NCBI RefSeq assembly: GCF_021284765.1
Contig: NZ_CP089924.1
Span: forward strand, 3,118,001 to 3,182,000
Source of the DNA: Lysobacter sp. 5GHs7-4
GTDB taxonomy: Bacteria > Pseudomonadota > Gammaproteobacteria > Xanthomonadales > Xanthomonadaceae
Direction of reading: 5' to 3'
Length of the DNA stretch: 64,000 bases
In this document: in pieces, positions 1-64,000 of the stretch
How the letters are laid out: every line of letters begins with the position of its first letter
How positions within the stretch are numbered: position 1 is the first letter of the stretch
The notes under the pieces: model-generated
Seen by the model: the letters and a program-made list of their open reading frames with translations, nothing else
Told to the model about the DNA's origin: nothing
Database searches by the model: none
Made by a program: the position numbers and the translations under genes

Positions 1-52
1 GCAGACCGTCAGCTGCTGATCGGCGCCGTCGCTCAGCCGCCACGATGAGCCT

Positions 53-93
53 AAAAGCCAAGACGCGCGGACCTTTCGATCCGCGCGTCTTGG
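53..93 (-). terminator. Rho-independent terminator of the TonB receptor gene
   Basis: A perfect 14-bp inverted repeat (CCAAGACGCGCGGA at 58-71 and its complement at 80-93) with an 8-nt loop is followed, on the minus strand, by a short T-run (CTTTTAG). It lies about 50 bp past the stop codon of the TonB-dependent receptor, so it most likely ends that transcript. The T-run is only four bases long, so it may be a modest terminator. Confidence 0.75.
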
Positions 94-144
94 TTGGTTG
101 CGTGGTGGACGCCGGCTAGCGGCCGGCGCCGCGTCGAGCCGGAC

Positions 145-2796
145 TCAGTACGACACCCGGAACGTCACGCCGTAGGTGCGCGGCGCGCCGAGGAAGGCGT
201 TGAACGAGTTGAAGGCGTTGTTGGGCAGCGGCGACACGTTCTGCAGCGGCGCGTCGAAACCGACCTGTGCGTATTCCTCGTCGAACAGGTTCTGACCCCA
301 CAGCTCGACCATCCAACGGCGGTCGCGGCGGCCGATGGCGACGCGTGCGTTGACCACGGTGAACGCGCCCTGCTCCTTCTCCGGATCCAGGTCGGAGCCG
401 GTGTTGTAGTCGGACATGTACTTGGCGCCGACGTTGAAGCGCGCCACCAGGTCGCTGGCGAAATTCCAGTCGTAGGTGATCGAGGCCGAACCCGACCAGT
501 ACGGCGCGAAGCTGACCTGGCTGCCGGGCAGCTTGTACAGCGCGCCGACCGGCGCGGTGCCGCCGGGAGCGACGAAGTCGGCGCCCGGACGCTCGTCGCC
601 GTAGCGCGTGTCGGCATAGGTCAGGCCGGCCTGGATCATCAGGCCCTTCTGCGGCTGCCACAGCACTTCGGTGTCGATGCCCTGCGAGATCACTTCCGGA
701 ATCGAACGCACCACGAAGCTGGTGCCCAGGAAGCTGTTGAGCTGGAAGTCCGAATAGGTCTGGTGGAACAAGGTCGCGTTGAGCAGCAGGTTGCCGTCGG
801 CCCAGGTGGTCTTGGCGCCCAGCTCGAAGCTGTTGACGAACTCGCCCGGGAACGAGGTGTCGTTGACCGGCACGATGCCCTGCCCCGCGCTGGACAGGCC
901 GTTCGCCGACTGCACGCGGTCGAGGTTGAAACCGCCGGCCTTGTAGCCGCGCGCGCCCGACACGTAGGTCATGACGTGGTCGTTCCAGCGGTAGGCCAGC
1001 TTCAGCGTGCCCGACCATTCCTTCTCGTCGCTTTCCTGATGGGTGACGCGGCCGTTGTGCAGCGGATTGGCCCAGGGCAGGCAGCTGAAACCGACGATGT
1101 TGCTGATGATCGCGGCCTGCTGCGCCGGCGGCAGCGACGCGAACGGCAGGCCGCGCCCGGTCAGCGCCGCGGCGATGCGGCCCTGCGCGGCCGGGCTGAC
1201 CTGGCCGTTGGGACCGAAGTAGGACGCGCAACCGATGCTGCCGTTGGGGTTGCTGTAACGCGAATCCAGCTCCTTGTTCTCCTGGGTGTAGCGCAGGCCC
1301 ATGGTGACGTCGAGCGCGTCGGTCGCGTGCCAGGTGTTGTTGGTGAAGAAAGCCTTGGTCTTGGAGTTCTGGCGGTACTTGTCGTCGGCGCCGAAGCCGG
1401 CGAAGGCGGTGCCGAACGGGCGCCCGGTGGTCTGCGACAGGAAGGTCGCCGCGGTCGGCGACTGCGCCAGCGCCGGGTTGATCAGCGCCAGCAGCGCGGT
1501 CGACAGGTAGGGCTCGTAGGCGTTGCCGATGCGGTAGGTCTCGTTGCGGTTCAAATCCTCGTCGGAGAAGAACAGGCCGAACATCCAGTCGACCTTGTCG
1601 GTCGAGCCGGTCAGGCGGAACTCCTGGCTGAAGGTCTTGAACTCGGTCAGCGACTCGTCTTCGTCGGCGTTGCGGTACAGCAGATCGGCGCTGCTGAAGT
1701 CGAAGTCCAGGCCGTTGATCGCGCGCCATTCGCGCTTGGCGGTGATCGAGGTCAGGGTGGCGTTGTTGAACCAGGGCGTGATCCAGTTGATCTCGGCCGA
1801 AACGCCCTTGTCCTTCATGTCCTGTTCGGTGCTGCGGTTGCTGTAGGCGATGCGTGCGTAGGGATCGGCGACCGGCGCCACGCCGGAATCCGGCGACAGC
1901 GCGTCGATGATCGCGCCGGTCGCGCCGCGCACGGTGGTCACGCCCACGCAGCAGTTCTCTTCGCGGCTGGTGAAGTCGCCGATCAGGTTGATGTCCAGGT
2001 TCTCGGTGGGTTCCAGCAGCAGCTGCGCGCGCAGGGTATGGAAGTTCTGGTCGAAGTCTTCCTTTTCCTGGCGCGGGCCGGCGCCGGTGCGCACGTCGAC
2101 GAAACCGTCGCGCTCGCGCTTGGCGCCGTAGACGCGGAACGCGGCGTTGTCGCCGATCGAGGTATTGAACGCGCCGGACACGCCGAGCGCGCCGTAGTTG
2201 CCGACGGTGAGCTCGCCCTCGACGCTGGTGTTGTAGTCCGGGCGGCGGGTGATCACGTTGATCACGCCGGCCGAGGTGTTCTTGCCGAACACGGTGCCCT
2301 GCGGGCCCTTGAGCACTTCGATGCGCTCGATCTCGCCCAGGTCGCCGAAGCCGACGCCGTTGCGCGGACGGTAGACGCCGTCGATCACGATGCCCACCGA
2401 CGATTCCAGGCCGGCGTTGTCGCCGACCGTGCCGATGCCGCGGATGCGCGCGGTGGTCTGCGCCTCGCTCTGGGTGCTGGTCACGGTCAGGCCGGGCACC
2501 AGCACCTGCAAATCCTTGACGTCGCGCACGCCGGTGTCCTGCAGCAGTTGCTGCGGCAGCGCGGTGATCGCGATCGGCACGTCCTGCAGCGCTTCCTCGC
2601 GCTTCTGCGCGGTCACGGTCAGCCCGGACAGCGTGGTCGCTTCCTCCTCCTGGCTCTTGCTGGCTGCGTCCGGCGGCGTGTCCTGCGCATGCAACGGCGC
2701 GGCGGTCATCGCCGCCAATGCCGCCGCCACCGCGAAAGACAAACGCCGACGTCCATGGTTCCGTGTTCCCTGGCTAGCCGACTTGCGAGCACTCAT
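145..2796 (-). CDS. TonB-dependent outer-membrane receptor
   Basis: Outer-membrane active-transport receptor of 883 residues. From the chosen ATG (2796) there is a basic n-region, a hydrophobic stretch and an AHA-like signal peptidase site ending in LHAQ at about residue 37. A TonB-box/plug start follows (LSGLTVTAQKREE), then a plug domain with VIDGVYRPRNG and IERIEVLKGPQGTVFGKN and the typical GVINVITRRP, and a long 22-stranded-type barrel ending in the aromatic C-terminus RVSY. The start is chosen because AGGGGAGG sits 6 nt upstream; the reading frame stays open further upstream to 2940 but that part lacks a signal peptide at its start. There is no N-terminal STN signalling domain and no FecR neighbour, so it is a transporter rather than a transducer. 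The substrate cannot be read from sequence; siderophores or plant/sugar-derived compounds are both possible in this bacterial group. Confidence 0.93.
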   Translation of the reverse strand: MSARKSASQGTRNHGRRRLSFAVAAALAAMTAAPLHAQDTPPDAASKSQEEEATTLSGLTVTAQKREEALQDVPIAITALPQQLLQDTGVRDVKDLQVLVPGLTVTSTQSEAQTTARIRGIGTVGDNAGLESSVGIVIDGVYRPRNGVGFGDLGEIERIEVLKGPQGTVFGKNTSAGVINVITRRPDYNTSVEGELTVGNYGALGVSGAFNTSIGDNAAFRVYGAKRERDGFVDVRTGAGPRQEKEDFDQNFHTLRAQLLLEPTENLDINLIGDFTSREENCCVGVTTVRGATGAIIDALSPDSGVAPVADPYARIAYSNRSTEQDMKDKGVSAEINWITPWFNNATLTSITAKREWRAINGLDFDFSSADLLYRNADEDESLTEFKTFSQEFRLTGSTDKVDWMFGLFFSDEDLNRNETYRIGNAYEPYLSTALLALINPALAQSPTAATFLSQTTGRPFGTAFAGFGADDKYRQNSKTKAFFTNNTWHATDALDVTMGLRYTQENKELDSRYSNPNGSIGCASYFGPNGQVSPAAQGRIAAALTGRGLPFASLPPAQQAAIISNIVGFSCLPWANPLHNGRVTHQESDEKEWSGTLKLAYRWNDHVMTYVSGARGYKAGGFNLDRVQSANGLSSAGQGIVPVNDTSFPGEFVNSFELGAKTTWADGNLLLNATLFHQTYSDFQLNSFLGTSFVVRSIPEVISQGIDTEVLWQPQKGLMIQAGLTYADTRYGDERPGADFVAPGGTAPVGALYKLPGSQVSFAPYWSGSASITYDWNFASDLVARFNVGAKYMSDYNTGSDLDPEKEQGAFTVVNARVAIGRRDRRWMVELWGQNLFDEEYAQVGFDAPLQNVSPLPNNAFNSFNAFLGAPRTYGVTFRVSY

Positions 2797-3578
2797 CGCG
2801 ACCTCCCCTGACATTGTTAAACCGCCGGCACCTGCCGGCGGAGACCTGGCCCTGCGAATTGACGACCCTGCGTGACTGCGGCGCGTACCGCGCCCGCGTC
2901 CCCTAGACGCGCTTCGTGCGAACGGCTGCATCGACACCACCGAACCGGGACGACGGTCGGGTTAATTGACGCTGCGCACAAAAAGATAGCCGAAGCTAGC
3001 ATGCCCGTCGCCTGCGTCATGCGGCGCAGCAGCAATCGCACGACCGTTCGTCCGCGAAGCGCGCAGACCGCCTCGGGCGCGGCGACGCCCAGCACACCGA
3101 CCGCGACTTGCATCAGCCTGCCATGGCAGCGGATGTGGGATGCGTACGTACGTCAACGATGCGATGAGCTACCGCCAGACGGACCGGTTCAAGACCGCCT
3201 GCGCGCCGCCAGGCTCGGGGCGGCCGGTCGTCGACGTCACCCTGCGCAACACCCCGCCTGGTTCGGCTTCTAAGCCGACCTGCTCGCCGCGCACGGCGAA
3301 GGGCTCAGGCAGGAAGGTCGCCAAGAGGCCCTGAAGTTTTTGGTCGAAGGCCACTGAGGCCGCGCACCGTCGATCCCGCACGCGCCTGGCGTCCGGGCCT
3401 ACGCGGGCGGCGGTGCCCTGCCGCCCGAAGCGCCCCCCGCATCCGGATCGGGCCGGTCGGCGAGCTGGGCCATCACCGCGGACGACGGCAGGGTTGCGAC
3501 GCCGGCGGCCCGATAGCCTTGGAAAGGCAGCGCGCACAGAACGGCCGACAGCCGCCCGGGCGGTTCAGTCCGAATGGC
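2797..3578. other. Gene-poor intergenic region, possible pseudogene scrap
   Basis: About 780 bp between the receptor and galE. No open frame here has a convincing start, codon pattern or recognisable family. A short stretch at 3274-3357 reads on the plus strand as a plausible protein tail (ADLLAAHGEG...KFLVEGH, stop) directly after an in-frame stop, which could be a decayed gene end. A GC-rich palindrome CCGCCCGGGCGG lies near 3556. The part next to 2796 must hold the receptor promoter, but no clear -35/-10 pair was found. Confidence 0.4.
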
Positions 3579-4661
3579 TCAAGCCTTTGTTTCTATGGCG
3601 TCGAGCGGCAACGACTTCAGCTTCCCCAGCGGTCGTTGATAGCCATCGGGATTGATCGACTGCCAGCGCCACGCGTCGCGGCACATGGCATGTACGTCCA
3701 GTCGCGTGCGCCATCCGAGCAGGCGATGGGCGAGCGACGGGTCCGCGTAGACCTGCGCGACATCGCCCCGGCGACGCGCCACGATTTCGTAGGGGATGCT
3801 GCATCCGGACGCGCGTTCGAAGGCATGCACCAGCTCCAGCACGCTGATCCCGCGTCCGGTGCCCAGGTTGACGGTGAGGTTGCCTTCGCCGCGCATCAGG
3901 TAGTCCAGCGCCGCCACATGCGCCCGGACCAGGTCCATGACGTGTATGTAGTCGCGTATACCGGTGCCGTCGGGGGTCGGGTAGTCGTCGCCGAAGATGC
4001 TCAGCTTGCTGCGCCGCCCCGCGGCGACCTGACAGATGTAAGGCATCAGGTTGTTGGGAATGCCCGACGGATCCTCGCCGATCAGACCCGAGGGATGCGC
4101 GCCCACCGGGTTGAAGTAGCGCAGATTGGCGGCGCGGAAGGACGCATCGGTACCGCACAGATCGTCGATCAGCTGCTCCATCACCAGCTTGGTGCGGCCA
4201 TAGGGATTGGTCACGTCCAGCCGCGCCTGTTCGTTGATCGGAACGCTCTGCGGATCGCCGTACACGGTGGCCGACGAGCTGAACACCAAGCGCGCCACGC
4301 CCGCTTCGTGCATGGCCCTCAGCAGGTTGATCGCGCCGCAGATATTGTTTTCGAAGTACGCCAACGGCTGCGCGAACGACTCGCCGACGGCCTTGAGCGC
4401 GGCGAAGTGCATCACGGCGTCGAAGCGATGGCGCGCGAACAACCGGGCCACGGCCGACTTGCTGCGCAAGTCCAGGCGCTCGCACTCCACCGGCGCGCCG
4501 ATAATGCGCTGCAAGCGCAGCAGGACGCGCGGCGAGCTGTTCGAGAAGTTGTCGGCGATGACGACGCGATGCCCCCGCTCCGCCAACGCAACGCAGGCGT
4601 GGCTGCCGATGTAGCCGGCGCCACCGCATACCAGGACGCACATCGTTGTCTGGCCGGCCAT
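3579..4661 (-). CDS. galE: UDP-glucose 4-epimerase
   Basis: Cytosolic NAD-dependent short-chain dehydrogenase/reductase that interconverts UDP-glucose and UDP-galactose (or the N-acetyl forms), supplying sugar donors for the adjacent exopolysaccharide genes. The N-terminus has the Rossmann motif VCGGAGYIGSH; FSSSATVYG supplies the catalytic serine/threonine region and YGRTK is the Tyr-X3-Lys catalytic pair. YFNPVGAHPSG and the GIRDYIHVMDL segment are typical of GalE. Length (about 354-360 residues) is normal. Two Met codons, at 4661 and 4643, are both credible; neither has a strong ribosome-binding site, and 4661 is preferred only because a weak GGCGGA lies upstream. The gene is transcribed away from the tviB-led operon, sharing a 200-bp divergent region with it. 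Confidence 0.93.
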   Translation of the reverse strand: MAGQTTMCVLVCGGAGYIGSHACVALAERGHRVVIADNFSNSSPRVLLRLQRIIGAPVECERLDLRSKSAVARLFARHRFDAVMHFAALKAVGESFAQPLAYFENNICGAINLLRAMHEAGVARLVFSSSATVYGDPQSVPINEQARLDVTNPYGRTKLVMEQLIDDLCGTDASFRAANLRYFNPVGAHPSGLIGEDPSGIPNNLMPYICQVAAGRRSKLSIFGDDYPTPDGTGIRDYIHVMDLVRAHVAALDYLMRGEGNLTVNLGTGRGISVLELVHAFERASGCSIPYEIVARRRGDVAQVYADPSLAHRLLGWRTRLDVHAMCRDAWRWQSINPDGYQRPLGKLKSLPLDAIETKA

Positions 4662-4846
4662 CTGGGTCCGCCGCTGCTGCCCGTATTTCCGGGACAACGC
4701 GGAATGCGGGCCCGGGCGTCCAGCCTTGCGGCCGCTTGCCGCCCCCCTTCCTTCCGTCCGTCCGTCGCCCGCTTGTCCGTGATTGCGCGCGGCTGGCGTT
4801 AAGCAGCAAGTACGGACGCAGAACCACGGCTTGGAAGTCGACCATC

Positions 4847-4863
4847 GGGGGGAGGTCCGCTTG
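4847..4863 (+). promoter_or_regulatory. Strong Shine-Dalgarno deciding a TTG start
   Basis: GGGGGGAGGT at 4847-4856 ends 5 nt before TTG at 4861. The reading frame is open upstream to an ATG at 4783, but the strong ribosome site and the alignment of the protein start with the Rossmann fold support initiation at the TTG. The rest of the galE/tviB divergent region (4662-4846) shows no recognisable promoter hexamers. Confidence 0.7.
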
Positions 4864-6156
4864 GCAAGCAATGCGCCGTTAGTCTCGTTGCACGAGGCCC
4901 GTATCGCGGTCCTGGGCCTGGGCTACGTTGGCCTGCCGCTCGCCGCGGCCTTCGGAAAGCGGTTCCCGACCGTCGGATTCGACATCGACGCCGCGCGCGT
5001 GGCCGAGCTCCAGCAGCACCGTGACCATACCCGCGAGGTGTCGGCCGAAGCGCTGGGCGAGGCCGCGCTGCTGACGTTCAGCAGCGACCCGGCCTCGCTG
5101 GCCGGCTGCAACGTGTTCATCGTGACCGTGCCGACGCCCATCGACGAGTACAAACGCCCCGACCTGCGCCCGCTGGAGTCGGCCAGCCGCACGGTGGGCC
5201 GGGCGATCGGGCGCGGCGGCATCGTCATCTACGAGTCGACGGTGTATCCCGGGGCGACGCAGGAGATCTGCGTTCCTATCGTCGAACGCGAATCGAACCT
5301 GAGATTCAACCAGGACTTCTACGCCGGCTACAGCCCTGAGCGCATCAATCCGGGCGACCCGCAGCACCGCCTGGAAACCATCATGAAAGTCACTTCCGGT
5401 TCGACGCCGGAAGCGGCCGAGCTCGTCGACGCGCTCTACGGGCGGATCGTCAAGGCGGGCACCCACAAGGCGTCCAGCATCCGCGTAGCCGAGGCGGCGA
5501 AGGTCATCGAAAACATCCAGCGCGACGTCAACATCGCCCTGATCAACGAATTGGCTCTGCTTTTTCACCGCCTCGACATCGACACCCACGAGGTGCTCGA
5601 AGCCGCCGGCACCAAGTGGAACTTCCTGCCGTTCCGTCCGGGCCTGGTCGGCGGCCACTGCATCGGCGTGGACCCCTACTACCTGACGCACAAGGCGCAG
5701 CAGATCGGCTATCACCCGGACATGATCCTGGCCGGACGCCGCATCAACGACGGCATGGGCGGCCATGTCGCGCGGCGGGTGGTGAAGCTGATGCGTCAGC
5801 GCGATCGGGAACCGAGCCAAGCGCGGGTGTTGGTGCTGGGTCTGGCGTTCAAGGAGAACTGTCCGGACCTGCGCAATACCAAGGTGGTGGACATTATTCG
5901 CGAACTCCACTGCTACAACGCCCACGTCGACGTGCACGACCCCTGGGTCGATGCCGGCCATGCGCACGACGAGTACGGCGTGAACCTGGTCGCCGAGCTC
6001 GAGCCTGGCCGCTACGACGCCATCGTGCTTGCGGTGGCCCATGGCGAGTTCGTCGCCATGGGCGTGGAGCGGATCCGTCGCCTGGGCGTGCCCGGGGCCG
6101 TGCTCTTCGACGTCAAGCGCGCCTTGCCGCGCGCCGGCGTCGACGGTTGTCTGTAA
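4861..6156 (+). CDS. tviB: TviB-type UDP-N-acetylhexosamine 6-dehydrogenase
   Basis: Oxidises C6 of a UDP-N-acetylhexosamine (UDP-GlcNAc in the Vi-antigen enzyme TviB) in two NAD-dependent steps to the uronic acid. From the TTG start the 431-residue protein opens with the Rossmann motif VLGLGYVGLPLA, followed by TVPTPIDEYKRPDL, YESTVYPG, YSPERINPGD and SGSTPEAAEL. The catalytic cysteine is Cys267 in the GGHCIGVDPYYLTHK block, and GLAFKENCPDLRNTK marks the C-terminal UDP-binding domain. All of these match the TviB/WbpO subgroup more closely than Ugd, which acts on UDP-glucose. It is the first gene of a long plus-strand operon; the next ATG is only 5 bp past the stop. It implies an acidic N-acetylated sugar in the polymer. 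A UDP-glucose dehydrogenase role is less likely but not excluded. Confidence 0.9.
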   Translation: MASNAPLVSLHEARIAVLGLGYVGLPLAAAFGKRFPTVGFDIDAARVAELQQHRDHTREVSAEALGEAALLTFSSDPASLAGCNVFIVTVPTPIDEYKRPDLRPLESASRTVGRAIGRGGIVIYESTVYPGATQEICVPIVERESNLRFNQDFYAGYSPERINPGDPQHRLETIMKVTSGSTPEAAELVDALYGRIVKAGTHKASSIRVAEAAKVIENIQRDVNIALINELALLFHRLDIDTHEVLEAAGTKWNFLPFRPGLVGGHCIGVDPYYLTHKAQQIGYHPDMILAGRRINDGMGGHVARRVVKLMRQRDREPSQARVLVLGLAFKENCPDLRNTKVVDIIRELHCYNAHVDVHDPWVDAGHAHDEYGVNLVAELEPGRYDAIVLAVAHGEFVAMGVERIRRLGVPGAVLFDVKRALPRAGVDGCL

Positions 6157-6161
6157 CGGCC

Positions 6162-7169
<1,008 letters not shown>

Positions 7170-7253
7170 AGGAACGGGCTCATGCCACCGCTGGATCTGG
7201 CCGGGCGCATCGGTGCTCGGCGTTGTTCAAATGGGGTCAATCGGAGAATCGCC

Positions 7254-7871
7254 ATGCGCCTTGCAGCCTCCCTTCTGGCTTTGGGTCTGCCCCTACTGCT
7301 CGCCGCTTGCGCCAGTTCGGGGCCGCTCAGTTCGGGCGCCCCGCCGGCCGTCGTCCCGGTCGCGGACGATTACCAGATCGGCGTCGACGACATCGTCCAG
7401 GTCTCGGTCTGGCGCAATCCCGAACTGGGCATCACCGCGCCGGTCCGTCCCGACGGCAAGATCTCGGTGCCCCTGATCGGCGACGTCATGGCCGGCGGCC
7501 GCTCCCCCGATGCCGTCGCCAAGGAACTGCAGGGAAAGCTCGCGACTTACGTGATCGAGCCGCAGGTGACGGTGATCGTCACCGAACTGCGTAGCCACGA
7601 ATACCTGTCGCGCGTGCGGGTCACCGGCGCGGTACGCACGCCGGTCTCGATTCCCTATCGCCAGGGCATGACCGTGCTGGATGCGGTCCTCGCCGCCGGC
7701 GGCGTCACCGAATTCGCAGCGGCCGACCGCTCCAGCCTGCACCGCAAGAACGGCGACGGCGCGCAGGCCTACGGCGTGCAGCTCGACAACATCCTCAATG
7801 CCGGCGATCTCAGCACCAACTACAAGGTCGCCCCCGGCGACGTGATCACGGTACCGGAGCGCGTCTTGTGA
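7254..7871 (+). CDS. Wza/EpsE-like polysaccharide export lipoprotein
   Basis: Periplasmic outer-membrane lipoprotein of 205 residues belonging to the polysaccharide biosynthesis/export (Poly_export plus SLBB) family. The signal peptide MRLAASLLALGLPLLLAAC ends in an LAAC lipobox, giving a lipidated Cys at residue 19. DDYQIGVDDIVQVSVWRNPEL and VRPDGKISVPLIGDV form the export domain, and VRVTGAVRTPVSIPYRQGMT is one SLBB domain. It is shorter than Wza, has one SLBB domain, and resembles the export protein of XrtA/PEP-CTERM loci. The ATG at 7254 is chosen because GGAGA lies 8 nt upstream and the lipoprotein signal starts there. Its stop overlaps the GTG of the chain-length gene, indicating translational coupling. 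Confidence 0.92.
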   Translation: MRLAASLLALGLPLLLAACASSGPLSSGAPPAVVPVADDYQIGVDDIVQVSVWRNPELGITAPVRPDGKISVPLIGDVMAGGRSPDAVAKELQGKLATYVIEPQVTVIVTELRSHEYLSRVRVTGAVRTPVSIPYRQGMTVLDAVLAAGGVTEFAAADRSSLHRKNGDGAQAYGVQLDNILNAGDLSTNYKVAPGDVITVPERVL

Positions 7872-9457
7872 ACAGTCCCTACGGACAACCGCTGTTGCCG
7901 GGGCCTTCGGGGGAACGCCTGCCGACGCTGACCATGCTGTCGGTCGGCCGCAGGGAATTCCGGCGCTATCTGCTGCCGCTGGCCACGATCTTCGCCTTCA
8001 TCGCGCTGCTGTTCCTGGCGTGGGGACTGCTCAATCCGTCCACGTACAAGTCGTCGGCGATGGTGCTGGTCCAGGACAACACCCCGATCGCACCGCTCAT
8101 GGAGGGACGCACCGCCGCGCCCAACGAGGTCGCGCGCGCCGTCATTTCACGCGAAGTGCTCTTTGGCAGTGCCGTCATGCAGGATGTGCTGAAGGCCGGC
8201 GGATGGCTGGAAGGTCACCCCAGTCCGCTGCAAAAGCAGGAGCTGATCAACTCCATCATCAACAGCACCGACATCACGGTCACCGATCGCGCCCAGACGC
8301 GCTCGACGGATCCGAAGCTCAGCCTGGTCAAGATCACCTACTCGGACTCCGACCCTAAGCGCGCCTACGCCGTGACCAAGCGGTTCTCGGAAGCGCTGAT
8401 AGAACAGGTTCTGGACTCCAGGGCGCGCGCCAGCCGCTCCGCGTATCAGTTCATCGATGCGCAGGTGGAGAACTACCAACGCGCGTTCTCCGAAGCCGAC
8501 CGCAAGCTGCGCGAGTACCGCAGCGCGAACCCGGACGCGATGCCGGGCGTCGACACCGACGTTTCCGCCCGCATCGCCGAGCTGCGCCGCGCGGCCGACA
8601 ACGCCAACATGGATCTGGCCGACGTCGGTGCGCAAGAGCGCCAGGTGATGAGCCTGCTGTCGCGCGAAAGCCAGCTCAACACCGTCTCCCGCTCGACCCA
8701 GACCAACGTCCGGCTCGCCACGCTGCAAGCGGAGCAGGATCGTCTGATGCTGAGCTACACGGCCCAGCATCCCGACGTGGTCCGGGTCCGCAACCAGATC
8801 CGCGAACTGCAGAACAATCCTGGGGCGAGTTCGGCCGCGATGGCGGTGCTGCCCGGCGATACCGCGTCGATGAATCCGGTCTACCAGCAGCTGCGCGCCC
8901 AGTTGGCGGAAGTTCGCCGCCAGGGCGCCGCCTCCGCATCGCGTCTGGCCACGGCGCAGGCGCTGCTGCGCGAGGAACTCCAGCGCAGCAACCGCATCAT
9001 CAGCAACGAGGGCACCGTCACCGCGCTGACTCGCGTGCACGACGTCAACAAGGAGATGTTCGACGACCTGCTCAAGCGGCGCGAGAACGCGCGTGTTTCG
9101 ATGAGCCTGGACGCGGACGGCCGCAGCCTCGGTTTCCAGATCCTGGAGCCCGCCTCGACCCCGCTGCAGGCCACGGGCCTGCGCCTGATGCATTTCGCCG
9201 TGGCCGGTCTGCTGCTGGCGATCGTCGTCCCGCTGGCGATGCTGTCGATGCTGGTCAAGCATGACCCACGCGTGCGCTCGCCGCTGCAGATCGAACGCGA
9301 CGCGGGCTTGCCGGTGCTCGGAGTCATCCCGCTGCATCTGACCCACGAACAGTCCGAGCGGCACGCCAAGCGGCTGCGGCTGGGAACGATGCTGTTCGCC
9401 GCCGTGCCCGTGATCTACGGCCTCGTGTTCGTCCTGAAGATGACGGATGTCCTATGA
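7868..9457 (+). CDS. Wzz/EpsF-like polysaccharide chain-length determinant
   Basis: Inner-membrane polysaccharide co-polymerase of 529 residues that sets chain length and links polymerisation to the export pore. A transmembrane segment lies near residues 36-54 (LLPLATIFAFIALLFLAWG) and another near 435-458, enclosing a large periplasmic part with Wzz-type features (YKSSAMVLVQDNTPI, FQILEPASTPLQATGLR) and a long Gln/Arg/Glu-rich coiled coil. A third hydrophobic segment lies at the extreme C-terminus. It starts with GTG overlapping the previous stop. No kinase domain is fused to it; the ATPase is encoded by the next gene, overlapping by 4 bp. It fits the XrtA-system chain-length family. Confidence 0.9.
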   Translation: MNSPYGQPLLPGPSGERLPTLTMLSVGRREFRRYLLPLATIFAFIALLFLAWGLLNPSTYKSSAMVLVQDNTPIAPLMEGRTAAPNEVARAVISREVLFGSAVMQDVLKAGGWLEGHPSPLQKQELINSIINSTDITVTDRAQTRSTDPKLSLVKITYSDSDPKRAYAVTKRFSEALIEQVLDSRARASRSAYQFIDAQVENYQRAFSEADRKLREYRSANPDAMPGVDTDVSARIAELRRAADNANMDLADVGAQERQVMSLLSRESQLNTVSRSTQTNVRLATLQAEQDRLMLSYTAQHPDVVRVRNQIRELQNNPGASSAAMAVLPGDTASMNPVYQQLRAQLAEVRRQGAASASRLATAQALLREELQRSNRIISNEGTVTALTRVHDVNKEMFDDLLKRRENARVSMSLDADGRSLGFQILEPASTPLQATGLRLMHFAVAGLLLAIVVPLAMLSMLVKHDPRVRSPLQIERDAGLPVLGVIPLHLTHEQSERHAKRLRLGTMLFAAVPVIYGLVFVLKMTDVL

Positions 9458-10209
9458 ACGATTTCAATCGCCACGCAGCAGATGCATCGGCCAAGATGAC
9501 TGATATCAGACATGGGAACAAAAGCGTTGCGCGCCGCGACGGGGGCACGACTCTGACGCCCGAGCAACTGGTCGAGCGCTCGATCATTCCTTTCGCCGAC
9601 GGCGCCAACCGGCAGCTGGTCAACGCTTTCCGGGAGCTGCGAACGCGCCTGCTGGCGACCGCGACGGACAACTTCATCACCTTGGTCGCGCCGGTCGGAC
9701 CGGGCTGCGGGGGCAGCTTCGTGGCGCGCAATCTCGCGCTCACGATCACCCTCGAGCAGGAGAAGAGCGCGCTGCTGATCGATTGCAACCTGCTGCATCC
9801 GGTCCAGCATTCGGTGCTGAAGGTGAACGATTCTCGCGGCAGCCTGATCAACTACCTGGAAGACCCGGATGCCGATGTGGACGACATGATCTACGGCACC
9901 GTCATCCCGCGCTTGAAACTGATCCCGGCGGGACGGTCGGCCTACAGCGAGATGGAGACCGAGCACTTCTCCTCGTTCCGCATGCGTCTTCTGCTGGATT
10001 CCCTGAAAAGCAGTTTTTCAGATCGCTACATCTTCCTGGACAGCCCGCCCACGCTGGGTGCGCCCGATGCGCGCATCCTTTCGGAGCTGGCGGACGTCGT
10101 GGTCCTGGTCGCGGGATACGGCCGGAACACCTCCGCGGAAATCGCCGCAGCTGCCGCCAATTTCGATCCCGCTAAGTTCGCCGGCGTTATTTTCAATGAG
10201 AGCGCCTGA
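9454..10209 (+). CDS. CpsD/CapB-like ATPase with degenerate P-loop
   Basis: A 251-residue cytosolic protein of the bacterial tyrosine-kinase (BY-kinase)/ParA-like family, the usual partner of the chain-length protein. Walker A-prime (ALLIDCNLLHP) and Walker B (YIFLDSPPTLG) are recognisable. The Walker A loop reads APVGPGCGGSFVARNLA: the lysine of GK[ST] is replaced by glycine, so normal ATP binding and autophosphorylation are doubtful. There is also no tyrosine-rich C-terminal tail. It may be a non-catalytic regulator of the chain-length protein, or the kinase may be encoded elsewhere. It overlaps both its neighbours (ATGA with the gene before; the next gene starts inside its end), so it is co-translated. 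Confidence 0.82.
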   Translation: MNDFNRHAADASAKMTDIRHGNKSVARRDGGTTLTPEQLVERSIIPFADGANRQLVNAFRELRTRLLATATDNFITLVAPVGPGCGGSFVARNLALTITLEQEKSALLIDCNLLHPVQHSVLKVNDSRGSLINYLEDPDADVDDMIYGTVIPRLKLIPAGRSAYSEMETEHFSSFRMRLLLDSLKSSFSDRYIFLDSPPTLGAPDARILSELADVVVLVAGYGRNTSAEIAAAAANFDPAKFAGVIFNESA

Positions 10210-11542
10210 TCGCCGCACTGGGCGCCCCACCCTCCCCCGGACGCGCGCGCGTCTGACGAAGCTGCACGTGGCGATCCTTGCGGCGGCCGCGTTCGCGGGC
10301 AGCGCGCACGCGGGAAAGCTCGACTATCGTTTCGAGGTCGAAGTTCTGCACAGCGACAACATCAACCTGAGCGAAGACAACCAGGCCAAGGAAACGGTGC
10401 TGTCCCCTCGCGTGACCTTCAACTTCAAGGAAGAAGGGGCATCGCTAGAGCTGCAGGCGCGCGGCGAGTTGGAGCGCCGCCACTACTTCGGCAGCCGGTT
10501 CGACGACGAGACCCGCAGCGAGTTCGCCGGCCAGCTCAATTGGTCGCTGCTGCCGCAGCGGTTGAACCTCGTCGCCGAGGACTATCTGAGCGAGGAGCCG
10601 ATCAACTTCCGCGGCGGACGCTATCCGGGCAATCTGCAGCGGGTGAACATCTTCCTCGCCGGCCCCAGCTTCTTCGCCAGAATGGGCGATGCGACCCGCT
10701 TTCAGCTGGACCTGCGAGGGGCAAGCACGCACGCCGAGGTGGCGCCCGACTTCGACGGCAAGCGCTATAGCGCGGCCGCTTCCCTGCAGCGCGATCTGAA
10801 CCCGATCTCGAAAGCCTCGCTCAACCTGGTATCGACGAGGGCCAAGTTCGACGACGCCGCGACGGCCGTCGACTACCGGCGAAACGACGCCTTCGTCCGT
10901 TACCAAGGCAGGCTGCGCAAGCTCGAGTACGAGTTCGACCTGGGCCATTCGCGTCTGAACCGGGACGTCGGCGAGGACCCCACGACCACGATCGCCCGGG
11001 CGACGGTGCAGTGGCAGCCGAACTCGCGTAATCGCATTCGTCTGCGTGCCCGCCATCAGTTCGCCGACCAGGTCCAGGACCTGGTGGTCCGGCTGCGCGA
11101 CCCGGACGAAAGCCTGGTTCCCGACCTGGTGGACTCCTCGTCCTCGCTGGTGTCGTCCGGCGTGTACCGGCAGCGCGATCTGGAACTCGACTACCGCTAC
11201 CGCGGCGAAATCGTCGGCTTCCGCGTACGTCCGCTGTACAGGCAGTTGCGCTATATCGATCGCGGCGACGCCGATCGCACCGAGCGCGGCGCGTTCTTCC
11301 AGCTCGACTATCGGCTGGGCCCCCAGGTCACGATGTTCCTCAGCGGCTCGCTGCGCAATCGCGAGTTCACGTCGCGAAACGAAGAAGACCGCGATCGCGT
11401 GTACAGCCTGGGCTTCAGCTATCGGATGACCCAGCACTGGGGTTGGAGCGCCGAGGCGATCCGCAACAAACGAACGTCCAACGATCCGGATCAGGCTTAT
11501 ACCGAGAACTCCGTGTTCTTGACGGTCTGGTGGCAACGCTGA
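10196..11542 (+). CDS. Outer-membrane beta-barrel protein of the exopolysaccharide system
   Basis: An exported protein of 448 residues. From the ATG at 10196 there is a strongly basic n-region (RRTGRP...RTRARLTK), a hydrophobic segment (VAILAAAAFAG) and an AHA-type cleavage site before GKLDYRFEVEV. The mature part alternates polar and hydrophobic residues throughout (for example LELQARGELERRHYF and YSLGFSYRMTQHW), as expected of a transmembrane beta-barrel, and ends in an aromatic-rich strand (VFLTVWWQR). It resembles the PEP-CTERM-system-associated outer-membrane barrel family that sits beside EpsE/EpsF-type genes. Its start lies inside the end of the ATPase gene. Likely role: secretion pore or outer-membrane partner of the export lipoprotein. 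Confidence 0.82.
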   Translation: MRAPDRRTGRPTLPRTRARLTKLHVAILAAAAFAGSAHAGKLDYRFEVEVLHSDNINLSEDNQAKETVLSPRVTFNFKEEGASLELQARGELERRHYFGSRFDDETRSEFAGQLNWSLLPQRLNLVAEDYLSEEPINFRGGRYPGNLQRVNIFLAGPSFFARMGDATRFQLDLRGASTHAEVAPDFDGKRYSAAASLQRDLNPISKASLNLVSTRAKFDDAATAVDYRRNDAFVRYQGRLRKLEYEFDLGHSRLNRDVGEDPTTTIARATVQWQPNSRNRIRLRARHQFADQVQDLVVRLRDPDESLVPDLVDSSSSLVSSGVYRQRDLELDYRYRGEIVGFRVRPLYRQLRYIDRGDADRTERGAFFQLDYRLGPQVTMFLSGSLRNREFTSRNEEDRDRVYSLGFSYRMTQHWGWSAEAIRNKRTSNDPDQAYTENSVFLTVWWQR

Positions 11543-11559
11543 CGCAGGGACCCGGGGCC

Positions 11560-12696
11560 ATGCTCGAAGTTCTGTTCTGGGGTTCGATCTGCGTGCTGGG
11601 ATACGTCTATGCGGGCTATCCGGTTCTGGCGGTCGCGCTGGCCCGCATGCGCCCGCGCGCGTCGCGCAAGCAAGCCATGACGCCGTCCGTCACCGTGATC
11701 ATCACGGCCTACAACGAAGAGAAGGACATCGCGCAGAAGGTCCGGAACGTGCTGGCCCTGGACTATCCGCCGCAGCAGATCGACGTCATCGTCGCCTCGG
11801 ACGCCTCCAGCGACGGGACCGACCGCGCCGTGCGCGATATCGACGCTCCCAATGTGCGTCTGCTTCGCGTCGAGGGGCGCCAGGGCAAGACGGCCTGCCA
11901 GAACGCGGCCGCGGCCGCGGCATCGGGGGACGTCCTGCTCTTCACCGACGCGACGACCCGGATCGAGACGCAGGCCCTGCGGGCGATGACGCGCAACTTT
12001 CACGACCCCGAAGTGGGCTGCGTCGCCGGACGCCTCAGCTACGTCGCACAGCACGACGATGCGACCGGGCGCGGCGGAACGTCCTATTGGAACTACGAAA
12101 TCGCGCTGCGGATGGCGGAAAGCGATCTGGGTTCGCTCATCGGCGTTTCCGGCTGCCTGTATGCGGTCCGTCGCGGCGCCTACCGCGAGATCACCCCGGA
12201 ACTGATCAGCGACTTCGTCGTCGCGATGGTGGTCCGGGAGCAAGGCCTGCGCACCGTACTCGAACCCGATGCGATGTGTTACGAACAGACCCTGGACCAT
12301 CCCGACCGCGAACTGGCCATGCGCGTGCGCGTCGGCATGCGCAGCCTCTCGGCCTTGGCGAGTCAGAAGCGCTTTCTCAACCCGTTCAGATTCGGCGCCT
12401 TCGCCTGGCAGCTGTGGTCGCACAAGTTGCTCAGGTACCTGTCGCCGGTGTTCTGGACGATCGCCCTGCTCGCCAACCTGGCGCTCGCGCTGCAGGGACG
12501 CTACCTGTGGCTGCTGGCGCTGCAGCTGCTGCTGCTGTTCTCGGGTCTGCTCGGATTCACGTCGCTGCGCCTGGCCGAAAGATCGCGCCTGCTTGCCAAG
12601 CCTTATTACTTTCTGCTGACCAACCTGGCCTCCGCGGTCAGTCTGTTCCGGTTCCTGCGCGGCGAACGCATCGTGACCTGGACGCCGCAACGCTGA
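11560..12696 (+). CDS. Family 2 glycosyltransferase, membrane-bound
   Basis: A 378-residue processive-type GT2 enzyme. An N-terminal membrane segment (VLFWGSICVLGYVYAGYPVLAV) precedes the GT-A domain: VTVIITAYNEEKDI, then VASDASSDGTD as the nucleotide-binding motif, LLFTDATT as the DXD-like motif, and ISDFVVAMVV as the acceptor/base region. Two to three hydrophobic segments follow (SPVFWTIALLANLALAL, LLLLFSGLLGF, YYFLLTNLASAVSLF). AGGGA lies 10 nt upstream of the ATG. Likely adds a sugar to the lipid-linked repeat unit; donor and linkage cannot be read. Next gene starts 78 bp downstream. Confidence 0.9.
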   Translation: MLEVLFWGSICVLGYVYAGYPVLAVALARMRPRASRKQAMTPSVTVIITAYNEEKDIAQKVRNVLALDYPPQQIDVIVASDASSDGTDRAVRDIDAPNVRLLRVEGRQGKTACQNAAAAAASGDVLLFTDATTRIETQALRAMTRNFHDPEVGCVAGRLSYVAQHDDATGRGGTSYWNYEIALRMAESDLGSLIGVSGCLYAVRRGAYREITPELISDFVVAMVVREQGLRTVLEPDAMCYEQTLDHPDRELAMRVRVGMRSLSALASQKRFLNPFRFGAFAWQLWSHKLLRYLSPVFWTIALLANLALALQGRYLWLLALQLLLLFSGLLGFTSLRLAERSRLLAKPYYFLLTNLASAVSLFRFLRGERIVTWTPQR

Positions 12697-12774
12697 GCGT
12701 GACGCCTTCGCCCGACTGGCCGTCGATGGCGCCAGGCAACGTTGTTTCTACTGAACAGGAGTCGGGTAACGATA

Positions 12775-14097
12775 ATGCGGTCGCGGGCCACCCATGACTT
12801 CTCCAGCTCCGAAGGCGCTGCGGCCGCGATGCCGCAGGACTCGGCCTACACGGAGTTCGCGCCGGCTTCGCACCAGCCATTGCAACGGGTCGTGTACGTG
12901 GTCTCGCAGTTTCCCAGCTGGTCGGAGACCTTCATCGTTCGCGAAATCCGCACCCTGATCGAGGTCGGAGTCGACGTACGGATTCTTTCCCTGAAACGCT
13001 CCGACGAAACCATGGTGCAGGCGGACGCCGCGGCGCTGCTGGATCGCGTTCGCCAGCCGCCGGCCCTGCTGCCGACGGTATGGAACACCCTGCGCGTCCT
13101 GTTCGCCCATCCCGTCCGTGTCGGCAGCGCTGTCGCCACGATCGCCGTGGACACCTGGCGCACGCCGGCCGTGCTGGCGAAATCGCTGGCGACCCTGACC
13201 CGCAGCCTGAGCCAGATTACCTGGCTGCAGGCGTTCGACCCGCAGTTCATTCACGCGCACTGGTCGACGTATCCGACCACAGCCGCCTGGGCGCTGGCGC
13301 GCGCCATGGGGCGTCCGTTCGGTTTCACCTGCCATGCGCACGACGTATTTCGAAACCACCAGTTGCTGCCGCGCAAGATCGCCGAAGCGGCGCTGGCGGT
13401 CACGATTTCGCGCCACAATATCGGCTGGCTCGATCGCAACATCTCCGCGCTGGCGCCGTACAAACTGAAGGTCGTGCACTGCGGCGTCGACCTGCGGCAG
13501 ATTTCCATGAGAACGCAAGACCCGTCCGGAAACCGGATACTCGGCGTCGGCCGCCTGTCTCCCGAAAAGGGATTCCACACGCTGATCGAATCCTTGGCGA
13601 TACTGCGCGACAACGGCACGCTGTTCCAATGCACCCTGGTCGGCGAAGGCCCGGCGCGTCAGGAGCTGCAGAGCCTGATCGATCGCCACCAGCTGCGGCA
13701 ACATGTGGAACTGGCCGGAGCGCAACCGCAGGAATACGTGCGCGCCGCGCTGGAAAAAGCCACGGTGTTCGCCCTTCCCTGCCAGATCGCCGCCAACGGC
13801 AGCCGCGACGGTATTCCGGTGGCCCTGATGGAGGCGATGGCCGCGGGCTGCCCGGTCGTCAGCTGCCCGGTGTCCGGCGTGCCGGAACTGATCGGCAACG
13901 AAGTGCATGGACTGCTGGCGGCCGAGCGCGACGCCGAATCGCTCGCGCACGCCTTGCAGCGATTGCTGGACGATGCTGCGCTGCGCAGGAGGCTGTCGAT
14001 CGCGGCCCGGCAACGCGTCGAACTGGAATTCGACGCTCGCCAGGAAGCGCTCAAGCTGCATGGGCTGATGGCGGGGGCCATCAACAATGCGGCGTGA
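12775..14097 (+). CDS. GT4 glycosyltransferase, WcaL-like
   Basis: A retaining GT-B glycosyltransferase of about 440 residues. The N-terminal fragment VVYVVSQFPSWSETFIVREI is typical of colanic-acid-type WcaL enzymes, and FIHAHWS plus FTCHAHDVF continue the N-terminal domain. The C-terminal domain has ILGVGRLSPEKGFHTLIESL and the donor-binding block SRDGIPVALMEAMAAGCPVV, where the usual EX7E starts with Asp instead of Glu, as is common in this subgroup. Starts at TTG 12742, ATG 12775 and ATG 12829 are possible; 12775 is preferred because an AGGAG lies 13 nt upstream. The stop overlaps the next ATG by 11 bp. Confidence 0.88.
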   Translation: MRSRATHDFSSSEGAAAAMPQDSAYTEFAPASHQPLQRVVYVVSQFPSWSETFIVREIRTLIEVGVDVRILSLKRSDETMVQADAAALLDRVRQPPALLPTVWNTLRVLFAHPVRVGSAVATIAVDTWRTPAVLAKSLATLTRSLSQITWLQAFDPQFIHAHWSTYPTTAAWALARAMGRPFGFTCHAHDVFRNHQLLPRKIAEAALAVTISRHNIGWLDRNISALAPYKLKVVHCGVDLRQISMRTQDPSGNRILGVGRLSPEKGFHTLIESLAILRDNGTLFQCTLVGEGPARQELQSLIDRHQLRQHVELAGAQPQEYVRAALEKATVFALPCQIAANGSRDGIPVALMEAMAAGCPVVSCPVSGVPELIGNEVHGLLAAERDAESLAHALQRLLDDAALRRRLSIAARQRVELEFDARQEALKLHGLMAGAINNAA

Positions 14098-15250
14098 CCG
14101 GCTGCTGGTGGTGATCGACGGCATGGAAGTTGGCGGCAGCCAGCGCCAGGTGCAGCATCTGCTAACAGGCCTGGATCGCCAGCGGTGGGAACCCGAGCTG
14201 GCGTTCTTCCGTTGCGATTCCTTCCTGGCCGACGCGATCCGGCGCGACGGCATTCCGGTCCACTACCTGCCCAAGCGCCGCCGGATCGACCTTGCGTTCC
14301 TGCTCGCGTACGCACGCCTGTTGCGGGATCGCGACTACGCCATCGTCCACGCCTTCTCGTTGACCGCCGAATGGTCGACGGTGCTAGCGCGTCTTCTATC
14401 GCGCCGGCGACCGGCCCTGGTCGCATCCGAGCGCAGCTTCGCGCTGGACAGGCCGGCCTGGTTCTGGTGGCTCAAGCGCCTCGTCGTCGGCCAAAGCGCC
14501 GCCGTCGTGGCCAACTCGAAGGCGGGCGCGCAGGCTACCGCGCGCCGCACAGGCAGGCCTGAAGCGATGTTCGTGACCATCGCCAACGGCGTCGGCATTC
14601 CGGCAGCCATCTCCCGCGATGAACGTGCGTCGATCCGGCGCTCGCTCGGGGCACCGGACGGGCGCCCGTTCGGTTTGTTCGTCGGGCGGCTGGTATCGGC
14701 CAAGAACCTGCCCTGTCTGGTCCGCGCGCTGGCGATCATGCGGCCCGGCGAGCGCCCGTGGATCGCGCTCGCCGGCGACGGGCCGCTGAGGGTCGCGATC
14801 GAAGCGCTGGCAGTGCAGCATCGCGTGGAAGCGGATCTGTGCTTCCTGGGCGAGCGCTCGGATACGACGGCGCTGATGCAGGCAGCCGACTTCCTGGTGC
14901 TGCCCTCGCATTTCGAAGGGCTCTCGAACGCGCTGCTCGAAAGCATGGCCGCCGGCTGTCCCGTGATCGCCTCGGCCGTGGGCGGCAATCTCGAACTGGT
15001 CGACGATGGGCGTACCGGCCTGCTGTTCCGCCCCGACGACGCCGACGCATTGGCCGCCGCGATCTCGCGCATGGCCGACCCGCTACTGCGCTCGCAGCTC
15101 GCACAGGCGGCCGCCCAACACGTGAGCCGGCACCATAGCCAGCGCGCGCTCGGCGCCGCGACATCGGCCGTTTACGAGCGCTGCCTGCGGACGGAGGATT
15201 CCGCCGACAACGACTCGATCGTGCGCGCTGCCCGCGGCCAGGCGAAATGA
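14087..15250 (+). CDS. GT4 glycosyltransferase
   Basis: A GT-B enzyme of 387 residues. The first domain opens with LLVVIDGMEVGGSQRQVQHLL (Gly-rich acceptor-side loop) and includes IVHAFSLTAEW. The second domain has GLFVGRLVSAKNLPCLVRAL, WIALAGDGPLR, and a complete EX7E motif in HFEGLSNALLESMAAGCPVI. The start lies within the last codons of the preceding glycosyltransferase gene (ATG at 14087, that gene's stop at 14095-14097), so the two are translationally coupled. Likely adds a sugar to the exopolysaccharide repeat unit at the inner face of the cytoplasmic membrane. Confidence 0.9.
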   Translation: MRRDRLLVVIDGMEVGGSQRQVQHLLTGLDRQRWEPELAFFRCDSFLADAIRRDGIPVHYLPKRRRIDLAFLLAYARLLRDRDYAIVHAFSLTAEWSTVLARLLSRRRPALVASERSFALDRPAWFWWLKRLVVGQSAAVVANSKAGAQATARRTGRPEAMFVTIANGVGIPAAISRDERASIRRSLGAPDGRPFGLFVGRLVSAKNLPCLVRALAIMRPGERPWIALAGDGPLRVAIEALAVQHRVEADLCFLGERSDTTALMQAADFLVLPSHFEGLSNALLESMAAGCPVIASAVGGNLELVDDGRTGLLFRPDDADALAAAISRMADPLLRSQLAQAAAQHVSRHHSQRALGAATSAVYERCLRTEDSADNDSIVRAARGQAK

Positions 15251-15310
15251 ACGCCGCATCCTCATCCAGGACACCTGCGACCGGCACCGCCGGCGGGACG
15301 GACTGATCCG

Positions 15311-16639
15311 ATGCGCCTGCTCTATGCCATTCCGATCATCCTGCTGCCGAACACGGCGCACCTGCCGCCGGACGTCAGCGTCGGCACTTCGGTCGCCTTG
15401 CTCGTGATCGCGATGCTCGTCGGCGAGCGCGATCCCACCTACCTGAGGCGTCCGGCCTACCTGATTCCGCCGTTGCTCGCCCTGCTCCTGGCAATGCTGA
15501 TCGGGTTCATCGCGGCGCATTGGCACGACCTGGCCAACGTGGAAAAGGATCTGCGCGAAGCCAAGGTCGCGGTCCTGTATCCGTTGCTGTACATCGCCTA
15601 CCGGAAATGCGGCCTGGACATGAAGCAGACCCGGCAACTCATCCTGCTGGTGCTGCTGGTCGCCGTGGCAGCGGGCCTGGAAGCGGTCCTGCAAGGGCGG
15701 TCGTTCAACCTGGGCGAGTTTTCCGAAACCCAGCGCGCCACCGGGCCCTTCGGCCAGATCAAGATGGCGAACCGCGCGGGCGTGTTCTTCGCGATGTTCC
15801 TGCCGATGCTGTTCGCACCGACCCTGCAGTTCCGGCAGCGCCGATGGGTACGCTGGGCGGCGTTCGGAGGCAGTGCGATTCTGGCCATGGCCATCTTGCT
15901 CACCTATTCGCGCCAGTCCTATCTGATCGGCCTGTTCTCGATCATGGTTCTGCTGGTATCGCGCAGCATTCCTGCGGCGATGCTCGCCGCATTGCTGATC
16001 GTGGCGACCTCGGCGACCTTGTTGCCCAATAGCGTCGTCGACCGCGTCCAGCAGACCCAGCAGGTCTCCGGCACCGGCTCGGTGACGCTCGACGTCAGCA
16101 CTACCAGCCGCTTCTCGATCTGGAACGGCACGATCGACATGCTGCGCGACCATCCCGCCGGCGTGGGCCTGGGACGCTTCAGCGATCACATCGGCAACTA
16201 CACCGACTACGCCGGCAAGGACGCGCACAACGGCTTCCTGCTGACCCTGGCCGAGTGCGGGCCGCTCGGCCTGCTGGCCTTGCTTTGGGTGTTCTGGCGG
16301 CTATGGCGGCTGGCCGGTTCGCTGCGTCGTTCCGCCGCTGCCCTGGCGCCGTCGGCGCCGCGCACCTTGGAGCTGGGCTTCACGTTCGCGGTCCTGTCGA
16401 TGGCGCTGGGCAACATGTACGGCAGCCCCTTCTTCGACAGCGTCGTTATGGCGAACTTCTGGATCCTGTGCGGGCTGATGGAGCGCTACGGCATCCTCAA
16501 GGCGCAGGCCGGCCAGGAGGTGGCGGTCCGCGACGCGCCCACTCCGACGCCGATACCTGCGGGCCAACGGTTCCCGCTCGCGGCCCGTGCGCTGCCGCGT
16601 CTCGCGCAAGCCGCAAGTTCGCGGCGCTTGTTCCGTTGA
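15311..16639 (+). CDS. O-antigen ligase/Wzy-like polymerase
   Basis: Polytopic inner-membrane protein of 442 residues with about ten to twelve hydrophobic segments, belonging to the O-antigen ligase/polymerase (WaaL/Wzy, PF04932-type) superfamily. The large periplasmic loop contains SRFSIWNGTIDMLRDHPAGVGLGRF, closed by the family signature KDAHNGFLLTLAECGPLGLL. In an exopolysaccharide operon with a chain-length protein and flippase, it is most likely the polymerase that joins lipid-linked repeat units, rather than a lipid-A ligase. A soluble Pro/Ala-rich tail of about 40 residues ends the protein. It begins 60 bp after the preceding gene. Confidence 0.87.
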   Translation: MRLLYAIPIILLPNTAHLPPDVSVGTSVALLVIAMLVGERDPTYLRRPAYLIPPLLALLLAMLIGFIAAHWHDLANVEKDLREAKVAVLYPLLYIAYRKCGLDMKQTRQLILLVLLVAVAAGLEAVLQGRSFNLGEFSETQRATGPFGQIKMANRAGVFFAMFLPMLFAPTLQFRQRRWVRWAAFGGSAILAMAILLTYSRQSYLIGLFSIMVLLVSRSIPAAMLAALLIVATSATLLPNSVVDRVQQTQQVSGTGSVTLDVSTTSRFSIWNGTIDMLRDHPAGVGLGRFSDHIGNYTDYAGKDAHNGFLLTLAECGPLGLLALLWVFWRLWRLAGSLRRSAAALAPSAPRTLELGFTFAVLSMALGNMYGSPFFDSVVMANFWILCGLMERYGILKAQAGQEVAVRDAPTPTPIPAGQRFPLAARALPRLAQAASSRRLFR

Positions 16640-16667
16640 CGTTCGTGCGCGGGCCAGGGGGTTAGCC

Positions 16668-18242
16668 ATCAGCATCGTCCATCACCATTGCGGCCGCATC
16701 GGGAACGCGCATCGCCGAACGCGACGACTGGCGCTCGCGGCGTTCGCGTTCGCGTCCTTGGCCGCGTGCGCCGACGAAACCGAACCCCCATCGGAACTGT
16801 GTCCGTCGGGTCTCCCTGGCGAGTCCGATATCCCGATAGCGACGACATCGGCGGGCGGCAGAACCTACTACGTCCGCGCCGACGGCGGCGATGCCGGCCA
16901 ATGCAACGGCCGCGCCGATGTCGCCCTTGGCGGCCGCGGCGCCGCCAACGACTGCGCCTGGAACAGTCCGGCCATCGCCCTGCCCGCCTCCGGTCCCGCG
17001 CGCATCGCGGGCGGCGACACCGTGCTGATCGGCGCTGGCACCTACGAGATCGGCAACGGCGGGTACCTGCAGGCCATCCCCAGCGGACCCAGCCGCGCGA
17101 ATCCGACCCGCCTGCTGGGCAAACCCGGCGCGACACCGAAGCTGGTCGGCGTCGCGGGCACGCATCGCGTGCTCAACCTGGACGGCAGCTCGAACGTGGA
17201 AGTCGGCCATCTCGAAATCACCGACAACAGCGATTGCGTCCATAAACACCCCGACCCCGCTGCGGCCTGCGCCGGCGCCATGCCCTGGGCGCGCGTGGGG
17301 CTGTACGCCCGTGCCTCCAGCAACGTCTGGTTGCACGACCTCGACATCCACGGACTCGCGGCGCGCGGCATCAACGCGGGCGGTCTCAGCAACTGGACCG
17401 TCGAGCGCGTCAAGCTCAACCGCAACGGCACCGCGGGCTGGGACGGAAACATCGGCCAGGGCGGTTCCAACTCCGGCAGGATCGTCCTGCGACAGGTCGA
17501 GATCGCCTGGAACGGCTGCGGCGAACGCGTCGCCACCGGCGAACCCTGGGCGTGCTGGGCGCAGCAGACCGGCGGCTACGGCGACGGCCTGGGCACCACC
17601 GACACCGGCGGGCAGTGGCTGATCCAGGACGCATTCGTCCACCACAACACCTCCGACGGACTCGACCTGCGCTACATGGACGGCGCCGACACGACCCGGG
17701 TCACGCTGCGTCGCGTCCGCGCCGTGGCCAACGCGGGCAACCAGGTCAAGGTGAAGGGCAACTCCCTGATCGAGAACTCGGTGCTCGTGGGCAACTGCAG
17801 TTACTTCAAGGACAAGTTCTTCATGACGCAGCGCGACCTGTGTCGCGCCGATGGCAGCACGCTGCAACTGGTGACGACCGGCCACGACACCGCGATCGTC
17901 CGCCGTAACACTCTCAGCGGCGAAGGCGCAGTGCAGATCGGCCACAGCGAGGGCAATCCGACGGACCGCATCCAGGTCTCGAACAACCTCGTGATCGGAT
18001 CGCCGTACTACCTGCGCCCCGGCGACCTGACCGCGTTCAGCGGCGGCCGGACCTGGGCCATCGTCCACTACGCCGGCAACCTCGCCTGGAACGTGCGCAC
18101 CTGCCCCGGCGACACGGTCTGCGACCGGAACCCGCGCCTAGCCAACATGACGCTGGCCGCCTTCGATGCGCAACCGCTGGCCGGCAGCCCCGCCAGCGGC
18201 AAGGCCGGCGCGGTGTCGTGCGGCAAGCAACCTCTCCGCTGA
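16668..18242 (+). CDS. Right-handed beta-helix lipoprotein
   Basis: Exported lipoprotein of about 524 residues. The segment RRTRRLALAAFAFASLAAC is a lipoprotein signal with the lipobox LAAC. The mature part is a right-handed parallel beta-helix/pectin-lyase-like fold: repeated Asn- and Gly-rich turns (SNVEVGHLEITDNSDC, SNWTVERVKLNRNGTAGWDG, GNQVKVKGNSLIENSVLVGN). The start is uncertain: the only in-frame ATG is at 16587, inside the upstream gene, with no ribosome site, whereas an AGGGGG lies exactly 6 nt before an ATC at 16668 that gives a normal signal peptide. It is a close paralogue of the secreted protein at 20874-23090 but lacks its C-terminal Ig-like modules. Possible roles are polymer-modifying lyase, epimerase or surface anchor; catalytic residues cannot be assigned. 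Confidence 0.8.
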   Translation: MSIVHHHCGRIGNAHRRTRRLALAAFAFASLAACADETEPPSELCPSGLPGESDIPIATTSAGGRTYYVRADGGDAGQCNGRADVALGGRGAANDCAWNSPAIALPASGPARIAGGDTVLIGAGTYEIGNGGYLQAIPSGPSRANPTRLLGKPGATPKLVGVAGTHRVLNLDGSSNVEVGHLEITDNSDCVHKHPDPAAACAGAMPWARVGLYARASSNVWLHDLDIHGLAARGINAGGLSNWTVERVKLNRNGTAGWDGNIGQGGSNSGRIVLRQVEIAWNGCGERVATGEPWACWAQQTGGYGDGLGTTDTGGQWLIQDAFVHHNTSDGLDLRYMDGADTTRVTLRRVRAVANAGNQVKVKGNSLIENSVLVGNCSYFKDKFFMTQRDLCRADGSTLQLVTTGHDTAIVRRNTLSGEGAVQIGHSEGNPTDRIQVSNNLVIGSPYYLRPGDLTAFSGGRTWAIVHYAGNLAWNVRTCPGDTVCDRNPRLANMTLAAFDAQPLAGSPASGKAGAVSCGKQPLR

Positions 18243-18258
18243 CGGACCGGAATCCACC

Positions 18259-19638
18259 ATGGGCCTGACGGACAAGATCTACGCGCATCTGCCGCAACGG
18301 GGCCAGGACGTGGCCGCATCCGCGTTCGGTCTCTATCGCCATTGGCTGCGCTCGGGACCGGGATACGCCGACCTGCTGCGTGGCTACCGCGATCGCGACG
18401 CTTGGCCGCTCGACCGCTTCGCCGCGTACCAGGCGGAAAGGCTGAAAGTCATGCTCGGCAATGCCGCCGACCACATTCCCTACTACCGGCGGAGTTGGAG
18501 CGCCGACGAAAAAGCCGCGGCACGCGCGGGACGCCTGTCGGAGCTTCCGTTGCTGTCGAAGGATCCGATCCGCAGCCATCCGCAGGACTTCGCCCGCGAC
18601 GATGCGCGTCCCTTGCTGCGCTACCGCTTCCTCACCAGCGGATCGACCGGCACGCCGGTATCGACCCTGTGGACGGCCCGGGAAGCGCGCGACGCCAGGG
18701 CGCTGCGCGAAGCGCGATCCGCGAACTGGGCAGGCACCTCCTTCAGCGAGGGCCGCGCGACCTTCTCCGGGCGCATCGTCGTTCCCGACGCGAACAGCGA
18801 TGGCCCGTTCCATCGCTACAACGGGGTGGAAAACCAGGTCTACTTCTCGGCCTTCCATCTGAGCCGCGCCAACGCCGGCCGATACGTGGAGGCGCTGCGG
18901 CGCCACAAGACGCAGTGGCTGACGGGATACGCCGTCTCGTACTACTTGCTCGCGCGCCACATCCAGGACCTTGGCCTCGACGTCCCGCCGTTGAAGGCCG
19001 TCGTGACGACCAGCGAAAAGCTCACGGCGGGCATGCGCACGGTCATGGAACAGGCCTACGGGTGCCCGGTGTTCGAGGAATACGGCACCGTCGAGAACGC
19101 CGTCTTCGCCAGCGAATGCGCGCATCACCGCCTCCACGTGAGTCCGGATGCGGGTGTCGTCGAGATCCTGCGCCCCGACGGCAGCGCCTGCGATCCAGAC
19201 GAAGCCGGAGAAGTCGTGGCCACCGGCTTCGTACGCCAGTACCAGCCCTTCATCAGGTATCGCGTCGGCGACGTCGCGGCCTGGGATCCGGAGCCATGCG
19301 CTTGCGGCCGCCCAATGCCGGTATTGAAGGAAGTGATCGGCCGGGTCGAAGACGTGGTGGTCGGTCCGGACGGGCGTCAGATGGTCCGGTTCCACGGGAT
19401 CTTCGTCGGCCAGGACCAGGTCGTCGAAGGCCAGATCGTTCAGGAGGCGCTGGACCGTATCCGCGTGAAGATCGTGCCGGCCGCGGCCTACGGCCCTGCC
19501 GATGCCGCCGACATCGCGCAGCGCGTTCGCCAGCGCCTTGGAGACGTGAGCGTGATCGTCGAGCCCGTCGAATCGATACCGCGATCGGCGAACGGCAAAT
19601 TCAAGGCCGTGATTTCGCACATCAAGGCGAACGGCTGA
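18259..19638 (+). CDS. PaaK/CapK-like AMP-dependent acyl-activating enzyme
   Basis: A 459-residue member of the phenylacetate-CoA ligase/CapK branch of adenylate-forming enzymes. The phosphate-binding loop is FLTSGSTGTPVSTLW, the AMP-binding motif is VFEEYGTVENAVFA, and ATGFVRQYQPFIRYRVGDVA leads to the C-terminal domain with IGRVEDVVVGPDGRQ. CapK-like proteins of capsule loci activate an acid for transfer to sugars or a carrier. The N-terminal Tyr/Arg-rich part (PYYRRSW) is also typical of this family. The gene sits 16 bp after the beta-helix gene and its stop overlaps the start of an acetyltransferase gene (TGATG), suggesting that activation and transfer of an acyl group to the polymer are linked. 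It could equally serve the NRPS-PKS encoded 10 kb away. Confidence 0.87.
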   Translation: MGLTDKIYAHLPQRGQDVAASAFGLYRHWLRSGPGYADLLRGYRDRDAWPLDRFAAYQAERLKVMLGNAADHIPYYRRSWSADEKAAARAGRLSELPLLSKDPIRSHPQDFARDDARPLLRYRFLTSGSTGTPVSTLWTAREARDARALREARSANWAGTSFSEGRATFSGRIVVPDANSDGPFHRYNGVENQVYFSAFHLSRANAGRYVEALRRHKTQWLTGYAVSYYLLARHIQDLGLDVPPLKAVVTTSEKLTAGMRTVMEQAYGCPVFEEYGTVENAVFASECAHHRLHVSPDAGVVEILRPDGSACDPDEAGEVVATGFVRQYQPFIRYRVGDVAAWDPEPCACGRPMPVLKEVIGRVEDVVVGPDGRQMVRFHGIFVGQDQVVEGQIVQEALDRIRVKIVPAAAYGPADAADIAQRVRQRLGDVSVIVEPVESIPRSANGKFKAVISHIKANG

Positions 19639-20309
19639 TGGACGACAGCGCGCGCCCGTCGAACGATGTCTCCAGGATCGGCCACACGTCCTCGGAACGC
19701 GCGCAGGCGGGAACGCCCATGACGTTTTCGCAGTACCGGTTCCTGGTGCTTTCCGATCTCTATCGGATCACCGGAAACGCGAAACGGACTTCGCTGCTTC
19801 GTTACATCTTCCACGGCGAGTCGTACCGATACAATTTCTGGATGCGCACCTGCGCCTACGCGAAGGGCAATCCCCTGCTCAGGTACACGCTCTATCCGTT
19901 CGCGCGCCTCGTGCTCGGGCACCTGGTCTACAAGCTGGGAATTTCCATCCCTGCCGGCACTTCCATCGGCAGCGGCTTCTACATCGGCCACTTCGGCGGC
20001 ATCGTCGTCAGCCAGAAGGCCACGATAGGGCGCAACTGCAACATCTCCCAGGGCGTGACGATCGGGCGCGCGAACCGCGGCAGGAATCAGGGCTATCCGG
20101 TCCTGGGGAACAACATCTATATCGGCCCTGGAGCGGTGATCGCCGGCAGCGTGCGTATCGGCGACAACGTGGCGATCGGCGCCAACTGCGTGGTCACGAC
20201 CGACATCCCGGACGACTCGGTGGTGGTCGGCATACCGGGCAGAATCATCTCCCAGGCGGGGGCGGCCGGTTACGTCAACAGGACGGATTACGACGGAAAG
20301 TTGGGCTAA
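19638..20309 (+). CDS. CysE-like hexapeptide-repeat acetyltransferase
   Basis: A protein of 223 residues whose second half is a left-handed beta-helix: repeated I-G/V hexapeptides (IPAGTSIGSGFYIGHFGG, ATIGRNCNISQGVTIG, IYIGPGAVIAGSVRIGDN) ending in the CysE-type IPDDSVVVGIPGRII. The catalytic His in GHFGG is present. The first part (FLVLSDLYRITGNAK, then SYRYNFWMRTCAYAK) matches putative colanic-acid/serine acetyltransferase-like proteins of capsule loci rather than true CysE. The ATG at 19638 is coupled to the previous stop; an internal ATG at 19719 would also give a full domain. Likely O-acetylates a sugar of the polymer using acetyl-CoA. It is the last gene of the plus-strand operon. Confidence 0.88.
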   Translation: MDDSARPSNDVSRIGHTSSERAQAGTPMTFSQYRFLVLSDLYRITGNAKRTSLLRYIFHGESYRYNFWMRTCAYAKGNPLLRYTLYPFARLVLGHLVYKLGISIPAGTSIGSGFYIGHFGGIVVSQKATIGRNCNISQGVTIGRANRGRNQGYPVLGNNIYIGPGAVIAGSVRIGDNVAIGANCVVTTDIPDDSVVVGIPGRIISQAGAAGYVNRTDYDGKLG

Positions 20310-20873
20310 GGCCAGGCCGTCCTTTCGCCGCCCGAGGATCGGCCTGGACCCCGCCGGCCGCGACCGCAACGACCCTGCGTGACGGTGCCGTCCCAGGCGC
20401 CCTACCCGTCTCCGTCGTACCCGCGAACGTCTGCGCAGACGCGCTTTGGGGGCGCCCGTCTCACCCGCAAATGCGACGCAAGCGCCGCAGACGGAGTCAG
20501 CCAAGTCACTGACGGGTGAAGACGTGCCCGTCCCTTGGCACGCTCTATTCCGGGTCTATCCGAGCCGGCTTTTGCGCAACCCCGCCATCAGGCGCTTAAG
20601 GCCAACACGGCCGAGCGAAGCCGCGCCATGCCGCAGACTTTGCCGAAAACGCCCCGTTCAGCATTTATGTCTTCGAACCCCAGCTGAATATGACCGAATT
20701 TGTCAGGTTCTGCGTCACAAAAGTCACTCTTGGCTGATCTGCGACACGTGAAGATCGTGTGAATTGCGATGAATGTCACAAAAAAAACAGCCCCCCGTCC
20801 CTAGCATCCGCCCCCGGCCACAAAGGAGGTGCCACCAATCGCCAACCCGAACCCTACGGAGTCGCAAGTCTAA
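20310..20873 (+). promoter_or_regulatory. Control region and leader of the secreted beta-helix gene
   Basis: A 564-bp stretch without a credible gene and relatively AT-rich near its end. A weak stem (CCAGGCCG at 20312, CGGCCTGG at 20340) follows the acetyltransferase stop. Near the 3' end are two copies of GTCACAAAA (20714 and 20775) and an ACACG...CGTGT inverted repeat (20745-20761), which could be operator sites. An exceptionally strong ribosome site AAGGAGGTG (20823-20831) lies about 43 nt upstream of the gene's ATG; it is followed 6 nt later by ATC, which opens an 11-codon frame ending in a TAA that abuts the ATG at 20874. No clear -35/-10 pair was identified. Confidence 0.45.
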
Positions 20874-23090
20874 ATGTCCCCATCCTCCCTTCGCAGCCAC
20901 AAGCTGCCCAGAGTTCTTCTTTCGCTTCTACTTCCGTCGCTTGGCTTCGCCGCATTCGGCACCGCTCAAGCCGCAACCTTCTACGTCCGCACCGACGGTG
21001 GCGATGCCGCCCAGTGCAACGGCCGCGCCGATGCGGCTTATCCCGGTAGCGGAACCGCCCAGGCCTGCGCCTGGAAGAACCCCAACATCGCCATGCCCTC
21101 CTCGGGTAGCGCACGCATCGCAGGCGGCGACACGCTGCTGATCGGCGCCGGTAGCTTCCAGATCGGCAGCGGCGGTTACATGCAGAAGATTCCGAGCGGC
21201 CCGAACTCGGCCTCGCGCACCCGCATCCTCGGCAAGGCCGGCACCAAGCTGGTCGGCGTCGCCGGCACGCATCGCGTGCTCAACCTCGAAGGCAGCTCGA
21301 ACGTCGAAGTCGGCAATCTCGAAATCACCGACAACAGCGACTGCGTCTACAACCATTCCAATTCCGCCGCGACCTGCACCAGCGCGATGGCCTGGGCCCG
21401 TGTGGGCGTCTACGCCACGGCCTCGGACAACGTGTGGATGCACGACGTGAACGTGCACGGTATGGCGGCGCGCGGCTTCAACGCCGGCGGCCTGTCCAAC
21501 TGGACCCTCGAACGCGTCAAGATGAACAAGAACGGCAGCGCTGGCTGGGACGGCAACGTCGGCACCGGTTCGAACTCGGGCCAGATGATCATGCGCGACA
21601 TCGAGATCGGCTGGAACGGCTGCGGCGAGCGCGTCGCGACCGGCGAGCCGTGGGCCTGCTGGGCGCAGACCACCGGCGGCTACGGCGACGGTTTCGGTAC
21701 CGTCGACACCGGCGGCCAGTGGCTGATCGAAGATGCCTTCATCCACCACAACACGTCCGACGGCCTGGACCTGCGTTACATGAACGGCGCCGACACCACC
21801 AACGTGACGCTGCGCCGCATCTACTCGGTCGCCAACGCCGGCAACCAGGTCAAGATCAAGGGCAACTCGCTGATCGAGAACTCCGTCCTGGTGGGCAACT
21901 GTACCTACTTCCACGGCAAGTACTACATGGCCGAGGCCGACCTGTGCCGCGCCTACGGCAGCACGCTGCTGTTGATCCTGACCGGCAACGACACCGCGAC
22001 CGTGCGCCACAACACCATCGCCGGCGAAGGCGATGCGCAGATCGCCTATGGCGAAGGCGCTTCCACCGACAAGGTCAACATCCAGAACAATCTGGTGGTC
22101 GGCTTCCCGTACTACGCCAACAACGCCACCGCGACGCTGTTCAGCGGCGGCAGCGCTCCGGCAGCCAAGTCCTTCTCCGGCAACATGGCTTGGAAAGTGC
22201 GCACCTGCCAGACCGGAACCACCTGCACCCAGGACCCGAAGCTGACCAACATGACCCTGGCGGCGTTCGATGCCGAGCCGCTCGCCGGTAGCCCGGTGAC
22301 CGACAAGGCCCCGATGATCAGCGGCATGTCCACCGACTTCGTCCTGCAGCCGCGTCCTTCGGGTGCCGCCAACGACGTGGGCGCCTACGAAGTCCAGGCC
22401 GGTGGCAATTCGCAGCCGCCGCAGCCGCCGACTCCGACCTGCACCCGCGCAGCGCCAACCGTGACCCTCACGGGTCCGACCGCCGCAGTCGCCGCCGGCA
22501 CGGAGAACAAGTACACGCTGAGCCTGAAGAACAACGACAGCAGCGCCTGCGCCAACACCTCGTTCGCTATCGCCCGCAGCGTTCCCAGCGGCTGGACCGG
22601 CGAACTGTCGACGACCGCGATCGCGCTTTCTCCTGGCGCCAGCGGCACGGCGACCCTGGCCGTGATGTCGAACACCAAGGCCGCCGTCGGCAGCTACGGC
22701 ATCGGCGTGGGCACCAGCAGCGCCAACGGTGCGACCCATACCGGCAACGCCTCGGTCACCTATAACGTCGCCGCGGCCGCCGTCGGCCTGACCGAAACCG
22801 TCAGCACCAGCAAGGCCAGCTACAAGGCCGGCGAAGTCGTGTCGATCACCGCCCGTGTTCTCAACAACGGCGTGGCGGTCTCGGGCGCGAGCGTCGCGTT
22901 CGACGCGCTGAAGCCGAACGGCGTCAACCACGTGATCCTGAGCGCCACCACCGACGCCAACGGCTATGCCAAGGTGTCCTTCACCTCCGGCGTGGGTTCC
23001 AGCTCGATCGGTACCTACAAGCTCTCGGCGGTGGCCACCTCCGGCAGCCTGACGAAGACGGCAACCACGACCTTCTCGGTCTACAAGTAA
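20874..23090 (+). CDS. Secreted beta-helix protein with Ig-like C-terminal domains
   Basis: A 738-residue exported protein. Signal peptide: basic start (SSLRSHKLPR), hydrophobic core, cleavage after AQA near residue 33. Residues about 34-490 form a right-handed parallel beta-helix closely matching the lipoprotein at 16668-18242 (shared blocks: YVR-DGGDA-QCNGRADA, GTHRVLNL-GSSNVEVG-LEITDNSDC, GNQVK-KGNSLIENSVLVGNC). A Pro-rich linker (NSQPPQPPTPTC) leads to a NEW3/CARDB-like beta-sandwich (VTLTGPTAAVAAGTENKYTL) and a bacterial Ig-like (Big_1-type) domain with VSITARVLNNGVAVSGASV. Likely acts on or binds an extracellular polysaccharide. A terminator follows 24 bp after the stop, and the gene has its own long upstream region, so it can be expressed apart from the operon. 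Confidence 0.88.
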   Translation: MSPSSLRSHKLPRVLLSLLLPSLGFAAFGTAQAATFYVRTDGGDAAQCNGRADAAYPGSGTAQACAWKNPNIAMPSSGSARIAGGDTLLIGAGSFQIGSGGYMQKIPSGPNSASRTRILGKAGTKLVGVAGTHRVLNLEGSSNVEVGNLEITDNSDCVYNHSNSAATCTSAMAWARVGVYATASDNVWMHDVNVHGMAARGFNAGGLSNWTLERVKMNKNGSAGWDGNVGTGSNSGQMIMRDIEIGWNGCGERVATGEPWACWAQTTGGYGDGFGTVDTGGQWLIEDAFIHHNTSDGLDLRYMNGADTTNVTLRRIYSVANAGNQVKIKGNSLIENSVLVGNCTYFHGKYYMAEADLCRAYGSTLLLILTGNDTATVRHNTIAGEGDAQIAYGEGASTDKVNIQNNLVVGFPYYANNATATLFSGGSAPAAKSFSGNMAWKVRTCQTGTTCTQDPKLTNMTLAAFDAEPLAGSPVTDKAPMISGMSTDFVLQPRPSGAANDVGAYEVQAGGNSQPPQPPTPTCTRAAPTVTLTGPTAAVAAGTENKYTLSLKNNDSSACANTSFAIARSVPSGWTGELSTTAIALSPGASGTATLAVMSNTKAAVGSYGIGVGTSSANGATHTGNASVTYNVAAAAVGLTETVSTSKASYKAGEVVSITARVLNNGVAVSGASVAFDALKPNGVNHVILSATTDANGYAKVSFTSGVGSSSIGTYKLSAVATSGSLTKTATTTFSVYK

Positions 23091-23113
23091 GCGGCCGTAC
23101 CGAAGCAAGAAAG

Positions 23114-23140
23114 AGCCCCGGCTATCCGGGGCTTTTTTTT
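23114..23140 (+). terminator. Rho-independent terminator
   Basis: AGCCCCGG (23114-23121), loop CTAT, CCGGGGCT (23126-23133), followed by an uninterrupted T-run to 23140. A strong intrinsic terminator for the secreted beta-helix gene, placed between two convergent genes. Confidence 0.95.
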
Positions 23141-23193
23141 GCGCCGATCTTTTCACCGGCGGGATGGTCGCGGCCCGACGCGCTGCGCGCTCC

Positions 23194-23958
23194 TCATCGG
23201 CTCGCGGGCCGCTCGCCGTGGTCGCGCCAGCGGTAGTAGGCGATCCCCACCCACTCGTGCAGGGCAAGCTCGGTATTGGCGAGCGCGCTGGTTCGCGGAA
23301 CCAGCGCCCAAGGCAGGCGCGAGGGCAAGCTGCGCGCATCCGTGGCCAGCGGACACACTTCGAAACCCGCACCGGCAAACGCCGCGCGTGCACGCGGCAT
23401 GTGGATCAGCGAAGTCACCAGCACAATGCGGCCGGGCAGCGGCGGCGACAAGCCCGCGGCATGACGAGCGTTGTCCCAGGTATCGTCGGATCGGCTATCC
23501 ACGCGCAGGGCCGCCGCCGGAATGCCCTGCGTTTGCGCATACGCCGCCATCAGCTCGGCCACGCCGATGCCGCCGCGGGGCTCGCCGCCTTCCAGCACCA
23601 GCAGGCGCCCTTCGCGCTCGCGCCACCAGGCGACCGCGCGGTCCATCCGTCGCCGCGAGGCCAGATTGAGCACGGAGAAATCGGCAGGGCCGCGCGGGCG
23701 CCCGTCGCTACCGCCACCCAGCACGACGGCAATCGACGGCGGCGCGGTTCGGCACGCGAGCGGCGCAGCGACCGGAGCTTGCAGCGGCTTCCCGAGCAGA
23801 TTGGCCACCAGCGGCGTCATGCTCGCCAGCGCTACGACCGCCAGCGTAGCGCTCGCGATCAACGGCCATCGCCGGCGCTGGCGACGGCCCCACGCCCAAG
23901 GCATCGCCGCAGCCGCCAGCAACAGCCACGCGAGCGGAGAGAGCAGCCAGGTCGTCAC
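23194..23958 (-). CDS. YdcF/ElyC-like DUF218 membrane protein
   Basis: A 254-residue protein of the DUF218 (YdcF/SanA/ElyC) family. Two N-terminal membrane segments (WLLSPLAWLLLAAAAMPWAW and an Ala/Leu-rich one near residues 33-50) precede the domain, which shows AVVLGGGSDGR, LLVLEGGEP, RVDSRSDDTWDNARHAA (the family's T-x-x-N signature) and VLVTSLIHMPRARAAF. The start is a GTG one base after the stop of the flippase gene. Family members are linked to envelope carbohydrate and undecaprenyl-linked precursor metabolism, which suits this locus. Biochemical function is unknown. Confidence 0.85.
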   Translation of the reverse strand: MTTWLLSPLAWLLLAAAAMPWAWGRRQRRRWPLIASATLAVVALASMTPLVANLLGKPLQAPVAAPLACRTAPPSIAVVLGGGSDGRPRGPADFSVLNLASRRRMDRAVAWWREREGRLLVLEGGEPRGGIGVAELMAAYAQTQGIPAAALRVDSRSDDTWDNARHAAGLSPPLPGRIVLVTSLIHMPRARAAFAGAGFEVCPLATDARSLPSRLPWALVPRTSALANTELALHEWVGIAYYRWRDHGERPASR

Positions 23959-23959
23959 C

Positions 23960-25480
23960 TCATCGCGACCGCGCGATCAGGGCCATCGCCATCCCGCGCA
24001 TTTTTCGATCCAGGACCATGACCGGCAACGCATACAACGACACGAACAGCAAGCCGGCGACCGCCAACCGCTGCCAAACGACGTGCAGCCCGAACAGGTC
24101 GGTGCTGCGCGCCACGCACACCAGCACCACCAGGCATGCGAGCGATACCGCGACCGCACGCGCGTCCGGCAGGCGCGCCAATCCCTTGGGACAGATCGCG
24201 AACTGGGCGACGGCCAACGCGCCGTAGGCGATCGCGGTCGACCACACGCTGCCCATGTAGCCCATTCTCGGAATCAGGATCAAATTCATGACGACATTCA
24301 GCAGCGCCGCGCCCAGGGTGATGACCAGCACCTGCATCGTCCGCTTCTTCAATTGCAGGCCGTAGTTCGAGATGGCGAGCACGGCATAGGTCGACACGGT
24401 GATCCCGATCACGATGAACACTTCGCCGGATGCGGCCTTGTCGTGCCCGCTCAGCGCCACCAACAGGTCCTGTCCCGACACCAGCAGAATTCCGATCACC
24501 GCCACCACCGCGTAGGTCATCGGCAGCAATACTTTCTCCTTGAGCGCACGCACGGCGTCGCTGCCGCCGGTTTCGTAGGCGCGCATGACCACCGGCGTGA
24601 ACGCCTCGGACAGGGTCGCGTCTATGAACACGTTCAGTTGCATCGCCAGCGAATAGCCGATGGCGTAGATGCCGACGGCCGCGAAATCGCCGGTGATCTG
24701 CTTGATCAGAACGCGATCCACGTTGGCCAGGATGCTGAAGGCCAGCTCATGCGCCATCAGTGGTAGCCCATAGACCAATCCGCTACGCACGGCATGCCAA
24801 TCCAACGCACCGCGCGCGACGCTGACGTTGCGGTACATCCAGTGCGCGAGCCAGGCCAGCAACAGCACGGTGGCGACGATCTTGCCGCCGTATACCGCCA
24901 AAGCGCTCCTCTGCACCAGGATCACCGCGCCCAACACCAGCACCAGCTCCAGCATGCGTCCGATGACGCGCATGGCCATGACGATGTCGGAGCGCTCGCT
25001 GGCGCGTATCACCATCTGCACGATATTGACGGCCGCCAACATCGGCATCATCACCACCGCGCACCAGACCAATGGCGAGAACGCGCCTTCCCCGAGCCAG
25101 GACCAGAGCGCGATGACGGACACCCCCGCGAGCCATATCGTGCCGGACAGCATCAGGGGCAGCAGCACCATGTTGGTGCCGAACTCCTGCATTCGCCGCT
25201 CGTCTCCGTCGTATGGGTAGAAGCGCACGATCGCGTGCGGCGTGCCCAGCTTGATGATGGCAACGCCCAGCAGCATCATGGTTTCGTAGTACCGGAGAAT
25301 GCCGAACTGGGTGTTGTCGAGAAAGCGGGTCAGGATCGGGAACGAGATGAAACCCGCCAACATCACCAGCCCGTTGGAGATCGAGTAGCGCAGGTAATGG
25401 GTAATGATGCTTGGCCGCTCCCGCGGCATGGTGCGCATGCCTTCGTCCGCGCCCGACGCGCGCTCGGCCGAACCGTTCAT
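23960..25480 (-). CDS. Wzx-like polysaccharide flippase
   Basis: A 506-residue inner-membrane protein of the MOP/polysaccharide-transporter (RfbX/Wzx, PST) superfamily with about 12-14 hydrophobic segments. The N-terminus (YLRYSISNGLVMLAGFISFPILTRFLDNTQFGILRYY) is characteristic, with R/D residues after the first helix; GIYAIGYSLAMQLNVFIDATLSEAFTPVV is typical of the middle. It would flip the undecaprenyl-linked repeat unit across the inner membrane for the Wzy-like polymerase. The ATG at 25480 is chosen because GAGG lies 9 nt upstream; the frame remains open further upstream without a membrane segment. Its gene lies 38 bp after the GIPC-like gene. Confidence 0.88.
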   Translation of the reverse strand: MNGSAERASGADEGMRTMPRERPSIITHYLRYSISNGLVMLAGFISFPILTRFLDNTQFGILRYYETMMLLGVAIIKLGTPHAIVRFYPYDGDERRMQEFGTNMVLLPLMLSGTIWLAGVSVIALWSWLGEGAFSPLVWCAVVMMPMLAAVNIVQMVIRASERSDIVMAMRVIGRMLELVLVLGAVILVQRSALAVYGGKIVATVLLLAWLAHWMYRNVSVARGALDWHAVRSGLVYGLPLMAHELAFSILANVDRVLIKQITGDFAAVGIYAIGYSLAMQLNVFIDATLSEAFTPVVMRAYETGGSDAVRALKEKVLLPMTYAVVAVIGILLVSGQDLLVALSGHDKAASGEVFIVIGITVSTYAVLAISNYGLQLKKRTMQVLVITLGAALLNVVMNLILIPRMGYMGSVWSTAIAYGALAVAQFAICPKGLARLPDARAVAVSLACLVVLVCVARSTDLFGLHVVWQRLAVAGLLFVSLYALPVMVLDRKMRGMAMALIARSR

Positions 25481-25518
25481 ACCGCGTAACCTCGATCGCC
25501 GTGGAACGCCATTTCGCA

Positions 25519-27285
25519 TCACCGCCGGGGAGAGTCCGGATGAGCCGGGCCGTTGACCGACGCCGGATGGGGAGCCGCCACCGACTGCGTTGGGCCGGCA
25601 AACGACGCGCGAGCACCTGCGTCCATTGCGGCCCGCTCGTCCAGCACCTCCACATACGCGCTGTTCGGCGGGCGCCCGAGCACGTCCAGGACTTCGACGC
25701 CGCCGGCCGCGTTGTAGGTATGGCATCCATCGACACTGCGCGTCAGGTAGGGAGCGAGCCGCGAAAGTGGCCGCTCGCGGTACGTAGTGGGCCCCAGCTC
25801 CAGCACTTCGTTGAATACGACCGCATTGCCATAGCCCGGCCCGCAATCCTGCGCCGGCCGGATCAACCTGCCGTTGCGCCGGAACAGCTTTCCCGCCATC
25901 CGTGCGCGGCGCACGTCGCAGACGATGGGAGATTCCGGATGCGGCACGTACGGTCCGTCGAGCCTATCGGCGACGAACAGGAACAGTTCGTCGCAGGTAT
26001 TGTTCTGGTTCTCCGCGACGTTGGCGAACAGGTACCAACGGCCTTCGTGATGATGGAGGGTGGGATCCACGCAGACGCGTCCGGTGACGAGATCCCGCAC
26101 CCGCGTCCATCCCAACGGGAAGTCGGTGGCCCGATACAGGCTGACGCGCTGGTCGTAACTGGACTCTACCGTCATGTACCACTGCCCATCGGAGGCAAAG
26201 ACTTGCGGGAAAGACAGGTGCCCGGGCTCGTCCAAGGCGACGCCGAGCGCGCGCGCGCGCCCCGCCGTCAGTTCCACGCAGGCGATGGTCGCTTTCTTGA
26301 GGCGCGGGTCCAGCATTTCCTCCACGAACAGCAGCCTGCGATCCTGCGCCATCACTACGAAGGGGTCGCCCCACCACCCCTTCGGCGCTTTCAGCAGCGC
26401 ATGCGATCCGATCACCGGCGACTGCGGATCCAGCGGCGCTCCGCCCAGGCGCAGCACCAGCGTCCAGCCGACGCGAGCGTTCCTGAACCAGCCGGTCAGC
26501 CAACGTGGGGACGCACGCACGATCGACGCGAATGCGCGTAGCCCGGCGGATCGCCCGATCGGCGCCTGCGGCTGAAGTTCCAACGTCGCCATCGAAACGG
26601 AGCCTGCGGCGAGGTTTTCCCGGGCCCTGCGATGCAGGGCGCGCAGCAGCAAGGCGGGCAGCTTGCGGAACGCATCTTCGCGCTGTTTGAGAAATGAAGT
26701 CGCCCGGGTCCGGCCCCAACTGGCGGCGAGGTCGATGGGAGCCTGGTTCGGCTCGCGCAGGACCAGAGCCATCTGCGTCGCGGTTTCGCGGCGCATCATC
26801 GGGCCTAGCAGCGAGAGCCCCGCATTGCGAGGGTCGAGCAGGCTCGCGTCGATATGCCAGCAAGCGCATTCGATCCGGCTGGCCAGGGCGGACGCCCAGG
26901 GTTCGGTACCGAGCACGATGACGAGATCGGGGTGCGATCCGCTGATGCGGTCAGGCAGGGAGACCTCGCGTCCGCGTCCGGTGGCCTCTTGCGGATCGGA
27001 CGGCATCGGCGTCGCCGCCAGGCTGCGGCTGCCGCCGAGCAAGGCATGCTCGAACGCAAGCAAGGCGCGGACGCTTCCGGGAATTCCGGAGACCTCGGGC
27101 AGCGCCGCGTCGTCGGCGATCAGCGTCGTCAGCTCGATCCAGGCATAGTCGGCCGCCAGACCGTGGAATGCCCGTAACCAGCCCGGCACCTGCGGCGGAC
27201 CTACCAGGGTTACGCGCAACGGCCGCGCGGCGACCGTTGGCGCGGGATAGAGCGGGGTTCGCGCTCGCGTGCCGATGCCTGTCAT
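25519..27285 (-). CDS. GIPC-transferase-like protein (GINT1 N-domain/GH43-like propeller)
   Basis: A 588-residue protein with two parts. Residues about 20-260 form an alpha/beta domain (LRVTLVGPPQVPGWLRAFHG, PDLVIVLGTEPWASAL, ASLLDPRNAGLSLLGPMMRRE), resembling the formyltransferase-like module found in this family. Residues about 290-560 form a five-bladed propeller-like domain with KAPKGWWGDPFVVM, HLSFPQVFASDGQWYM, CVDPTLHHHEGRWYLFANV and RNGRLIRPAQDCGPGYGNAVVF. The latter are hallmarks of the domain named after plant glucosamine inositolphosphorylceramide transferase 1. Starts at an ATG overlapping the hydrolase stop (ATGA). In bacteria such proteins occur in surface-glycan loci; a transfer or glycosidase-like role on a lipid- or carrier-linked sugar is inferred, not shown. 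Confidence 0.8.
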   Translation of the reverse strand: MTGIGTRARTPLYPAPTVAARPLRVTLVGPPQVPGWLRAFHGLAADYAWIELTTLIADDAALPEVSGIPGSVRALLAFEHALLGGSRSLAATPMPSDPQEATGRGREVSLPDRISGSHPDLVIVLGTEPWASALASRIECACWHIDASLLDPRNAGLSLLGPMMRRETATQMALVLREPNQAPIDLAASWGRTRATSFLKQREDAFRKLPALLLRALHRRARENLAAGSVSMATLELQPQAPIGRSAGLRAFASIVRASPRWLTGWFRNARVGWTLVLRLGGAPLDPQSPVIGSHALLKAPKGWWGDPFVVMAQDRRLLFVEEMLDPRLKKATIACVELTAGRARALGVALDEPGHLSFPQVFASDGQWYMTVESSYDQRVSLYRATDFPLGWTRVRDLVTGRVCVDPTLHHHEGRWYLFANVAENQNNTCDELFLFVADRLDGPYVPHPESPIVCDVRRARMAGKLFRRNGRLIRPAQDCGPGYGNAVVFNEVLELGPTTYRERPLSRLAPYLTRSVDGCHTYNAAGGVEVLDVLGRPPNSAYVEVLDERAAMDAGARASFAGPTQSVAAPHPASVNGPAHPDSPRR

Positions 27286-28130
27286 CCGATTTGCCGCCCC
27301 GGCAACCGGGCCATCCAGTCCACGATCGCTGCGATCAGGCGCTCGCGCTGCGTCCGCCCGAAATAAGTGTGGTCGCAATCGGGCCAGTAGTGCATCGTCA
27401 CGCGCGGGTCGCGCGCCGCGGCGCCGAAGGCCCATTCGAACTGGCGCGTATGCAGGAACCGATCGGCGAAGCCGCCGCTGAAGATGCACAGCAGGCGGAC
27501 ATCGCGCGCCACCATCGCCGCGAACTGTTCCCGAGCCTGCGCATGACTGGGCCAGGTGCGAAACGCGTTCGAATCCAGACCGGCGTTTCCGCGCATGCGC
27601 CCGCGCATCTTGCGGGCGAAGTGCCGCCATTCCCTGGGCAGGCGACGCAGCAGCTCGAGCGTACGCGCGTAGTGGTACCAGGGACCGGTGAAGCACAAAC
27701 CGTCCAGCTGCAATACCGCCGACACCCGCGCATCGATGTTGGCGACATCCCAGCCGGTATCGGCGGCGCTGCAGATTCCACCCACCGCGAAGACGCGGCA
27801 GCCGTGCATCGCCTCGAGCTGGTCCAAGGCGGCGATCGTCGCCTGCGTGGCGTCGCACTCCGGCATGCGCGGCGCCTCTCCCACGCCGGGAATATCGTAT
27901 CGGAAGCTTCGAATGCCCCGCGCCGCGAGCTGCTGGGCCAGCAGCGCATGCAATCGGAACGGCCCGGATCGAGGTTGCAGGCCCGCGCTGGGCAACAGCA
28001 GCGTCGGCCCGGTGCCGGGCGCGCCGCTGAGTACGCCGTGCAAGCGTCCGCCGGGGCCGAAGCGCACGAACACATCCTCGGCCGCGGCGGCCTCGACGGG
28101 CGCGGCATCCAGCAGCGCATTCATGCCCAT
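27282..28130 (-). CDS. Alpha/beta-hydrolase, exosortase-A-associated hydrolase 1-like
   Basis: A 282-residue alpha/beta-hydrolase. The nucleophile-elbow region reads AVGGICSAAD: a Cys sits where the GxSxG serine is expected, as in hydrolase-1 proteins of exosortase-A exopolysaccharide loci (GLCDAAS-type). A C-terminal WPDCDHTYF supplies an Asp and the catalytic-type His. TLLLPSAGLQPRSGPFR and RSFRYDIPGVGEA form the oxyanion and following strands. The start is either 28130 or 28124 (two close Met codons); both overlap the stop of the second hydrolase. Because the neighbouring NRPS-PKS lacks a thioesterase domain, this enzyme or its partner could release or transfer its product; this is inference. 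Confidence 0.82.
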   Translation of the reverse strand: MGMNALLDAAPVEAAAAEDVFVRFGPGGRLHGVLSGAPGTGPTLLLPSAGLQPRSGPFRLHALLAQQLAARGIRSFRYDIPGVGEAPRMPECDATQATIAALDQLEAMHGCRVFAVGGICSAADTGWDVANIDARVSAVLQLDGLCFTGPWYHYARTLELLRRLPREWRHFARKMRGRMRGNAGLDSNAFRTWPSHAQAREQFAAMVARDVRLLCIFSGGFADRFLHTRQFEWAFGAAARDPRVTMHYWPDCDHTYFGRTQRERLIAAIVDWMARLPGRQIG

Positions 28131-28924
28131 GCTTCCTCGCGAACCGCTTGTCCCAACTTGCCGACCAGCTCGCGAACCGGAGGCGTGAGGAAGAATGTCG
28201 CGTCCATCGCCGCGCCGATACTGAAGCTGGGCGCATTGGCAGGCAGCGGCAATCTCCTGGCGATGTTCATGGAGAGCGCCGCCAGATCGTCGCGAACGAT
28301 CGCCCACACGGGTACGGCGTGGCGATGCATGCCGTCGTCCAGGCGGGTTTTCTCCAGGTCGGCACGCAGGCGCGACGGCGCGGGGAAGCCCATCAACTGG
28401 CCGTCCGACGGATCGGTCGCGCGCGCGACGCCGGCACGCGGCGGCGGACGCAGCGCACGTTCGCGCGCATCGCCCTCCACCAGTTCCCGCACCCAGGCGC
28501 CGCCATCGACTATCGGCTCCCAAAGCAGGATCAGGTCGGCGCAACCGCCGCGCTCCAGCCATCCGCGCACCGCAAGCGCGCCGCCGCGCCATGCGATCAG
28601 AACCAGCCGCCGGATCCGGGTCTTTTCGCGCAGCGCGGCCGTCGCCAAATCCAGATCCCGATGCATCGAGGCGAGATCCAATCCCTCCCCGCTGCCCGCG
28701 GAATCGCCGGTGCCGTGAAAATCGAAACGCAGGGCCGGCAGGCCCAGGCTCGCCAGTTCGCTGGCGACTTCGGTGACGAACCGGCGGCTGCGCGGCATTT
28801 CATGCAGCAACGGCGGCACCAGGACGACGCCGGTCTCCGGCGCACCCGACGCGGCGTGGAGCGCGGCATACAGCCGGTGCGACGCAGGTCCAAGCCAGAA
28901 CGGCTCCCAACCATCGAGGCTCAT
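28121..28924 (-). CDS. Alpha/beta-hydrolase, exosortase-A-associated hydrolase 2-like
   Basis: A 267-residue alpha/beta-hydrolase. VVLVPPLLHEMPRSRRFVTEVASELASLG and ALRFDFHGTGDSAGSG match the hydrolase-2 family of exosortase-A loci. The elbow reads LIAWRGGALAV, with no serine or cysteine nucleophile, so ordinary hydrolase chemistry is doubtful. The ATG at 28924 has GGAGG 8 nt upstream and is preferred to the GTG at 28930. It lies about 50 bp after the NRPS-PKS gene and overlaps the partner hydrolase, which suggests the three proteins work together. The pair of divergent hydrolases mirrors the hydr1/hydr2 pair of XrtA systems, although no exosortase is present here. Confidence 0.82.
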   Translation of the reverse strand: MSLDGWEPFWLGPASHRLYAALHAASGAPETGVVLVPPLLHEMPRSRRFVTEVASELASLGLPALRFDFHGTGDSAGSGEGLDLASMHRDLDLATAALREKTRIRRLVLIAWRGGALAVRGWLERGGCADLILLWEPIVDGGAWVRELVEGDARERALRPPPRAGVARATDPSDGQLMGFPAPSRLRADLEKTRLDDGMHRHAVPVWAIVRDDLAALSMNIARRLPLPANAPSFSIGAAMDATFFLTPPVRELVGKLGQAVREEAWA

Positions 28925-28973
28925 CGCCACCGCCTCCGCGCATTGTCGGGATCGCAGTTGAAGGCAGCCAGGT

Positions 28974-31900
28974 TCATGGGCGGGATCCCTGATGCAGTCC
29001 GAACAGGCGTCGCAAACCGTTGCTGATGCGCCCGCCCACGCCGCCTGCGGGTATGGCGCCGTCCGTGGGAACGGGCAGGTCCGCGGCGACCTGGGCCAGG
29101 GTCTCCACGCCCAGGCGGATCAACTTGATCCGCCTGCCGGTATCGAGCTCGACGCGATTGGCCATCTGTACCGCAAGCATCGAGTGGCCGCCCAGTTCGA
29201 AGAAGTTGTCGTCGGGGCCTGCAGGCAGGCCCAGGAACTCGGACCAGATCTGCGACAGGTAACGGACACGTGGGTCGGCTGCCGCCCCAGTCGCGCTCGG
29301 AGAAGGCGCAACCGCCTCCTCTTTAGCGACTGGCGGCAGCAGCGCGTTCCGGTCGATCTTGCCGTTGGGCAAGAGCGGAATCTCTTCGAGCACGACGAAA
29401 TGCTGCGGCAGCATGTAGGCCGGCAGCAGTCCGCGCAGATGCGCGCGCAAGGCCGCTTCGTCGATGCTCGCGCCCGGCGCGGCGACCAGATAGGCCACCA
29501 GGCGCTGGTCGTTCGCGCGATCCTCGCGCACGATCACGAGCGCACGGGCGACCTCCTCGCGCGTGGCGAGGTTGGTCTCGATCTCACCCAGTTCGATGCG
29601 ATAGCCACGCACCTTGACCTGGTGATCGAGACGGCCCATGTGCTCGAGATTGCCGTCCGCGCGCCAGCGGCCGCGATCCCCGGTGCGGTAGAGCAAAGCC
29701 GCGACATCGCGCCCCGGCGTGCTGGCGGCTGTCGCCGTGTAGCCGTCGGCCACAAAGCGCTCGGCCGTCAACTCAGGCCGCTCCAGATAGCCCTTGGTGA
29801 CGCCTTCGCCGCCTATGCAGATCTCACCCGGCACGCCGAGCGGGCAAAGCTCGCCGTGCGCATCCAGTATCCACACGCTGGTGTTGCCTATCGGTCGGCC
29901 GATATGGATGTCGGGCGCCTGTCCATCGTCAGCCGGGACTATGCGCGCGCAGGTCGACCACACCGTGGTCTCGGTGGGCCCATAGACGTTCCACAGCGAT
30001 CCGCAACGCGACAACAGCGATGTGGCCAGATCGACGGCCATCGGTTCGCCGCCGCACAGGGCCTTGAACTCGCGCCCTCCGTGCCAGCCCGCATCGATCA
30101 GCAGGCGCCAGCTCGAGGGCGTGCCCTGCATCACCGTCGCGCCGCTGCTTTCCAGCAGCCTGCGCAACGCGGCTCCGTCGCCGGCGGTTTCGCGATCCGC
30201 AAGCACGATCTGCGCGCCGACCGCCAACGGCAGCAGCAATTCCAACACCGCGATGTCGAACGACAGCGTGGTCAGCGCCAGCAGCCGGTCCTGCGCGACC
30301 AGCCCCGGCTCGCGGCGCATGCTGTCGAGGAAGTTGGACACGGCCCGATGCGGCACGACGACGCCCTTGGGGCGGCCCGTGGACCCCGACGTGTAGATCA
30401 CGTAGGCCGGATCCTCGGGCTGCGCGGCGTGTTCGTCGCGGCCAAGCCGCGTCGTCGCAGCTGTCGCAAGCTCGGGCGCGGGTTCGTCGAACAACAGCAC
30501 CGGTCTGCCGCGCAGATCGAAGTTCGCGGCATGCTCGCGCGTGGTCAGCAGCAGGGCCAGTCCGGCATCGGCGGCCATGTAGGCCAGGCGTTCCGGCGGG
30601 AATTGCGGGTCCAGCGGCACGTAGCCCGCGCCTGCCTTGAGTATGCCCAGCAGCGCGGCCAGCATGTCGGGACCGCGATCGAGCGCCAGGCCCACCAAGG
30701 CGCCGCGGCGGACGCCGTGGCTGCGCAACGCATGGGCAACGCGGTTGGCGCGGGCCTCCAACTCGGCGTAGCTCACCGACGCCCGACCTGCGTGCAGCGC
30801 GACACCGCCCAGCGCACGGTCGCACTGGGCCTCGAAATACTCGTGCATCCTGCATTCGCGGTCGTAGGCGACCGCAACCGGCTGCAACGACGACAGCTCC
30901 TGCCGCGCAACCGCATCGACCAGCGGCAGGCTCGCGAAGCCCGCCGTCTCGCGCTCTACCGCGGCGCGCAGCAAGGCTTCATAGGCGCACAGCCAGCGCC
31001 GGATGGTGGCGGCATCGAACAGGTCGCGGTTGTACTGGCATTCCAGCCGCAGCTGGCCGTGAACCTGTACCGCGTTCACGAACAGCTCGAACGTCTCGAA
31101 GCTGCGTGGATTGCTATCGAACTCCATGGACACGCCGTGAAACGCGGTGCATTCCTGATCCATGGCCTGGTCGAGGTTGAACAGCACGCTCACCAGCGGT
31201 ATCCGCGCGGGATCGCGCCGTATCCGCAACTTCTTCAGCAGCGTGCCGAAGGTGTAGCGCTGGTGCTCCAGCGCATCGAGCAGCATCGCCTGCGCGCCGT
31301 CGATCGCGTCTGCGAACGAGTTCGCCGAATCCAGCTCGAAGCGCAGCGGCAGCAGATTGACGCAGTGGCCCACCAGGTGGTCGGCGCCGCAGATCGCCTG
31401 CCCCGCCGCGGGAATCCCGACCACCACGTCCGACTGCGACGACAGACGCGACAGCAACGCCGAAAACCCCGCCAGCAGCGTGGCGAACATACCGACGCCG
31501 CGAGCCGCGCCCAGCCGGCGCAGGCCATCCAGTAAGCCGGCGTCGAGCACGTGATCCAGGCGCGCCGAGGCGAAGCTCCGGATCGGCGGCCGCGGCCGAT
31601 CGGTAGGAAGCTCCAATACGGGCGTGCCGGCGGCGAAACGCGAGAGCCAGTACGCCTCGTCGGCCGCATGGGCCGCGTCGTTCTGATGCCCGGCTTCCGC
31701 CACTGCGTAGGCGACGAACGAGGATGCGTCAGGCAGTGTCGAGGCCGCGTTTTCGAAGCGCTTTCCGTACAGCGCGCCGAGCTCGCGCACGATGGCCCAC
31801 CACGACCACCCGTCGCAGACGATGTGGTGCGCCGTCAGCAACAACAGATGGTCGTCTTCCGCCAGGCGCAGAAGCTCGGCGCGAAACAGCGGCGCCTGGG

Positions 31901-34900
31901 CGAGATCGAAGGGCGTTTCCACGGTGATCCGGATGCTCTCGTCGACGGCGTCCCGCCTGTCGGCGGGAACCAACGACGAAAGATCCTTGATCGACAGCGG
32001 AACGGCGCACCGTTGCAGGACACGGAAGCTCTCGCCATCCGGGCCGATGCTGGCGCGTAGCGACTCGTGCCGATCCACCAGCTCCTGCAGTGCGTCGCGC
32101 ATGAACTCCAGGTTCAACCCGCCCTGGAACCGCAGCGACACTGACAGATTGAAGGCCAGCGACGCATCCCGCCCGAGCTGATCGGCGAGCCAAATCTCGC
32201 GCTGCGGCTCCGTGGTCGGCGCGACGCGCACGAGGGCGCCGTCTATGGACAGGTCGTAGCCGGCATGCACGAGCTCGGTGGCGTCGTTGCCGGACGCCGC
32301 GCATGCCGCTGCGTCCTTCGACGGATCGAGCCCGACAAGCGGTTGCTGCAGCGGCGGCTTCTGTTGTTCCGGCAGACGGCGCGCCGGGTCTTCCGCGCTC
32401 TCCGGCCCGTATGCCACGGCCGTCGACACCGGCACGCCCGCGGGCTCCGGCGGCAGTTGCGCATCCAGCATGGTCGCGAGGCTTCGCAGGCTGCTGCACT
32501 CGCTCATCAGTTGCCGGAACGTCAGCTTGACCGAGAATGTCTTCTGCAGGCGCAGCGCCACCTGGGTCAGCATCAGACTGTCCAAGCCCAGCGCCATGAA
32601 ATTGGCTTCGTCGTCGACTTCGGACAGGTCCAAGCCGACCACGTCCTCGAAGATGTCCGAAAGCCGCGCGACCAGCCTCGTCCGCCGATCCGGCGCCGCC
32701 ACGGCGGCCGACACGGCCGCATCCTCGGGAGCGGGTGCGGGCGCCGACGCAACCGCAGGCGCAACACCCGCGTCGGGGAGTTGGACGACGCCCGGGCTGG
32801 CCGCAGCCTCGACCCAGTAGCGCTGACGTTCGAACGGATAGGTAGGCAGCAATACGCGCCGACGCGAGTGGCGACGGTCGAACGCGGCGATGTCGAGCGG
32901 CGTGCCGCGGCACCACAGCTGACCCGCGGCGGACAGGATGCTGGCAGCTTCGAGCGCAGGGTCGTCGGCAAGCGACGGCACCGCCGTGGCCTGCTGTTTC
33001 AGCATCGCAGGCTGCTGACGCGACAGCGTGCTCAGGGTGGCGCGCGGGCCCGCTTCGAGCAGCACCCGCGCCGGTGTTTCCAGCACCTTGGCTAGCGCTT
33101 TCGCGTAGCGCACGGGTTCGCGCAGGTGCGAGGCCCAGTAGTCGGGAGATCTCGCCGACTGTGCCTCCAGCCAATCCCCGGTCGCGGTCGAAACGATGGG
33201 AATCAGGGGCGAGGACAGTTTCAGCGCGGCCACCTCGGCACGGAACGGCGCCACCACCGGCTCCATCATCTGCGAATGGAAGGCGTGCGAGGTACGCAGC
33301 GCGCGGCATGCAACGCCCTGGGCCTCGAGTTCGGCCTGGAAGCGCGCAACCGCCTCCAAGCTGCCCGATACGACGGCGCTGCCCGGCGCGTTCTCGGCGG
33401 CCAGCGACAGGTCCGCTGGCATTGCGGCCAGCAGTTCGTCCAACGCCAGCCGTACCGACAGCATGCCGCCGGCCGGCTGCGCCTGCATCAGCGCGCCGCG
33501 CCGCGCAACCAGCTTCAGCGCGTCGGGCAAGGTGAACACGCCGGCCAGCGTCGCGGCGACGAATTCGCCGATGCTGTGTCCGATCATCGCCTTCGGCGCG
33601 ATGCCGTGACTCATCCACAGTTGCGCGATCGCGTACTCGATCGCGAACGTCGCCGGCTGCATGATCGCGGTGGGAAGCAGCGCTTCCGGGTCGTCCGAGA
33701 AAACGCGTTCGCGCAGGTCGAAGCCGAGTTCGGCGAGCAGCGCATCGGCGCAATCGTCGAACGCTGCCTGGAAGGCCGGCTCGGTGCCGTACAGGCCACG
33801 CCCCATGCCCGGGTAGGTCGCGCCCTGTCCGGGAAACAGGAACACCACCTCGCCCTGCCGTACCGGCTGGCCGCGTGCCGCAGCCGCTGCGATTTCCGGA
33901 CTGCGCAGCTGCGCGACCGCACCGGCGACGTCGTCGGCGACGACGGCGATGCGATGTGCGAACGCCTTGCGGCCCACGGCCAGCGTCCACGCCACATCGG
34001 CCAGGTTGATGGTCGCATCCGAATCCAGATGGTCGGCCAGGCGCGTCGCCGCGCGCGCGAGCGCCGCCGGCGTGCGCGCGGACAGCGCCAGCAATTGCGG
34101 CCCATGCGCCGGGTCCGAGACCGGCCGCGTCGGCGCCTCCTCCAGCACGACGTGCGCATTGGTGCCTCCCACGCCGAACGAACTCACGCCCGCTCGACGC
34201 GGGACGTCCGTGGCGGGCCAGTCCGTCAGCGCGTCGTTGACTACGAACGGCGACCCGGAAAAATCGATGGCCGGGTTCGGCGATTTGAAATGCGCGGTTG
34301 CCGGAATGCGCTGTTCGGCCAATGCCAGCGCGGTCTTGATCACGCCGGCCGCGCCCGCGGCTATGACCAGGTGACCGACGTTGCTCTTCACCGAGCCGAT
34401 CCTGCAGAAGCCGCATTCCTGCGTGCCCCTGCGGAATGCGCGCGTCAGGCCCTCGATCTCGATCGGATCGCCTACCGGCGTGGCGGTACCGTGGGTCTCG
34501 ACGTAGCCGATGCTGCGCGGATCCACGTGCGCGCGATCGTGGGCCATGGAAATGACCGCCGCCTGGCCTTCGCTGCTGGGGGCGGTGAAACTGGCTTTGC
34601 CGGCGCCGTCGTTGTTGACCGCGCTGCCGCGAATCACCGCGAATATCGGGTTGCCGTCCGCCAAGGCATCGGACAGGCGCTTGAGCAGCACGATCGCCGC
34701 GCCATCGCTGAACACGGTGCCCTGCGCGCTCGCATCGAACGGCCGGGTGTGGCCGTCGGGCGACAACATCGATCCTTCCTGATAGAAGTAGCCGCTGCGC
34801 GGCGGGCAAGTGACGGCGACGCCGCCGGCCAGGGCCATGTCGCAATGGCCGAGCGTCAGGCTGTCGACGGCTTGGCAGATCGCCACCAGCGATGTCGAAC

Positions 34901-37319
34901 ACGCCGTATGCACGCTGACCGCCGGGCCGGTCAGATTGAGCTTATGCGCCACCCGGGTGGCGACGAAGTCCTTCTCGTTGTTCAACATCACCTGGAACGC
35001 GCCGACCTTGTCGACCAGGTCCGGGTGCGCGGACACATGCCGCTGGAAATAGCTGGCATTGAACATGCCGCCGAACACGCCTACCGGGGCCGAGCTGGCG
35101 TCGGGCACGTGGCCGCCGCGCTCCAGGCACTCCCAAGCGAGTTCCAGGAAGATCCTGTGTTGCGGGTCCATCAGCTCGGCTTCCTTCGGACCGATGCCGA
35201 AGAACGCCGCGTCGAACCGCTCGACGCCGTCGATCACGCCGCGCGCGGGCACATACGCCGGATCGTCGCGATCGCGCGCAGCGACGGCGGGATCCAGATC
35301 CTCCGGGCCGAACACCGTGATCGAATCGCGTCCGTCGCAGAGGTTGCGCCAGAACGCCTCGACATCCGTAGCGCCCGGAAAGCGCCCCGACATGGCGACG
35401 ATGGCGATGGGCTCGGCGACGGTCCCGCCGCCTTGCTTCCGATGCGCCGACGCATAACGTGCCGGATCGATCCCCGCAGCGCCGCGGCCTTCGAGCGAGT
35501 CGGCCAGCGTCGCCGGCGTCGGATAGCGGAACAGTTGCGCGGTCGGAATGGCGCTGGCGTGCGCTCCGGCTTGCTGGAGCCGTTGCAGCAGCCTTGCCGC
35601 CAGCAATGAATCGCCGCCGAGTTCGAAGAAGTTGTCGTTCCGCCCGACGTCGTCGACCGCGAGGATGTCGCCGAACGCGGCGCACAGCGCGGCCTCGAGC
35701 GCACCGACCGCCGGCTCGAACGCATGGGCGAGTTCGGGCCGCTGCCGGGTCGGGGCCGGCAGCGCGCGACGGTCGAGCTTGCCGTTTTCGGTCAACGGCA
35801 GCGCCTGCAGTTCGACGAACGCGCTAGGGACCATGTAGTCCGGCAGGACCGTCGCGAGATGGTCGCGCAAGGACGCGTGGGAAGCGTGCGCGTCGGCTGG
35901 AACGATGTAGGCGACCAGCCGCGCCTCGCCGCTGGCGCGGTCGTCGAGAGCGATCACGGCGCAGGCCCGGACGGACGGGTGCCTCGCCAGCACGCTCTCG
36001 ATTTCGCCGGTCTCGATGCGAAAGCCGCGGATCTTGACCTGGTGATCGCTGCGGCCGAGGTATTCCAGATCGCCATCGACCAGCGAACGGGCAAGGTCGC
36101 CGGTCTTGTAGAGACGCACGCTCTGCCCTTGGGGCGAGCGCCAGTGGAAGAACCGTTCGGCGGTCAGATCGGGGCGATTGAGATAGCCGCGGCTCACCCC
36201 GGCGCCCGCAACGTGGATCTCGCCGACTTCCCCGACCGCGACCGGCACGAGTTCGGGATCGAGCACATACAGGCGCAGGTCGGGGATGGGGTCGCCGATC
36301 ACGCTGCCCGCGTTGCGCTCCACGTCCGCGAGCGCGATCGGCCGGTAGGTGACATGGACCGTGGTTTCGGTAATGCCGTACATGTTGATCAGCCGCGGCG
36401 ATCGGTCGCCGTGACGCTCGAACCACGGGCGCAGCATCTGCAGTTCCAGGGCTTCGCCGCCGAACACCACGTAGCGCAGCGCCAGCTCCGAGGGGCCGCT
36501 GGCGGACGCGAGGTCGGCGTGGATGAGCCCGCGAAACGCCGACGGCGTCTGATTGAGCACGGTCACCCGCTCGCGCAGCAGCAGCGCGTGGAACGCTTCC
36601 GGCGAGCGACTGGCCAGAAACGGCACGACCACGACGCGACCGCCGTAGATCAGGGCGCCCCATATCTCCCACACCGAGAAATCGAAGGCATGCGAATGGA
36701 AGAAGGTCCACACATCGTCGCGGCCGAAGCCGAACCAGGGCTGGGTCGCGACGAACAGTCGCGCGACGTTGGCATGGGTGACTTGGCAACCCTTGGGCGT
36801 TCCCGTCGAGCCGGAGGTGTAGATGACATAGGCCAGATTTTCGAGCTGCGCCAGCGGCTCGGGATCGTGCGTCGGCTCCGCGGCGAACTCGGCCCAGTCG
36901 CTGTCCAGGATCAAGGTCGCTATGCCGGTCGCGGGCAAGGCGTCGCGCTGCCGCGTCGATGTCAGCAAGACGGCGGGACGCGCGTCCTCGAACATGAACT
37001 GCACGCGATCGCGCGGATAGGAGGCATCGACGGGCAGGTAGGCGCCGCCCGACTTCAGGATGCCGAGCAACCCAACCACCATATCCAAGGAGCGTTCCAA
37101 ACCGATCGCCACCAAGGTCTCCGGCCCCACCCCAAGCGAACGCAGGCGATGGGCGAGCTGGTTGGCACGACGGTTCAGCTCGCGATAGCTCAGGCTGGCG
37201 CCGTCGCAGCTGACGGCGATCGCATCCGGCTGCGCGGCCGCCTGCTGTTCGACCAGTTGCGGTATGCAGGCGAGCGGGCGGTACTGCGAAGAATCATCGG
37301 ATAGTTCGTTCTTACCCAT
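28974..37319 (-). CDS. Hybrid NRPS-PKS: A-PCP-KS-AT-ACP-C-A-PCP
   Basis: A 2781-residue megasynthetase. Order and key residues: A1 (about 20-520; VIYTSGSTGTPKG), PCP1 (LGGDSLL, Ser571), KS (about 635-1060; TACSTS with Cys807, THGT and NVGHL histidines), AT (about 1158-1470; GHSIGE with Ser1249, SHAFHS indicating malonyl specificity), ACP (GLDSLML, Ser1581), C (about 1680-2110; HHIVCDGWS), A2 (about 2140-2650), PCP2 (GGHSML, Ser2713). All core catalytic residues are intact. Specificity codes read by eye are DFWNVGMVHK for A1 (threonine type) and DILQLGVVWK for A2 (glycine type). No KR, DH, ER, MT, epimerase, thioesterase or reductase domain. The predicted assembly is Thr, one malonate extension keeping the ketone, then Gly. 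AGGGGA precedes the ATG at 37319. It heads a minus-strand operon with two hydrolases, a GIPC-like protein, a flippase and a DUF218 protein. Confidence 0.93.
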   Translation of the reverse strand: MGKNELSDDSSQYRPLACIPQLVEQQAAAQPDAIAVSCDGASLSYRELNRRANQLAHRLRSLGVGPETLVAIGLERSLDMVVGLLGILKSGGAYLPVDASYPRDRVQFMFEDARPAVLLTSTRQRDALPATGIATLILDSDWAEFAAEPTHDPEPLAQLENLAYVIYTSGSTGTPKGCQVTHANVARLFVATQPWFGFGRDDVWTFFHSHAFDFSVWEIWGALIYGGRVVVVPFLASRSPEAFHALLLRERVTVLNQTPSAFRGLIHADLASASGPSELALRYVVFGGEALELQMLRPWFERHGDRSPRLINMYGITETTVHVTYRPIALADVERNAGSVIGDPIPDLRLYVLDPELVPVAVGEVGEIHVAGAGVSRGYLNRPDLTAERFFHWRSPQGQSVRLYKTGDLARSLVDGDLEYLGRSDHQVKIRGFRIETGEIESVLARHPSVRACAVIALDDRASGEARLVAYIVPADAHASHASLRDHLATVLPDYMVPSAFVELQALPLTENGKLDRRALPAPTRQRPELAHAFEPAVGALEAALCAAFGDILAVDDVGRNDNFFELGGDSLLAARLLQRLQQAGAHASAIPTAQLFRYPTPATLADSLEGRGAAGIDPARYASAHRKQGGGTVAEPIAIVAMSGRFPGATDVEAFWRNLCDGRDSITVFGPEDLDPAVAARDRDDPAYVPARGVIDGVERFDAAFFGIGPKEAELMDPQHRIFLELAWECLERGGHVPDASSAPVGVFGGMFNASYFQRHVSAHPDLVDKVGAFQVMLNNEKDFVATRVAHKLNLTGPAVSVHTACSTSLVAICQAVDSLTLGHCDMALAGGVAVTCPPRSGYFYQEGSMLSPDGHTRPFDASAQGTVFSDGAAIVLLKRLSDALADGNPIFAVIRGSAVNNDGAGKASFTAPSSEGQAAVISMAHDRAHVDPRSIGYVETHGTATPVGDPIEIEGLTRAFRRGTQECGFCRIGSVKSNVGHLVIAAGAAGVIKTALALAEQRIPATAHFKSPNPAIDFSGSPFVVNDALTDWPATDVPRRAGVSSFGVGGTNAHVVLEEAPTRPVSDPAHGPQLLALSARTPAALARAATRLADHLDSDATINLADVAWTLAVGRKAFAHRIAVVADDVAGAVAQLRSPEIAAAAARGQPVRQGEVVFLFPGQGATYPGMGRGLYGTEPAFQAAFDDCADALLAELGFDLRERVFSDDPEALLPTAIMQPATFAIEYAIAQLWMSHGIAPKAMIGHSIGEFVAATLAGVFTLPDALKLVARRGALMQAQPAGGMLSVRLALDELLAAMPADLSLAAENAPGSAVVSGSLEAVARFQAELEAQGVACRALRTSHAFHSQMMEPVVAPFRAEVAALKLSSPLIPIVSTATGDWLEAQSARSPDYWASHLREPVRYAKALAKVLETPARVLLEAGPRATLSTLSRQQPAMLKQQATAVPSLADDPALEAASILSAAGQLWCRGTPLDIAAFDRRHSRRRVLLPTYPFERQRYWVEAAASPGVVQLPDAGVAPAVASAPAPAPEDAAVSAAVAAPDRRTRLVARLSDIFEDVVGLDLSEVDDEANFMALGLDSLMLTQVALRLQKTFSVKLTFRQLMSECSSLRSLATMLDAQLPPEPAGVPVSTAVAYGPESAEDPARRLPEQQKPPLQQPLVGLDPSKDAAACAASGNDATELVHAGYDLSIDGALVRVAPTTEPQREIWLADQLGRDASLAFNLSVSLRFQGGLNLEFMRDALQELVDRHESLRASIGPDGESFRVLQRCAVPLSIKDLSSLVPADRRDAVDESIRITVETPFDLAQAPLFRAELLRLAEDDHLLLLTAHHIVCDGWSWWAIVRELGALYGKRFENAASTLPDASSFVAYAVAEAGHQNDAAHAADEAYWLSRFAAGTPVLELPTDRPRPPIRSFASARLDHVLDAGLLDGLRRLGAARGVGMFATLLAGFSALLSRLSSQSDVVVGIPAAGQAICGADHLVGHCVNLLPLRFELDSANSFADAIDGAQAMLLDALEHQRYTFGTLLKKLRIRRDPARIPLVSVLFNLDQAMDQECTAFHGVSMEFDSNPRSFETFELFVNAVQVHGQLRLECQYNRDLFDAATIRRWLCAYEALLRAAVERETAGFASLPLVDAVARQELSSLQPVAVAYDRECRMHEYFEAQCDRALGGVALHAGRASVSYAELEARANRVAHALRSHGVRRGALVGLALDRGPDMLAALLGILKAGAGYVPLDPQFPPERLAYMAADAGLALLLTTREHAANFDLRGRPVLLFDEPAPELATAATTRLGRDEHAAQPEDPAYVIYTSGSTGRPKGVVVPHRAVSNFLDSMRREPGLVAQDRLLALTTLSFDIAVLELLLPLAVGAQIVLADRETAGDGAALRRLLESSGATVMQGTPSSWRLLIDAGWHGGREFKALCGGEPMAVDLATSLLSRCGSLWNVYGPTETTVWSTCARIVPADDGQAPDIHIGRPIGNTSVWILDAHGELCPLGVPGEICIGGEGVTKGYLERPELTAERFVADGYTATAASTPGRDVAALLYRTGDRGRWRADGNLEHMGRLDHQVKVRGYRIELGEIETNLATREEVARALVIVREDRANDQRLVAYLVAAPGASIDEAALRAHLRGLLPAYMLPQHFVVLEEIPLLPNGKIDRNALLPPVAKEEAVAPSPSATGAAADPRVRYLSQIWSEFLGLPAGPDDNFFELGGHSMLAVQMANRVELDTGRRIKLIRLGVETLAQVAADLPVPTDGAIPAGGVGGRISNGLRRLFGLHQGSRP

Positions 37320-37529
37320 GTTTCCCCTGCCCTCGCCCGCAGCACCTGGCGACCCTCCCGTGATGACATCCCAGTCGTGTCTCCCCTTTCGGCATCCGGC
37401 AGGGTCAGGATCGCGCGTCGATGTCATGACAAACGCCGTCGGGGTGGCCATGCGGCCATGCGCGAATTGCAGGCAAATCGCTTCCCACGCGCGCTCTGCG
37501 CGCTACGATGGGGCCATGGGAGGTCTCCG

Positions 37530-37988
37530 ATGAAAGCCGACCTGACGCTGCTCTACTCCGAACTGGGGCTGAGGCCCAACTGCAGCCTGGAGGAACTTCA
37601 GCTTGCCTATCGCCGGCGGATTTCCGAGCTGCACCCCCGGCGCCCCGGAGCGAAGCTGCCATCGCAGGAATCGGCTTACCTGTGCGATCTGATCGGCCTT
37701 TACACCACGGCCACCCGCTTCCATCGCCGCTACGGGCGCCTGCCCGGGGAAGCCCCGCGCCGGATCGGCGGTGGCGGTCCATCGCAGGCCGGCGCGCCTC
37801 GGACCTATGCCGCCTACAGCCCACGCCCTTACGAGTCTCGCCCTTTCGACTCACGCCCTGTCGAGTCCCGCCCTTCCTCCGACCCTAGCCCGCCCGCGCC
37901 GTCGCGGGCCGCATTGGTACTGGCGGTCGCGGTCCTGATCCTCTTGTTCGGCCTGCTGGCGCTCGCCTCCGGGGAATGGCTGAGGTAG
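37530..37988 (+). CDS. Degenerate J-domain-like membrane-anchored protein
   Basis: A 152-residue protein. Residues 1-45 look like the start of a J-domain (LYSELGLRPNCSLEELQLAYRRRISELHPRR), but the invariant HPD is HPR, and the helix after it is followed by a different sequence. Then comes a low-complexity linker with repeated Tyr/Phe-Glu/Asp-Ser-Arg-Pro units (YESRPFDSRPVESRP) and a single C-terminal transmembrane helix (ALVLAVAVLILLFGLLALA), giving a tail-anchored layout with the J-like part in the cytosol. GGGAGGT lies 5 nt upstream of the ATG. Its partner and function are unknown; a chaperone-like or scaffolding role for the adjacent membrane system is possible. Confidence 0.7.
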   Translation: MKADLTLLYSELGLRPNCSLEELQLAYRRRISELHPRRPGAKLPSQESAYLCDLIGLYTTATRFHRRYGRLPGEAPRRIGGGGPSQAGAPRTYAAYSPRPYESRPFDSRPVESRPSSDPSPPAPSRAALVLAVAVLILLFGLLALASGEWLR

Positions 37989-38138
37989 CAGGCCCGCGAT
38001 CGCGCATCCGCGCCTGTCGGCATCCGCATTTACGAAGGCGCCACACCTGGTCGCGATGTCCGCAGACGCGGCCCAGGCCCGTTGTTCATGAGGCAGGCGC
38101 GAGGCGGAAACCAAACCACACAGGCGACTGGTGAAACG

Positions 38139-38879
38139 ATGGACGCCAGGAAGATCCCGCTCAACCCATGGGCCATCACCGGGCCCCTGTCCCTCGCGAC
38201 GGTCTTGCTGGTGGCCGCCAACATCAGCTTGCAGGCCTATCGGCTGATCGCGCACCAGGAGCATGTCGTCGGCCTGGCGATGATCAGTCTGGACGGAGAA
38301 AACAACCTGCCGGCGTTGTTTTCGACCCTGCTGCTGTTCTGCGCCTCGCTGACCCTGTCGCTGATCGCCGTGCTGGAAAGGCAGCACGAGGGTGTCGACG
38401 TGTCGAAGTGGGCGATTCTCGCCGCCGGCTTCATGCTGATGACCCTGGACGAAGACTTGTCGTTCCACGAATTGCTGATCGCGCCGCTGCGCACGCTGCT
38501 CGGCGGCCAGCACCTGGGGATCTTCTTTTTCGCCTGGGTGATTCCGGGCTTCGCGCTGGTCGCCGCCCTAGGCGCGTTCTTCCTGCGTTTCCTGTTCCGC
38601 CTGCCGCGCCGGACGGCGATCGCCTTCGTGATTTCCGCCGCGATCTACCTGGGCGGCGCCTTGGGCGTCGAACTCGTCGAGGGATGGTGGCGCGAGGCGC
38701 ACGGACACAGGAACCTCACCTATCACCTGCTGGTCAGCCTGGAAGAAGGCATGGAGATGACAGGCGTCATCGTTTTCATCCATGCGCTGCTGAACTACAT
38801 CGCGAAACGCTACGGCGAAGTGCGATTCTCCTTCGCCGGCATGCACAACGACGCGGACGCATCCGAGCCTGCGAACTGA
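38139..38879 (+). CDS. Polytopic membrane protein of unknown function
   Basis: A 246-residue protein with about six hydrophobic segments (PLSLATVLLVAANISLQAY, ALFSTLLLFCASLTLSLIAVL, KWAILAAGFMLMTLDE, IFFFAWVIPGFALVAALGAFFL, TAIAFVISAAIYLGGALGVELV, TGVIVFIHALLNYI). Charged residues lie inside or beside helices (LMTLDEDLSFHE, LGVELVEGWWRE, VSLEEGMEMTG), a pattern of conserved acidic/His residues often seen in membrane enzymes. I do not recognise the family. The start is not firmly fixed: ATG 38139 is used, and ATG 38088 is an alternative. It is transcribed convergently with the sugar transferase gene. Confidence 0.75.
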   Translation: MDARKIPLNPWAITGPLSLATVLLVAANISLQAYRLIAHQEHVVGLAMISLDGENNLPALFSTLLLFCASLTLSLIAVLERQHEGVDVSKWAILAAGFMLMTLDEDLSFHELLIAPLRTLLGGQHLGIFFFAWVIPGFALVAALGAFFLRFLFRLPRRTAIAFVISAAIYLGGALGVELVEGWWREAHGHRNLTYHLLVSLEEGMEMTGVIVFIHALLNYIAKRYGEVRFSFAGMHNDADASEPAN

Positions 38880-38913
38880 TCTCGGGAACGGGCGCCAGCG
38901 CACGCCGGCGGCA

Positions 38914-40308
38914 TCAGCGCGAACCGCGGCGGAACAGAACCACCTCGACCGTCTGCAGCAGGATCAGCAGGTCGAATACCAGCCCGTGGTTCTTCACGTA
39001 GAACAGATCGAACGTGAGCTTCTCCTCGGCATCCTGCACGGACGCGCCGTAGGGATAGCGCAGTTGCGCCCAGCCGGTCAGGCCGGGTTTCACGCAATGG
39101 CGGACGTTGTAGTAGCGCACTTCCTGGTTGAGCATGTCGACGAACTTCGGCCGCTCAGGCCGCGGGCCGACGAAGCTCATCTCCCCCAGCAGGATATTGA
39201 ACAATTGCGGAAGCTCGTCGAGGCGCGACAGGCGGATGATCTTGCCGACCCGGGTGGTGCGATCGTCGTTCTGGGTAGCCCACCTCGCCACACCGTCGGA
39301 TTCCGCATCCACGCGCATGCTGCGGAACTTGATCAGCTCGAACGTGCGTCCGTTCTCACCGATCCGCGTTTGCCGATACAGGACCGGACCGCGCGACTCC
39401 AGCGTGATGCATGCCGCGACCAGCAGCATGAAGGGCCAGGCGACCAGCAACAGCGCGCAAGCCGCGGCCAGGTCGAAGAAGCGCTTGTTGAGGCGGCGCG
39501 GCATCGAGTGGTCGAAGCCGCCCGAAAACGCGAGCCACGACGGGTCCGCCACGTTCAGTTTCACCATGCCGGCCTCGCGTTCGAAGAACGTCGACAGATC
39601 GGTCACGGTGACTCCGCGCTGCGCGCACGTCAGCATCTCCTCCATCGGCAGCGCGCCGCGTCGCTCGTCGGGCGCAACGACGATCTCGTAGACGTGCAGC
39701 CACTCCGCGATTTCGGACAACGCGAAATCCGTACTCAGCAGCAGGTTCTCGCGCACCAGTACCGGCTGCCCCGGCACCGGCACGAAGCCCACGACCACGA
39801 AGGATCTCCGGTCGGATCCCCGCCGCAAGCGGGTATTGATGAGATCGGCGTTCTTGCCCGCGCCGAACACCAGTACCCGGCGCCTGAACAAATCGGTCTT
39901 GAACACCCGCTCGACGATCATACGCAGCGCGGCCACCACGACGAAGCCGATCACCAATGCCATCGCCAACACGCCGCGGCCGATATAGGCGGCGGGGGCC
40001 ACGTAGTACAGCACCAGCAACACGATGCCGCCGGATGCGAAGGACAGCAGCAACCTGACGAAGAACTCCATCCGGTTGTGGCGCACGTGCACCTGATACA
40101 AGCCGAACGCCACCATCGACACGGTGATGAAGACGGCGAACACGAACGCGCGCACGGGCGCCCATTGGAAGAAGCTGAACAAACTTTGCGATGTGTCCTG
40201 GAAGCGCAGCCATGCCGCCACCATGACCGACAGGATCAGCAGCCAGGTCTCGCCCAGCCAAAGCAGCAGCAACGCGCGATTCTTGCGACTGGCCAGTGCG
40301 ATGCTCAC
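38914..40308 (-). CDS. EpsB/WcaJ-like undecaprenyl-phosphate sugar-1-phosphate transferase
   Basis: A 464-residue polyprenyl glycosylphosphotransferase that starts the lipid-linked repeat unit. About four N-terminal transmembrane helices (ALLLLWLGETWLLILSVMVA onward), a CoA-binding-like Rossmann domain (RRRVLVFGAGKNADLI), then the catalytic sugar-transferase domain after a re-entrant hydrophobic helix (KRFFDLAAACALLLVAWPFM): GPVLYRQTRIGENG, FELIKFRSMRVDAESDG, LDELPQLFNILLGEMSFVGPRPERP, and VKPGLTGWAQLRYPYG. These are the invariant motifs of the family, and the layout fits the XrtA/PEP-CTERM sugar transferase subgroup. The start is GTG. It is separated from the main operon but is surely the initiating enzyme of this locus. 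Confidence 0.92.
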   Translation of the reverse strand: MSIALASRKNRALLLLWLGETWLLILSVMVAAWLRFQDTSQSLFSFFQWAPVRAFVFAVFITVSMVAFGLYQVHVRHNRMEFFVRLLLSFASGGIVLLVLYYVAPAAYIGRGVLAMALVIGFVVVAALRMIVERVFKTDLFRRRVLVFGAGKNADLINTRLRRGSDRRSFVVVGFVPVPGQPVLVRENLLLSTDFALSEIAEWLHVYEIVVAPDERRGALPMEEMLTCAQRGVTVTDLSTFFEREAGMVKLNVADPSWLAFSGGFDHSMPRRLNKRFFDLAAACALLLVAWPFMLLVAACITLESRGPVLYRQTRIGENGRTFELIKFRSMRVDAESDGVARWATQNDDRTTRVGKIIRLSRLDELPQLFNILLGEMSFVGPRPERPKFVDMLNQEVRYYNVRHCVKPGLTGWAQLRYPYGASVQDAEEKLTFDLFYVKNHGLVFDLLILLQTVEVVLFRRGSR

Positions 40309-40686
40309 GACGCCACCCGCCTTGCGTGCGACGCACGCGACGACGGATGTGGTCTGCTTGGTTTCCGCGCTGAACTAGGATCGAAGCGAAGGTACGCTGC
40401 CGGGTGGCCCTTCATGACGCTCTACCTGCCGATACGTAGCCCTCACTCCTGGCTACCCCGTTCCCGGGCAAAGGACGCTCGCTATCCAAACGGGCTGGCT
40501 CAACCTGAGCAACGACAGAATCGTGGCGTTCCGGCCGTCGGATGCGCGGGGACCGTCGATCCTGCCCATCGTCATCGAAACCATCCGGCCGCAACCCCGG
40601 CTCAGGCGGGCGACGTGTCGGCGCTATCCGCCGCGCCTGCGCGGGCGGCGCGCCGATGCACCGGTGCGCGCCGCGGCCATGGCGCA
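40309..40686. other. Intergenic region upstream of the sugar transferase
   Basis: About 380 bp between two minus-strand genes. Open frames here have no family resemblance or ribosome sites. It should contain the promoter of the sugar transferase gene, but no convincing promoter hexamers or terminator hairpin were seen. Confidence 0.5.
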
Positions 40687-41400
40687 TCAACGGGCCGACG
40701 CTTGCCGATCCCAGGCATGGCTTGCGGCATCGAGGCCGGGGCGGTATTCCAGCTTCAGCCAGGCGCCGCCGGAACGATCGTAGAGGGCCACGACGGTCAA
40801 CGGCATGCCGGGGCCATAAGGATCGAGGTAGGCGGTGGCCTGTGCGTCGATCCGCAGGCGCTGGCCATCGCCTTCGACCGTGGAGACCCGTTCGAGATGG
40901 AGCCGGGCCGACGGCTTGCGGTACTCCTGGGCCAGATCCGCGGTCACCAGGGCTTCGAGCTGCCGTACCAGCAGCGGGTCGTTGGGAAGATCGCGCTCTC
41001 CGGCCGCGACGCGATCGATGCTGACATCCGGAGCGCTCAATCTGCGCAGGCGGCCGTCGTATCGCAAGCCGAACCGAAAGCCGATCCAGCCCTGCAGCCC
41101 TATGATCTGCGCGTCGCCGGTGCCGCTGATGGCGCGTTCATCGCCGTCGATGGCCCGGATATCGACGGCCCCCAATCGCAGCTCCACGGCACGACCGCCG
41201 AGCCGCATCGATATCGCGTCGATCAAGGGGCCGGCGATCGAATCGCGGACGGCGTCGATATTCGGCGGCGTAGCGGATCCGCCCCTCGCGCGCGGCGATG
41301 CGTCCGGCGAAGTCGCAGCCCGCGATGCCGGCTGCGCAGCCGGACTGCCGCCCGTCCAGCAGCAGGCCAGCAGCACGGCGGCATGGAATATCTGGCGCAT
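40687..41400 (-). CDS. Exported protein of unknown function
   Basis: A 237-residue protein starting MRQIFHAAVLLACC, a short basic start and hydrophobic core that ends at a possible lipobox (LLAC, then C) or a later AQPA-type cleavage site. The mature part has a Ser/Pro/Gly-rich linker and then a folded alpha+beta region (AVELRLGAVDIRAIDGDERA, IIGLQGWIGFRFGLRYDGRL, RLRIDAQATAYLDPYGPGMP, LKLEYRPGLDAASHAW). No family was recognised. The frame is open further upstream to 41562, but the signal-like sequence begins at 41400. It diverges from mutS. Confidence 0.6.
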   Translation of the reverse strand: MRQIFHAAVLLACCWTGGSPAAQPASRAATSPDASPRARGGSATPPNIDAVRDSIAGPLIDAISMRLGGRAVELRLGAVDIRAIDGDERAISGTGDAQIIGLQGWIGFRFGLRYDGRLRRLSAPDVSIDRVAAGERDLPNDPLLVRQLEALVTADLAQEYRKPSARLHLERVSTVEGDGQRLRIDAQATAYLDPYGPGMPLTVVALYDRSGGAWLKLEYRPGLDAASHAWDRQASAR

Positions 41401-41843
41401 GACGTCAAGAACAACGCGATCCAGGGACGCCTTCGGACCGCGGGGCACGGTAAGGAGCGGCAGCCCCAACGTCGGTGGCTTGCAAGCGGCGGTGCTCGCG
41501 CCCCTGCGAAACGAGCAAACCAACCCGCGTGCGGGCGCTGGCAAGAGTCGAACAGTACGCATGCGTATGTTTTGACAGGGACCGCAACCGGCCGCTGCCG
41601 ATCGCGACTTTCATGCCCTGGCACGACCTCCGCCCGAGCCCGAGTGCTGCGTACCGGTGGTCGCCGAACACCGCATAGCGCTACCGGGGCGTATTCGGGG
41701 CAAAATTGACGGCCTTGCCGGTACCGCCGATGACGGGATACGCGCGAACCCGCGCTGTCCCAGGCCGCCGTGGCCGCGAGCGCCATCGTCCTGGCGCCCG
41801 CCCGCACTCCACCGAACCCGAGATTCGTAAAGCCTTGAATCAA
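41401..41843. other. Divergent intergenic region upstream of mutS
   Basis: About 440 bp between an unknown exported protein and mutS. A lone TTGACA at 41572-41577 has no plausible -10 at the correct spacing (GC-only sequence follows). Overlapping frames run through the region but have no ribosome site or recognisable product. Confidence 0.45.
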
Positions 41844-44444
<2,601 letters not shown>

Positions 44445-44452
44445 ATCCGGAA

Positions 44453-44484
44453 CGCGACAGGCGGCCGGATCGCCGCCTGTCGCG
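44453..44484. terminator. Hairpin between mutS and a convergent gene
   Basis: A perfect 13-bp inverted repeat (CGCGACAGGCGGC at 44453-44465 and its complement at 44472-44484) with a 6-nt loop lies between two converging genes. It has no T-run on either strand, so it may act as a bidirectional stabiliser or rho-assisted terminator rather than a classic intrinsic terminator. Confidence 0.6.
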
Positions 44485-44503
44485 ATGCCCTCGCGTCTCG
44501 ATC

Positions 44504-44713
44504 CTACTGAGCGTCGCAGGCGGCGATGCAGGCGCGATAGATCGGCCCGCAGTGCGAACTGTTGCCCGGATTCTGCGCGCGGCAATCGTTCAACTGCTCC
44601 TGACACGACGCCACGCAGAACGGGTCGTCGCCGAACGCGAACACGGTACCGCCGAAGCCCAGCCCGAAGGCGAGCAAGGCCACTGCCAGATAACGGATGC
44701 GGAAACGCTTCAT
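44504..44713 (-). CDS. Small cysteine-rich exported protein
   Basis: A 69-residue protein. The N-terminus (MKRFRIRYLAVALLAFGLGF) is a clear signal peptide, with cleavage likely near VFAFG-DD. The mature part, about 43 residues, has six cysteines in a CX3C-X6-C...C-X6-C-X3-C arrangement (CVASC, NDC, SHC, CIAAC), suggesting two or three disulfides. GGAGG lies 8 nt upstream of the ATG, a strong start. Family not recognised; similar short CX3C proteins are common in Xanthomonadaceae genomes. It converges with mutS and diverges from katG. Confidence 0.75.
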   Translation of the reverse strand: MKRFRIRYLAVALLAFGLGFGGTVFAFGDDPFCVASCQEQLNDCRAQNPGNSSHCGPIYRACIAACDAQ

Positions 44714-44868
44714 CGTGTGATCCTCCATGACGGCTGCGATGCGTATCGGCCCGGCCCGCGCTGCGCCCGAATCCCTGGCCCACGCACGCACCGACCTTAG
44801 CCCAGCCGCGGCGCCGATTCGCGGCGGTGGACGCGAACGCAACCCGTAGGAGGTTGCGAACCGCATTC

Positions 44869-44905
44869 ATAGCCCACCCCTATCGATGCTGTCGAAACGA
44901 TCTAT
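44869..44905 (+). promoter_or_regulatory. OxyR binding site upstream of katG
   Basis: Four tetranucleotides with exact 7-nt spacers: ATAG (44869-44872), CTAT (44880-44883), GTCG (44891-44894) and CTAT (44902-44905). The OxyR consensus is ATAG-N7-CTAT-N7-ATAG-N7-CTAT; three blocks are perfect and the third matches at two of four positions. It ends 160 bp before the katG start, so an OxyR-activated promoter is expected just downstream, giving a 5' leader of roughly 130 nt. Confidence 0.8.
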
Positions 44906-44918
44906 TTCCCATGAATGA

Positions 44919-47240
<2,322 letters not shown>

Positions 47241-47307
47241 CGCCCGCAGCGGCCGTCGGGCGCGATGCCTGGCGGCCGCATCGTTCCGATTCCTGTGCAG
47301 CACCTCT

Positions 47308-47335
47308 GGCCCGGCAACCGCCGGGCCCTTTTTTT
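47308..47335 (+). terminator. Rho-independent terminator of katG
   Basis: GGCCCGGC (47308-47315), loop AACC, GCCGGGCC (47320-47327), then C and seven T residues. A strong intrinsic terminator. Confidence 0.93.
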
Positions 47336-47354
47336 GCGCGCGCCGCGCGCGCGA

Positions 47355-48227
47355 TCAGTCGTCGCGTTCGTCCGCGCCCAGCGCCAGGGCCGCGGCCAGC
47401 ACCGACAAGGGCAACTGCGCCTCCTCGGCTTCGTCGTCCTCCAGATGCCAGGCCGCCGACAGGCCTTGCTGGGCGGCGATCCAGCGCAGCAGCCGCGACG
47501 GCGCCAAACCGCTGGCGTCGGCGACCACCTGCAGGCGGTGCTCGAGGCGGCGCGGCAGTTCGCGGCCCAACTGCAGCGGGTCGCCGAACATCGTCGCGTG
47601 GTCGTAGCCGCGATCGCCGATCACCCGCTTGGGATCGATCGCCAGCCAGCCGCGCCGGGGGCCGAAGTCCAGCACGTTCTCGTGGTGCAGGTCGCCGTGC
47701 AGTGGTACCGGATCGGCGCCGGCCTGCAGCAGCGGCTCGGCGATCCGCCACGCGCGTGCGTACAGGCCGCCGTGCGCCTGCGCGGCCGACGCCAGCGACT
47801 CGAAGTAACTGGCCAGCGGCTGCAAGCCGTCCGGCGGCGGCGCCGTGCGCGTGTGCAGCTGGCGCGCGACCTCGCACAGGATGCGGCAGGCCTGATCGTC
47901 GCGGCCGTCGGAGGCCATCGCCAGCAGCGAGTCGCGGCCGGTCGCGCGTTCGATCAGCAGCACGTGGCCGTCGTAGGCCAGCACGCGCGCGGCGCCATCG
48001 CCGTTCCACCAGCGCATCAGCGCGCCGCCCCACTGCTCCTCGGCGTCGTAAGCCAGCTTGAGCATGGCCGGCGCACCGGCCAGCAGCACCGGTTGCAGGG
48101 CGCTGGACGGGGTGTCGAACGCGGCACCGTCGGCGTGCAGATTCCAGCGCTGACGCCAGGGGCGCAGGGCGCTCTCGGGATCGGGCCTGGACAGGTCGGC
48201 GCGCGGGGCGGTGGGCGATTCGGTCAT
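47355..48227 (-). CDS. StrB/APH(6)-like aminoglycoside/hydroxyurea kinase family protein
   Basis: A 290-residue kinase-fold protein. [12 protein letters not shown] holds the ATP-binding lysine, LLIERATG the hinge, and [12 protein letters not shown] the catalytic HGDxxxxN loop; [15 protein letters not shown] replaces the DFG-type motif with the DPK block typical of the APH(6)/hydroxyurea phosphotransferase family. Family members phosphorylate streptomycin or related compounds, but chromosomal homologues often have no proven resistance role. The ATG at 48227 gives the usual length; the frame is open upstream but unrelated to the family there. Isolated gene, transcribed towards the katG terminator. 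Confidence 0.85.
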
Positions 48228-48673
48228 GGCGTGGCGGCTCGTCTTGAGTCGTGGGCGGGCACGGAGTGCCTGCGAGTGTGCGTTGGCTGCACAGGCTGAG
48301 TGCCTATCGTGACCGCAGTCGTACGTCGAGGGGGATACCGGATCGGTCGGTTGCGCGGCGCGAGCGGTCGCTCCTTCCCTGCCTTCGTTTCGGCGACGCA
48401 GCAAGCCGCCGTTCGGTTCGCCGCGAACCCGTCGAAGCCGCGAGCGACATGGGCCAGATCGAACCGGGGGGTCGGCCTGCGTCGGCACGACCAGGTATCG
48501 ATCTCGCACCCGGCCGGCCGCACATGATCGATCCACCGGCACCGTTCTTGTGCCATTCCGCGAGGCGCCCGCGAGCGCGCGGCCACACCCGCCGACGGAC
48601 GCGTCGGCGGCGTCACCACGGGCGCCTCAAACGGCGCTAGGATCGGCTTCCACTGCCATAAGGACGCGCCCCC
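48228..48673. other. Intergenic region without a recognisable gene
   Basis: About 445 bp between divergent genes. Several frames are open because of high GC, but none has a ribosome site or a recognisable product. It must hold the promoters of both flanking genes; none was confidently identified. Confidence 0.5.
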
Positions 48674-49306
48674 ATGAGCTCTTTGACCGACGACCTCCTC
48701 CGCCAACTCCAGGGCCAGCCGCTGGAGCAGATGAGCAGTCAGCTCGGGCTGTCGCAGTCGCAGACCGCGGGCGCGGTGTCGGCGGCGCTGCCGCTGCTGA
48801 TGGGTGCGCTGGGCCGCAACGCCAGCCAGCCGCAGGGCGCCGAGGCGCTGTTCGGCGCCTTGCAGCGCGACCACGCCGGCGGCAACGGCCTGGACATCGG
48901 CAGCGTGCTGGGCGCGGTGCTGGGCGGCGGCGGTGCCAGCCGCCAGACCGACGGCGCCGGCATCCTCGGCCACATTTTCGGCGGCCGCCAGGAAACCGCG
49001 GCCCAGGGCCTGGGCCAGGCCACCGGCCTCGGTGGCGGCCAGGCCAACACCTTGCTCAAGATCCTGGCGCCGATCGTGCTGTCGTATCTGGCGCAGCGCA
49101 TGTTCTCCGGCGGCGGCCAGGCCGCGGCGGCCTCGCCGCAGGCGCTGGGCGACGTGCTCGGCCAGGAGCGCCAGCGCATCCAGCAGGACAGCGGCGCCGG
49201 CGGCCTGCTGGGGGCGGTGCTGGACCAGGACGGCGACGGCCAGCTTGGCCTGGGCGATCTGCTTAAGATCGGCGGCGGCCTGCTGGGCGGCGGCGGCAAC
49301 CGCTGA
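48674..49306 (+). CDS. YidB/DUF937 family protein
   Basis: A 210-residue protein of the DUF937 (YidB-like) family: LTDDLLRQLQGQPLEQMSSQLGLSQSQTAGAVSAALPLLMGALGRN at the start, followed by Gly-rich helical segments (GSVLGAVLGGGG, ILGHIFGGRQ, LLKILAPIVLSYLAQRMF) and a Gly-rich C-terminus with DQDGDGQLGLGDLL, which resembles an EF-hand-like or DUF937 tail. AAGGA lies 9 nt upstream of the ATG. Cytosolic, function unknown; common in proteobacteria as a single gene. Confidence 0.85.
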   Translation: MSSLTDDLLRQLQGQPLEQMSSQLGLSQSQTAGAVSAALPLLMGALGRNASQPQGAEALFGALQRDHAGGNGLDIGSVLGAVLGGGGASRQTDGAGILGHIFGGRQETAAQGLGQATGLGGGQANTLLKILAPIVLSYLAQRMFSGGGQAAAASPQALGDVLGQERQRIQQDSGAGGLLGAVLDQDGDGQLGLGDLLKIGGGLLGGGGNR

Positions 49307-49451
49307 CGAGTATCGGCCGACTTGCACGCCACTGCGGCCGCGTTTCGACGCGGCCGCAGTCGTTTTGGGGCGCGTGCTGCGGATTGGGAGCGCGGCCGCC
49401 CGGCCGCCAAGCTGGACTCGTAGCATTTGTGGCGGCCGAGCGGCGTCCTGT

Positions 49452-49821
49452 ATCGATCGCGACTCACGTCGCTCCCACAGCAGCAGCGCGGCGTTCGCGG
49501 CGAAGAAACGGATCGGCCTGGATCGGGCCGCGGCTTACGTCGCTCCTACAAGAGGCTGCGTGGCATTCGCGATAGCTGGGGTTCGGCCTGGATCGGTCGC
49601 GGCTTACGCCGCTCCTACAGGGGCGGTGCGGCATTTGCGGTAGGTGCGGTGCGCTGTGCGGCCGCAGCGCCTATTGGCTTTCTGTGGGAGCGGCGTGAGC
49701 CGCGATTGCGGGGCTGCGGCCGCACGCGCCAGCGCCGTTACAGCCCGTGCGGTAAGTGCGGTTCGCGCTGCGGCCGCGGCGTCTACTGGCTTTCTGTGGG
49801 AGCGGCGTGAGCCGCGATTGC
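49452..49821. repeat. Cluster of five REP-like palindromic elements
   Basis: Five copies of a short imperfect palindrome built on GGAGCGGCGTGAGCCGCGAT or its complement: reverse-oriented at 49452-49480, 49521-49550 and 49591-49620, forward-oriented at 49682-49710 and 49795-49821. The last two sit in a longer direct duplication of about 110 bp (roughly 49671-49750 and 49784-49860, sharing TTTCTGTGGGAGCGGC and GGGGCTGCGGCCG). Such elements are abundant between genes in Xanthomonadaceae. They occupy the space between DUF937 and hslR and partly pair as inverted sets. Confidence 0.85.
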
Positions 49822-49849
49822 GGGGCTGCGGCCGCTCGCGCCAGCGCCG

Positions 49850-50281
49850 TTACAGCGCGTCGATGTCGCCCAGGGCGCGGATCAGACGCCGCGCGCGCTT
49901 GTCGGGCTTGGTCTCCGGCGCCTGGTAGCCGTTGCGTTCGGCCGCGCGCAAGGCGCGCGCGGCTTCGCGCGCGGCGCGCGATGCTTCGGTCTCGGCGTAC
50001 AGGGTTTGGGCGACGCTGGCCGGCCCGCGCGTGTCGCTGAGCGCGAGTACGTGGACCTCGAACTGTTCCTCGCCGCGCGAGATGCGTAAGCCATCGCCCG
50101 CACGCAGCGCGCGCGAAGCCTTGGCGCGCTGACCGCCGACCTCGACCTTGCCGGTTTCGATGGCGGTGCGCGCGAGGCTGCGGGTCTTGTAGAAGCGCGC
50201 CGCCCACAGCCACAGATCCAGACGCATGCTGGCCGCGGTCGCGGTCGCGGGAGAGGAGGAAGCGTCGGCGTTCGGTTTCAT
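49850..50281 (-). CDS. hslR: Ribosome-associated heat-shock protein Hsp15
   Basis: A 143-residue S4-domain RNA-binding protein. MRLDLWLWAARFYKTRSLARTAIETGKVEVGGQRAK is the S4 domain in the exact form found in HslR, which binds 50S subunits carrying nascent chains after heat shock; the basic C-terminal region with TKPDKRARRLIR is also characteristic. The ATG at 50281 gives a short acidic/Ser-rich leader as in other HslR proteins; the internal ATG at 50227 is possible. Its stop is next to the REP cluster. Confidence 0.9.
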   Translation of the reverse strand: MKPNADASSSPATATAASMRLDLWLWAARFYKTRSLARTAIETGKVEVGGQRAKASRALRAGDGLRISRGEEQFEVHVLALSDTRGPASVAQTLYAETEASRAAREAARALRAAERNGYQAPETKPDKRARRLIRALGDIDAL

Positions 50282-50531
50282 GAGCTTGGCGAGTGAGGCG
50301 ATGGGCGGATCGGCAACGGGTGTAGCGGCACGCGATTGACGGTAGAGGATGCGGCGTCCGTTATCAGGACTTTGGGGCCGGGCGTGTGCGATCGCAATGG
50401 ACCGCGACCGGGATAGCGGCGTTGCGTTGAGCGCTGCATTCAGAGGCTTGGACGAGATGCCATGCCATGACGGCGCGATCGCCGCCGCTCGGATCTCTTC
50501 GAAGCCGGCGTGAGGCACGCAGAGCTCGCAT

Positions 50532-50655
50532 TGGGTTCCCCTCTTTGGAAAAGAGGGATTAGCGGAGATTTGCTGTTGGCTTTTCTGGGCGGGGGCAAGA
50601 GTAAAAGCAAATCCCCCTAGCCCCCCTTTTTCAAAGGGGGGAACTAAAAAAGGGG
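50532..50655. repeat. Poly-C/poly-G palindromic repeat pair
   Basis: A cluster of short palindromes: CCCTCTTT/AAAGAGGG around 50538-50556, then CCCCCCTTT (50621-50629), loop TTC, AAAGGGGGG (50633-50641), followed by another AAAAAAGGGGGA. The string CAAATCCCCCTAGCCCCCCT precedes the second palindrome, and a near-identical string occurs at 56555. This looks like a dispersed intergenic repeat family. No other gene was found in 50282-50700. Confidence 0.7.
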
Positions 50656-50700
50656 GAACAGTTGCGCGGCACGCGTGGGCGGCGCGCGTCCGCTGCAACG

Positions 50701-50728
50701 AAAACGGCCGCCTCGCGGCGGCCGTTTT
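50701..50728 (-). terminator. Terminator of the rpsP-rimM-trmD-rplS operon
   Basis: AAAACGGCCGCC (50701-50712), loop TCGC, GGCGGCCGTTTT (50717-50728): a perfect 12-bp stem with T-runs at either end, about 30 bp after the rplS stop. On the minus strand it ends the ribosomal operon; the symmetry would let it work in both directions. Confidence 0.9.
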
Positions 50729-50759
50729 CTGCGCTGCGCGCAATGCGCGCGAGGCGGAA

Positions 50760-51152
50760 TTACTCGGCGGCGTTCTTGGCGCGCGCGTAGGCGGCCAGGT
50801 CTTCCTTGATGCGCGCCTTCTTGCCTTCCAGGCCACGCAGGTAGTACAGCTTGCCGGAGCGGACCTTACCGCGGCGCTTGACGTCGACCGAGTCGATGAT
50901 CGCGCTGTGGGTCTGGAACACGCGCTCGACGCCGAAGCCGTGCGAGATCTTGCGCACGGTGAACGAGGAGTTCAGGCCGGCGTTCTTCTTCGCGATGACC
51001 ACGCCTTCGTAGGCCTGGACGCGTTCGCGGTTGCCTTCCTTGACCTTCACGTTGACGACGATGGTGTCGCCGGGGCCGAAGTCGGGCAGCTGGCGCTGGA
51101 CCTGTTCGGCTTCGAAATTCTGCAGCAGGGTATTGAGCGAGGGCTTGTTCAT
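50760..51152 (-). CDS. rplS: 50S ribosomal protein L19
   Basis: A 130-residue L19. The start [19 protein letters not shown] and the blocks [37 protein letters not shown] and [19 protein letters not shown] are diagnostic. It lies at the 30S-50S interface. Last gene of the conserved rpsP-rimM-trmD-rplS operon; gap to trmD about 105 bp. Confidence 0.98.
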
Positions 51153-51258
51153 GGCACGGCCTGTTGGATTAGTTGTTGCGCGAGTGCACGAGGACCCGCG
51201 TCATGGCATGGATGGAGCAATGAAGCCGCGCATTATAACGGCCTTTTTCGTTGCGTGA

Positions 51259-52095
51259 CTAGGGCTTAGCCGATTCGGCCGGACCGACCGGGTCGGTCCC
51301 GGCGCCCTCGCCCGCCGCTGGTGTCGTTGTGGCGGCCGCCCCGGCGGCGGCCTCGGCAGCGCGCTCGGCACGATATTCGGCCAACAAGCCGCGATCCACC
51401 TTGGATAATCCGGCTTCGTCGAGCAAATCGGGGCGCCGCTCGGCGGTGCGGCCCAGCGCCTGCTGGCGCCGCCAGCGCGCGATTCGGGCGTGGTTGCCGG
51501 ACATCAGCACCTCCGGCACGGCGCCCAGCTCGTGTTCGACCGGACGGGTGTAGTGCGGGCAGTCCAGCAGGCCGTCGTCCTCGAAGCTGTCCTGGACCGC
51601 CGATTCGGCGTCGTTGAGCACGCCCTCGCGCAGGCGCGCGACCGCGTCCACCACCACCGCCGCGGCCAGCTCGCCACCGGACAGCACGTAGTCGCCGATC
51701 GACAGTTCCTCGTCGACCTCGGCCCGGATCAGACGCTCGTCCACGCCCTCGTAGCGGCCGCACAGCAGGATCAGGCGCTCGGCCTGGGCCAGCTCACGGA
51801 CTTTGGCCTGGGTCAGGCGCGCGCCCTGCGGGCTGAGGTAGATCACCCGCGCCGGCGCCGGGTCGGCCGCGCGCGCGGCGCGCAAACTGGCGCGCAAGGG
51901 GTCGATCAGCATCACCATGCCGGGACCGCCGCCGAAGGGACGGTCGTCGACGCGGCGGTAGTTGCCCTCGGCGTAGTCGCGCGGATTCCAGCCCTGCATC
52001 GACAGCAGGCCACGCTCGACGGCGCGTCCGACCACGCCGAAGGCGGCGCACTGGGCGACGAATTCGGGGAACAGGCTGACGACGTCGATGCGCAT
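51259..52095 (-). CDS. trmD: tRNA (guanine37-N1)-methyltransferase TrmD
   Basis: A 278-residue SPOUT methyltransferase that makes m1G37 in tRNA, preventing frameshifting. [13 protein letters not shown] is the standard start; [27 protein letters not shown] and [14 protein letters not shown] form the trefoil-knot SAM site; [31 protein letters not shown] is the tRNA-binding C-terminal part. The ATG at 52095 is used. The end carries an unusual Ala/Thr/Gly-rich tail of about 35 residues ([17 protein letters not shown]...), absent from E. coli TrmD, likely disordered. Confidence 0.97.
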
Positions 52096-52177
52096 GGGCC
52101 AGGAGTGAGCGTGGAGGAGTGAGAAGTAAGCAAACGCAAGCGGCGCGTACGCCACTCACGGCTCCAGGCTCACTGTC

Positions 52178-52693
52178 TCAGAAATCAGGATCCCAATCGA
52201 CGGTGACGAGCCCTTGCTCGAAGTCCACCGAAGTCACGTACTGCGGCACCACGAACGGGATCATGCGCTCGCGCTCGTCGTCGCGCGCCACCAGCACGTC
52301 GTTGGCGCCGGTGGCGAACAGATGCGAGACCGTGCCCAGCGCCACACCGTCGACGGTGACCACGCGCAGGCCTTCCAGGTCGACCCAGTAGTACTCGCCT
52401 TCGCTGGGCGGCGGCAGGGCCGAACGCGGGACGTAGATTTCGGTGCCGCGCAGGGCTTCGACCGCGTCGCGGTCGGCGACGTCGGGGAAGCTGGCGATCA
52501 GGTACTTGCCGCTTTCGCGGCCACGCACGCCCGACAGTTCGCGCTCGCGGCCTTGCGGGTCGCGCACGATCCAGGGCTGGTAGCGGAAGATGGCGCTGCG
52601 CGGCTCGGTCCAGGACTCGAGCTTGAGCTCGCCACGAATGCCGAAAGCGCCCAGCACCCTGCCCAGCAGGATGCGACGCGTGGAATCGGTCAT
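52178..52693 (-). CDS. rimM: 16S rRNA processing protein RimM
   Basis: A 171-residue 30S assembly factor. The N-terminal RimM barrel ([26 protein letters not shown]) is followed by a PRC-barrel domain ([35 protein letters not shown]) ending in [27 protein letters not shown]. It binds S19 and helps mature the 16S 3' domain. Second gene of the operon, about 55 bp after rpsP and 80 bp before trmD. Confidence 0.97.
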
Positions 52694-52747
52694 TGCGATG
52701 CGGCCGTGAGGCGGTCGCCGCGCGCACGGGGCGCGCGGCGAAACGGC

Positions 52748-53005
52748 TTAGGCGGCCGGAGCGGCCTTGCCGGCCTGCTTGTAGAGGCTGGCGACCTTCT
52801 CGGTCAGCTGAGCGCCCTGGCTCACCCAATGCTTGACGCGCTCGAGGTCGAGCTCGACGCGCTTCTCGTTGCCGGTGGCAACGGGATTGTAGTAACCGAC
52901 GCGCTCGATGTTGCGGCCGTCGCGGGCGCTGCGGCTGTCGGTGACGATGATGTGGTAGAACGGACGCTTCTTGGCGCCGCCACGAGTCAGGCGAATCTTG
53001 ACCAT
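52748..53005 (-). CDS. rpsP: 30S ribosomal protein S16
   Basis: An 85-residue S16: [31 protein letters not shown] and [10 protein letters not shown] are family signatures, and the length is normal. First gene of the rpsP-rimM-trmD-rplS operon. In many relatives ffh lies directly upstream; here a 2-kb insert (a secreted protein gene and repeats) separates them. The 300 bp upstream (53006-53302) contains no gene and no promoter I could recognise with confidence. Confidence 0.98.
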
Positions 53006-53302
53006 CTTTACAGTTCCTGTGTTGCCCAGTCGCCGGATTGGCGAGGTAAGCCGGAAATTGTAGCGGATTCGTGGGCTTAGGCAAACTGCGGCCCGGCCTG
53101 ACCGGCCCGTGGGGTCCTGAAACGGGCCTCAGCGGCCTCCTGCGGGGGCCTTGGCACGGTGCGGAGCGGCCTGCGCCTTCCTCGCGAACCTTGCCCACCC
53201 TGCGCTGCCGGCCCGACCGGAGGCGCCCGACCCCTCCCCCGCCCTGCCTCCCCGCGCTGCAGGAGCCCTGTCCGTCCAGGCAGCCCAGGCGCAGGGGCGC
53301 TC

Positions 53303-53352
53303 AAAAAAAGAAGAGTGGCGCGGCGGGCCCTCCCTGGCCCGCCACGCCACTC
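53303..53352 (-). terminator. Rho-independent terminator of the duplicated-domain gene
   Basis: A 17-bp stem with one mismatch (GAGTGGCG...GGCGGGCC at 53313-53329 and its complement at 53336-53352), loop CTCCCT, followed on the minus strand by TTCTTTTTTT. It lies about 60 bp past the stop of the gene at 53411-54310 and separates it from rpsP. Confidence 0.92.
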
Positions 53353-53410
53353 GTTGTTCGGCCGTCCGTGGCCGGCCCCGCCTTCCCCTGGCAGGGCTGT
53401 AGGCGATTCC

Positions 53411-54310
53411 TCAGAGGCGGTAGCGGATCGTGCCCCGCAGCGCCTCGGCCGCGCCGTCGCAGTGCTGCTCGAACTGCGCGTGCAGCGCGGTGATCACGCC
53501 ATCGGGGTCGTACTCGACCGCCTCGATGCGCAGCGTGCCGCTGCTGACCCGCATGCACGGACGGTTGGGACGCTCGAACACGAACACGGCGCTGCCGGCC
53601 GGCGCGGTGTCGCCGATGGCGTAGGTGCCGACCTGCAAGGTCTGCCCATAGGGCGCGAACAGGCTGGCCCGCCAGTAGTCGCGCTGACCGTGGGCGTTGA
53701 ACATCGCCGACTGTCCGCCGCCCCACAGCTCGAACACCGAGGTGTCGCCGTAGTACGACTTCTGCAGGCCTTCGCCGACCACGTCGCCGGGGTCGCTGTC
53801 GATCTTCAGCGACAGCGGCGCGACGTTGTGGCGGATCACCGCCGCCAGCACCGGCGCGTCGGCGCTGTTGCAGTGCTGCAGCACCGTGGCCTCCAACGCG
53901 ACCACACGCTCGTCGGCGTCCAGTTCCAGTTGCTGGATGTGGATCTCGCCCCAGGCGTCGTCGCAGCGGCGGCCGTTGTTGGCCAAGTAAACGTAAGGCG
54001 CGCGCCCGGTACGGCGGGTGGGGTTTTCGGCGTCGTAGTAGCGGCCGACCTCGAACTTGCGGTCGCGCGGCGCGCCCAGCGACACGTACCAGCTGTCGTC
54101 GTCGCGCGAGACCATGAGGCGGATCGAACGCGCATCGGCGTCGAGCGTGAGGCTGGCGTCGGCATCGGTGTACACGGCCGACTGGCCCAGGCCGACGGGA
54201 TCGCCGGGCTGGCTGGTGGTGGAGAACAGCGTGGCCGCTTGCGCGGGCGCGGCGACAACGCTTGCGAACGCGAGAGCAGCGGCAAAACAGGTCGGGTGGA
54301 ACTTCGTCAT
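53411..54310 (-). CDS. Secreted protein with an internal duplication, unknown function
   Basis: A 299-residue exported protein. The start MTKFHPTCFAAALAFASVVA with cleavage after AQA is a signal peptide; the ATG at 54310 has AAGGAG 11 nt upstream and is preferred to the GTG at 54322. The mature protein contains two homologous halves of about 130 residues: both begin with a PGD-VG-G segment (PGDPVGLGQ, PGDVVGEGL), pass a WYVSLGAP/WRASLFAP strand, a VGRY/VGTY turn, a lone Cys after Arg/Pro (RRCDD, RPCMR), then LDADERVVALEATVLQHC versus YDPDGVITALHAQFEQHC, each ending in IRHN/IRYR. The paired QHC cysteines suggest one disulfide per repeat. Family not recognised. Confidence 0.8.
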   Translation of the reverse strand: MTKFHPTCFAAALAFASVVAAPAQAATLFSTTSQPGDPVGLGQSAVYTDADASLTLDADARSIRLMVSRDDDSWYVSLGAPRDRKFEVGRYYDAENPTRRTGRAPYVYLANNGRRCDDAWGEIHIQQLELDADERVVALEATVLQHCNSADAPVLAAVIRHNVAPLSLKIDSDPGDVVGEGLQKSYYGDTSVFELWGGGQSAMFNAHGQRDYWRASLFAPYGQTLQVGTYAIGDTAPAGSAVFVFERPNRPCMRVSSGTLRIEAVEYDPDGVITALHAQFEQHCDGAAEALRGTIRYRL

Positions 54311-54624
54311 GGGCTCGTTCACTCCTTGAGGGCGGCCGGCGGCTCCCGGGACGGGAACGGCTCGGCCTATGGCGAATGCGCCGGCGCGAATGCGACGGCG
54401 GCGAGTCGTGGCGACTCCGTCGTGCGCTGCGGTCCTGCATCGCGCGACGAGGGATATGATCGGATTCGGGCGTCTCCCTGACCGAGACTGCGGATGCCGC
54501 CTGTCCGGCGATGCGCGGCGCGCGTAATCGCAATGGGCGATACGCGTGTGGTGTACCTATGCCGATGCGTGGCGAACGGTGAGGACCGAGGCCGTCGAGC
54601 TTGCGTTCGCGCATGCGGTTTCGC

Positions 54625-54815
54625 GGTCGCGGCTTACGCCGCTCCTACTCCGAAGCGGGCGCGCGGCTTTCTGTGGGAGCGGCGTGAGCCGCGATAGCGA
54701 AAGGCGAACGACGACGCGGGCCAGGAGCATTGCGTTCGCCGCATGCGCCGCTTGCGATTGAGCCGGTTGACCAGGCGATCGGGGGGCAATCGCGGCTTAC
54801 GCCGCTCCCACAGAA
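54625..54815. repeat. Three REP-like palindromic elements
   Basis: Copies of the same palindrome as at 49452-49821: reverse at 54625-54648 (GGTCGCGGCTTACGCCGCTC), forward at 54672-54695 (TGTGGGAGCGGCGTGAGCCG), reverse at 54788-54815. Alternating orientation could form larger stem-loops. They lie in a 740-bp gene-free segment between the secreted-protein gene and ffh; no other feature was recognised in 54311-54624. Confidence 0.85.
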
Positions 54816-54855
54816 TGCGTGACGCGCTATCGCGGGCTCGAGCGGCTAGCCGCTA

Positions 54856-55006
54856 GCCGTGTGCCGTGTGCCGTGTGCCGTGTGCCGTGTGCCGTGTGCC
54901 GTGTGCCGTGTGCCGTGTGCCGTGTGCCGTGTGCCGTGTGCCGTGTGCCGTGTGCCGTGTGCCGTGTGCCGTGTGCCGTGTGCCGTGTGCCGTGTGCCGT
55001 GTGCCG
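54856..55006. repeat. Heptanucleotide tandem array (GTGCCGT)n
   Basis: Twenty exact, consecutive copies of the 7-bp unit GTGCCGT (54861-55000) with partial copies on each side. Because 7 is not a multiple of 3, every reading frame is free of stops and encodes the same heptapeptide in rotation (VPCAVCR forward, HTAHGTR on the other strand), explaining long spurious open frames. It lies between REP elements and the ffh terminator. A classic slipped-strand VNTR; the copy number probably varies between strains. Confidence 0.97.
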
Positions 55007-55050
55007 CGAGCGTCGACTGGCGAAGACCTGACACCGCGCCAGCCGCAAAC

Positions 55051-55078
55051 GAAAACGGCGGCCATCGGCCGCCGTTTC
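55051..55078 (-). terminator. Terminator of ffh
   Basis: AAACGGCGGCC (55053-55063), short ATC loop, GGCCGCCGTTT (55067-55077), with TTTT following on the minus strand. About 25 bp past the ffh stop. Confidence 0.85.
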
Positions 55079-55102
55079 ATGTGCAACGCGCTATCGCGCC
55101 GA

Positions 55103-56470
55103 TCAGCGGAACGGCATGCCGCCGCGGCCGCCCATCATGCCCTTCATGCCGCGCATCAGGCCCTTCATGCCGCCGCCGGAGAGCTTGCTCATCATCTTTT
55201 CCATCTGCTGGAACTGCTTCATCAGCTTGTTGACGTCGGCCGGCGTCATGCCCGACCCCTTGGCGATGCGCGCGCGGCGCGAGCCGTTGAGCAGCGCCGG
55301 GTTGCGGCGCTCCTTCTTGGTCATCGAGTTGATGATCGCGACCATGCGCGGCACTTCCTTGCCGGTGACCTGGTTCTTGACCGCGTCGGGGATCTGGCCC
55401 ATGCCCGGCAACTTGTCCATGAGCCCGTGCAGGCCGCCCATGTTCTGCATCTGCTCGAGCTGGTCCTTCATGTCGTTGAGATCGAACTTCTTGCCCTTGG
55501 CGACCTTCTCGGCGAGTTTCTGCGCCTTGTCCTTGTCGACCTGCTGCTCGACCTGCTCGACCAGCGACAGCACGTCGCCCATGTCGAGGATGCGGCTGGC
55601 GACGCGGTCGGGATGGAACACGTCCAGACCGTCGGGCTTTTCGCCGACGCCGATGAACTTGATCGGACGGCCGGTGATGTAGCGCACCGACAGCGCGGCG
55701 CCGCCGCGCGCGTCGCCGTCGGTCTTGGTCAGCACCACGCCGGTCAACGGCAGCGCTTCGCTGAAGTGCTTGGCGGTGACCGCGGCGTCCTGGCCGGTCA
55801 TCGAATCGACCACGAACAAGGTTTCCACCGGCGTCACCGCCGCGTGCAGCGCCTTGATCTCGGCCATCATCGCTTCGTCGATGCTGGTGCGGCCGGCGGT
55901 GTCGACGATCAGCACGTCGACGTAGGACTTGCGCGCGTCGTCGATGGCCGCGCGCACGATGGCTTCGGGCTTCTGGTCGGCGCTGGAGGCGAAGAACAGC
56001 ACCTCGACCTGCTCGGCCAGGGTCTTGAGCTGTTCGATCGCGGCCGGACGGTAGACGTCGGCCGAGACCACCATCACCTTCTTCTTGCGGCGTTCCTTGA
56101 GGTGCTTGGCGAGCTTGGCGACGGTGGTGGTCTTGCCCGCGCCCTGCAGGCCGGCCATCAGGATCACCGCCGGCGCCGGCACGTTGAGATTGAGGTCGGC
56201 GGCCTGCGAACCCATGACCGCGGTCAGCTCGTCGCGCACGACCTTGATCAGGGCCTGGCCCGGGGTCAGCGACTTCAGCACTTCCTGGCCGACCGCGCGC
56301 ACCTTGATGCGCTCGATCAGGGCCTGCACCACCGGCAACGCCACGTCGGCCTCGAGCAGCGCGATGCGGACTTCGCGGGTGGCCTCGCGGATGTTCTCCT
56401 CGGTCAGCCGGCCGCGGCCGCGCAGGCGCTCGATGGTGCCGGACAGGCGTTGGGTCAGGGATTCGAACAT
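55103..56470 (-). CDS. ffh: Signal recognition particle GTPase Ffh
   Basis: A 455-residue SRP54 homologue that binds 4.5S RNA and delivers nascent membrane proteins to FtsY. The N domain (MFESLTQRLSGTIERLRGRG), G domain with G1 GLQGAGKTTTVAKLA, G3 VDTAGR, G4 TKTDGDARGG, and the methionine-rich M domain (MTPADVNKLMKQFQQMEKMM...GGMKGLMRGMKGMMGG) are all present. The ATG at 56470 begins the family-standard MFESL. It diverges from the CcsA/YpjD-like gene, an arrangement seen in many gammaproteobacteria. Confidence 0.98.
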   Translation of the reverse strand: MFESLTQRLSGTIERLRGRGRLTEENIREATREVRIALLEADVALPVVQALIERIKVRAVGQEVLKSLTPGQALIKVVRDELTAVMGSQAADLNLNVPAPAVILMAGLQGAGKTTTVAKLAKHLKERRKKKVMVVSADVYRPAAIEQLKTLAEQVEVLFFASSADQKPEAIVRAAIDDARKSYVDVLIVDTAGRTSIDEAMMAEIKALHAAVTPVETLFVVDSMTGQDAAVTAKHFSEALPLTGVVLTKTDGDARGGAALSVRYITGRPIKFIGVGEKPDGLDVFHPDRVASRILDMGDVLSLVEQVEQQVDKDKAQKLAEKVAKGKKFDLNDMKDQLEQMQNMGGLHGLMDKLPGMGQIPDAVKNQVTGKEVPRMVAIINSMTKKERRNPALLNGSRRARIAKGSGMTPADVNKLMKQFQQMEKMMSKLSGGGMKGLMRGMKGMMGGRGGMPFR

Positions 56471-56554
56471 GGGGCGTCGGGGGCGTTGGGCGGAATCGCC
56501 AAGTATAGCGTCCGAGGGGCGGGAGGCTGTGGGCGGGGTTCTTAGGGCGAAACG

Positions 56555-56590
56555 CAAATCCCCTCGATCCCCTTTCTCCAAAGGGGAGGA
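56555..56590. repeat. Poly-C/poly-G palindrome, second copy
   Basis: CAAATCCCCTCGATCCCCTT followed by CTCC and AAAGGGGAGG: the stem CCCCTTT/AAAGGGG pairs across a 4-nt loop. Same layout and same leading CAAATCCCC as the element at 50611-50641. Sits in the short ffh/ccsA-like divergent region. Confidence 0.7.
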
Positions 56591-56631
56591 AAGCGAATCC
56601 CGAATCCTGGCCGATATGCCACACTGCGGCG

Positions 56632-57420
56632 ATGACAATCGTTCTCATCGCCGTCGCTCTCTATCTGGTCGCCGCCGGGCTGTTGGTCGCGGCCGTGCGC
56701 AAGGACGGCGGGCGCAAGGCCCGGCTGTGGCTGCTGCCGGCCGACCTGGCGGTGCTGCTGCACGGCGCGGCGCACCTGATGGCCTGGAAACTGGCCGGCG
56801 GCGCCGATCTGCATTTCTTCGCCGCGCTGTCGCTGGTCGGCCTGGGCATGGCGGTGCTGACCGCGGTGGTCGGCGCGTCCGGGCGCATGGCGGCGCTGGG
56901 CGTGGTGGTGTTCCCGCTGGCCGCGCTGACCCTGATCGGCTATCACAGCTACGGCCACGTGCTGGCCGAGCCGCTGGACTGGCGCCTGCAGCTGCACGCC
57001 TGGTTCGCCCTGCTCGCCTACGCCACGCTGGCGATCGCGGCGCTGCTGGCGGTGATGCTGTGGCTGCAGGAACGCGCGCTGCGACGGCGCGAATTCCACG
57101 GCTGGCTGCGCGGGCTGCCGCCACTGGTGGAGCTGGAGACGCTGCTGTTTCGCACCATCGCGGTCGGCTTCGTGCTGCTGACGGCGACCCTGCTGACCGG
57201 TCTGCTGTTCGTGGAGAACCTGCTGGCCCAGCATCTGGTGCACAAGACCGCGCTCAGCGTGCTGTCGTGGCTGGCTTTCGGCGGCCTGCTGGTCGGACGC
57301 TGGCGCTACGGCTGGCGCGGCGGCACCGCGGTGCGCTGGACGCTGGCGGCGATGGCGCTGCTGGTGCTGGCGTTCTTCGGCAGCAAGTTCGTGCTGGAAC
57401 TGGTGCTGCGCCGCTCCTGA
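56632..57420 (+). CDS. CcsA/YpjD-like cytochrome c assembly membrane protein
   Basis: A 262-residue protein with eight hydrophobic segments, of the CcsA/CcmC/YpjD family. Histidines that could bind heme or support function are conserved: HGAAHLMAW, GYHSYGH, LQLHAWFALLAY and HLVHKTALSVLSW, and the C-terminus FFGSKFVLELVL is typical of YpjD. In E. coli the related protein is encoded next to ffh on the opposite strand, as here. The role is not settled: heme handling for cytochrome c, or modulation of membrane transport (E. coli YpjD/CorE). Next gene follows 28 bp after its stop. Confidence 0.9.
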   Translation: MTIVLIAVALYLVAAGLLVAAVRKDGGRKARLWLLPADLAVLLHGAAHLMAWKLAGGADLHFFAALSLVGLGMAVLTAVVGASGRMAALGVVVFPLAALTLIGYHSYGHVLAEPLDWRLQLHAWFALLAYATLAIAALLAVMLWLQERALRRREFHGWLRGLPPLVELETLLFRTIAVGFVLLTATLLTGLLFVENLLAQHLVHKTALSVLSWLAFGGLLVGRWRYGWRGGTAVRWTLAAMALLVLAFFGSKFVLELVLRRS

Positions 57421-57448
57421 GTCCAAGGCCCAACCAACGGTAATCCGC

Positions 57449-58117
57449 ATGCAGGACTGGATACGCTCGCTGTCGCCGCGCAGCGAGTTCGTGGTGGTGA
57501 TCGGGCTGGCGTTCGGCTGGGCCTTGCTGTCCAGCTTGCAGAGCGTGCTGTCCGGCGCGTCGGCGCAGGCGGACGCGGCCTACACCTTCAGCGCCGCCGA
57601 CTTGTGGAGCGTGCTTATCGTCGAGCTGACGGTGATTGCGATGCTCGGTTACTTCCTGCGCCTGCGCGGCTGGACCCTCGCGCATTTCGGGCCGCCGGCG
57701 CAGGCGCGCGATCTGCTGCCGGCGCTGGCGCTGGTGGCGGTGTCGATCGTGTCCTTCCAATTGCTCGCGGCGCTGGCGTTGTCCAGCGGCGCCGGACTCA
57801 AGCCGGCGCAGATGACGCCGGGCGTGAACTGGATCCTGATCCTCGCGGCCTCGGCGGTGAACGGCCTCTACGAGGAGCTGTTCGTTTGCGGCTATGTCCT
57901 GGTGGCGCTGCGCGAGCGCTGGGGTCTGTGGCCGGCGATCCACGTCAGCACCGCGATCCGCGTGGCCTACCACCTCTATCAGGGCTCGGCCGGGGTGCTG
58001 GGGATCGTGCCGATGGGCCTGATCTTCGCCGGCTGGTACGCCCGCAGCGGGCGCCTGTGGCCGCTGGTGCTGGCCCATGCCCTGCTCGATGCGATTGCGT
58101 TCGCGGCCCTGTCCTAG
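57449..58117 (+). CDS. CPBP-family intramembrane protein with altered EExxxR
   Basis: A 222-residue protein with about six to seven membrane helices of the CPBP/Abi (Rce1-like) family. The family motifs appear as YEELFVCGYVLVAL (EE-x3-R expected; here the Arg position is Cys), RVAYHLYQG (FxxxH-like) and LAHALLDAIAF (HxxxN/D). Because the first motif lacks its Arg, glutamyl-protease activity is uncertain. It follows the CcsA/YpjD-like gene closely, probably in the same transcript. A TCAGTC...GACTGA inverted repeat (58127-58143) lies just after the stop. Confidence 0.82.
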   Translation: MQDWIRSLSPRSEFVVVIGLAFGWALLSSLQSVLSGASAQADAAYTFSAADLWSVLIVELTVIAMLGYFLRLRGWTLAHFGPPAQARDLLPALALVAVSIVSFQLLAALALSSGAGLKPAQMTPGVNWILILAASAVNGLYEELFVCGYVLVALRERWGLWPAIHVSTAIRVAYHLYQGSAGVLGIVPMGLIFAGWYARSGRLWPLVLAHALLDAIAFAALS

Positions 58118-58246
58118 CCGATAAATTCAGTCTATCTGACTGATTTAATTGATTTACACCCAGAATCGTCGCCCCCGCTCCGGGGCCAGCGGCGGCGCCT
58201 GCGCGCGTCGCGACACGGCGTTCCATTGACGTAACAATATTTGCAT

Positions 58247-58282
58247 TGACAACTATTGCACGGGGTAGCAATATGCCGCCCC
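58247..58282 (+). promoter_or_regulatory. Promoter with embedded MarR operator, leaderless start
   Basis: -35 TTGACA at 58247-58252 and -10-like CAATAT at 58270-58275 with 17-bp spacing. A perfect 6-bp inverted repeat TATTGC/GCAATA with an 8-bp spacer (58255-58274) fills the space between them, as expected for autorepression by a MarR dimer. Transcription would begin about 6-8 nt after the -10, i.e. at or next to the ATG at 58283. There is no ribosome site, so the marR message is probably leaderless. Confidence 0.72.
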
Positions 58283-58741
58283 ATGACGACCGCCCCTCCC
58301 CCTATCGCCTGCAGCGGCTCCACCCTGGGCCTGCTGTTCCGCCAAGTCCGCGACGCCATGTGGGCGCAGATGGAACGCGAGCTGGCCGCCGCCGGCCATG
58401 AGCTCACGTTCAGCCAGTACATCACCCTGAAGAAGCTGGCCGACGGCACCGCCGGCGTGACCGACCTGGCCCGGGCCGCCGAGCTCAACCCCGGCGCCAT
58501 GACCCGTCTGCTGGACAAGCTGGAAGCGCGCGGCCTGGTCGAGCGCGTCGCCGATCCGTCGGATCGCCGGGCTTTGAACATCCATCTCACCGACGCCGGT
58601 GTAACGATCTGGCAGGACATCAACAAGTGCGGCCAGCGCGTGCGCGAGCAGGCGTTGAGCGGCATGAGCGACGAAGAACGCAACACCCTCACGCGCCTGC
58701 TCGAACAGGTGCGCGACAACCTCACTCCCTCCGGTTCCTGA
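58283..58741 (+). CDS. MarR-family transcriptional regulator
   Basis: A 152-residue winged-helix regulator. GLLFRQVRDAMWAQMERELAAAGHELTFSQYITLKKLA forms helices 1-2; TDLARAAELNPGAMTRLLDKLEARGLVERVADPSDRRALNIHLTDAG contains the recognition helix and the wing with the signature DPSDRRA. It is followed 3 bp later by the efflux outer-membrane gene, so it likely represses the whole efflux operon from the site at 58247-58282, as EmrR/MprA does for emrAB. Ligand: probably a hydrophobic phenolic or drug-like compound, inferred from the family. Confidence 0.92.
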   Translation: MTTAPPPIACSGSTLGLLFRQVRDAMWAQMERELAAAGHELTFSQYITLKKLADGTAGVTDLARAAELNPGAMTRLLDKLEARGLVERVADPSDRRALNIHLTDAGVTIWQDINKCGQRVREQALSGMSDEERNTLTRLLEQVRDNLTPSGS

Positions 58742-58744
58742 GCC

Positions 58745-60238
58745 ATGCACACCACCGCCCCGCCCCGACGCGCGCTGCGTCCCCTGCTCACCGCCCTGGC
58801 CGCCGCGCTGATCCTGGCCGGCTGCGCGAGCACCCACGGCCTGTCCCCCGAAGGCCGTGCGCTCGACGCCGATACGCTGGAAAGCCAGCGCAGCCTGGGC
58901 GCCTATGCGGTCTCCGACGCGGCGTTCCCCAAGCAGGACTGGTGGACCGGGTTGGGCGATCCGCAGCTCGACGCGCTGATCGCCGAGGCCCTGGCCGGCA
59001 CGCCCGGCCTGGACGCCGCCGACGCGCGCGTGCGCCAGGCGATCGCGCAGGCCGGCCTGGCCGACGCCGCGCGCAAGGCCACGGTCGGCGCCAGCGCGCA
59101 GTACGCGGGCGTGCGCATACCCGAAACCGTCGCCCCGGAACCGCTGGGCGGCCACTACAGCGGCGTCGAACTGCTGTCGCTGAGCTTCAAGTACAGCCCC
59201 GACCTGTGGGGCGGCCACCGCGCGCGCTGGCAATCGGCCCTGGGCCAGGCCCGCGCCGCCGAGGTAGAGGCGCAGGCCGCGCGTCTGACGCTGTCGTCGA
59301 ACATCGCGCGCGCCTACGTCTCGCTGGCGCAGGCGCATGCCGCGCAGGACGTCGCCGTCGCCGAGCAGGAGCGCGCCAGCCGTCTGCTCGGTCTTGGCCG
59401 CCAGCGCGTCAAGGCCGGCCTGGACAACCAACTGCAGATCCGCAACGCCGAAAGCACCGTCGCCGCCGCGCAGCAGCAGGCGCAGGCCGCGCAGCAGCAG
59501 ATCGACGCCACCCGCAACGCGATCGCCGCCCTGCTCGGCAAGGGCCCGGACCGCGGTTTGAGCATCGCCAAGCCGGCCTTGCTCAGCGCCGCCGCACCGG
59601 CGATTCCCTCGGTCGCGTCCAGCGAATTGCTCGGCCACCGTCCCGACGTGGTCGCCGCGCGCTGGCGCGTGGAAGCCGCCGCGCACGGCATCGACGCCAG
59701 CAAGGCCGACTTCTATCCGACCGTGAACCTCAGCGCCATGATCGGCCTGGCATCGGGCGGCCTGTCCGACCTGTTCTCCAGCGACGCCTTGCTGCTGCAG
59801 GGCGGCCCGGCGATCAGCATGCCGATCTTCGACGGCGGCCGCCTGCGCAACCAACTGGCTAAGAGCGACGCCGACTACGACCTGGCCGTGGCCAACTACA
59901 ACCAGAGCCTGGTCGGAGCGTTGCGCGAAGTCGCCGACGCCTTGCAGGCCGCGCGTTCGCTGGATGCGCAGCTGGTATCGGCGCAACAGGCGCGCGACGC
60001 CGCGCAGGCGGCCTGGCAGCTGGCCACGGCGCGCTACCGCGGCGGCCTGGGCACCCAACTCGACGTGCTGTCCGCGCAGCGCCCGCTGCTGCAGCTGGAC
60101 CAACAGATCACCGCGCTGCGCGCGCAGCGCCTGAGCGCCTCGATCGACCTCGATCGCGCGCTCGGCGGCGGGCTCGTGCTGGCCGCTCCCACTACCGAAG
60201 TTTCCAACTCCGACATCGCCAAGGCCTCCACGCCATGA
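58745..60238 (+). CDS. NodT-family outer-membrane efflux lipoprotein
   Basis: A 497-residue TolC-like outer-membrane factor. The signal peptide ends in a lipobox (ALILAGCAS; Cys near residue 27), followed by two repeats of the OEP domain: WWTGLGDPQLDALIAEALAGTPGLDAA, then YSPDLWGGHRARWQSALGQARAAEVEAQAARLTLSSNIARAYV, later FDGGRLRNQLAKSDADYDLAVANYNQSLVGALREVADAL. These helical repeats form the periplasmic channel. It lies between its regulator and the HlyD-type adaptor; its stop overlaps the adaptor start (ATGA). Confidence 0.94.
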   Translation: MHTTAPPRRALRPLLTALAAALILAGCASTHGLSPEGRALDADTLESQRSLGAYAVSDAAFPKQDWWTGLGDPQLDALIAEALAGTPGLDAADARVRQAIAQAGLADAARKATVGASAQYAGVRIPETVAPEPLGGHYSGVELLSLSFKYSPDLWGGHRARWQSALGQARAAEVEAQAARLTLSSNIARAYVSLAQAHAAQDVAVAEQERASRLLGLGRQRVKAGLDNQLQIRNAESTVAAAQQQAQAAQQQIDATRNAIAALLGKGPDRGLSIAKPALLSAAAPAIPSVASSELLGHRPDVVAARWRVEAAAHGIDASKADFYPTVNLSAMIGLASGGLSDLFSSDALLLQGGPAISMPIFDGGRLRNQLAKSDADYDLAVANYNQSLVGALREVADALQAARSLDAQLVSAQQARDAAQAAWQLATARYRGGLGTQLDVLSAQRPLLQLDQQITALRAQRLSASIDLDRALGGGLVLAAPTTEVSNSDIAKASTP

Positions 60239-61419
60239 CCACCGAAATCAATCCGCAAGCCGCGGCTCCGGCCGCGCCGACCAACGGCAAGCGCCGCAAG
60301 TTCCTGCTCCTCCTGCTGGCCGTGGTGGTGATCGCCGCGATCGCATGGACGGCGTGGTACCTGTTGGTCGCGCGCTGGCATCAGGACACCGACGACGCCT
60401 ACGTGCAGGGCAACGTCGTCAGCATCACGCCGCAATCGATCGGCACCGTGGTCAGCATCGGCGCCGACGACGGCATGAAAGTCGAGGCCGGCCAGGTGCT
60501 GGTGCAGCTCGATCCCAACGACGCCCAGGTCGCCTACGAACAGGCGGTGGCCAACCTCGCCAACACGGTGCGCCAAGTGCGCGGCCTGTACAGCGCGGTC
60601 GATGCCGGCCAGGCCGACCTGAGCGCGCGCGAAGTCGCCGTGCAGAAGGCGCGCGCCGACGTGAAGCGCCGCGAAGGCCTGGTCGCCAGCGGCGCGGTCT
60701 CGGCCGAGGAACTGGCGCATGCGCGCGACGAACTCGCCGCCGCCGAAGCCTCGCTGTCGTCCTCGCGCGGCACGCTGTCGCGCAACCGCGCGCTGGTCGA
60801 CGCCACCACCCTGGGCAAGCAGCCGCAGGTCGCCGCCGCCGCCGCGCAGCTGCGCCAGGCCTACCTCAACCTGCAACGCGCGGCGATCGTCGCGCCGGTC
60901 TCGGGCTACGTCGCCAAGCGCAACGTGCAGCTGGGCCAGCGCGTGCAGCCGGGCGCCACGCTGATGACCATCGTGCCGCTGGAACAGGTCTGGGTGGACG
61001 CCAACTTCAAGGAAACCCAGCTCAACAACATGCGCATCGGCCAGCCGGTGGAACTGCATTCGGATCTTTACGGCAGCGACATCGCCTTCGACGGCAAGGT
61101 CGCCGCGATCGGCATGGGCACCGGCAGCGCGTTCGCCCTGCTGCCGGCGCAGAACGCCAGCGGCAACTGGATCAAGATCGTGCAGCGCGTGCCGGTGCGC
61201 ATCGAGGTCGACCGCAAGCAGGTCGCCGAACACCCGCTGCGTCTGGGCCTGAGCATGCACGTGGACGTCAACATCCGCGGCCAGGACGGCGCGATGCTGG
61301 CCCAGGCTGCGCCGGCCAAGCCGGTGCTGACCACTGATGCCTACGCCAAGCAGCTGGCCGACGCCGATGCGCTGATCGAGAAGATCGTCAACGAGAACCT
61401 GCCCAACCGTCACGGCTGA
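60235..61419 (+). CDS. emrA: EmrA/HlyD-family membrane-fusion protein
   Basis: A 394-residue periplasmic adaptor linking the inner-membrane pump to the outer-membrane channel. One transmembrane helix near residues 23-42 (FLLLLLAVVVIAAIAWTAWY), then the family signature DTDDAYVQGNVVSITPQSIG, a lipoyl half-motif, a coiled-coil hairpin (Ala/Glu/Arg-rich, about 95-205), and the barrel APVSGYVAKRNVQLGQRVQPG with VDANFKETQLNNMRIGQPVEL. The order and family match EmrA of the major-facilitator drug pumps rather than RND adaptors. Confidence 0.94.
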   Translation: MTTEINPQAAAPAAPTNGKRRKFLLLLLAVVVIAAIAWTAWYLLVARWHQDTDDAYVQGNVVSITPQSIGTVVSIGADDGMKVEAGQVLVQLDPNDAQVAYEQAVANLANTVRQVRGLYSAVDAGQADLSAREVAVQKARADVKRREGLVASGAVSAEELAHARDELAAAEASLSSSRGTLSRNRALVDATTLGKQPQVAAAAAQLRQAYLNLQRAAIVAPVSGYVAKRNVQLGQRVQPGATLMTIVPLEQVWVDANFKETQLNNMRIGQPVELHSDLYGSDIAFDGKVAAIGMGTGSAFALLPAQNASGNWIKIVQRVPVRIEVDRKQVAEHPLRLGLSMHVDVNIRGQDGAMLAQAAPAKPVLTTDAYAKQLADADALIEKIVNENLPNRHG

Positions 61420-61497
61420 ACGGTCTCGCCGCCAGCGCATTCGCCCCCCCGCCGGTTCCGTTCGTCGTCAAGGCATTGGCTAGTCACTTCGGTATCG

Positions 61498-61531
61498 GCT
61501 CGTCGTTCCCGCATCGCCGGGAATGACGAGC
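61498..61531. repeat. REP-like inverted repeat inside the efflux operon
   Basis: GCTCGTCGTTCCCG, loop CATCGC, CGGGAATGACGAGC: a 14-bp stem with one mismatch in the 150-bp gap between the adaptor and pump genes. It belongs to the widespread CGTCATTCCCG type. A hairpin in this position could weaken expression of the pump relative to the adaptor, or protect the upstream mRNA from decay. Confidence 0.8.
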
Positions 61532-61568
61532 AAACACAACGCACGCCGCTCCATTTCAAGGCCGACCC

Positions 61569-63131
61569 ATGTCCGCTACCGCCACCGCCGCCGCGCCCGC
61601 CCCGCAAGCCGGCTTCCGGCCGCCGAACATTCCGCTGACCACATTGGGCCTCGCGCTGGCGTCGTTCATGCAGGTGCTCGACCTGACCATCGCCAACGTG
61701 TCGCTGCCGACCATCTCCGGCAACCTCGGCGGCAGCGCCAATCAGGCGACCTGGGTGATCACCTCCTTCGCGGTCAGCAACGCCATCGCGCTGCCGCTGA
61801 CCGGCTGGCTGACCCGCCACTTCGGCGAGCGCAAGCTGTTCGTGTGGGCTACGTTCCTGTTCGTGATCGCCTCCCTGCTGTGCGGCCTGGCCAACAGCAT
61901 GGGCCTGCTGGTGGCCGCGCGCGCGCTGCAGGGCTTCGTCGCCGGCCCGATGTACCCGATCACCCAGGCCCTGCTGATCTCGATCTATCCACCGCACAAA
62001 CGCGGACAGGCGATCGCCTTGCTGGCCATGGTCACCGTGGTCGCGCCGATCGCCGGCCCGATCCTGGGCGGCTGGATCACCGACAACTACAGCTGGGAAT
62101 GGATCTTCTTCATCAACGTGCCGATCGGCATCTTCGCCAGCCTGGTGGTCGGCAGCCAGCTGCGCGGCCGGCCGGAGAAGCTGGAAAAGCCGAAGATGGA
62201 CTACATCGGCCTGATCACCCTGGTGATCGGCGTCGGCGCGCTGCAGATCCTGCTGGACCTGGGCAACGACGAGGATTGGTTCCGCTCCAACCTGATCGTG
62301 ATCCTGGCGATCGTGTCGGCGATCGCGCTGGCGGTGTTCGTGATCTGGGAACTCACCGACAAGGATCCCATCGTCAATCTGCGCCTGTTCCGGCACCGCA
62401 ATTTCGCCGCCGGCACCGCGGCCATGGTGATCGCCTACGCGGCCTTCTTCGCCGTCGGCATCCTGGTGCCGCTGTGGTTGCAGCGCAATCTGGGTTTCAC
62501 CGCGATCTGGGCCGGTTTCGCGACCGCGCCGATCGGCATATTGCCGGTATTGCTGACACCGTTCGTGGGCAGGTACGCGCACAAGTTCGACCTGCGCTGG
62601 CTGGCCACGTTCGCCTTCATCGCGATGTCGCTGACCAGCTTCGCGCGCTCGGGCTTCAACCTGGACGTCGACTTCAACCACATCGCGATGGTGCAGCTGT
62701 TCCAGGGCTTCGGCGTGGCGCTGTTCTTCATGCCGGTGCTGCAGATCCTGCTGTCGGACCTGCAGCCGCACGAGATCGCGGCCGGCTCCGGCCTGGCGAC
62801 GTTCATGCGCACGCTGGGCGGCAGCTTCGCCGCCTCGCTGACCACCTACGCCTGGACCGAGCGCGGCGCGGTGCACCACGCCCACCTGACCGAGAAGCTG
62901 TCGGCTTACGATCCCAACCTGATCGAGACCGCCACGCGCATGGGCGGCGGCAATCTGCAGACCGGCGCGGCGATGTTGGAACGGATGATCTCCAACCAGG
63001 CCGCGCAGATCGGCTTCAACGAGATCTTCCACCTGCTGGGACTGATCTTCCTGGGCGTGATCGTGTTCGTGTGGTTCGCCAAGCCGCCGTTCCAGGCCAA
63101 GGCCGGCGCGCCGGCGGGCGGCGGTCACTAA
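61569..63131 (+). CDS. emrB: EmrB/QacA-type (DHA2) major-facilitator drug transporter
   Basis: A 520-residue, 14-helix proton-driven drug exporter. Motif D1 is MQVLDLTIANVSLPTISG, motif A GWLTRHFGERKLFVWA, the motif-B-like LLVAARALQGFVAG, and motif C GPILGGWITDNYSWEWIFFINVPIG. The later region FQGFGVALFFMPVLQILLSDLQPHEIAAGSGLATFMRTLGGSFAASL is typical of EmrB. It works with the adaptor and the NodT-like channel as a tripartite pump. A strong terminator ends the operon 21 bp after the stop. Confidence 0.95.
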   Translation: MSATATAAAPAPQAGFRPPNIPLTTLGLALASFMQVLDLTIANVSLPTISGNLGGSANQATWVITSFAVSNAIALPLTGWLTRHFGERKLFVWATFLFVIASLLCGLANSMGLLVAARALQGFVAGPMYPITQALLISIYPPHKRGQAIALLAMVTVVAPIAGPILGGWITDNYSWEWIFFINVPIGIFASLVVGSQLRGRPEKLEKPKMDYIGLITLVIGVGALQILLDLGNDEDWFRSNLIVILAIVSAIALAVFVIWELTDKDPIVNLRLFRHRNFAAGTAAMVIAYAAFFAVGILVPLWLQRNLGFTAIWAGFATAPIGILPVLLTPFVGRYAHKFDLRWLATFAFIAMSLTSFARSGFNLDVDFNHIAMVQLFQGFGVALFFMPVLQILLSDLQPHEIAAGSGLATFMRTLGGSFAASLTTYAWTERGAVHHAHLTEKLSAYDPNLIETATRMGGGNLQTGAAMLERMISNQAAQIGFNEIFHLLGLIFLGVIVFVWFAKPPFQAKAGAPAGGGH

Positions 63132-63152
63132 GCGCGACGCGGCGCGCATACG

Positions 63153-63185
63153 AACAGGGCCGGATTGTTCCGGCCCTGTTTTTTT
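63153..63185 (+). terminator. Rho-independent terminator of the efflux operon
   Basis: AACAGGGCCGG (63153-63163), loop ATTGTT, CCGGCCCTGTT (63170-63180) followed by a T-run to 63185. Strong, between convergent genes. Confidence 0.95.
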
Positions 63186-63189
63186 AGGC

Positions 63190-64000
63190 TCAAGCCAGCG
63201 ACGGCGCCGTGTGCGGGTCGCGCAACGGCTCGGCCGACGGCAGCGCCGCGCCCTTGCGCACGAAGCGGTGGCGGGCCTCGTGGTAGGCGGGATCGGGACC
63301 GAAGAAGTTGCGGTACATGTGGCTGAGTTCCTCGGCGGCGTAGCTCTCCAGCGGCTTGCGGCGCTCGTCGCTGGCGCGGCGGCGACGCTTCACGCCCATC
63401 GCCTTGCGCCAGGCGTCCGGCTCGATCAGGCCCTGGATCCGCGTCTCCACCTGCGCGCGGAACGCCGCGCCATCCGCGCCGAACGCGGCGTCGATCAGGC
63501 CGATGCGTTCGGCATGCTCGCTGGTCAACGGCTGCAGGCTGTCGGTGAGTTCCTGCGCACGCGCGACGCCGACACGGCGCGGCAGCAGATACGTCCAGTA
63601 CTCCGAGCCGTACAAGCCGCCCATGCCCTTGTAGTGCGGATTCAGCACCAGTCCCTCGCGCGCCCAGACCTGGTCCGCGGCCAGCGCCAGCACCACGCCG
63701 CCGGCGCCGGCGTTGCCCTGCATCGCGGCGACCACGCGGTGGCTGTCGGTCAGCACGATCTCGCGCACCAGCGCGTTCATGGCCAGGATGTTGCGCCAGG
63801 ATTCCAGCGCCGGATCGGCGGCGGCCTCGATCTGATTGAGGTGGATGCCGTTGCTCCACACGTCGCGGCCGCCCATCAAGACGATCGCGCGCGTGGGCCG
63901 CGCGCGCGCATGCAGGAACGCGGCGCGCAGCCGCTCGCACTGCCGCGTCGACATGGCGCCGTTGTAGAAGTCGAAATGCAGGTAGCCGACCGCGCCGTCC
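63190..64000 (-). CDS. hypX: HypX/HoxX-like hydrogenase maturation protein, C-terminal part
   Basis: The gene enters from beyond the right edge; the visible 269 residues form the C-terminal enoyl-CoA hydratase/isomerase (crotonase) domain. From the edge the frame reads VGYLHFDFYNGAMSTRQCER, so the Met in the middle is not the start. RAIVLMGGRDVWSNGIHLNQIEAA, VAAMQGNAGAGGVVLALAADQVWAREG and GMGGLYGSEYWTYLLPRRVG are diagnostic of HypX, where this domain acts with an N-terminal formyl-transferase domain to make carbon monoxide for the NiFe-hydrogenase active site. This implies hydrogenase genes just outside the window. It ends 4 bp from the efflux terminator. Confidence 0.88.
   Translation of the reverse strand, partial: DGAVGYLHFDFYNGAMSTRQCERLRAAFLHARARPTRAIVLMGGRDVWSNGIHLNQIEAAADPALESWRNILAMNALVREIVLTDSHRVVAAMQGNAGAGGVVLALAADQVWAREGLVLNPHYKGMGGLYGSEYWTYLLPRRVGVARAQELTDSLQPLTSEHAERIGLIDAAFGADGAAFRAQVETRIQGLIEPDAWRKAMGVKRRRRASDERRKPLESYAAEELSHMYRNFFGPDPAYHEARHRFVRKGAALPSAEPLRDPHTAPSLA

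Follow-up and report, generated by a model that had tools for sequence, protein, structure and literature searches.

A hybrid NRPS-PKS megasynthase in a Lysobacter exopolysaccharide locus and a hydrolase pair that may transfer its product to the polymer

The window, a 64,000-nucleotide stretch of Lysobacter sp. 5GHs7-4 DNA analyzed here at its full length, carries a hybrid NRPS-PKS megasynthase inside an exopolysaccharide (EPS) locus, immediately followed by two alpha/beta-hydrolase genes, hydr2 and hydr1. On balance, we lean toward a function in which the megasynthase would make a small molecule that differs among relatives and the two hydrolases would transfer it to the EPS as a decoration.

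The megasynthase gene (P0001; 2,781 amino acids) runs from an ATG at 37319 to 28974 on the minus strand with no internal stop; the plus strand of 28974..37319 contains stops and has no open reading across. Reading frame, Pfam and motifs give the domain order A-T-KS-AT-T-C-A-T, with matches above cut-off for the AMP-binding (two), PP-binding (three), ketoacyl synthase, acyltransferase and condensation domains (one each), and no Pfam match for a KR, TE, reductase or aminotransferase. On the minus strand, Pfam and pocket alignment place the first adenylation domain (A1; Thr-type code DFWNVGMVHK) at 35778..37250 and the second (A2; Gly-type code DILQLGVVWK) at 29340..30827. Pfam and motifs place the KS domain (C-H-H intact) at 34287..35414, the AT domain (GHSIGE and HAFH) at 32970..33845, the second carrier (T2) at 32466..32666, the condensation domain (HHIVCDG, matching HHxxxDG) at 30894..32225 and the last carrier (T3), with no TE after it, at 29070..29282. 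The A3 motif and the A10 Lys are intact in both A domains, and the three carrier serines are present. A sequence-only reading had described eight domains with intact catalytic residues, and that description held, with exact coordinates. Because near-full-length matches are found in three named genomes, those of Lysobacter sp. Root76, Root916 and cf310 (residues 1 to 2779 or beyond, 85–87% in the best segment), the reading is not a product of chance. With A, C and T domains plus KS and AT domains and their catalytic motifs in one protein, the enzyme belongs with the type I NRPS-PKS hybrids; it lacks a C-terminal TE or reductase of its own, a feature that is not obligatory for all members.

Both pocket codes proposed earlier were reproduced by alignment in their first nine letters (DFWNVGMVH for A1 and DILQLGVVW for A2); conserved motifs served to locate the pocket positions, and the final K of each code was taken from the A10 motif. 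The proposed malonyl specificity of the AT domain agrees with its HAFH motif, which we take to be malonyl-type. Threonine, then malonate, then glycine are the predicted substrates, and published codes support the two amino acid predictions. DFWNVGMVHK is given as Thr and DVQFVAQVVK as Pro (PMC9113097), DFWNIGMVHK as Thr (PMC3547906; PMC12283262) and DILQLGMIWK as Gly-activating, and DALWIGGTFK is grouped with Val codes (PMC12283262).

The enzyme had also been described as flanked by sugar-polymer genes on both sides and as sharing an operon with a flippase, and the gene map bears this out. On one side, plus-strand genes encode a TviB-like UDP-sugar 6-dehydrogenase (4783..6156; under the equivalog cut-off), an EPS export protein (7182..7871; TIGR03027 over cut-off), a chain-length determinant (7868..9457; TIGR03007, 272.0 versus a cut-off of 278.85), a TIGR03018-like tyrosine autokinase (9454..10209), a TIGR03016-like EPS outer-membrane protein (10058..11542; true start probably further in), three glycosyltransferases (11443..15250; one GT2 and two GT4), a polymerase candidate of the Wzy_C/O-antigen-ligase type (15311..16639) and a PaaK-like adenylate-forming enzyme (18166..19638); the UDP-glucose 4-epimerase gene galE (3579..4871) is on the minus strand. 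Distant homologues of the PaaK-like enzyme (31–33% identity) adjoin the megasynthase in four related loci (L004, L008, L070 and L077). Beyond the other end of the megasynthase lie two plus-strand genes, then the gene for the initiating sugar-phosphate transferase EpsB_2 (38914..40308, minus strand; TIGR03013 over cut-off) and, further on, MutS. TIGR03013 and TIGR03027 over cut-off, together with a PF01943 flippase, Wzy_C and the near-threshold TIGR03007 match, identify a Wzx/Wzy-type EPS locus.

Downstream of the megasynthase, on the same strand and separated by overlaps or short gaps, the order is 43 bp, hydr2 (28121..28930), hydr1 (27282..28124), a GINT1_N/GH43-like gene (25519..27285), a Wzx-type flippase (PF01943; 23960..25438, start inferred) and an ElyC/DUF218-like membrane protein (23194..23958). 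The hydr1 frame overlaps both of its neighbors. Longer open frames at 25519-28236 and 27282-28592 were rejected at full length, their upstream stretches being spurious. The C-terminal half of the GINT1_N/GH43-like model resembles GH117/GH43 propellers, with a moderate GINT-like fold match (target TM-scores of 0.31–0.53 in the top 20 rows); its N-terminal domain, unassigned, recalls formyltransferases, though by eye only. The two plus-strand genes beside the megasynthase encode a small DnaJ-domain-like protein (37377..37988; Pfam match under cut-off) and a family-less protein that looks membrane-like by eye (38082..38879). Homologues of the former recur in many related loci, encoded close to EpsB_2 and the megasynthase and running in the other direction. 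Homologues of the latter were found in only 6 of 49 proteobacterial loci (L001, L002, L003, L014, L023 and L026), which are the Thr-type loci without an aminotransferase; one of them adjoins the megasynthase in L. ruishenii too, outside the EPS locus, and the protein might be a clade-specific partner.

Hydr1, an alpha/beta-hydrolase by profile (model mean pLDDT 86.6), is TIGR03100-like, with a Cys nucleophile (GGICSAA) and a His; hydr2 is a TIGR03101-like alpha/beta-hydrolase with Arg at the nucleophile elbow. Both score far under the family cut-offs (48.3 versus 168.45 bits for TIGR03100 and 58.8 versus 202.75 bits for TIGR03101). The elbow Cys is present in 71 of 71 hydr1-like ORFs, some from overlapping loci, and the His is invariant in 23 of 23 aligned hydr1 sequences. 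Arg occupies the elbow in 59 of 64 hydr2-like ORFs; of the other five, three are fused proteins with Gly at this position, and two are hydr1 ORFs with Cys. A Cys-elbow hydr1 beside an Arg-elbow hydr2 fits the pattern that we ascribe to XrtA hydrolases 1 and 2; that this pattern defines TIGR03100 and TIGR03101, which are named hypothetical equivalogs in NCBIfam, is our reading and not NCBI's. The missing release step of the megasynthase may lie in this adjoining pair, a candidate that the sequence-only reading had not named.

The position of the pair in other genomes is consistent with a role as the link between the megasynthase and the EPS genes. Within the family of the window enzyme, the pair comes after the megasynthase in G000 and in G054 (locus L212), and hydr1 lies less than 10 kb from KS-AT in G126, G136 and G185. 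The order megasynthase, hydr2, hydr1, GINT-like gene is repeated in G012 (L167; KS-AT 54%). In a second family of the order, the pair sits directly behind the EPS export genes in 16 of 16 loci (L196–L210 and L166), in the same-strand order export protein, chain-length determinant, kinase, outer-membrane protein, hydr2, hydr1, and the megasynthase is 22–90 kb from the pair or on another contig. Nineteen loci were examined around hydr1 and 15 counted here (L196–L210); of the others (L211–L214), L213 and L214 have no export genes in the stretch examined. L211 (G035, C26:1-19900) holds two hydr2-hydr1 pairs; NRPS genes adjoin both, with an aminotransferase domain in one case. Nine hydr-like loci found with weaker hits, mostly fused hydr2/hydr1 (L156 and L158–L165), have no adenylation domain in the 14–20 kb examined; the pair is therefore not tied to an adenylating enzyme. 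At L156 and L159–L165, from other Proteobacteria, hydr2- and hydr1-like domains are joined in one protein of 575–1118 amino acids; some of these keep the Arg and Cys elbows, and three have Gly for Arg.

Relatives of the megasynthase were examined at 77 loci from named genomes, split by hand on record titles into 49 proteobacterial and 28 cyanobacterial or other loci, with flanks of up to 10 kb. There were matches to EPS core genes in 40 of the 49 proteobacterial loci (35 at 150 bits or more, five only below 150 bits), EpsB_2 in 32 and hydrolase genes in 35; any of the three was found in 46. Among the 28 other loci there was no match to EpsB_2 or the EPS core, and a single locus (L042) matched the hydrolase genes, which adjoin the enzyme there. 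L042 belongs to a Nostoc assembly, but we rejected it as a Nostoc locus, since its 91% DNA identity to L016 and its GC content of 70% suggest contamination from Pseudoxanthomonas. The three proteobacterial loci with no match to any of these genes are L025, on a 6-kb contig; L070, in whose genome EpsB_2 is apparently on the same contig just beyond the examined flank; and L026, from L. ruishenii, where the megasynthase is apart from the EPS locus and hydr1 lies 4.6 kb from EpsB_2. Six Burkholderiales-type loci (L005, L018, L019, L020, L022 and L029) have the megasynthase, hydr2 and hydr1; EPS core genes are absent from their examined flanks, and EpsB_2 is absent in both of the genomes tested. 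PF02397 transferases other than EpsB_2 do exist in the genomes searched. A megasynthase without polysaccharide genes had been named beforehand as the finding that would speak against a link; these six loci and L. ruishenii are such cases, but most loci keep both. The system had also been proposed as undescribed, and in this respect the window enzyme proved to be one of a family.

We also surveyed 200 genomes of the order, scoring four KS-AT candidates per genome and up to 12 for the hydr1 profile, so misses are possible. KS-AT matched at E values up to 1e-100 in 40 genomes, with a best match of at least 63% identity in 22. EpsB_2 was found in 34 of the 200 genomes and in 21 of the 22 with a close KS-AT, which upholds the predicted co-occurrence with EPS genes (Fisher p 1.4e-18, a value that is overstated because the surveyed genomes are related). 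In the 20 genomes with both on one contig, the gap is 2.8–18.5 kb and the strand is the same in every case (20/20), with EpsB_2 upstream of KS in 19; in G085 they are on different contigs. The exception, G189, has a close KS-AT with neither EpsB_2 nor hydr1 over threshold, and its stretch includes an EpsB_2-like piece (92 amino acids, 20 bits). A further 18 genomes have a KS-AT of lower identity only; four of these have EpsB_2, 33–51 kb off on the same contig in G012, G016 and G034 and on another contig in G178. The hydr1 profile matched 27 genomes, including 21 of the 22 with a close KS-AT; the remainder are G012, G016, G034 and G035, where a lower-identity KS-AT is on the same contig, together with G055 and G192. 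When the 34 genomes that carry EpsB_2 are considered, hydr1 was present in 24 of 24 with KS-AT (on the same contig or at least 63% identical) and in 0 of 10 counted without it, G178 being placed in the latter group despite a 43% KS-AT on another contig.

The outer end of the assembly line varies among relatives. A1 codes among the relatives are of Thr, Val, Pro and Ser types plus two types with no substrate assigned (the code DILIIGGIMK was left without one). The last A domain is mostly constant: at 45 loci, with four others that carry extra ORFs left out, the code is of the DILQ[LF]G type in 38 and DMPQLG in five, and in two only A1 was read. For pairs with KS identity of 75–80%, mean A1 identity is 66% when the code types are the same (39 pairs) versus 44% when they differ (177 pairs); AT identity in the same band is 68% versus 67%. 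None of 1000 label shufflings reached the A1 effect, and AT showed no such effect (−1.3 points). The KS-AT tree calls for at least eight changes of A1 type. The pattern suggests that domains are exchanged at A1, with a mostly constant Gly end for attachment.

A second variation concerns the ketone. The usual proteobacterial form, seen in most relatives, is two proteins, A-T-KS-AT-T-aminotransferase and C-A-T-C-(A)-T, so that an aminotransferase domain follows T2; the window enzyme's clade is without it. The earlier reading, that the ketone stays without a KR, stands as regards the KR, but the keto state of the window enzyme is probably derived, because a KS-AT tree places its clade among aminotransferase-bearing members, with one of these (P0006) inside the clade. 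That tree is a quick one with long basal branches and an unsure base, from which three near-identical loci and the window's own copy were left out. A trans-acting enzyme may carry out the amination in the window system. In L005, L009, L012, L018–L020, L022, L024, L029 and others, the end of the second protein reads C-T, with no A domain detected; loading of the last carrier of such proteins may occur in trans, or this carrier may serve as an acceptor. An apparent megasynthase-hydr2 fusion in Agrilutibacter (P0010) was rejected; its joint looks like a read-through or frameshift, and the usual hydr2 start lies inside.

From the architecture, codes, co-occurrence, A1 exchange and placement of the pair, we infer a product, an acyl transfer, a cellular location and a sugar acceptor, as follows. 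The megasynthase would build a Thr-malonyl-Gly chain (4-amino-5-hydroxy-3-oxohexanoyl-glycine), which would stay on the last carrier. The Cys of hydr1, helped by the nucleophile-less hydr2, would take the chain from this carrier and, still in the cytoplasm, attach it to a sugar of the lipid-linked EPS repeat unit. The decorated unit would then be flipped by Wzx, and the export machinery would make the polymer. The outer residue would vary among relatives because the first A domain is exchanged, and the Gly attachment end would be mostly constant. More tentatively, and with rather more reserve than for decoration as such, we suggest that the NRPS-PKS is a decorating arm of the EPS system, that the mostly constant Gly end of its product is attached by the Cys-hydrolase/pseudo-hydrolase pair, and that exchange of A1 (Thr, Val, Pro, Ser and others) plus gain or loss of the aminotransferase alter which group is exposed and so diversify the cell surface, rather like O-antigen genes.

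In favor of decoration are the co-occurrence of KS-AT with EpsB_2, the tracking by hydr1, the pair behind export genes, the missing TE, the A1 exchange, the conserved Cys elbow, ligase-like ORFs in XrtA loci (see below) and hydr1 near EpsB_2 in L. ruishenii; the six Burkholderiales-type loci, the nine hydr loci without adenylation domains, the low TIGR03100 and TIGR03101 scores and G189 count against it. The same observations bear on a free small molecule (a signal, protease inhibitor or tetramate-like compound) released by hydr1 as a trans-acting thioesterase, with the EPS location serving shared regulation, which we regard as rather unlikely. The Burkholderiales-type loci keep the megasynthase and the pair without adjoining EPS genes and therefore allow such a release, for which the alpha/beta-hydrolase fold of hydr1 and the missing TE would be suited; a PF01943-family flippase might also export a small molecule. 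However, in all 16 second-family loci examined the pair comes right after the EPS export genes, at a distance from the megasynthase, and XrtA EPS loci whose examined stretches lack a megasynthase have hydr2-hydr1 too. In L. ruishenii it is hydr1 that lies near EpsB_2 while the megasynthase is apart, an arrangement that points away from a free product as well.

A product present once in each polysaccharide chain, where it would cap, prime or anchor the polymer and not be a substituent of the repeat unit, would fit the initiating transferase upstream of KS in 19 of 20 genomes and the lipid anchors proposed for capsule-locus PKSs, but the predicted product is short and polar and the megasynthase has no fatty acyl step; we consider this improbable. 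More improbable still is that a mobile biosynthetic cluster came by chance to sit in a variable region of the chromosome. The window locus does adjoin mutS, recurring recA/lexA-like flank genes (by eye) are common to relatives, possibly marking a variable region, and the L. ruishenii enzyme is elsewhere. Against chance stand the conserved strand and order, the tracking of the megasynthase by hydr1 in EpsB_2 genomes, and the absence of EPS homologues from six stretches around five other NRPS/PKS places in the 4.71-Mb source genome.

Amino acid and acyl groups are among the substituents of surface polysaccharides. Among the matches listed in a search of the open-access literature by titles and abstract starts, a scope outside which most subscription papers fall, none was a paper on an assembly-line megasynthase or NRPS-PKS serving EPS. 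If decoration is correct, it would join natural-product megasynthases with EPS biosynthesis, two separate fields, and give the XrtA hydrolases TIGR03100 and TIGR03101 a role that can be tested. The relatives would also be natural variants in which an exchanged first A domain precedes an otherwise similar line, useful for enzyme engineering.

XrtA/PEP-CTERM EPS loci are the closest known counterparts, with the same kind of export and initiation genes; in these loci hydr2-hydr1 adjoin a carrier gene and one for an adenylating enzyme. Around strong TIGR03100 hits, eight loci of 20 kb each (L148–L155) were examined, and seven have a ligase-like ORF. TIGR03098 scored over cut-off in four of five loci scanned (L149, L152, L153 and L154) and under it in L155 (553.5 versus 592.35). 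Hydr2 and hydr1 are separate tandem genes in L148–L151 and fused in L155. In L149 and L151, a PP-binding protein of 94–104 amino acids precedes hydr2 (20.1 and 21.4 bits versus a cut-off of 20.8), and a TIGR03099 decarboxylase is near; the likeness to the window is best in L149. The window differs in having a full NRPS-PKS in place of the TIGR03098 ligase and small carrier (TIGR03098 scores 443.5 bits against the whole megasynthase, under the 592.35 cut-off), and its hydrolases, unlike those of XrtA loci, are under the TIGR03100 and TIGR03101 cut-offs. An exosortase link was rejected: TIGR02602 had no match at E values up to 0.001 in the source genome, which sets it outside the XrtA/PEP-CTERM systems, and a pattern scan of the 64-kb window gave no convincing PEP-CTERM-like tail. 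A term search of the text of Haft 2006 (PMC1569441) found no ligase, hydrolase, nonribosomal or polyketide.

Three other systems share single features with the window or with relatives of its enzyme. RkpA of Sinorhizobium and WcbR of Burkholderia are likewise type I PKSs encoded among surface polysaccharide genes, but they are FAS/PKS-like, are not known to have adenylation domains, and are the proposed makers of lipid anchors. NRPS-PKS lines of the iturin/mycosubtilin type, with KS-AT-T-aminotransferase and a fatty acid start, have their T-aminotransferase step in common with most proteobacterial relatives and not with the window enzyme, which starts from an amino acid and has no TE. In D-alanylation of teichoic acids by DltABCD, an A domain and a carrier bring an aminoacyl group to a cell-surface polymer, as we propose for the EPS here; DltABCD uses one amino acid and membrane transferases, whereas the window system would attach a predicted ketide-extended chain by means of soluble-type hydrolases.
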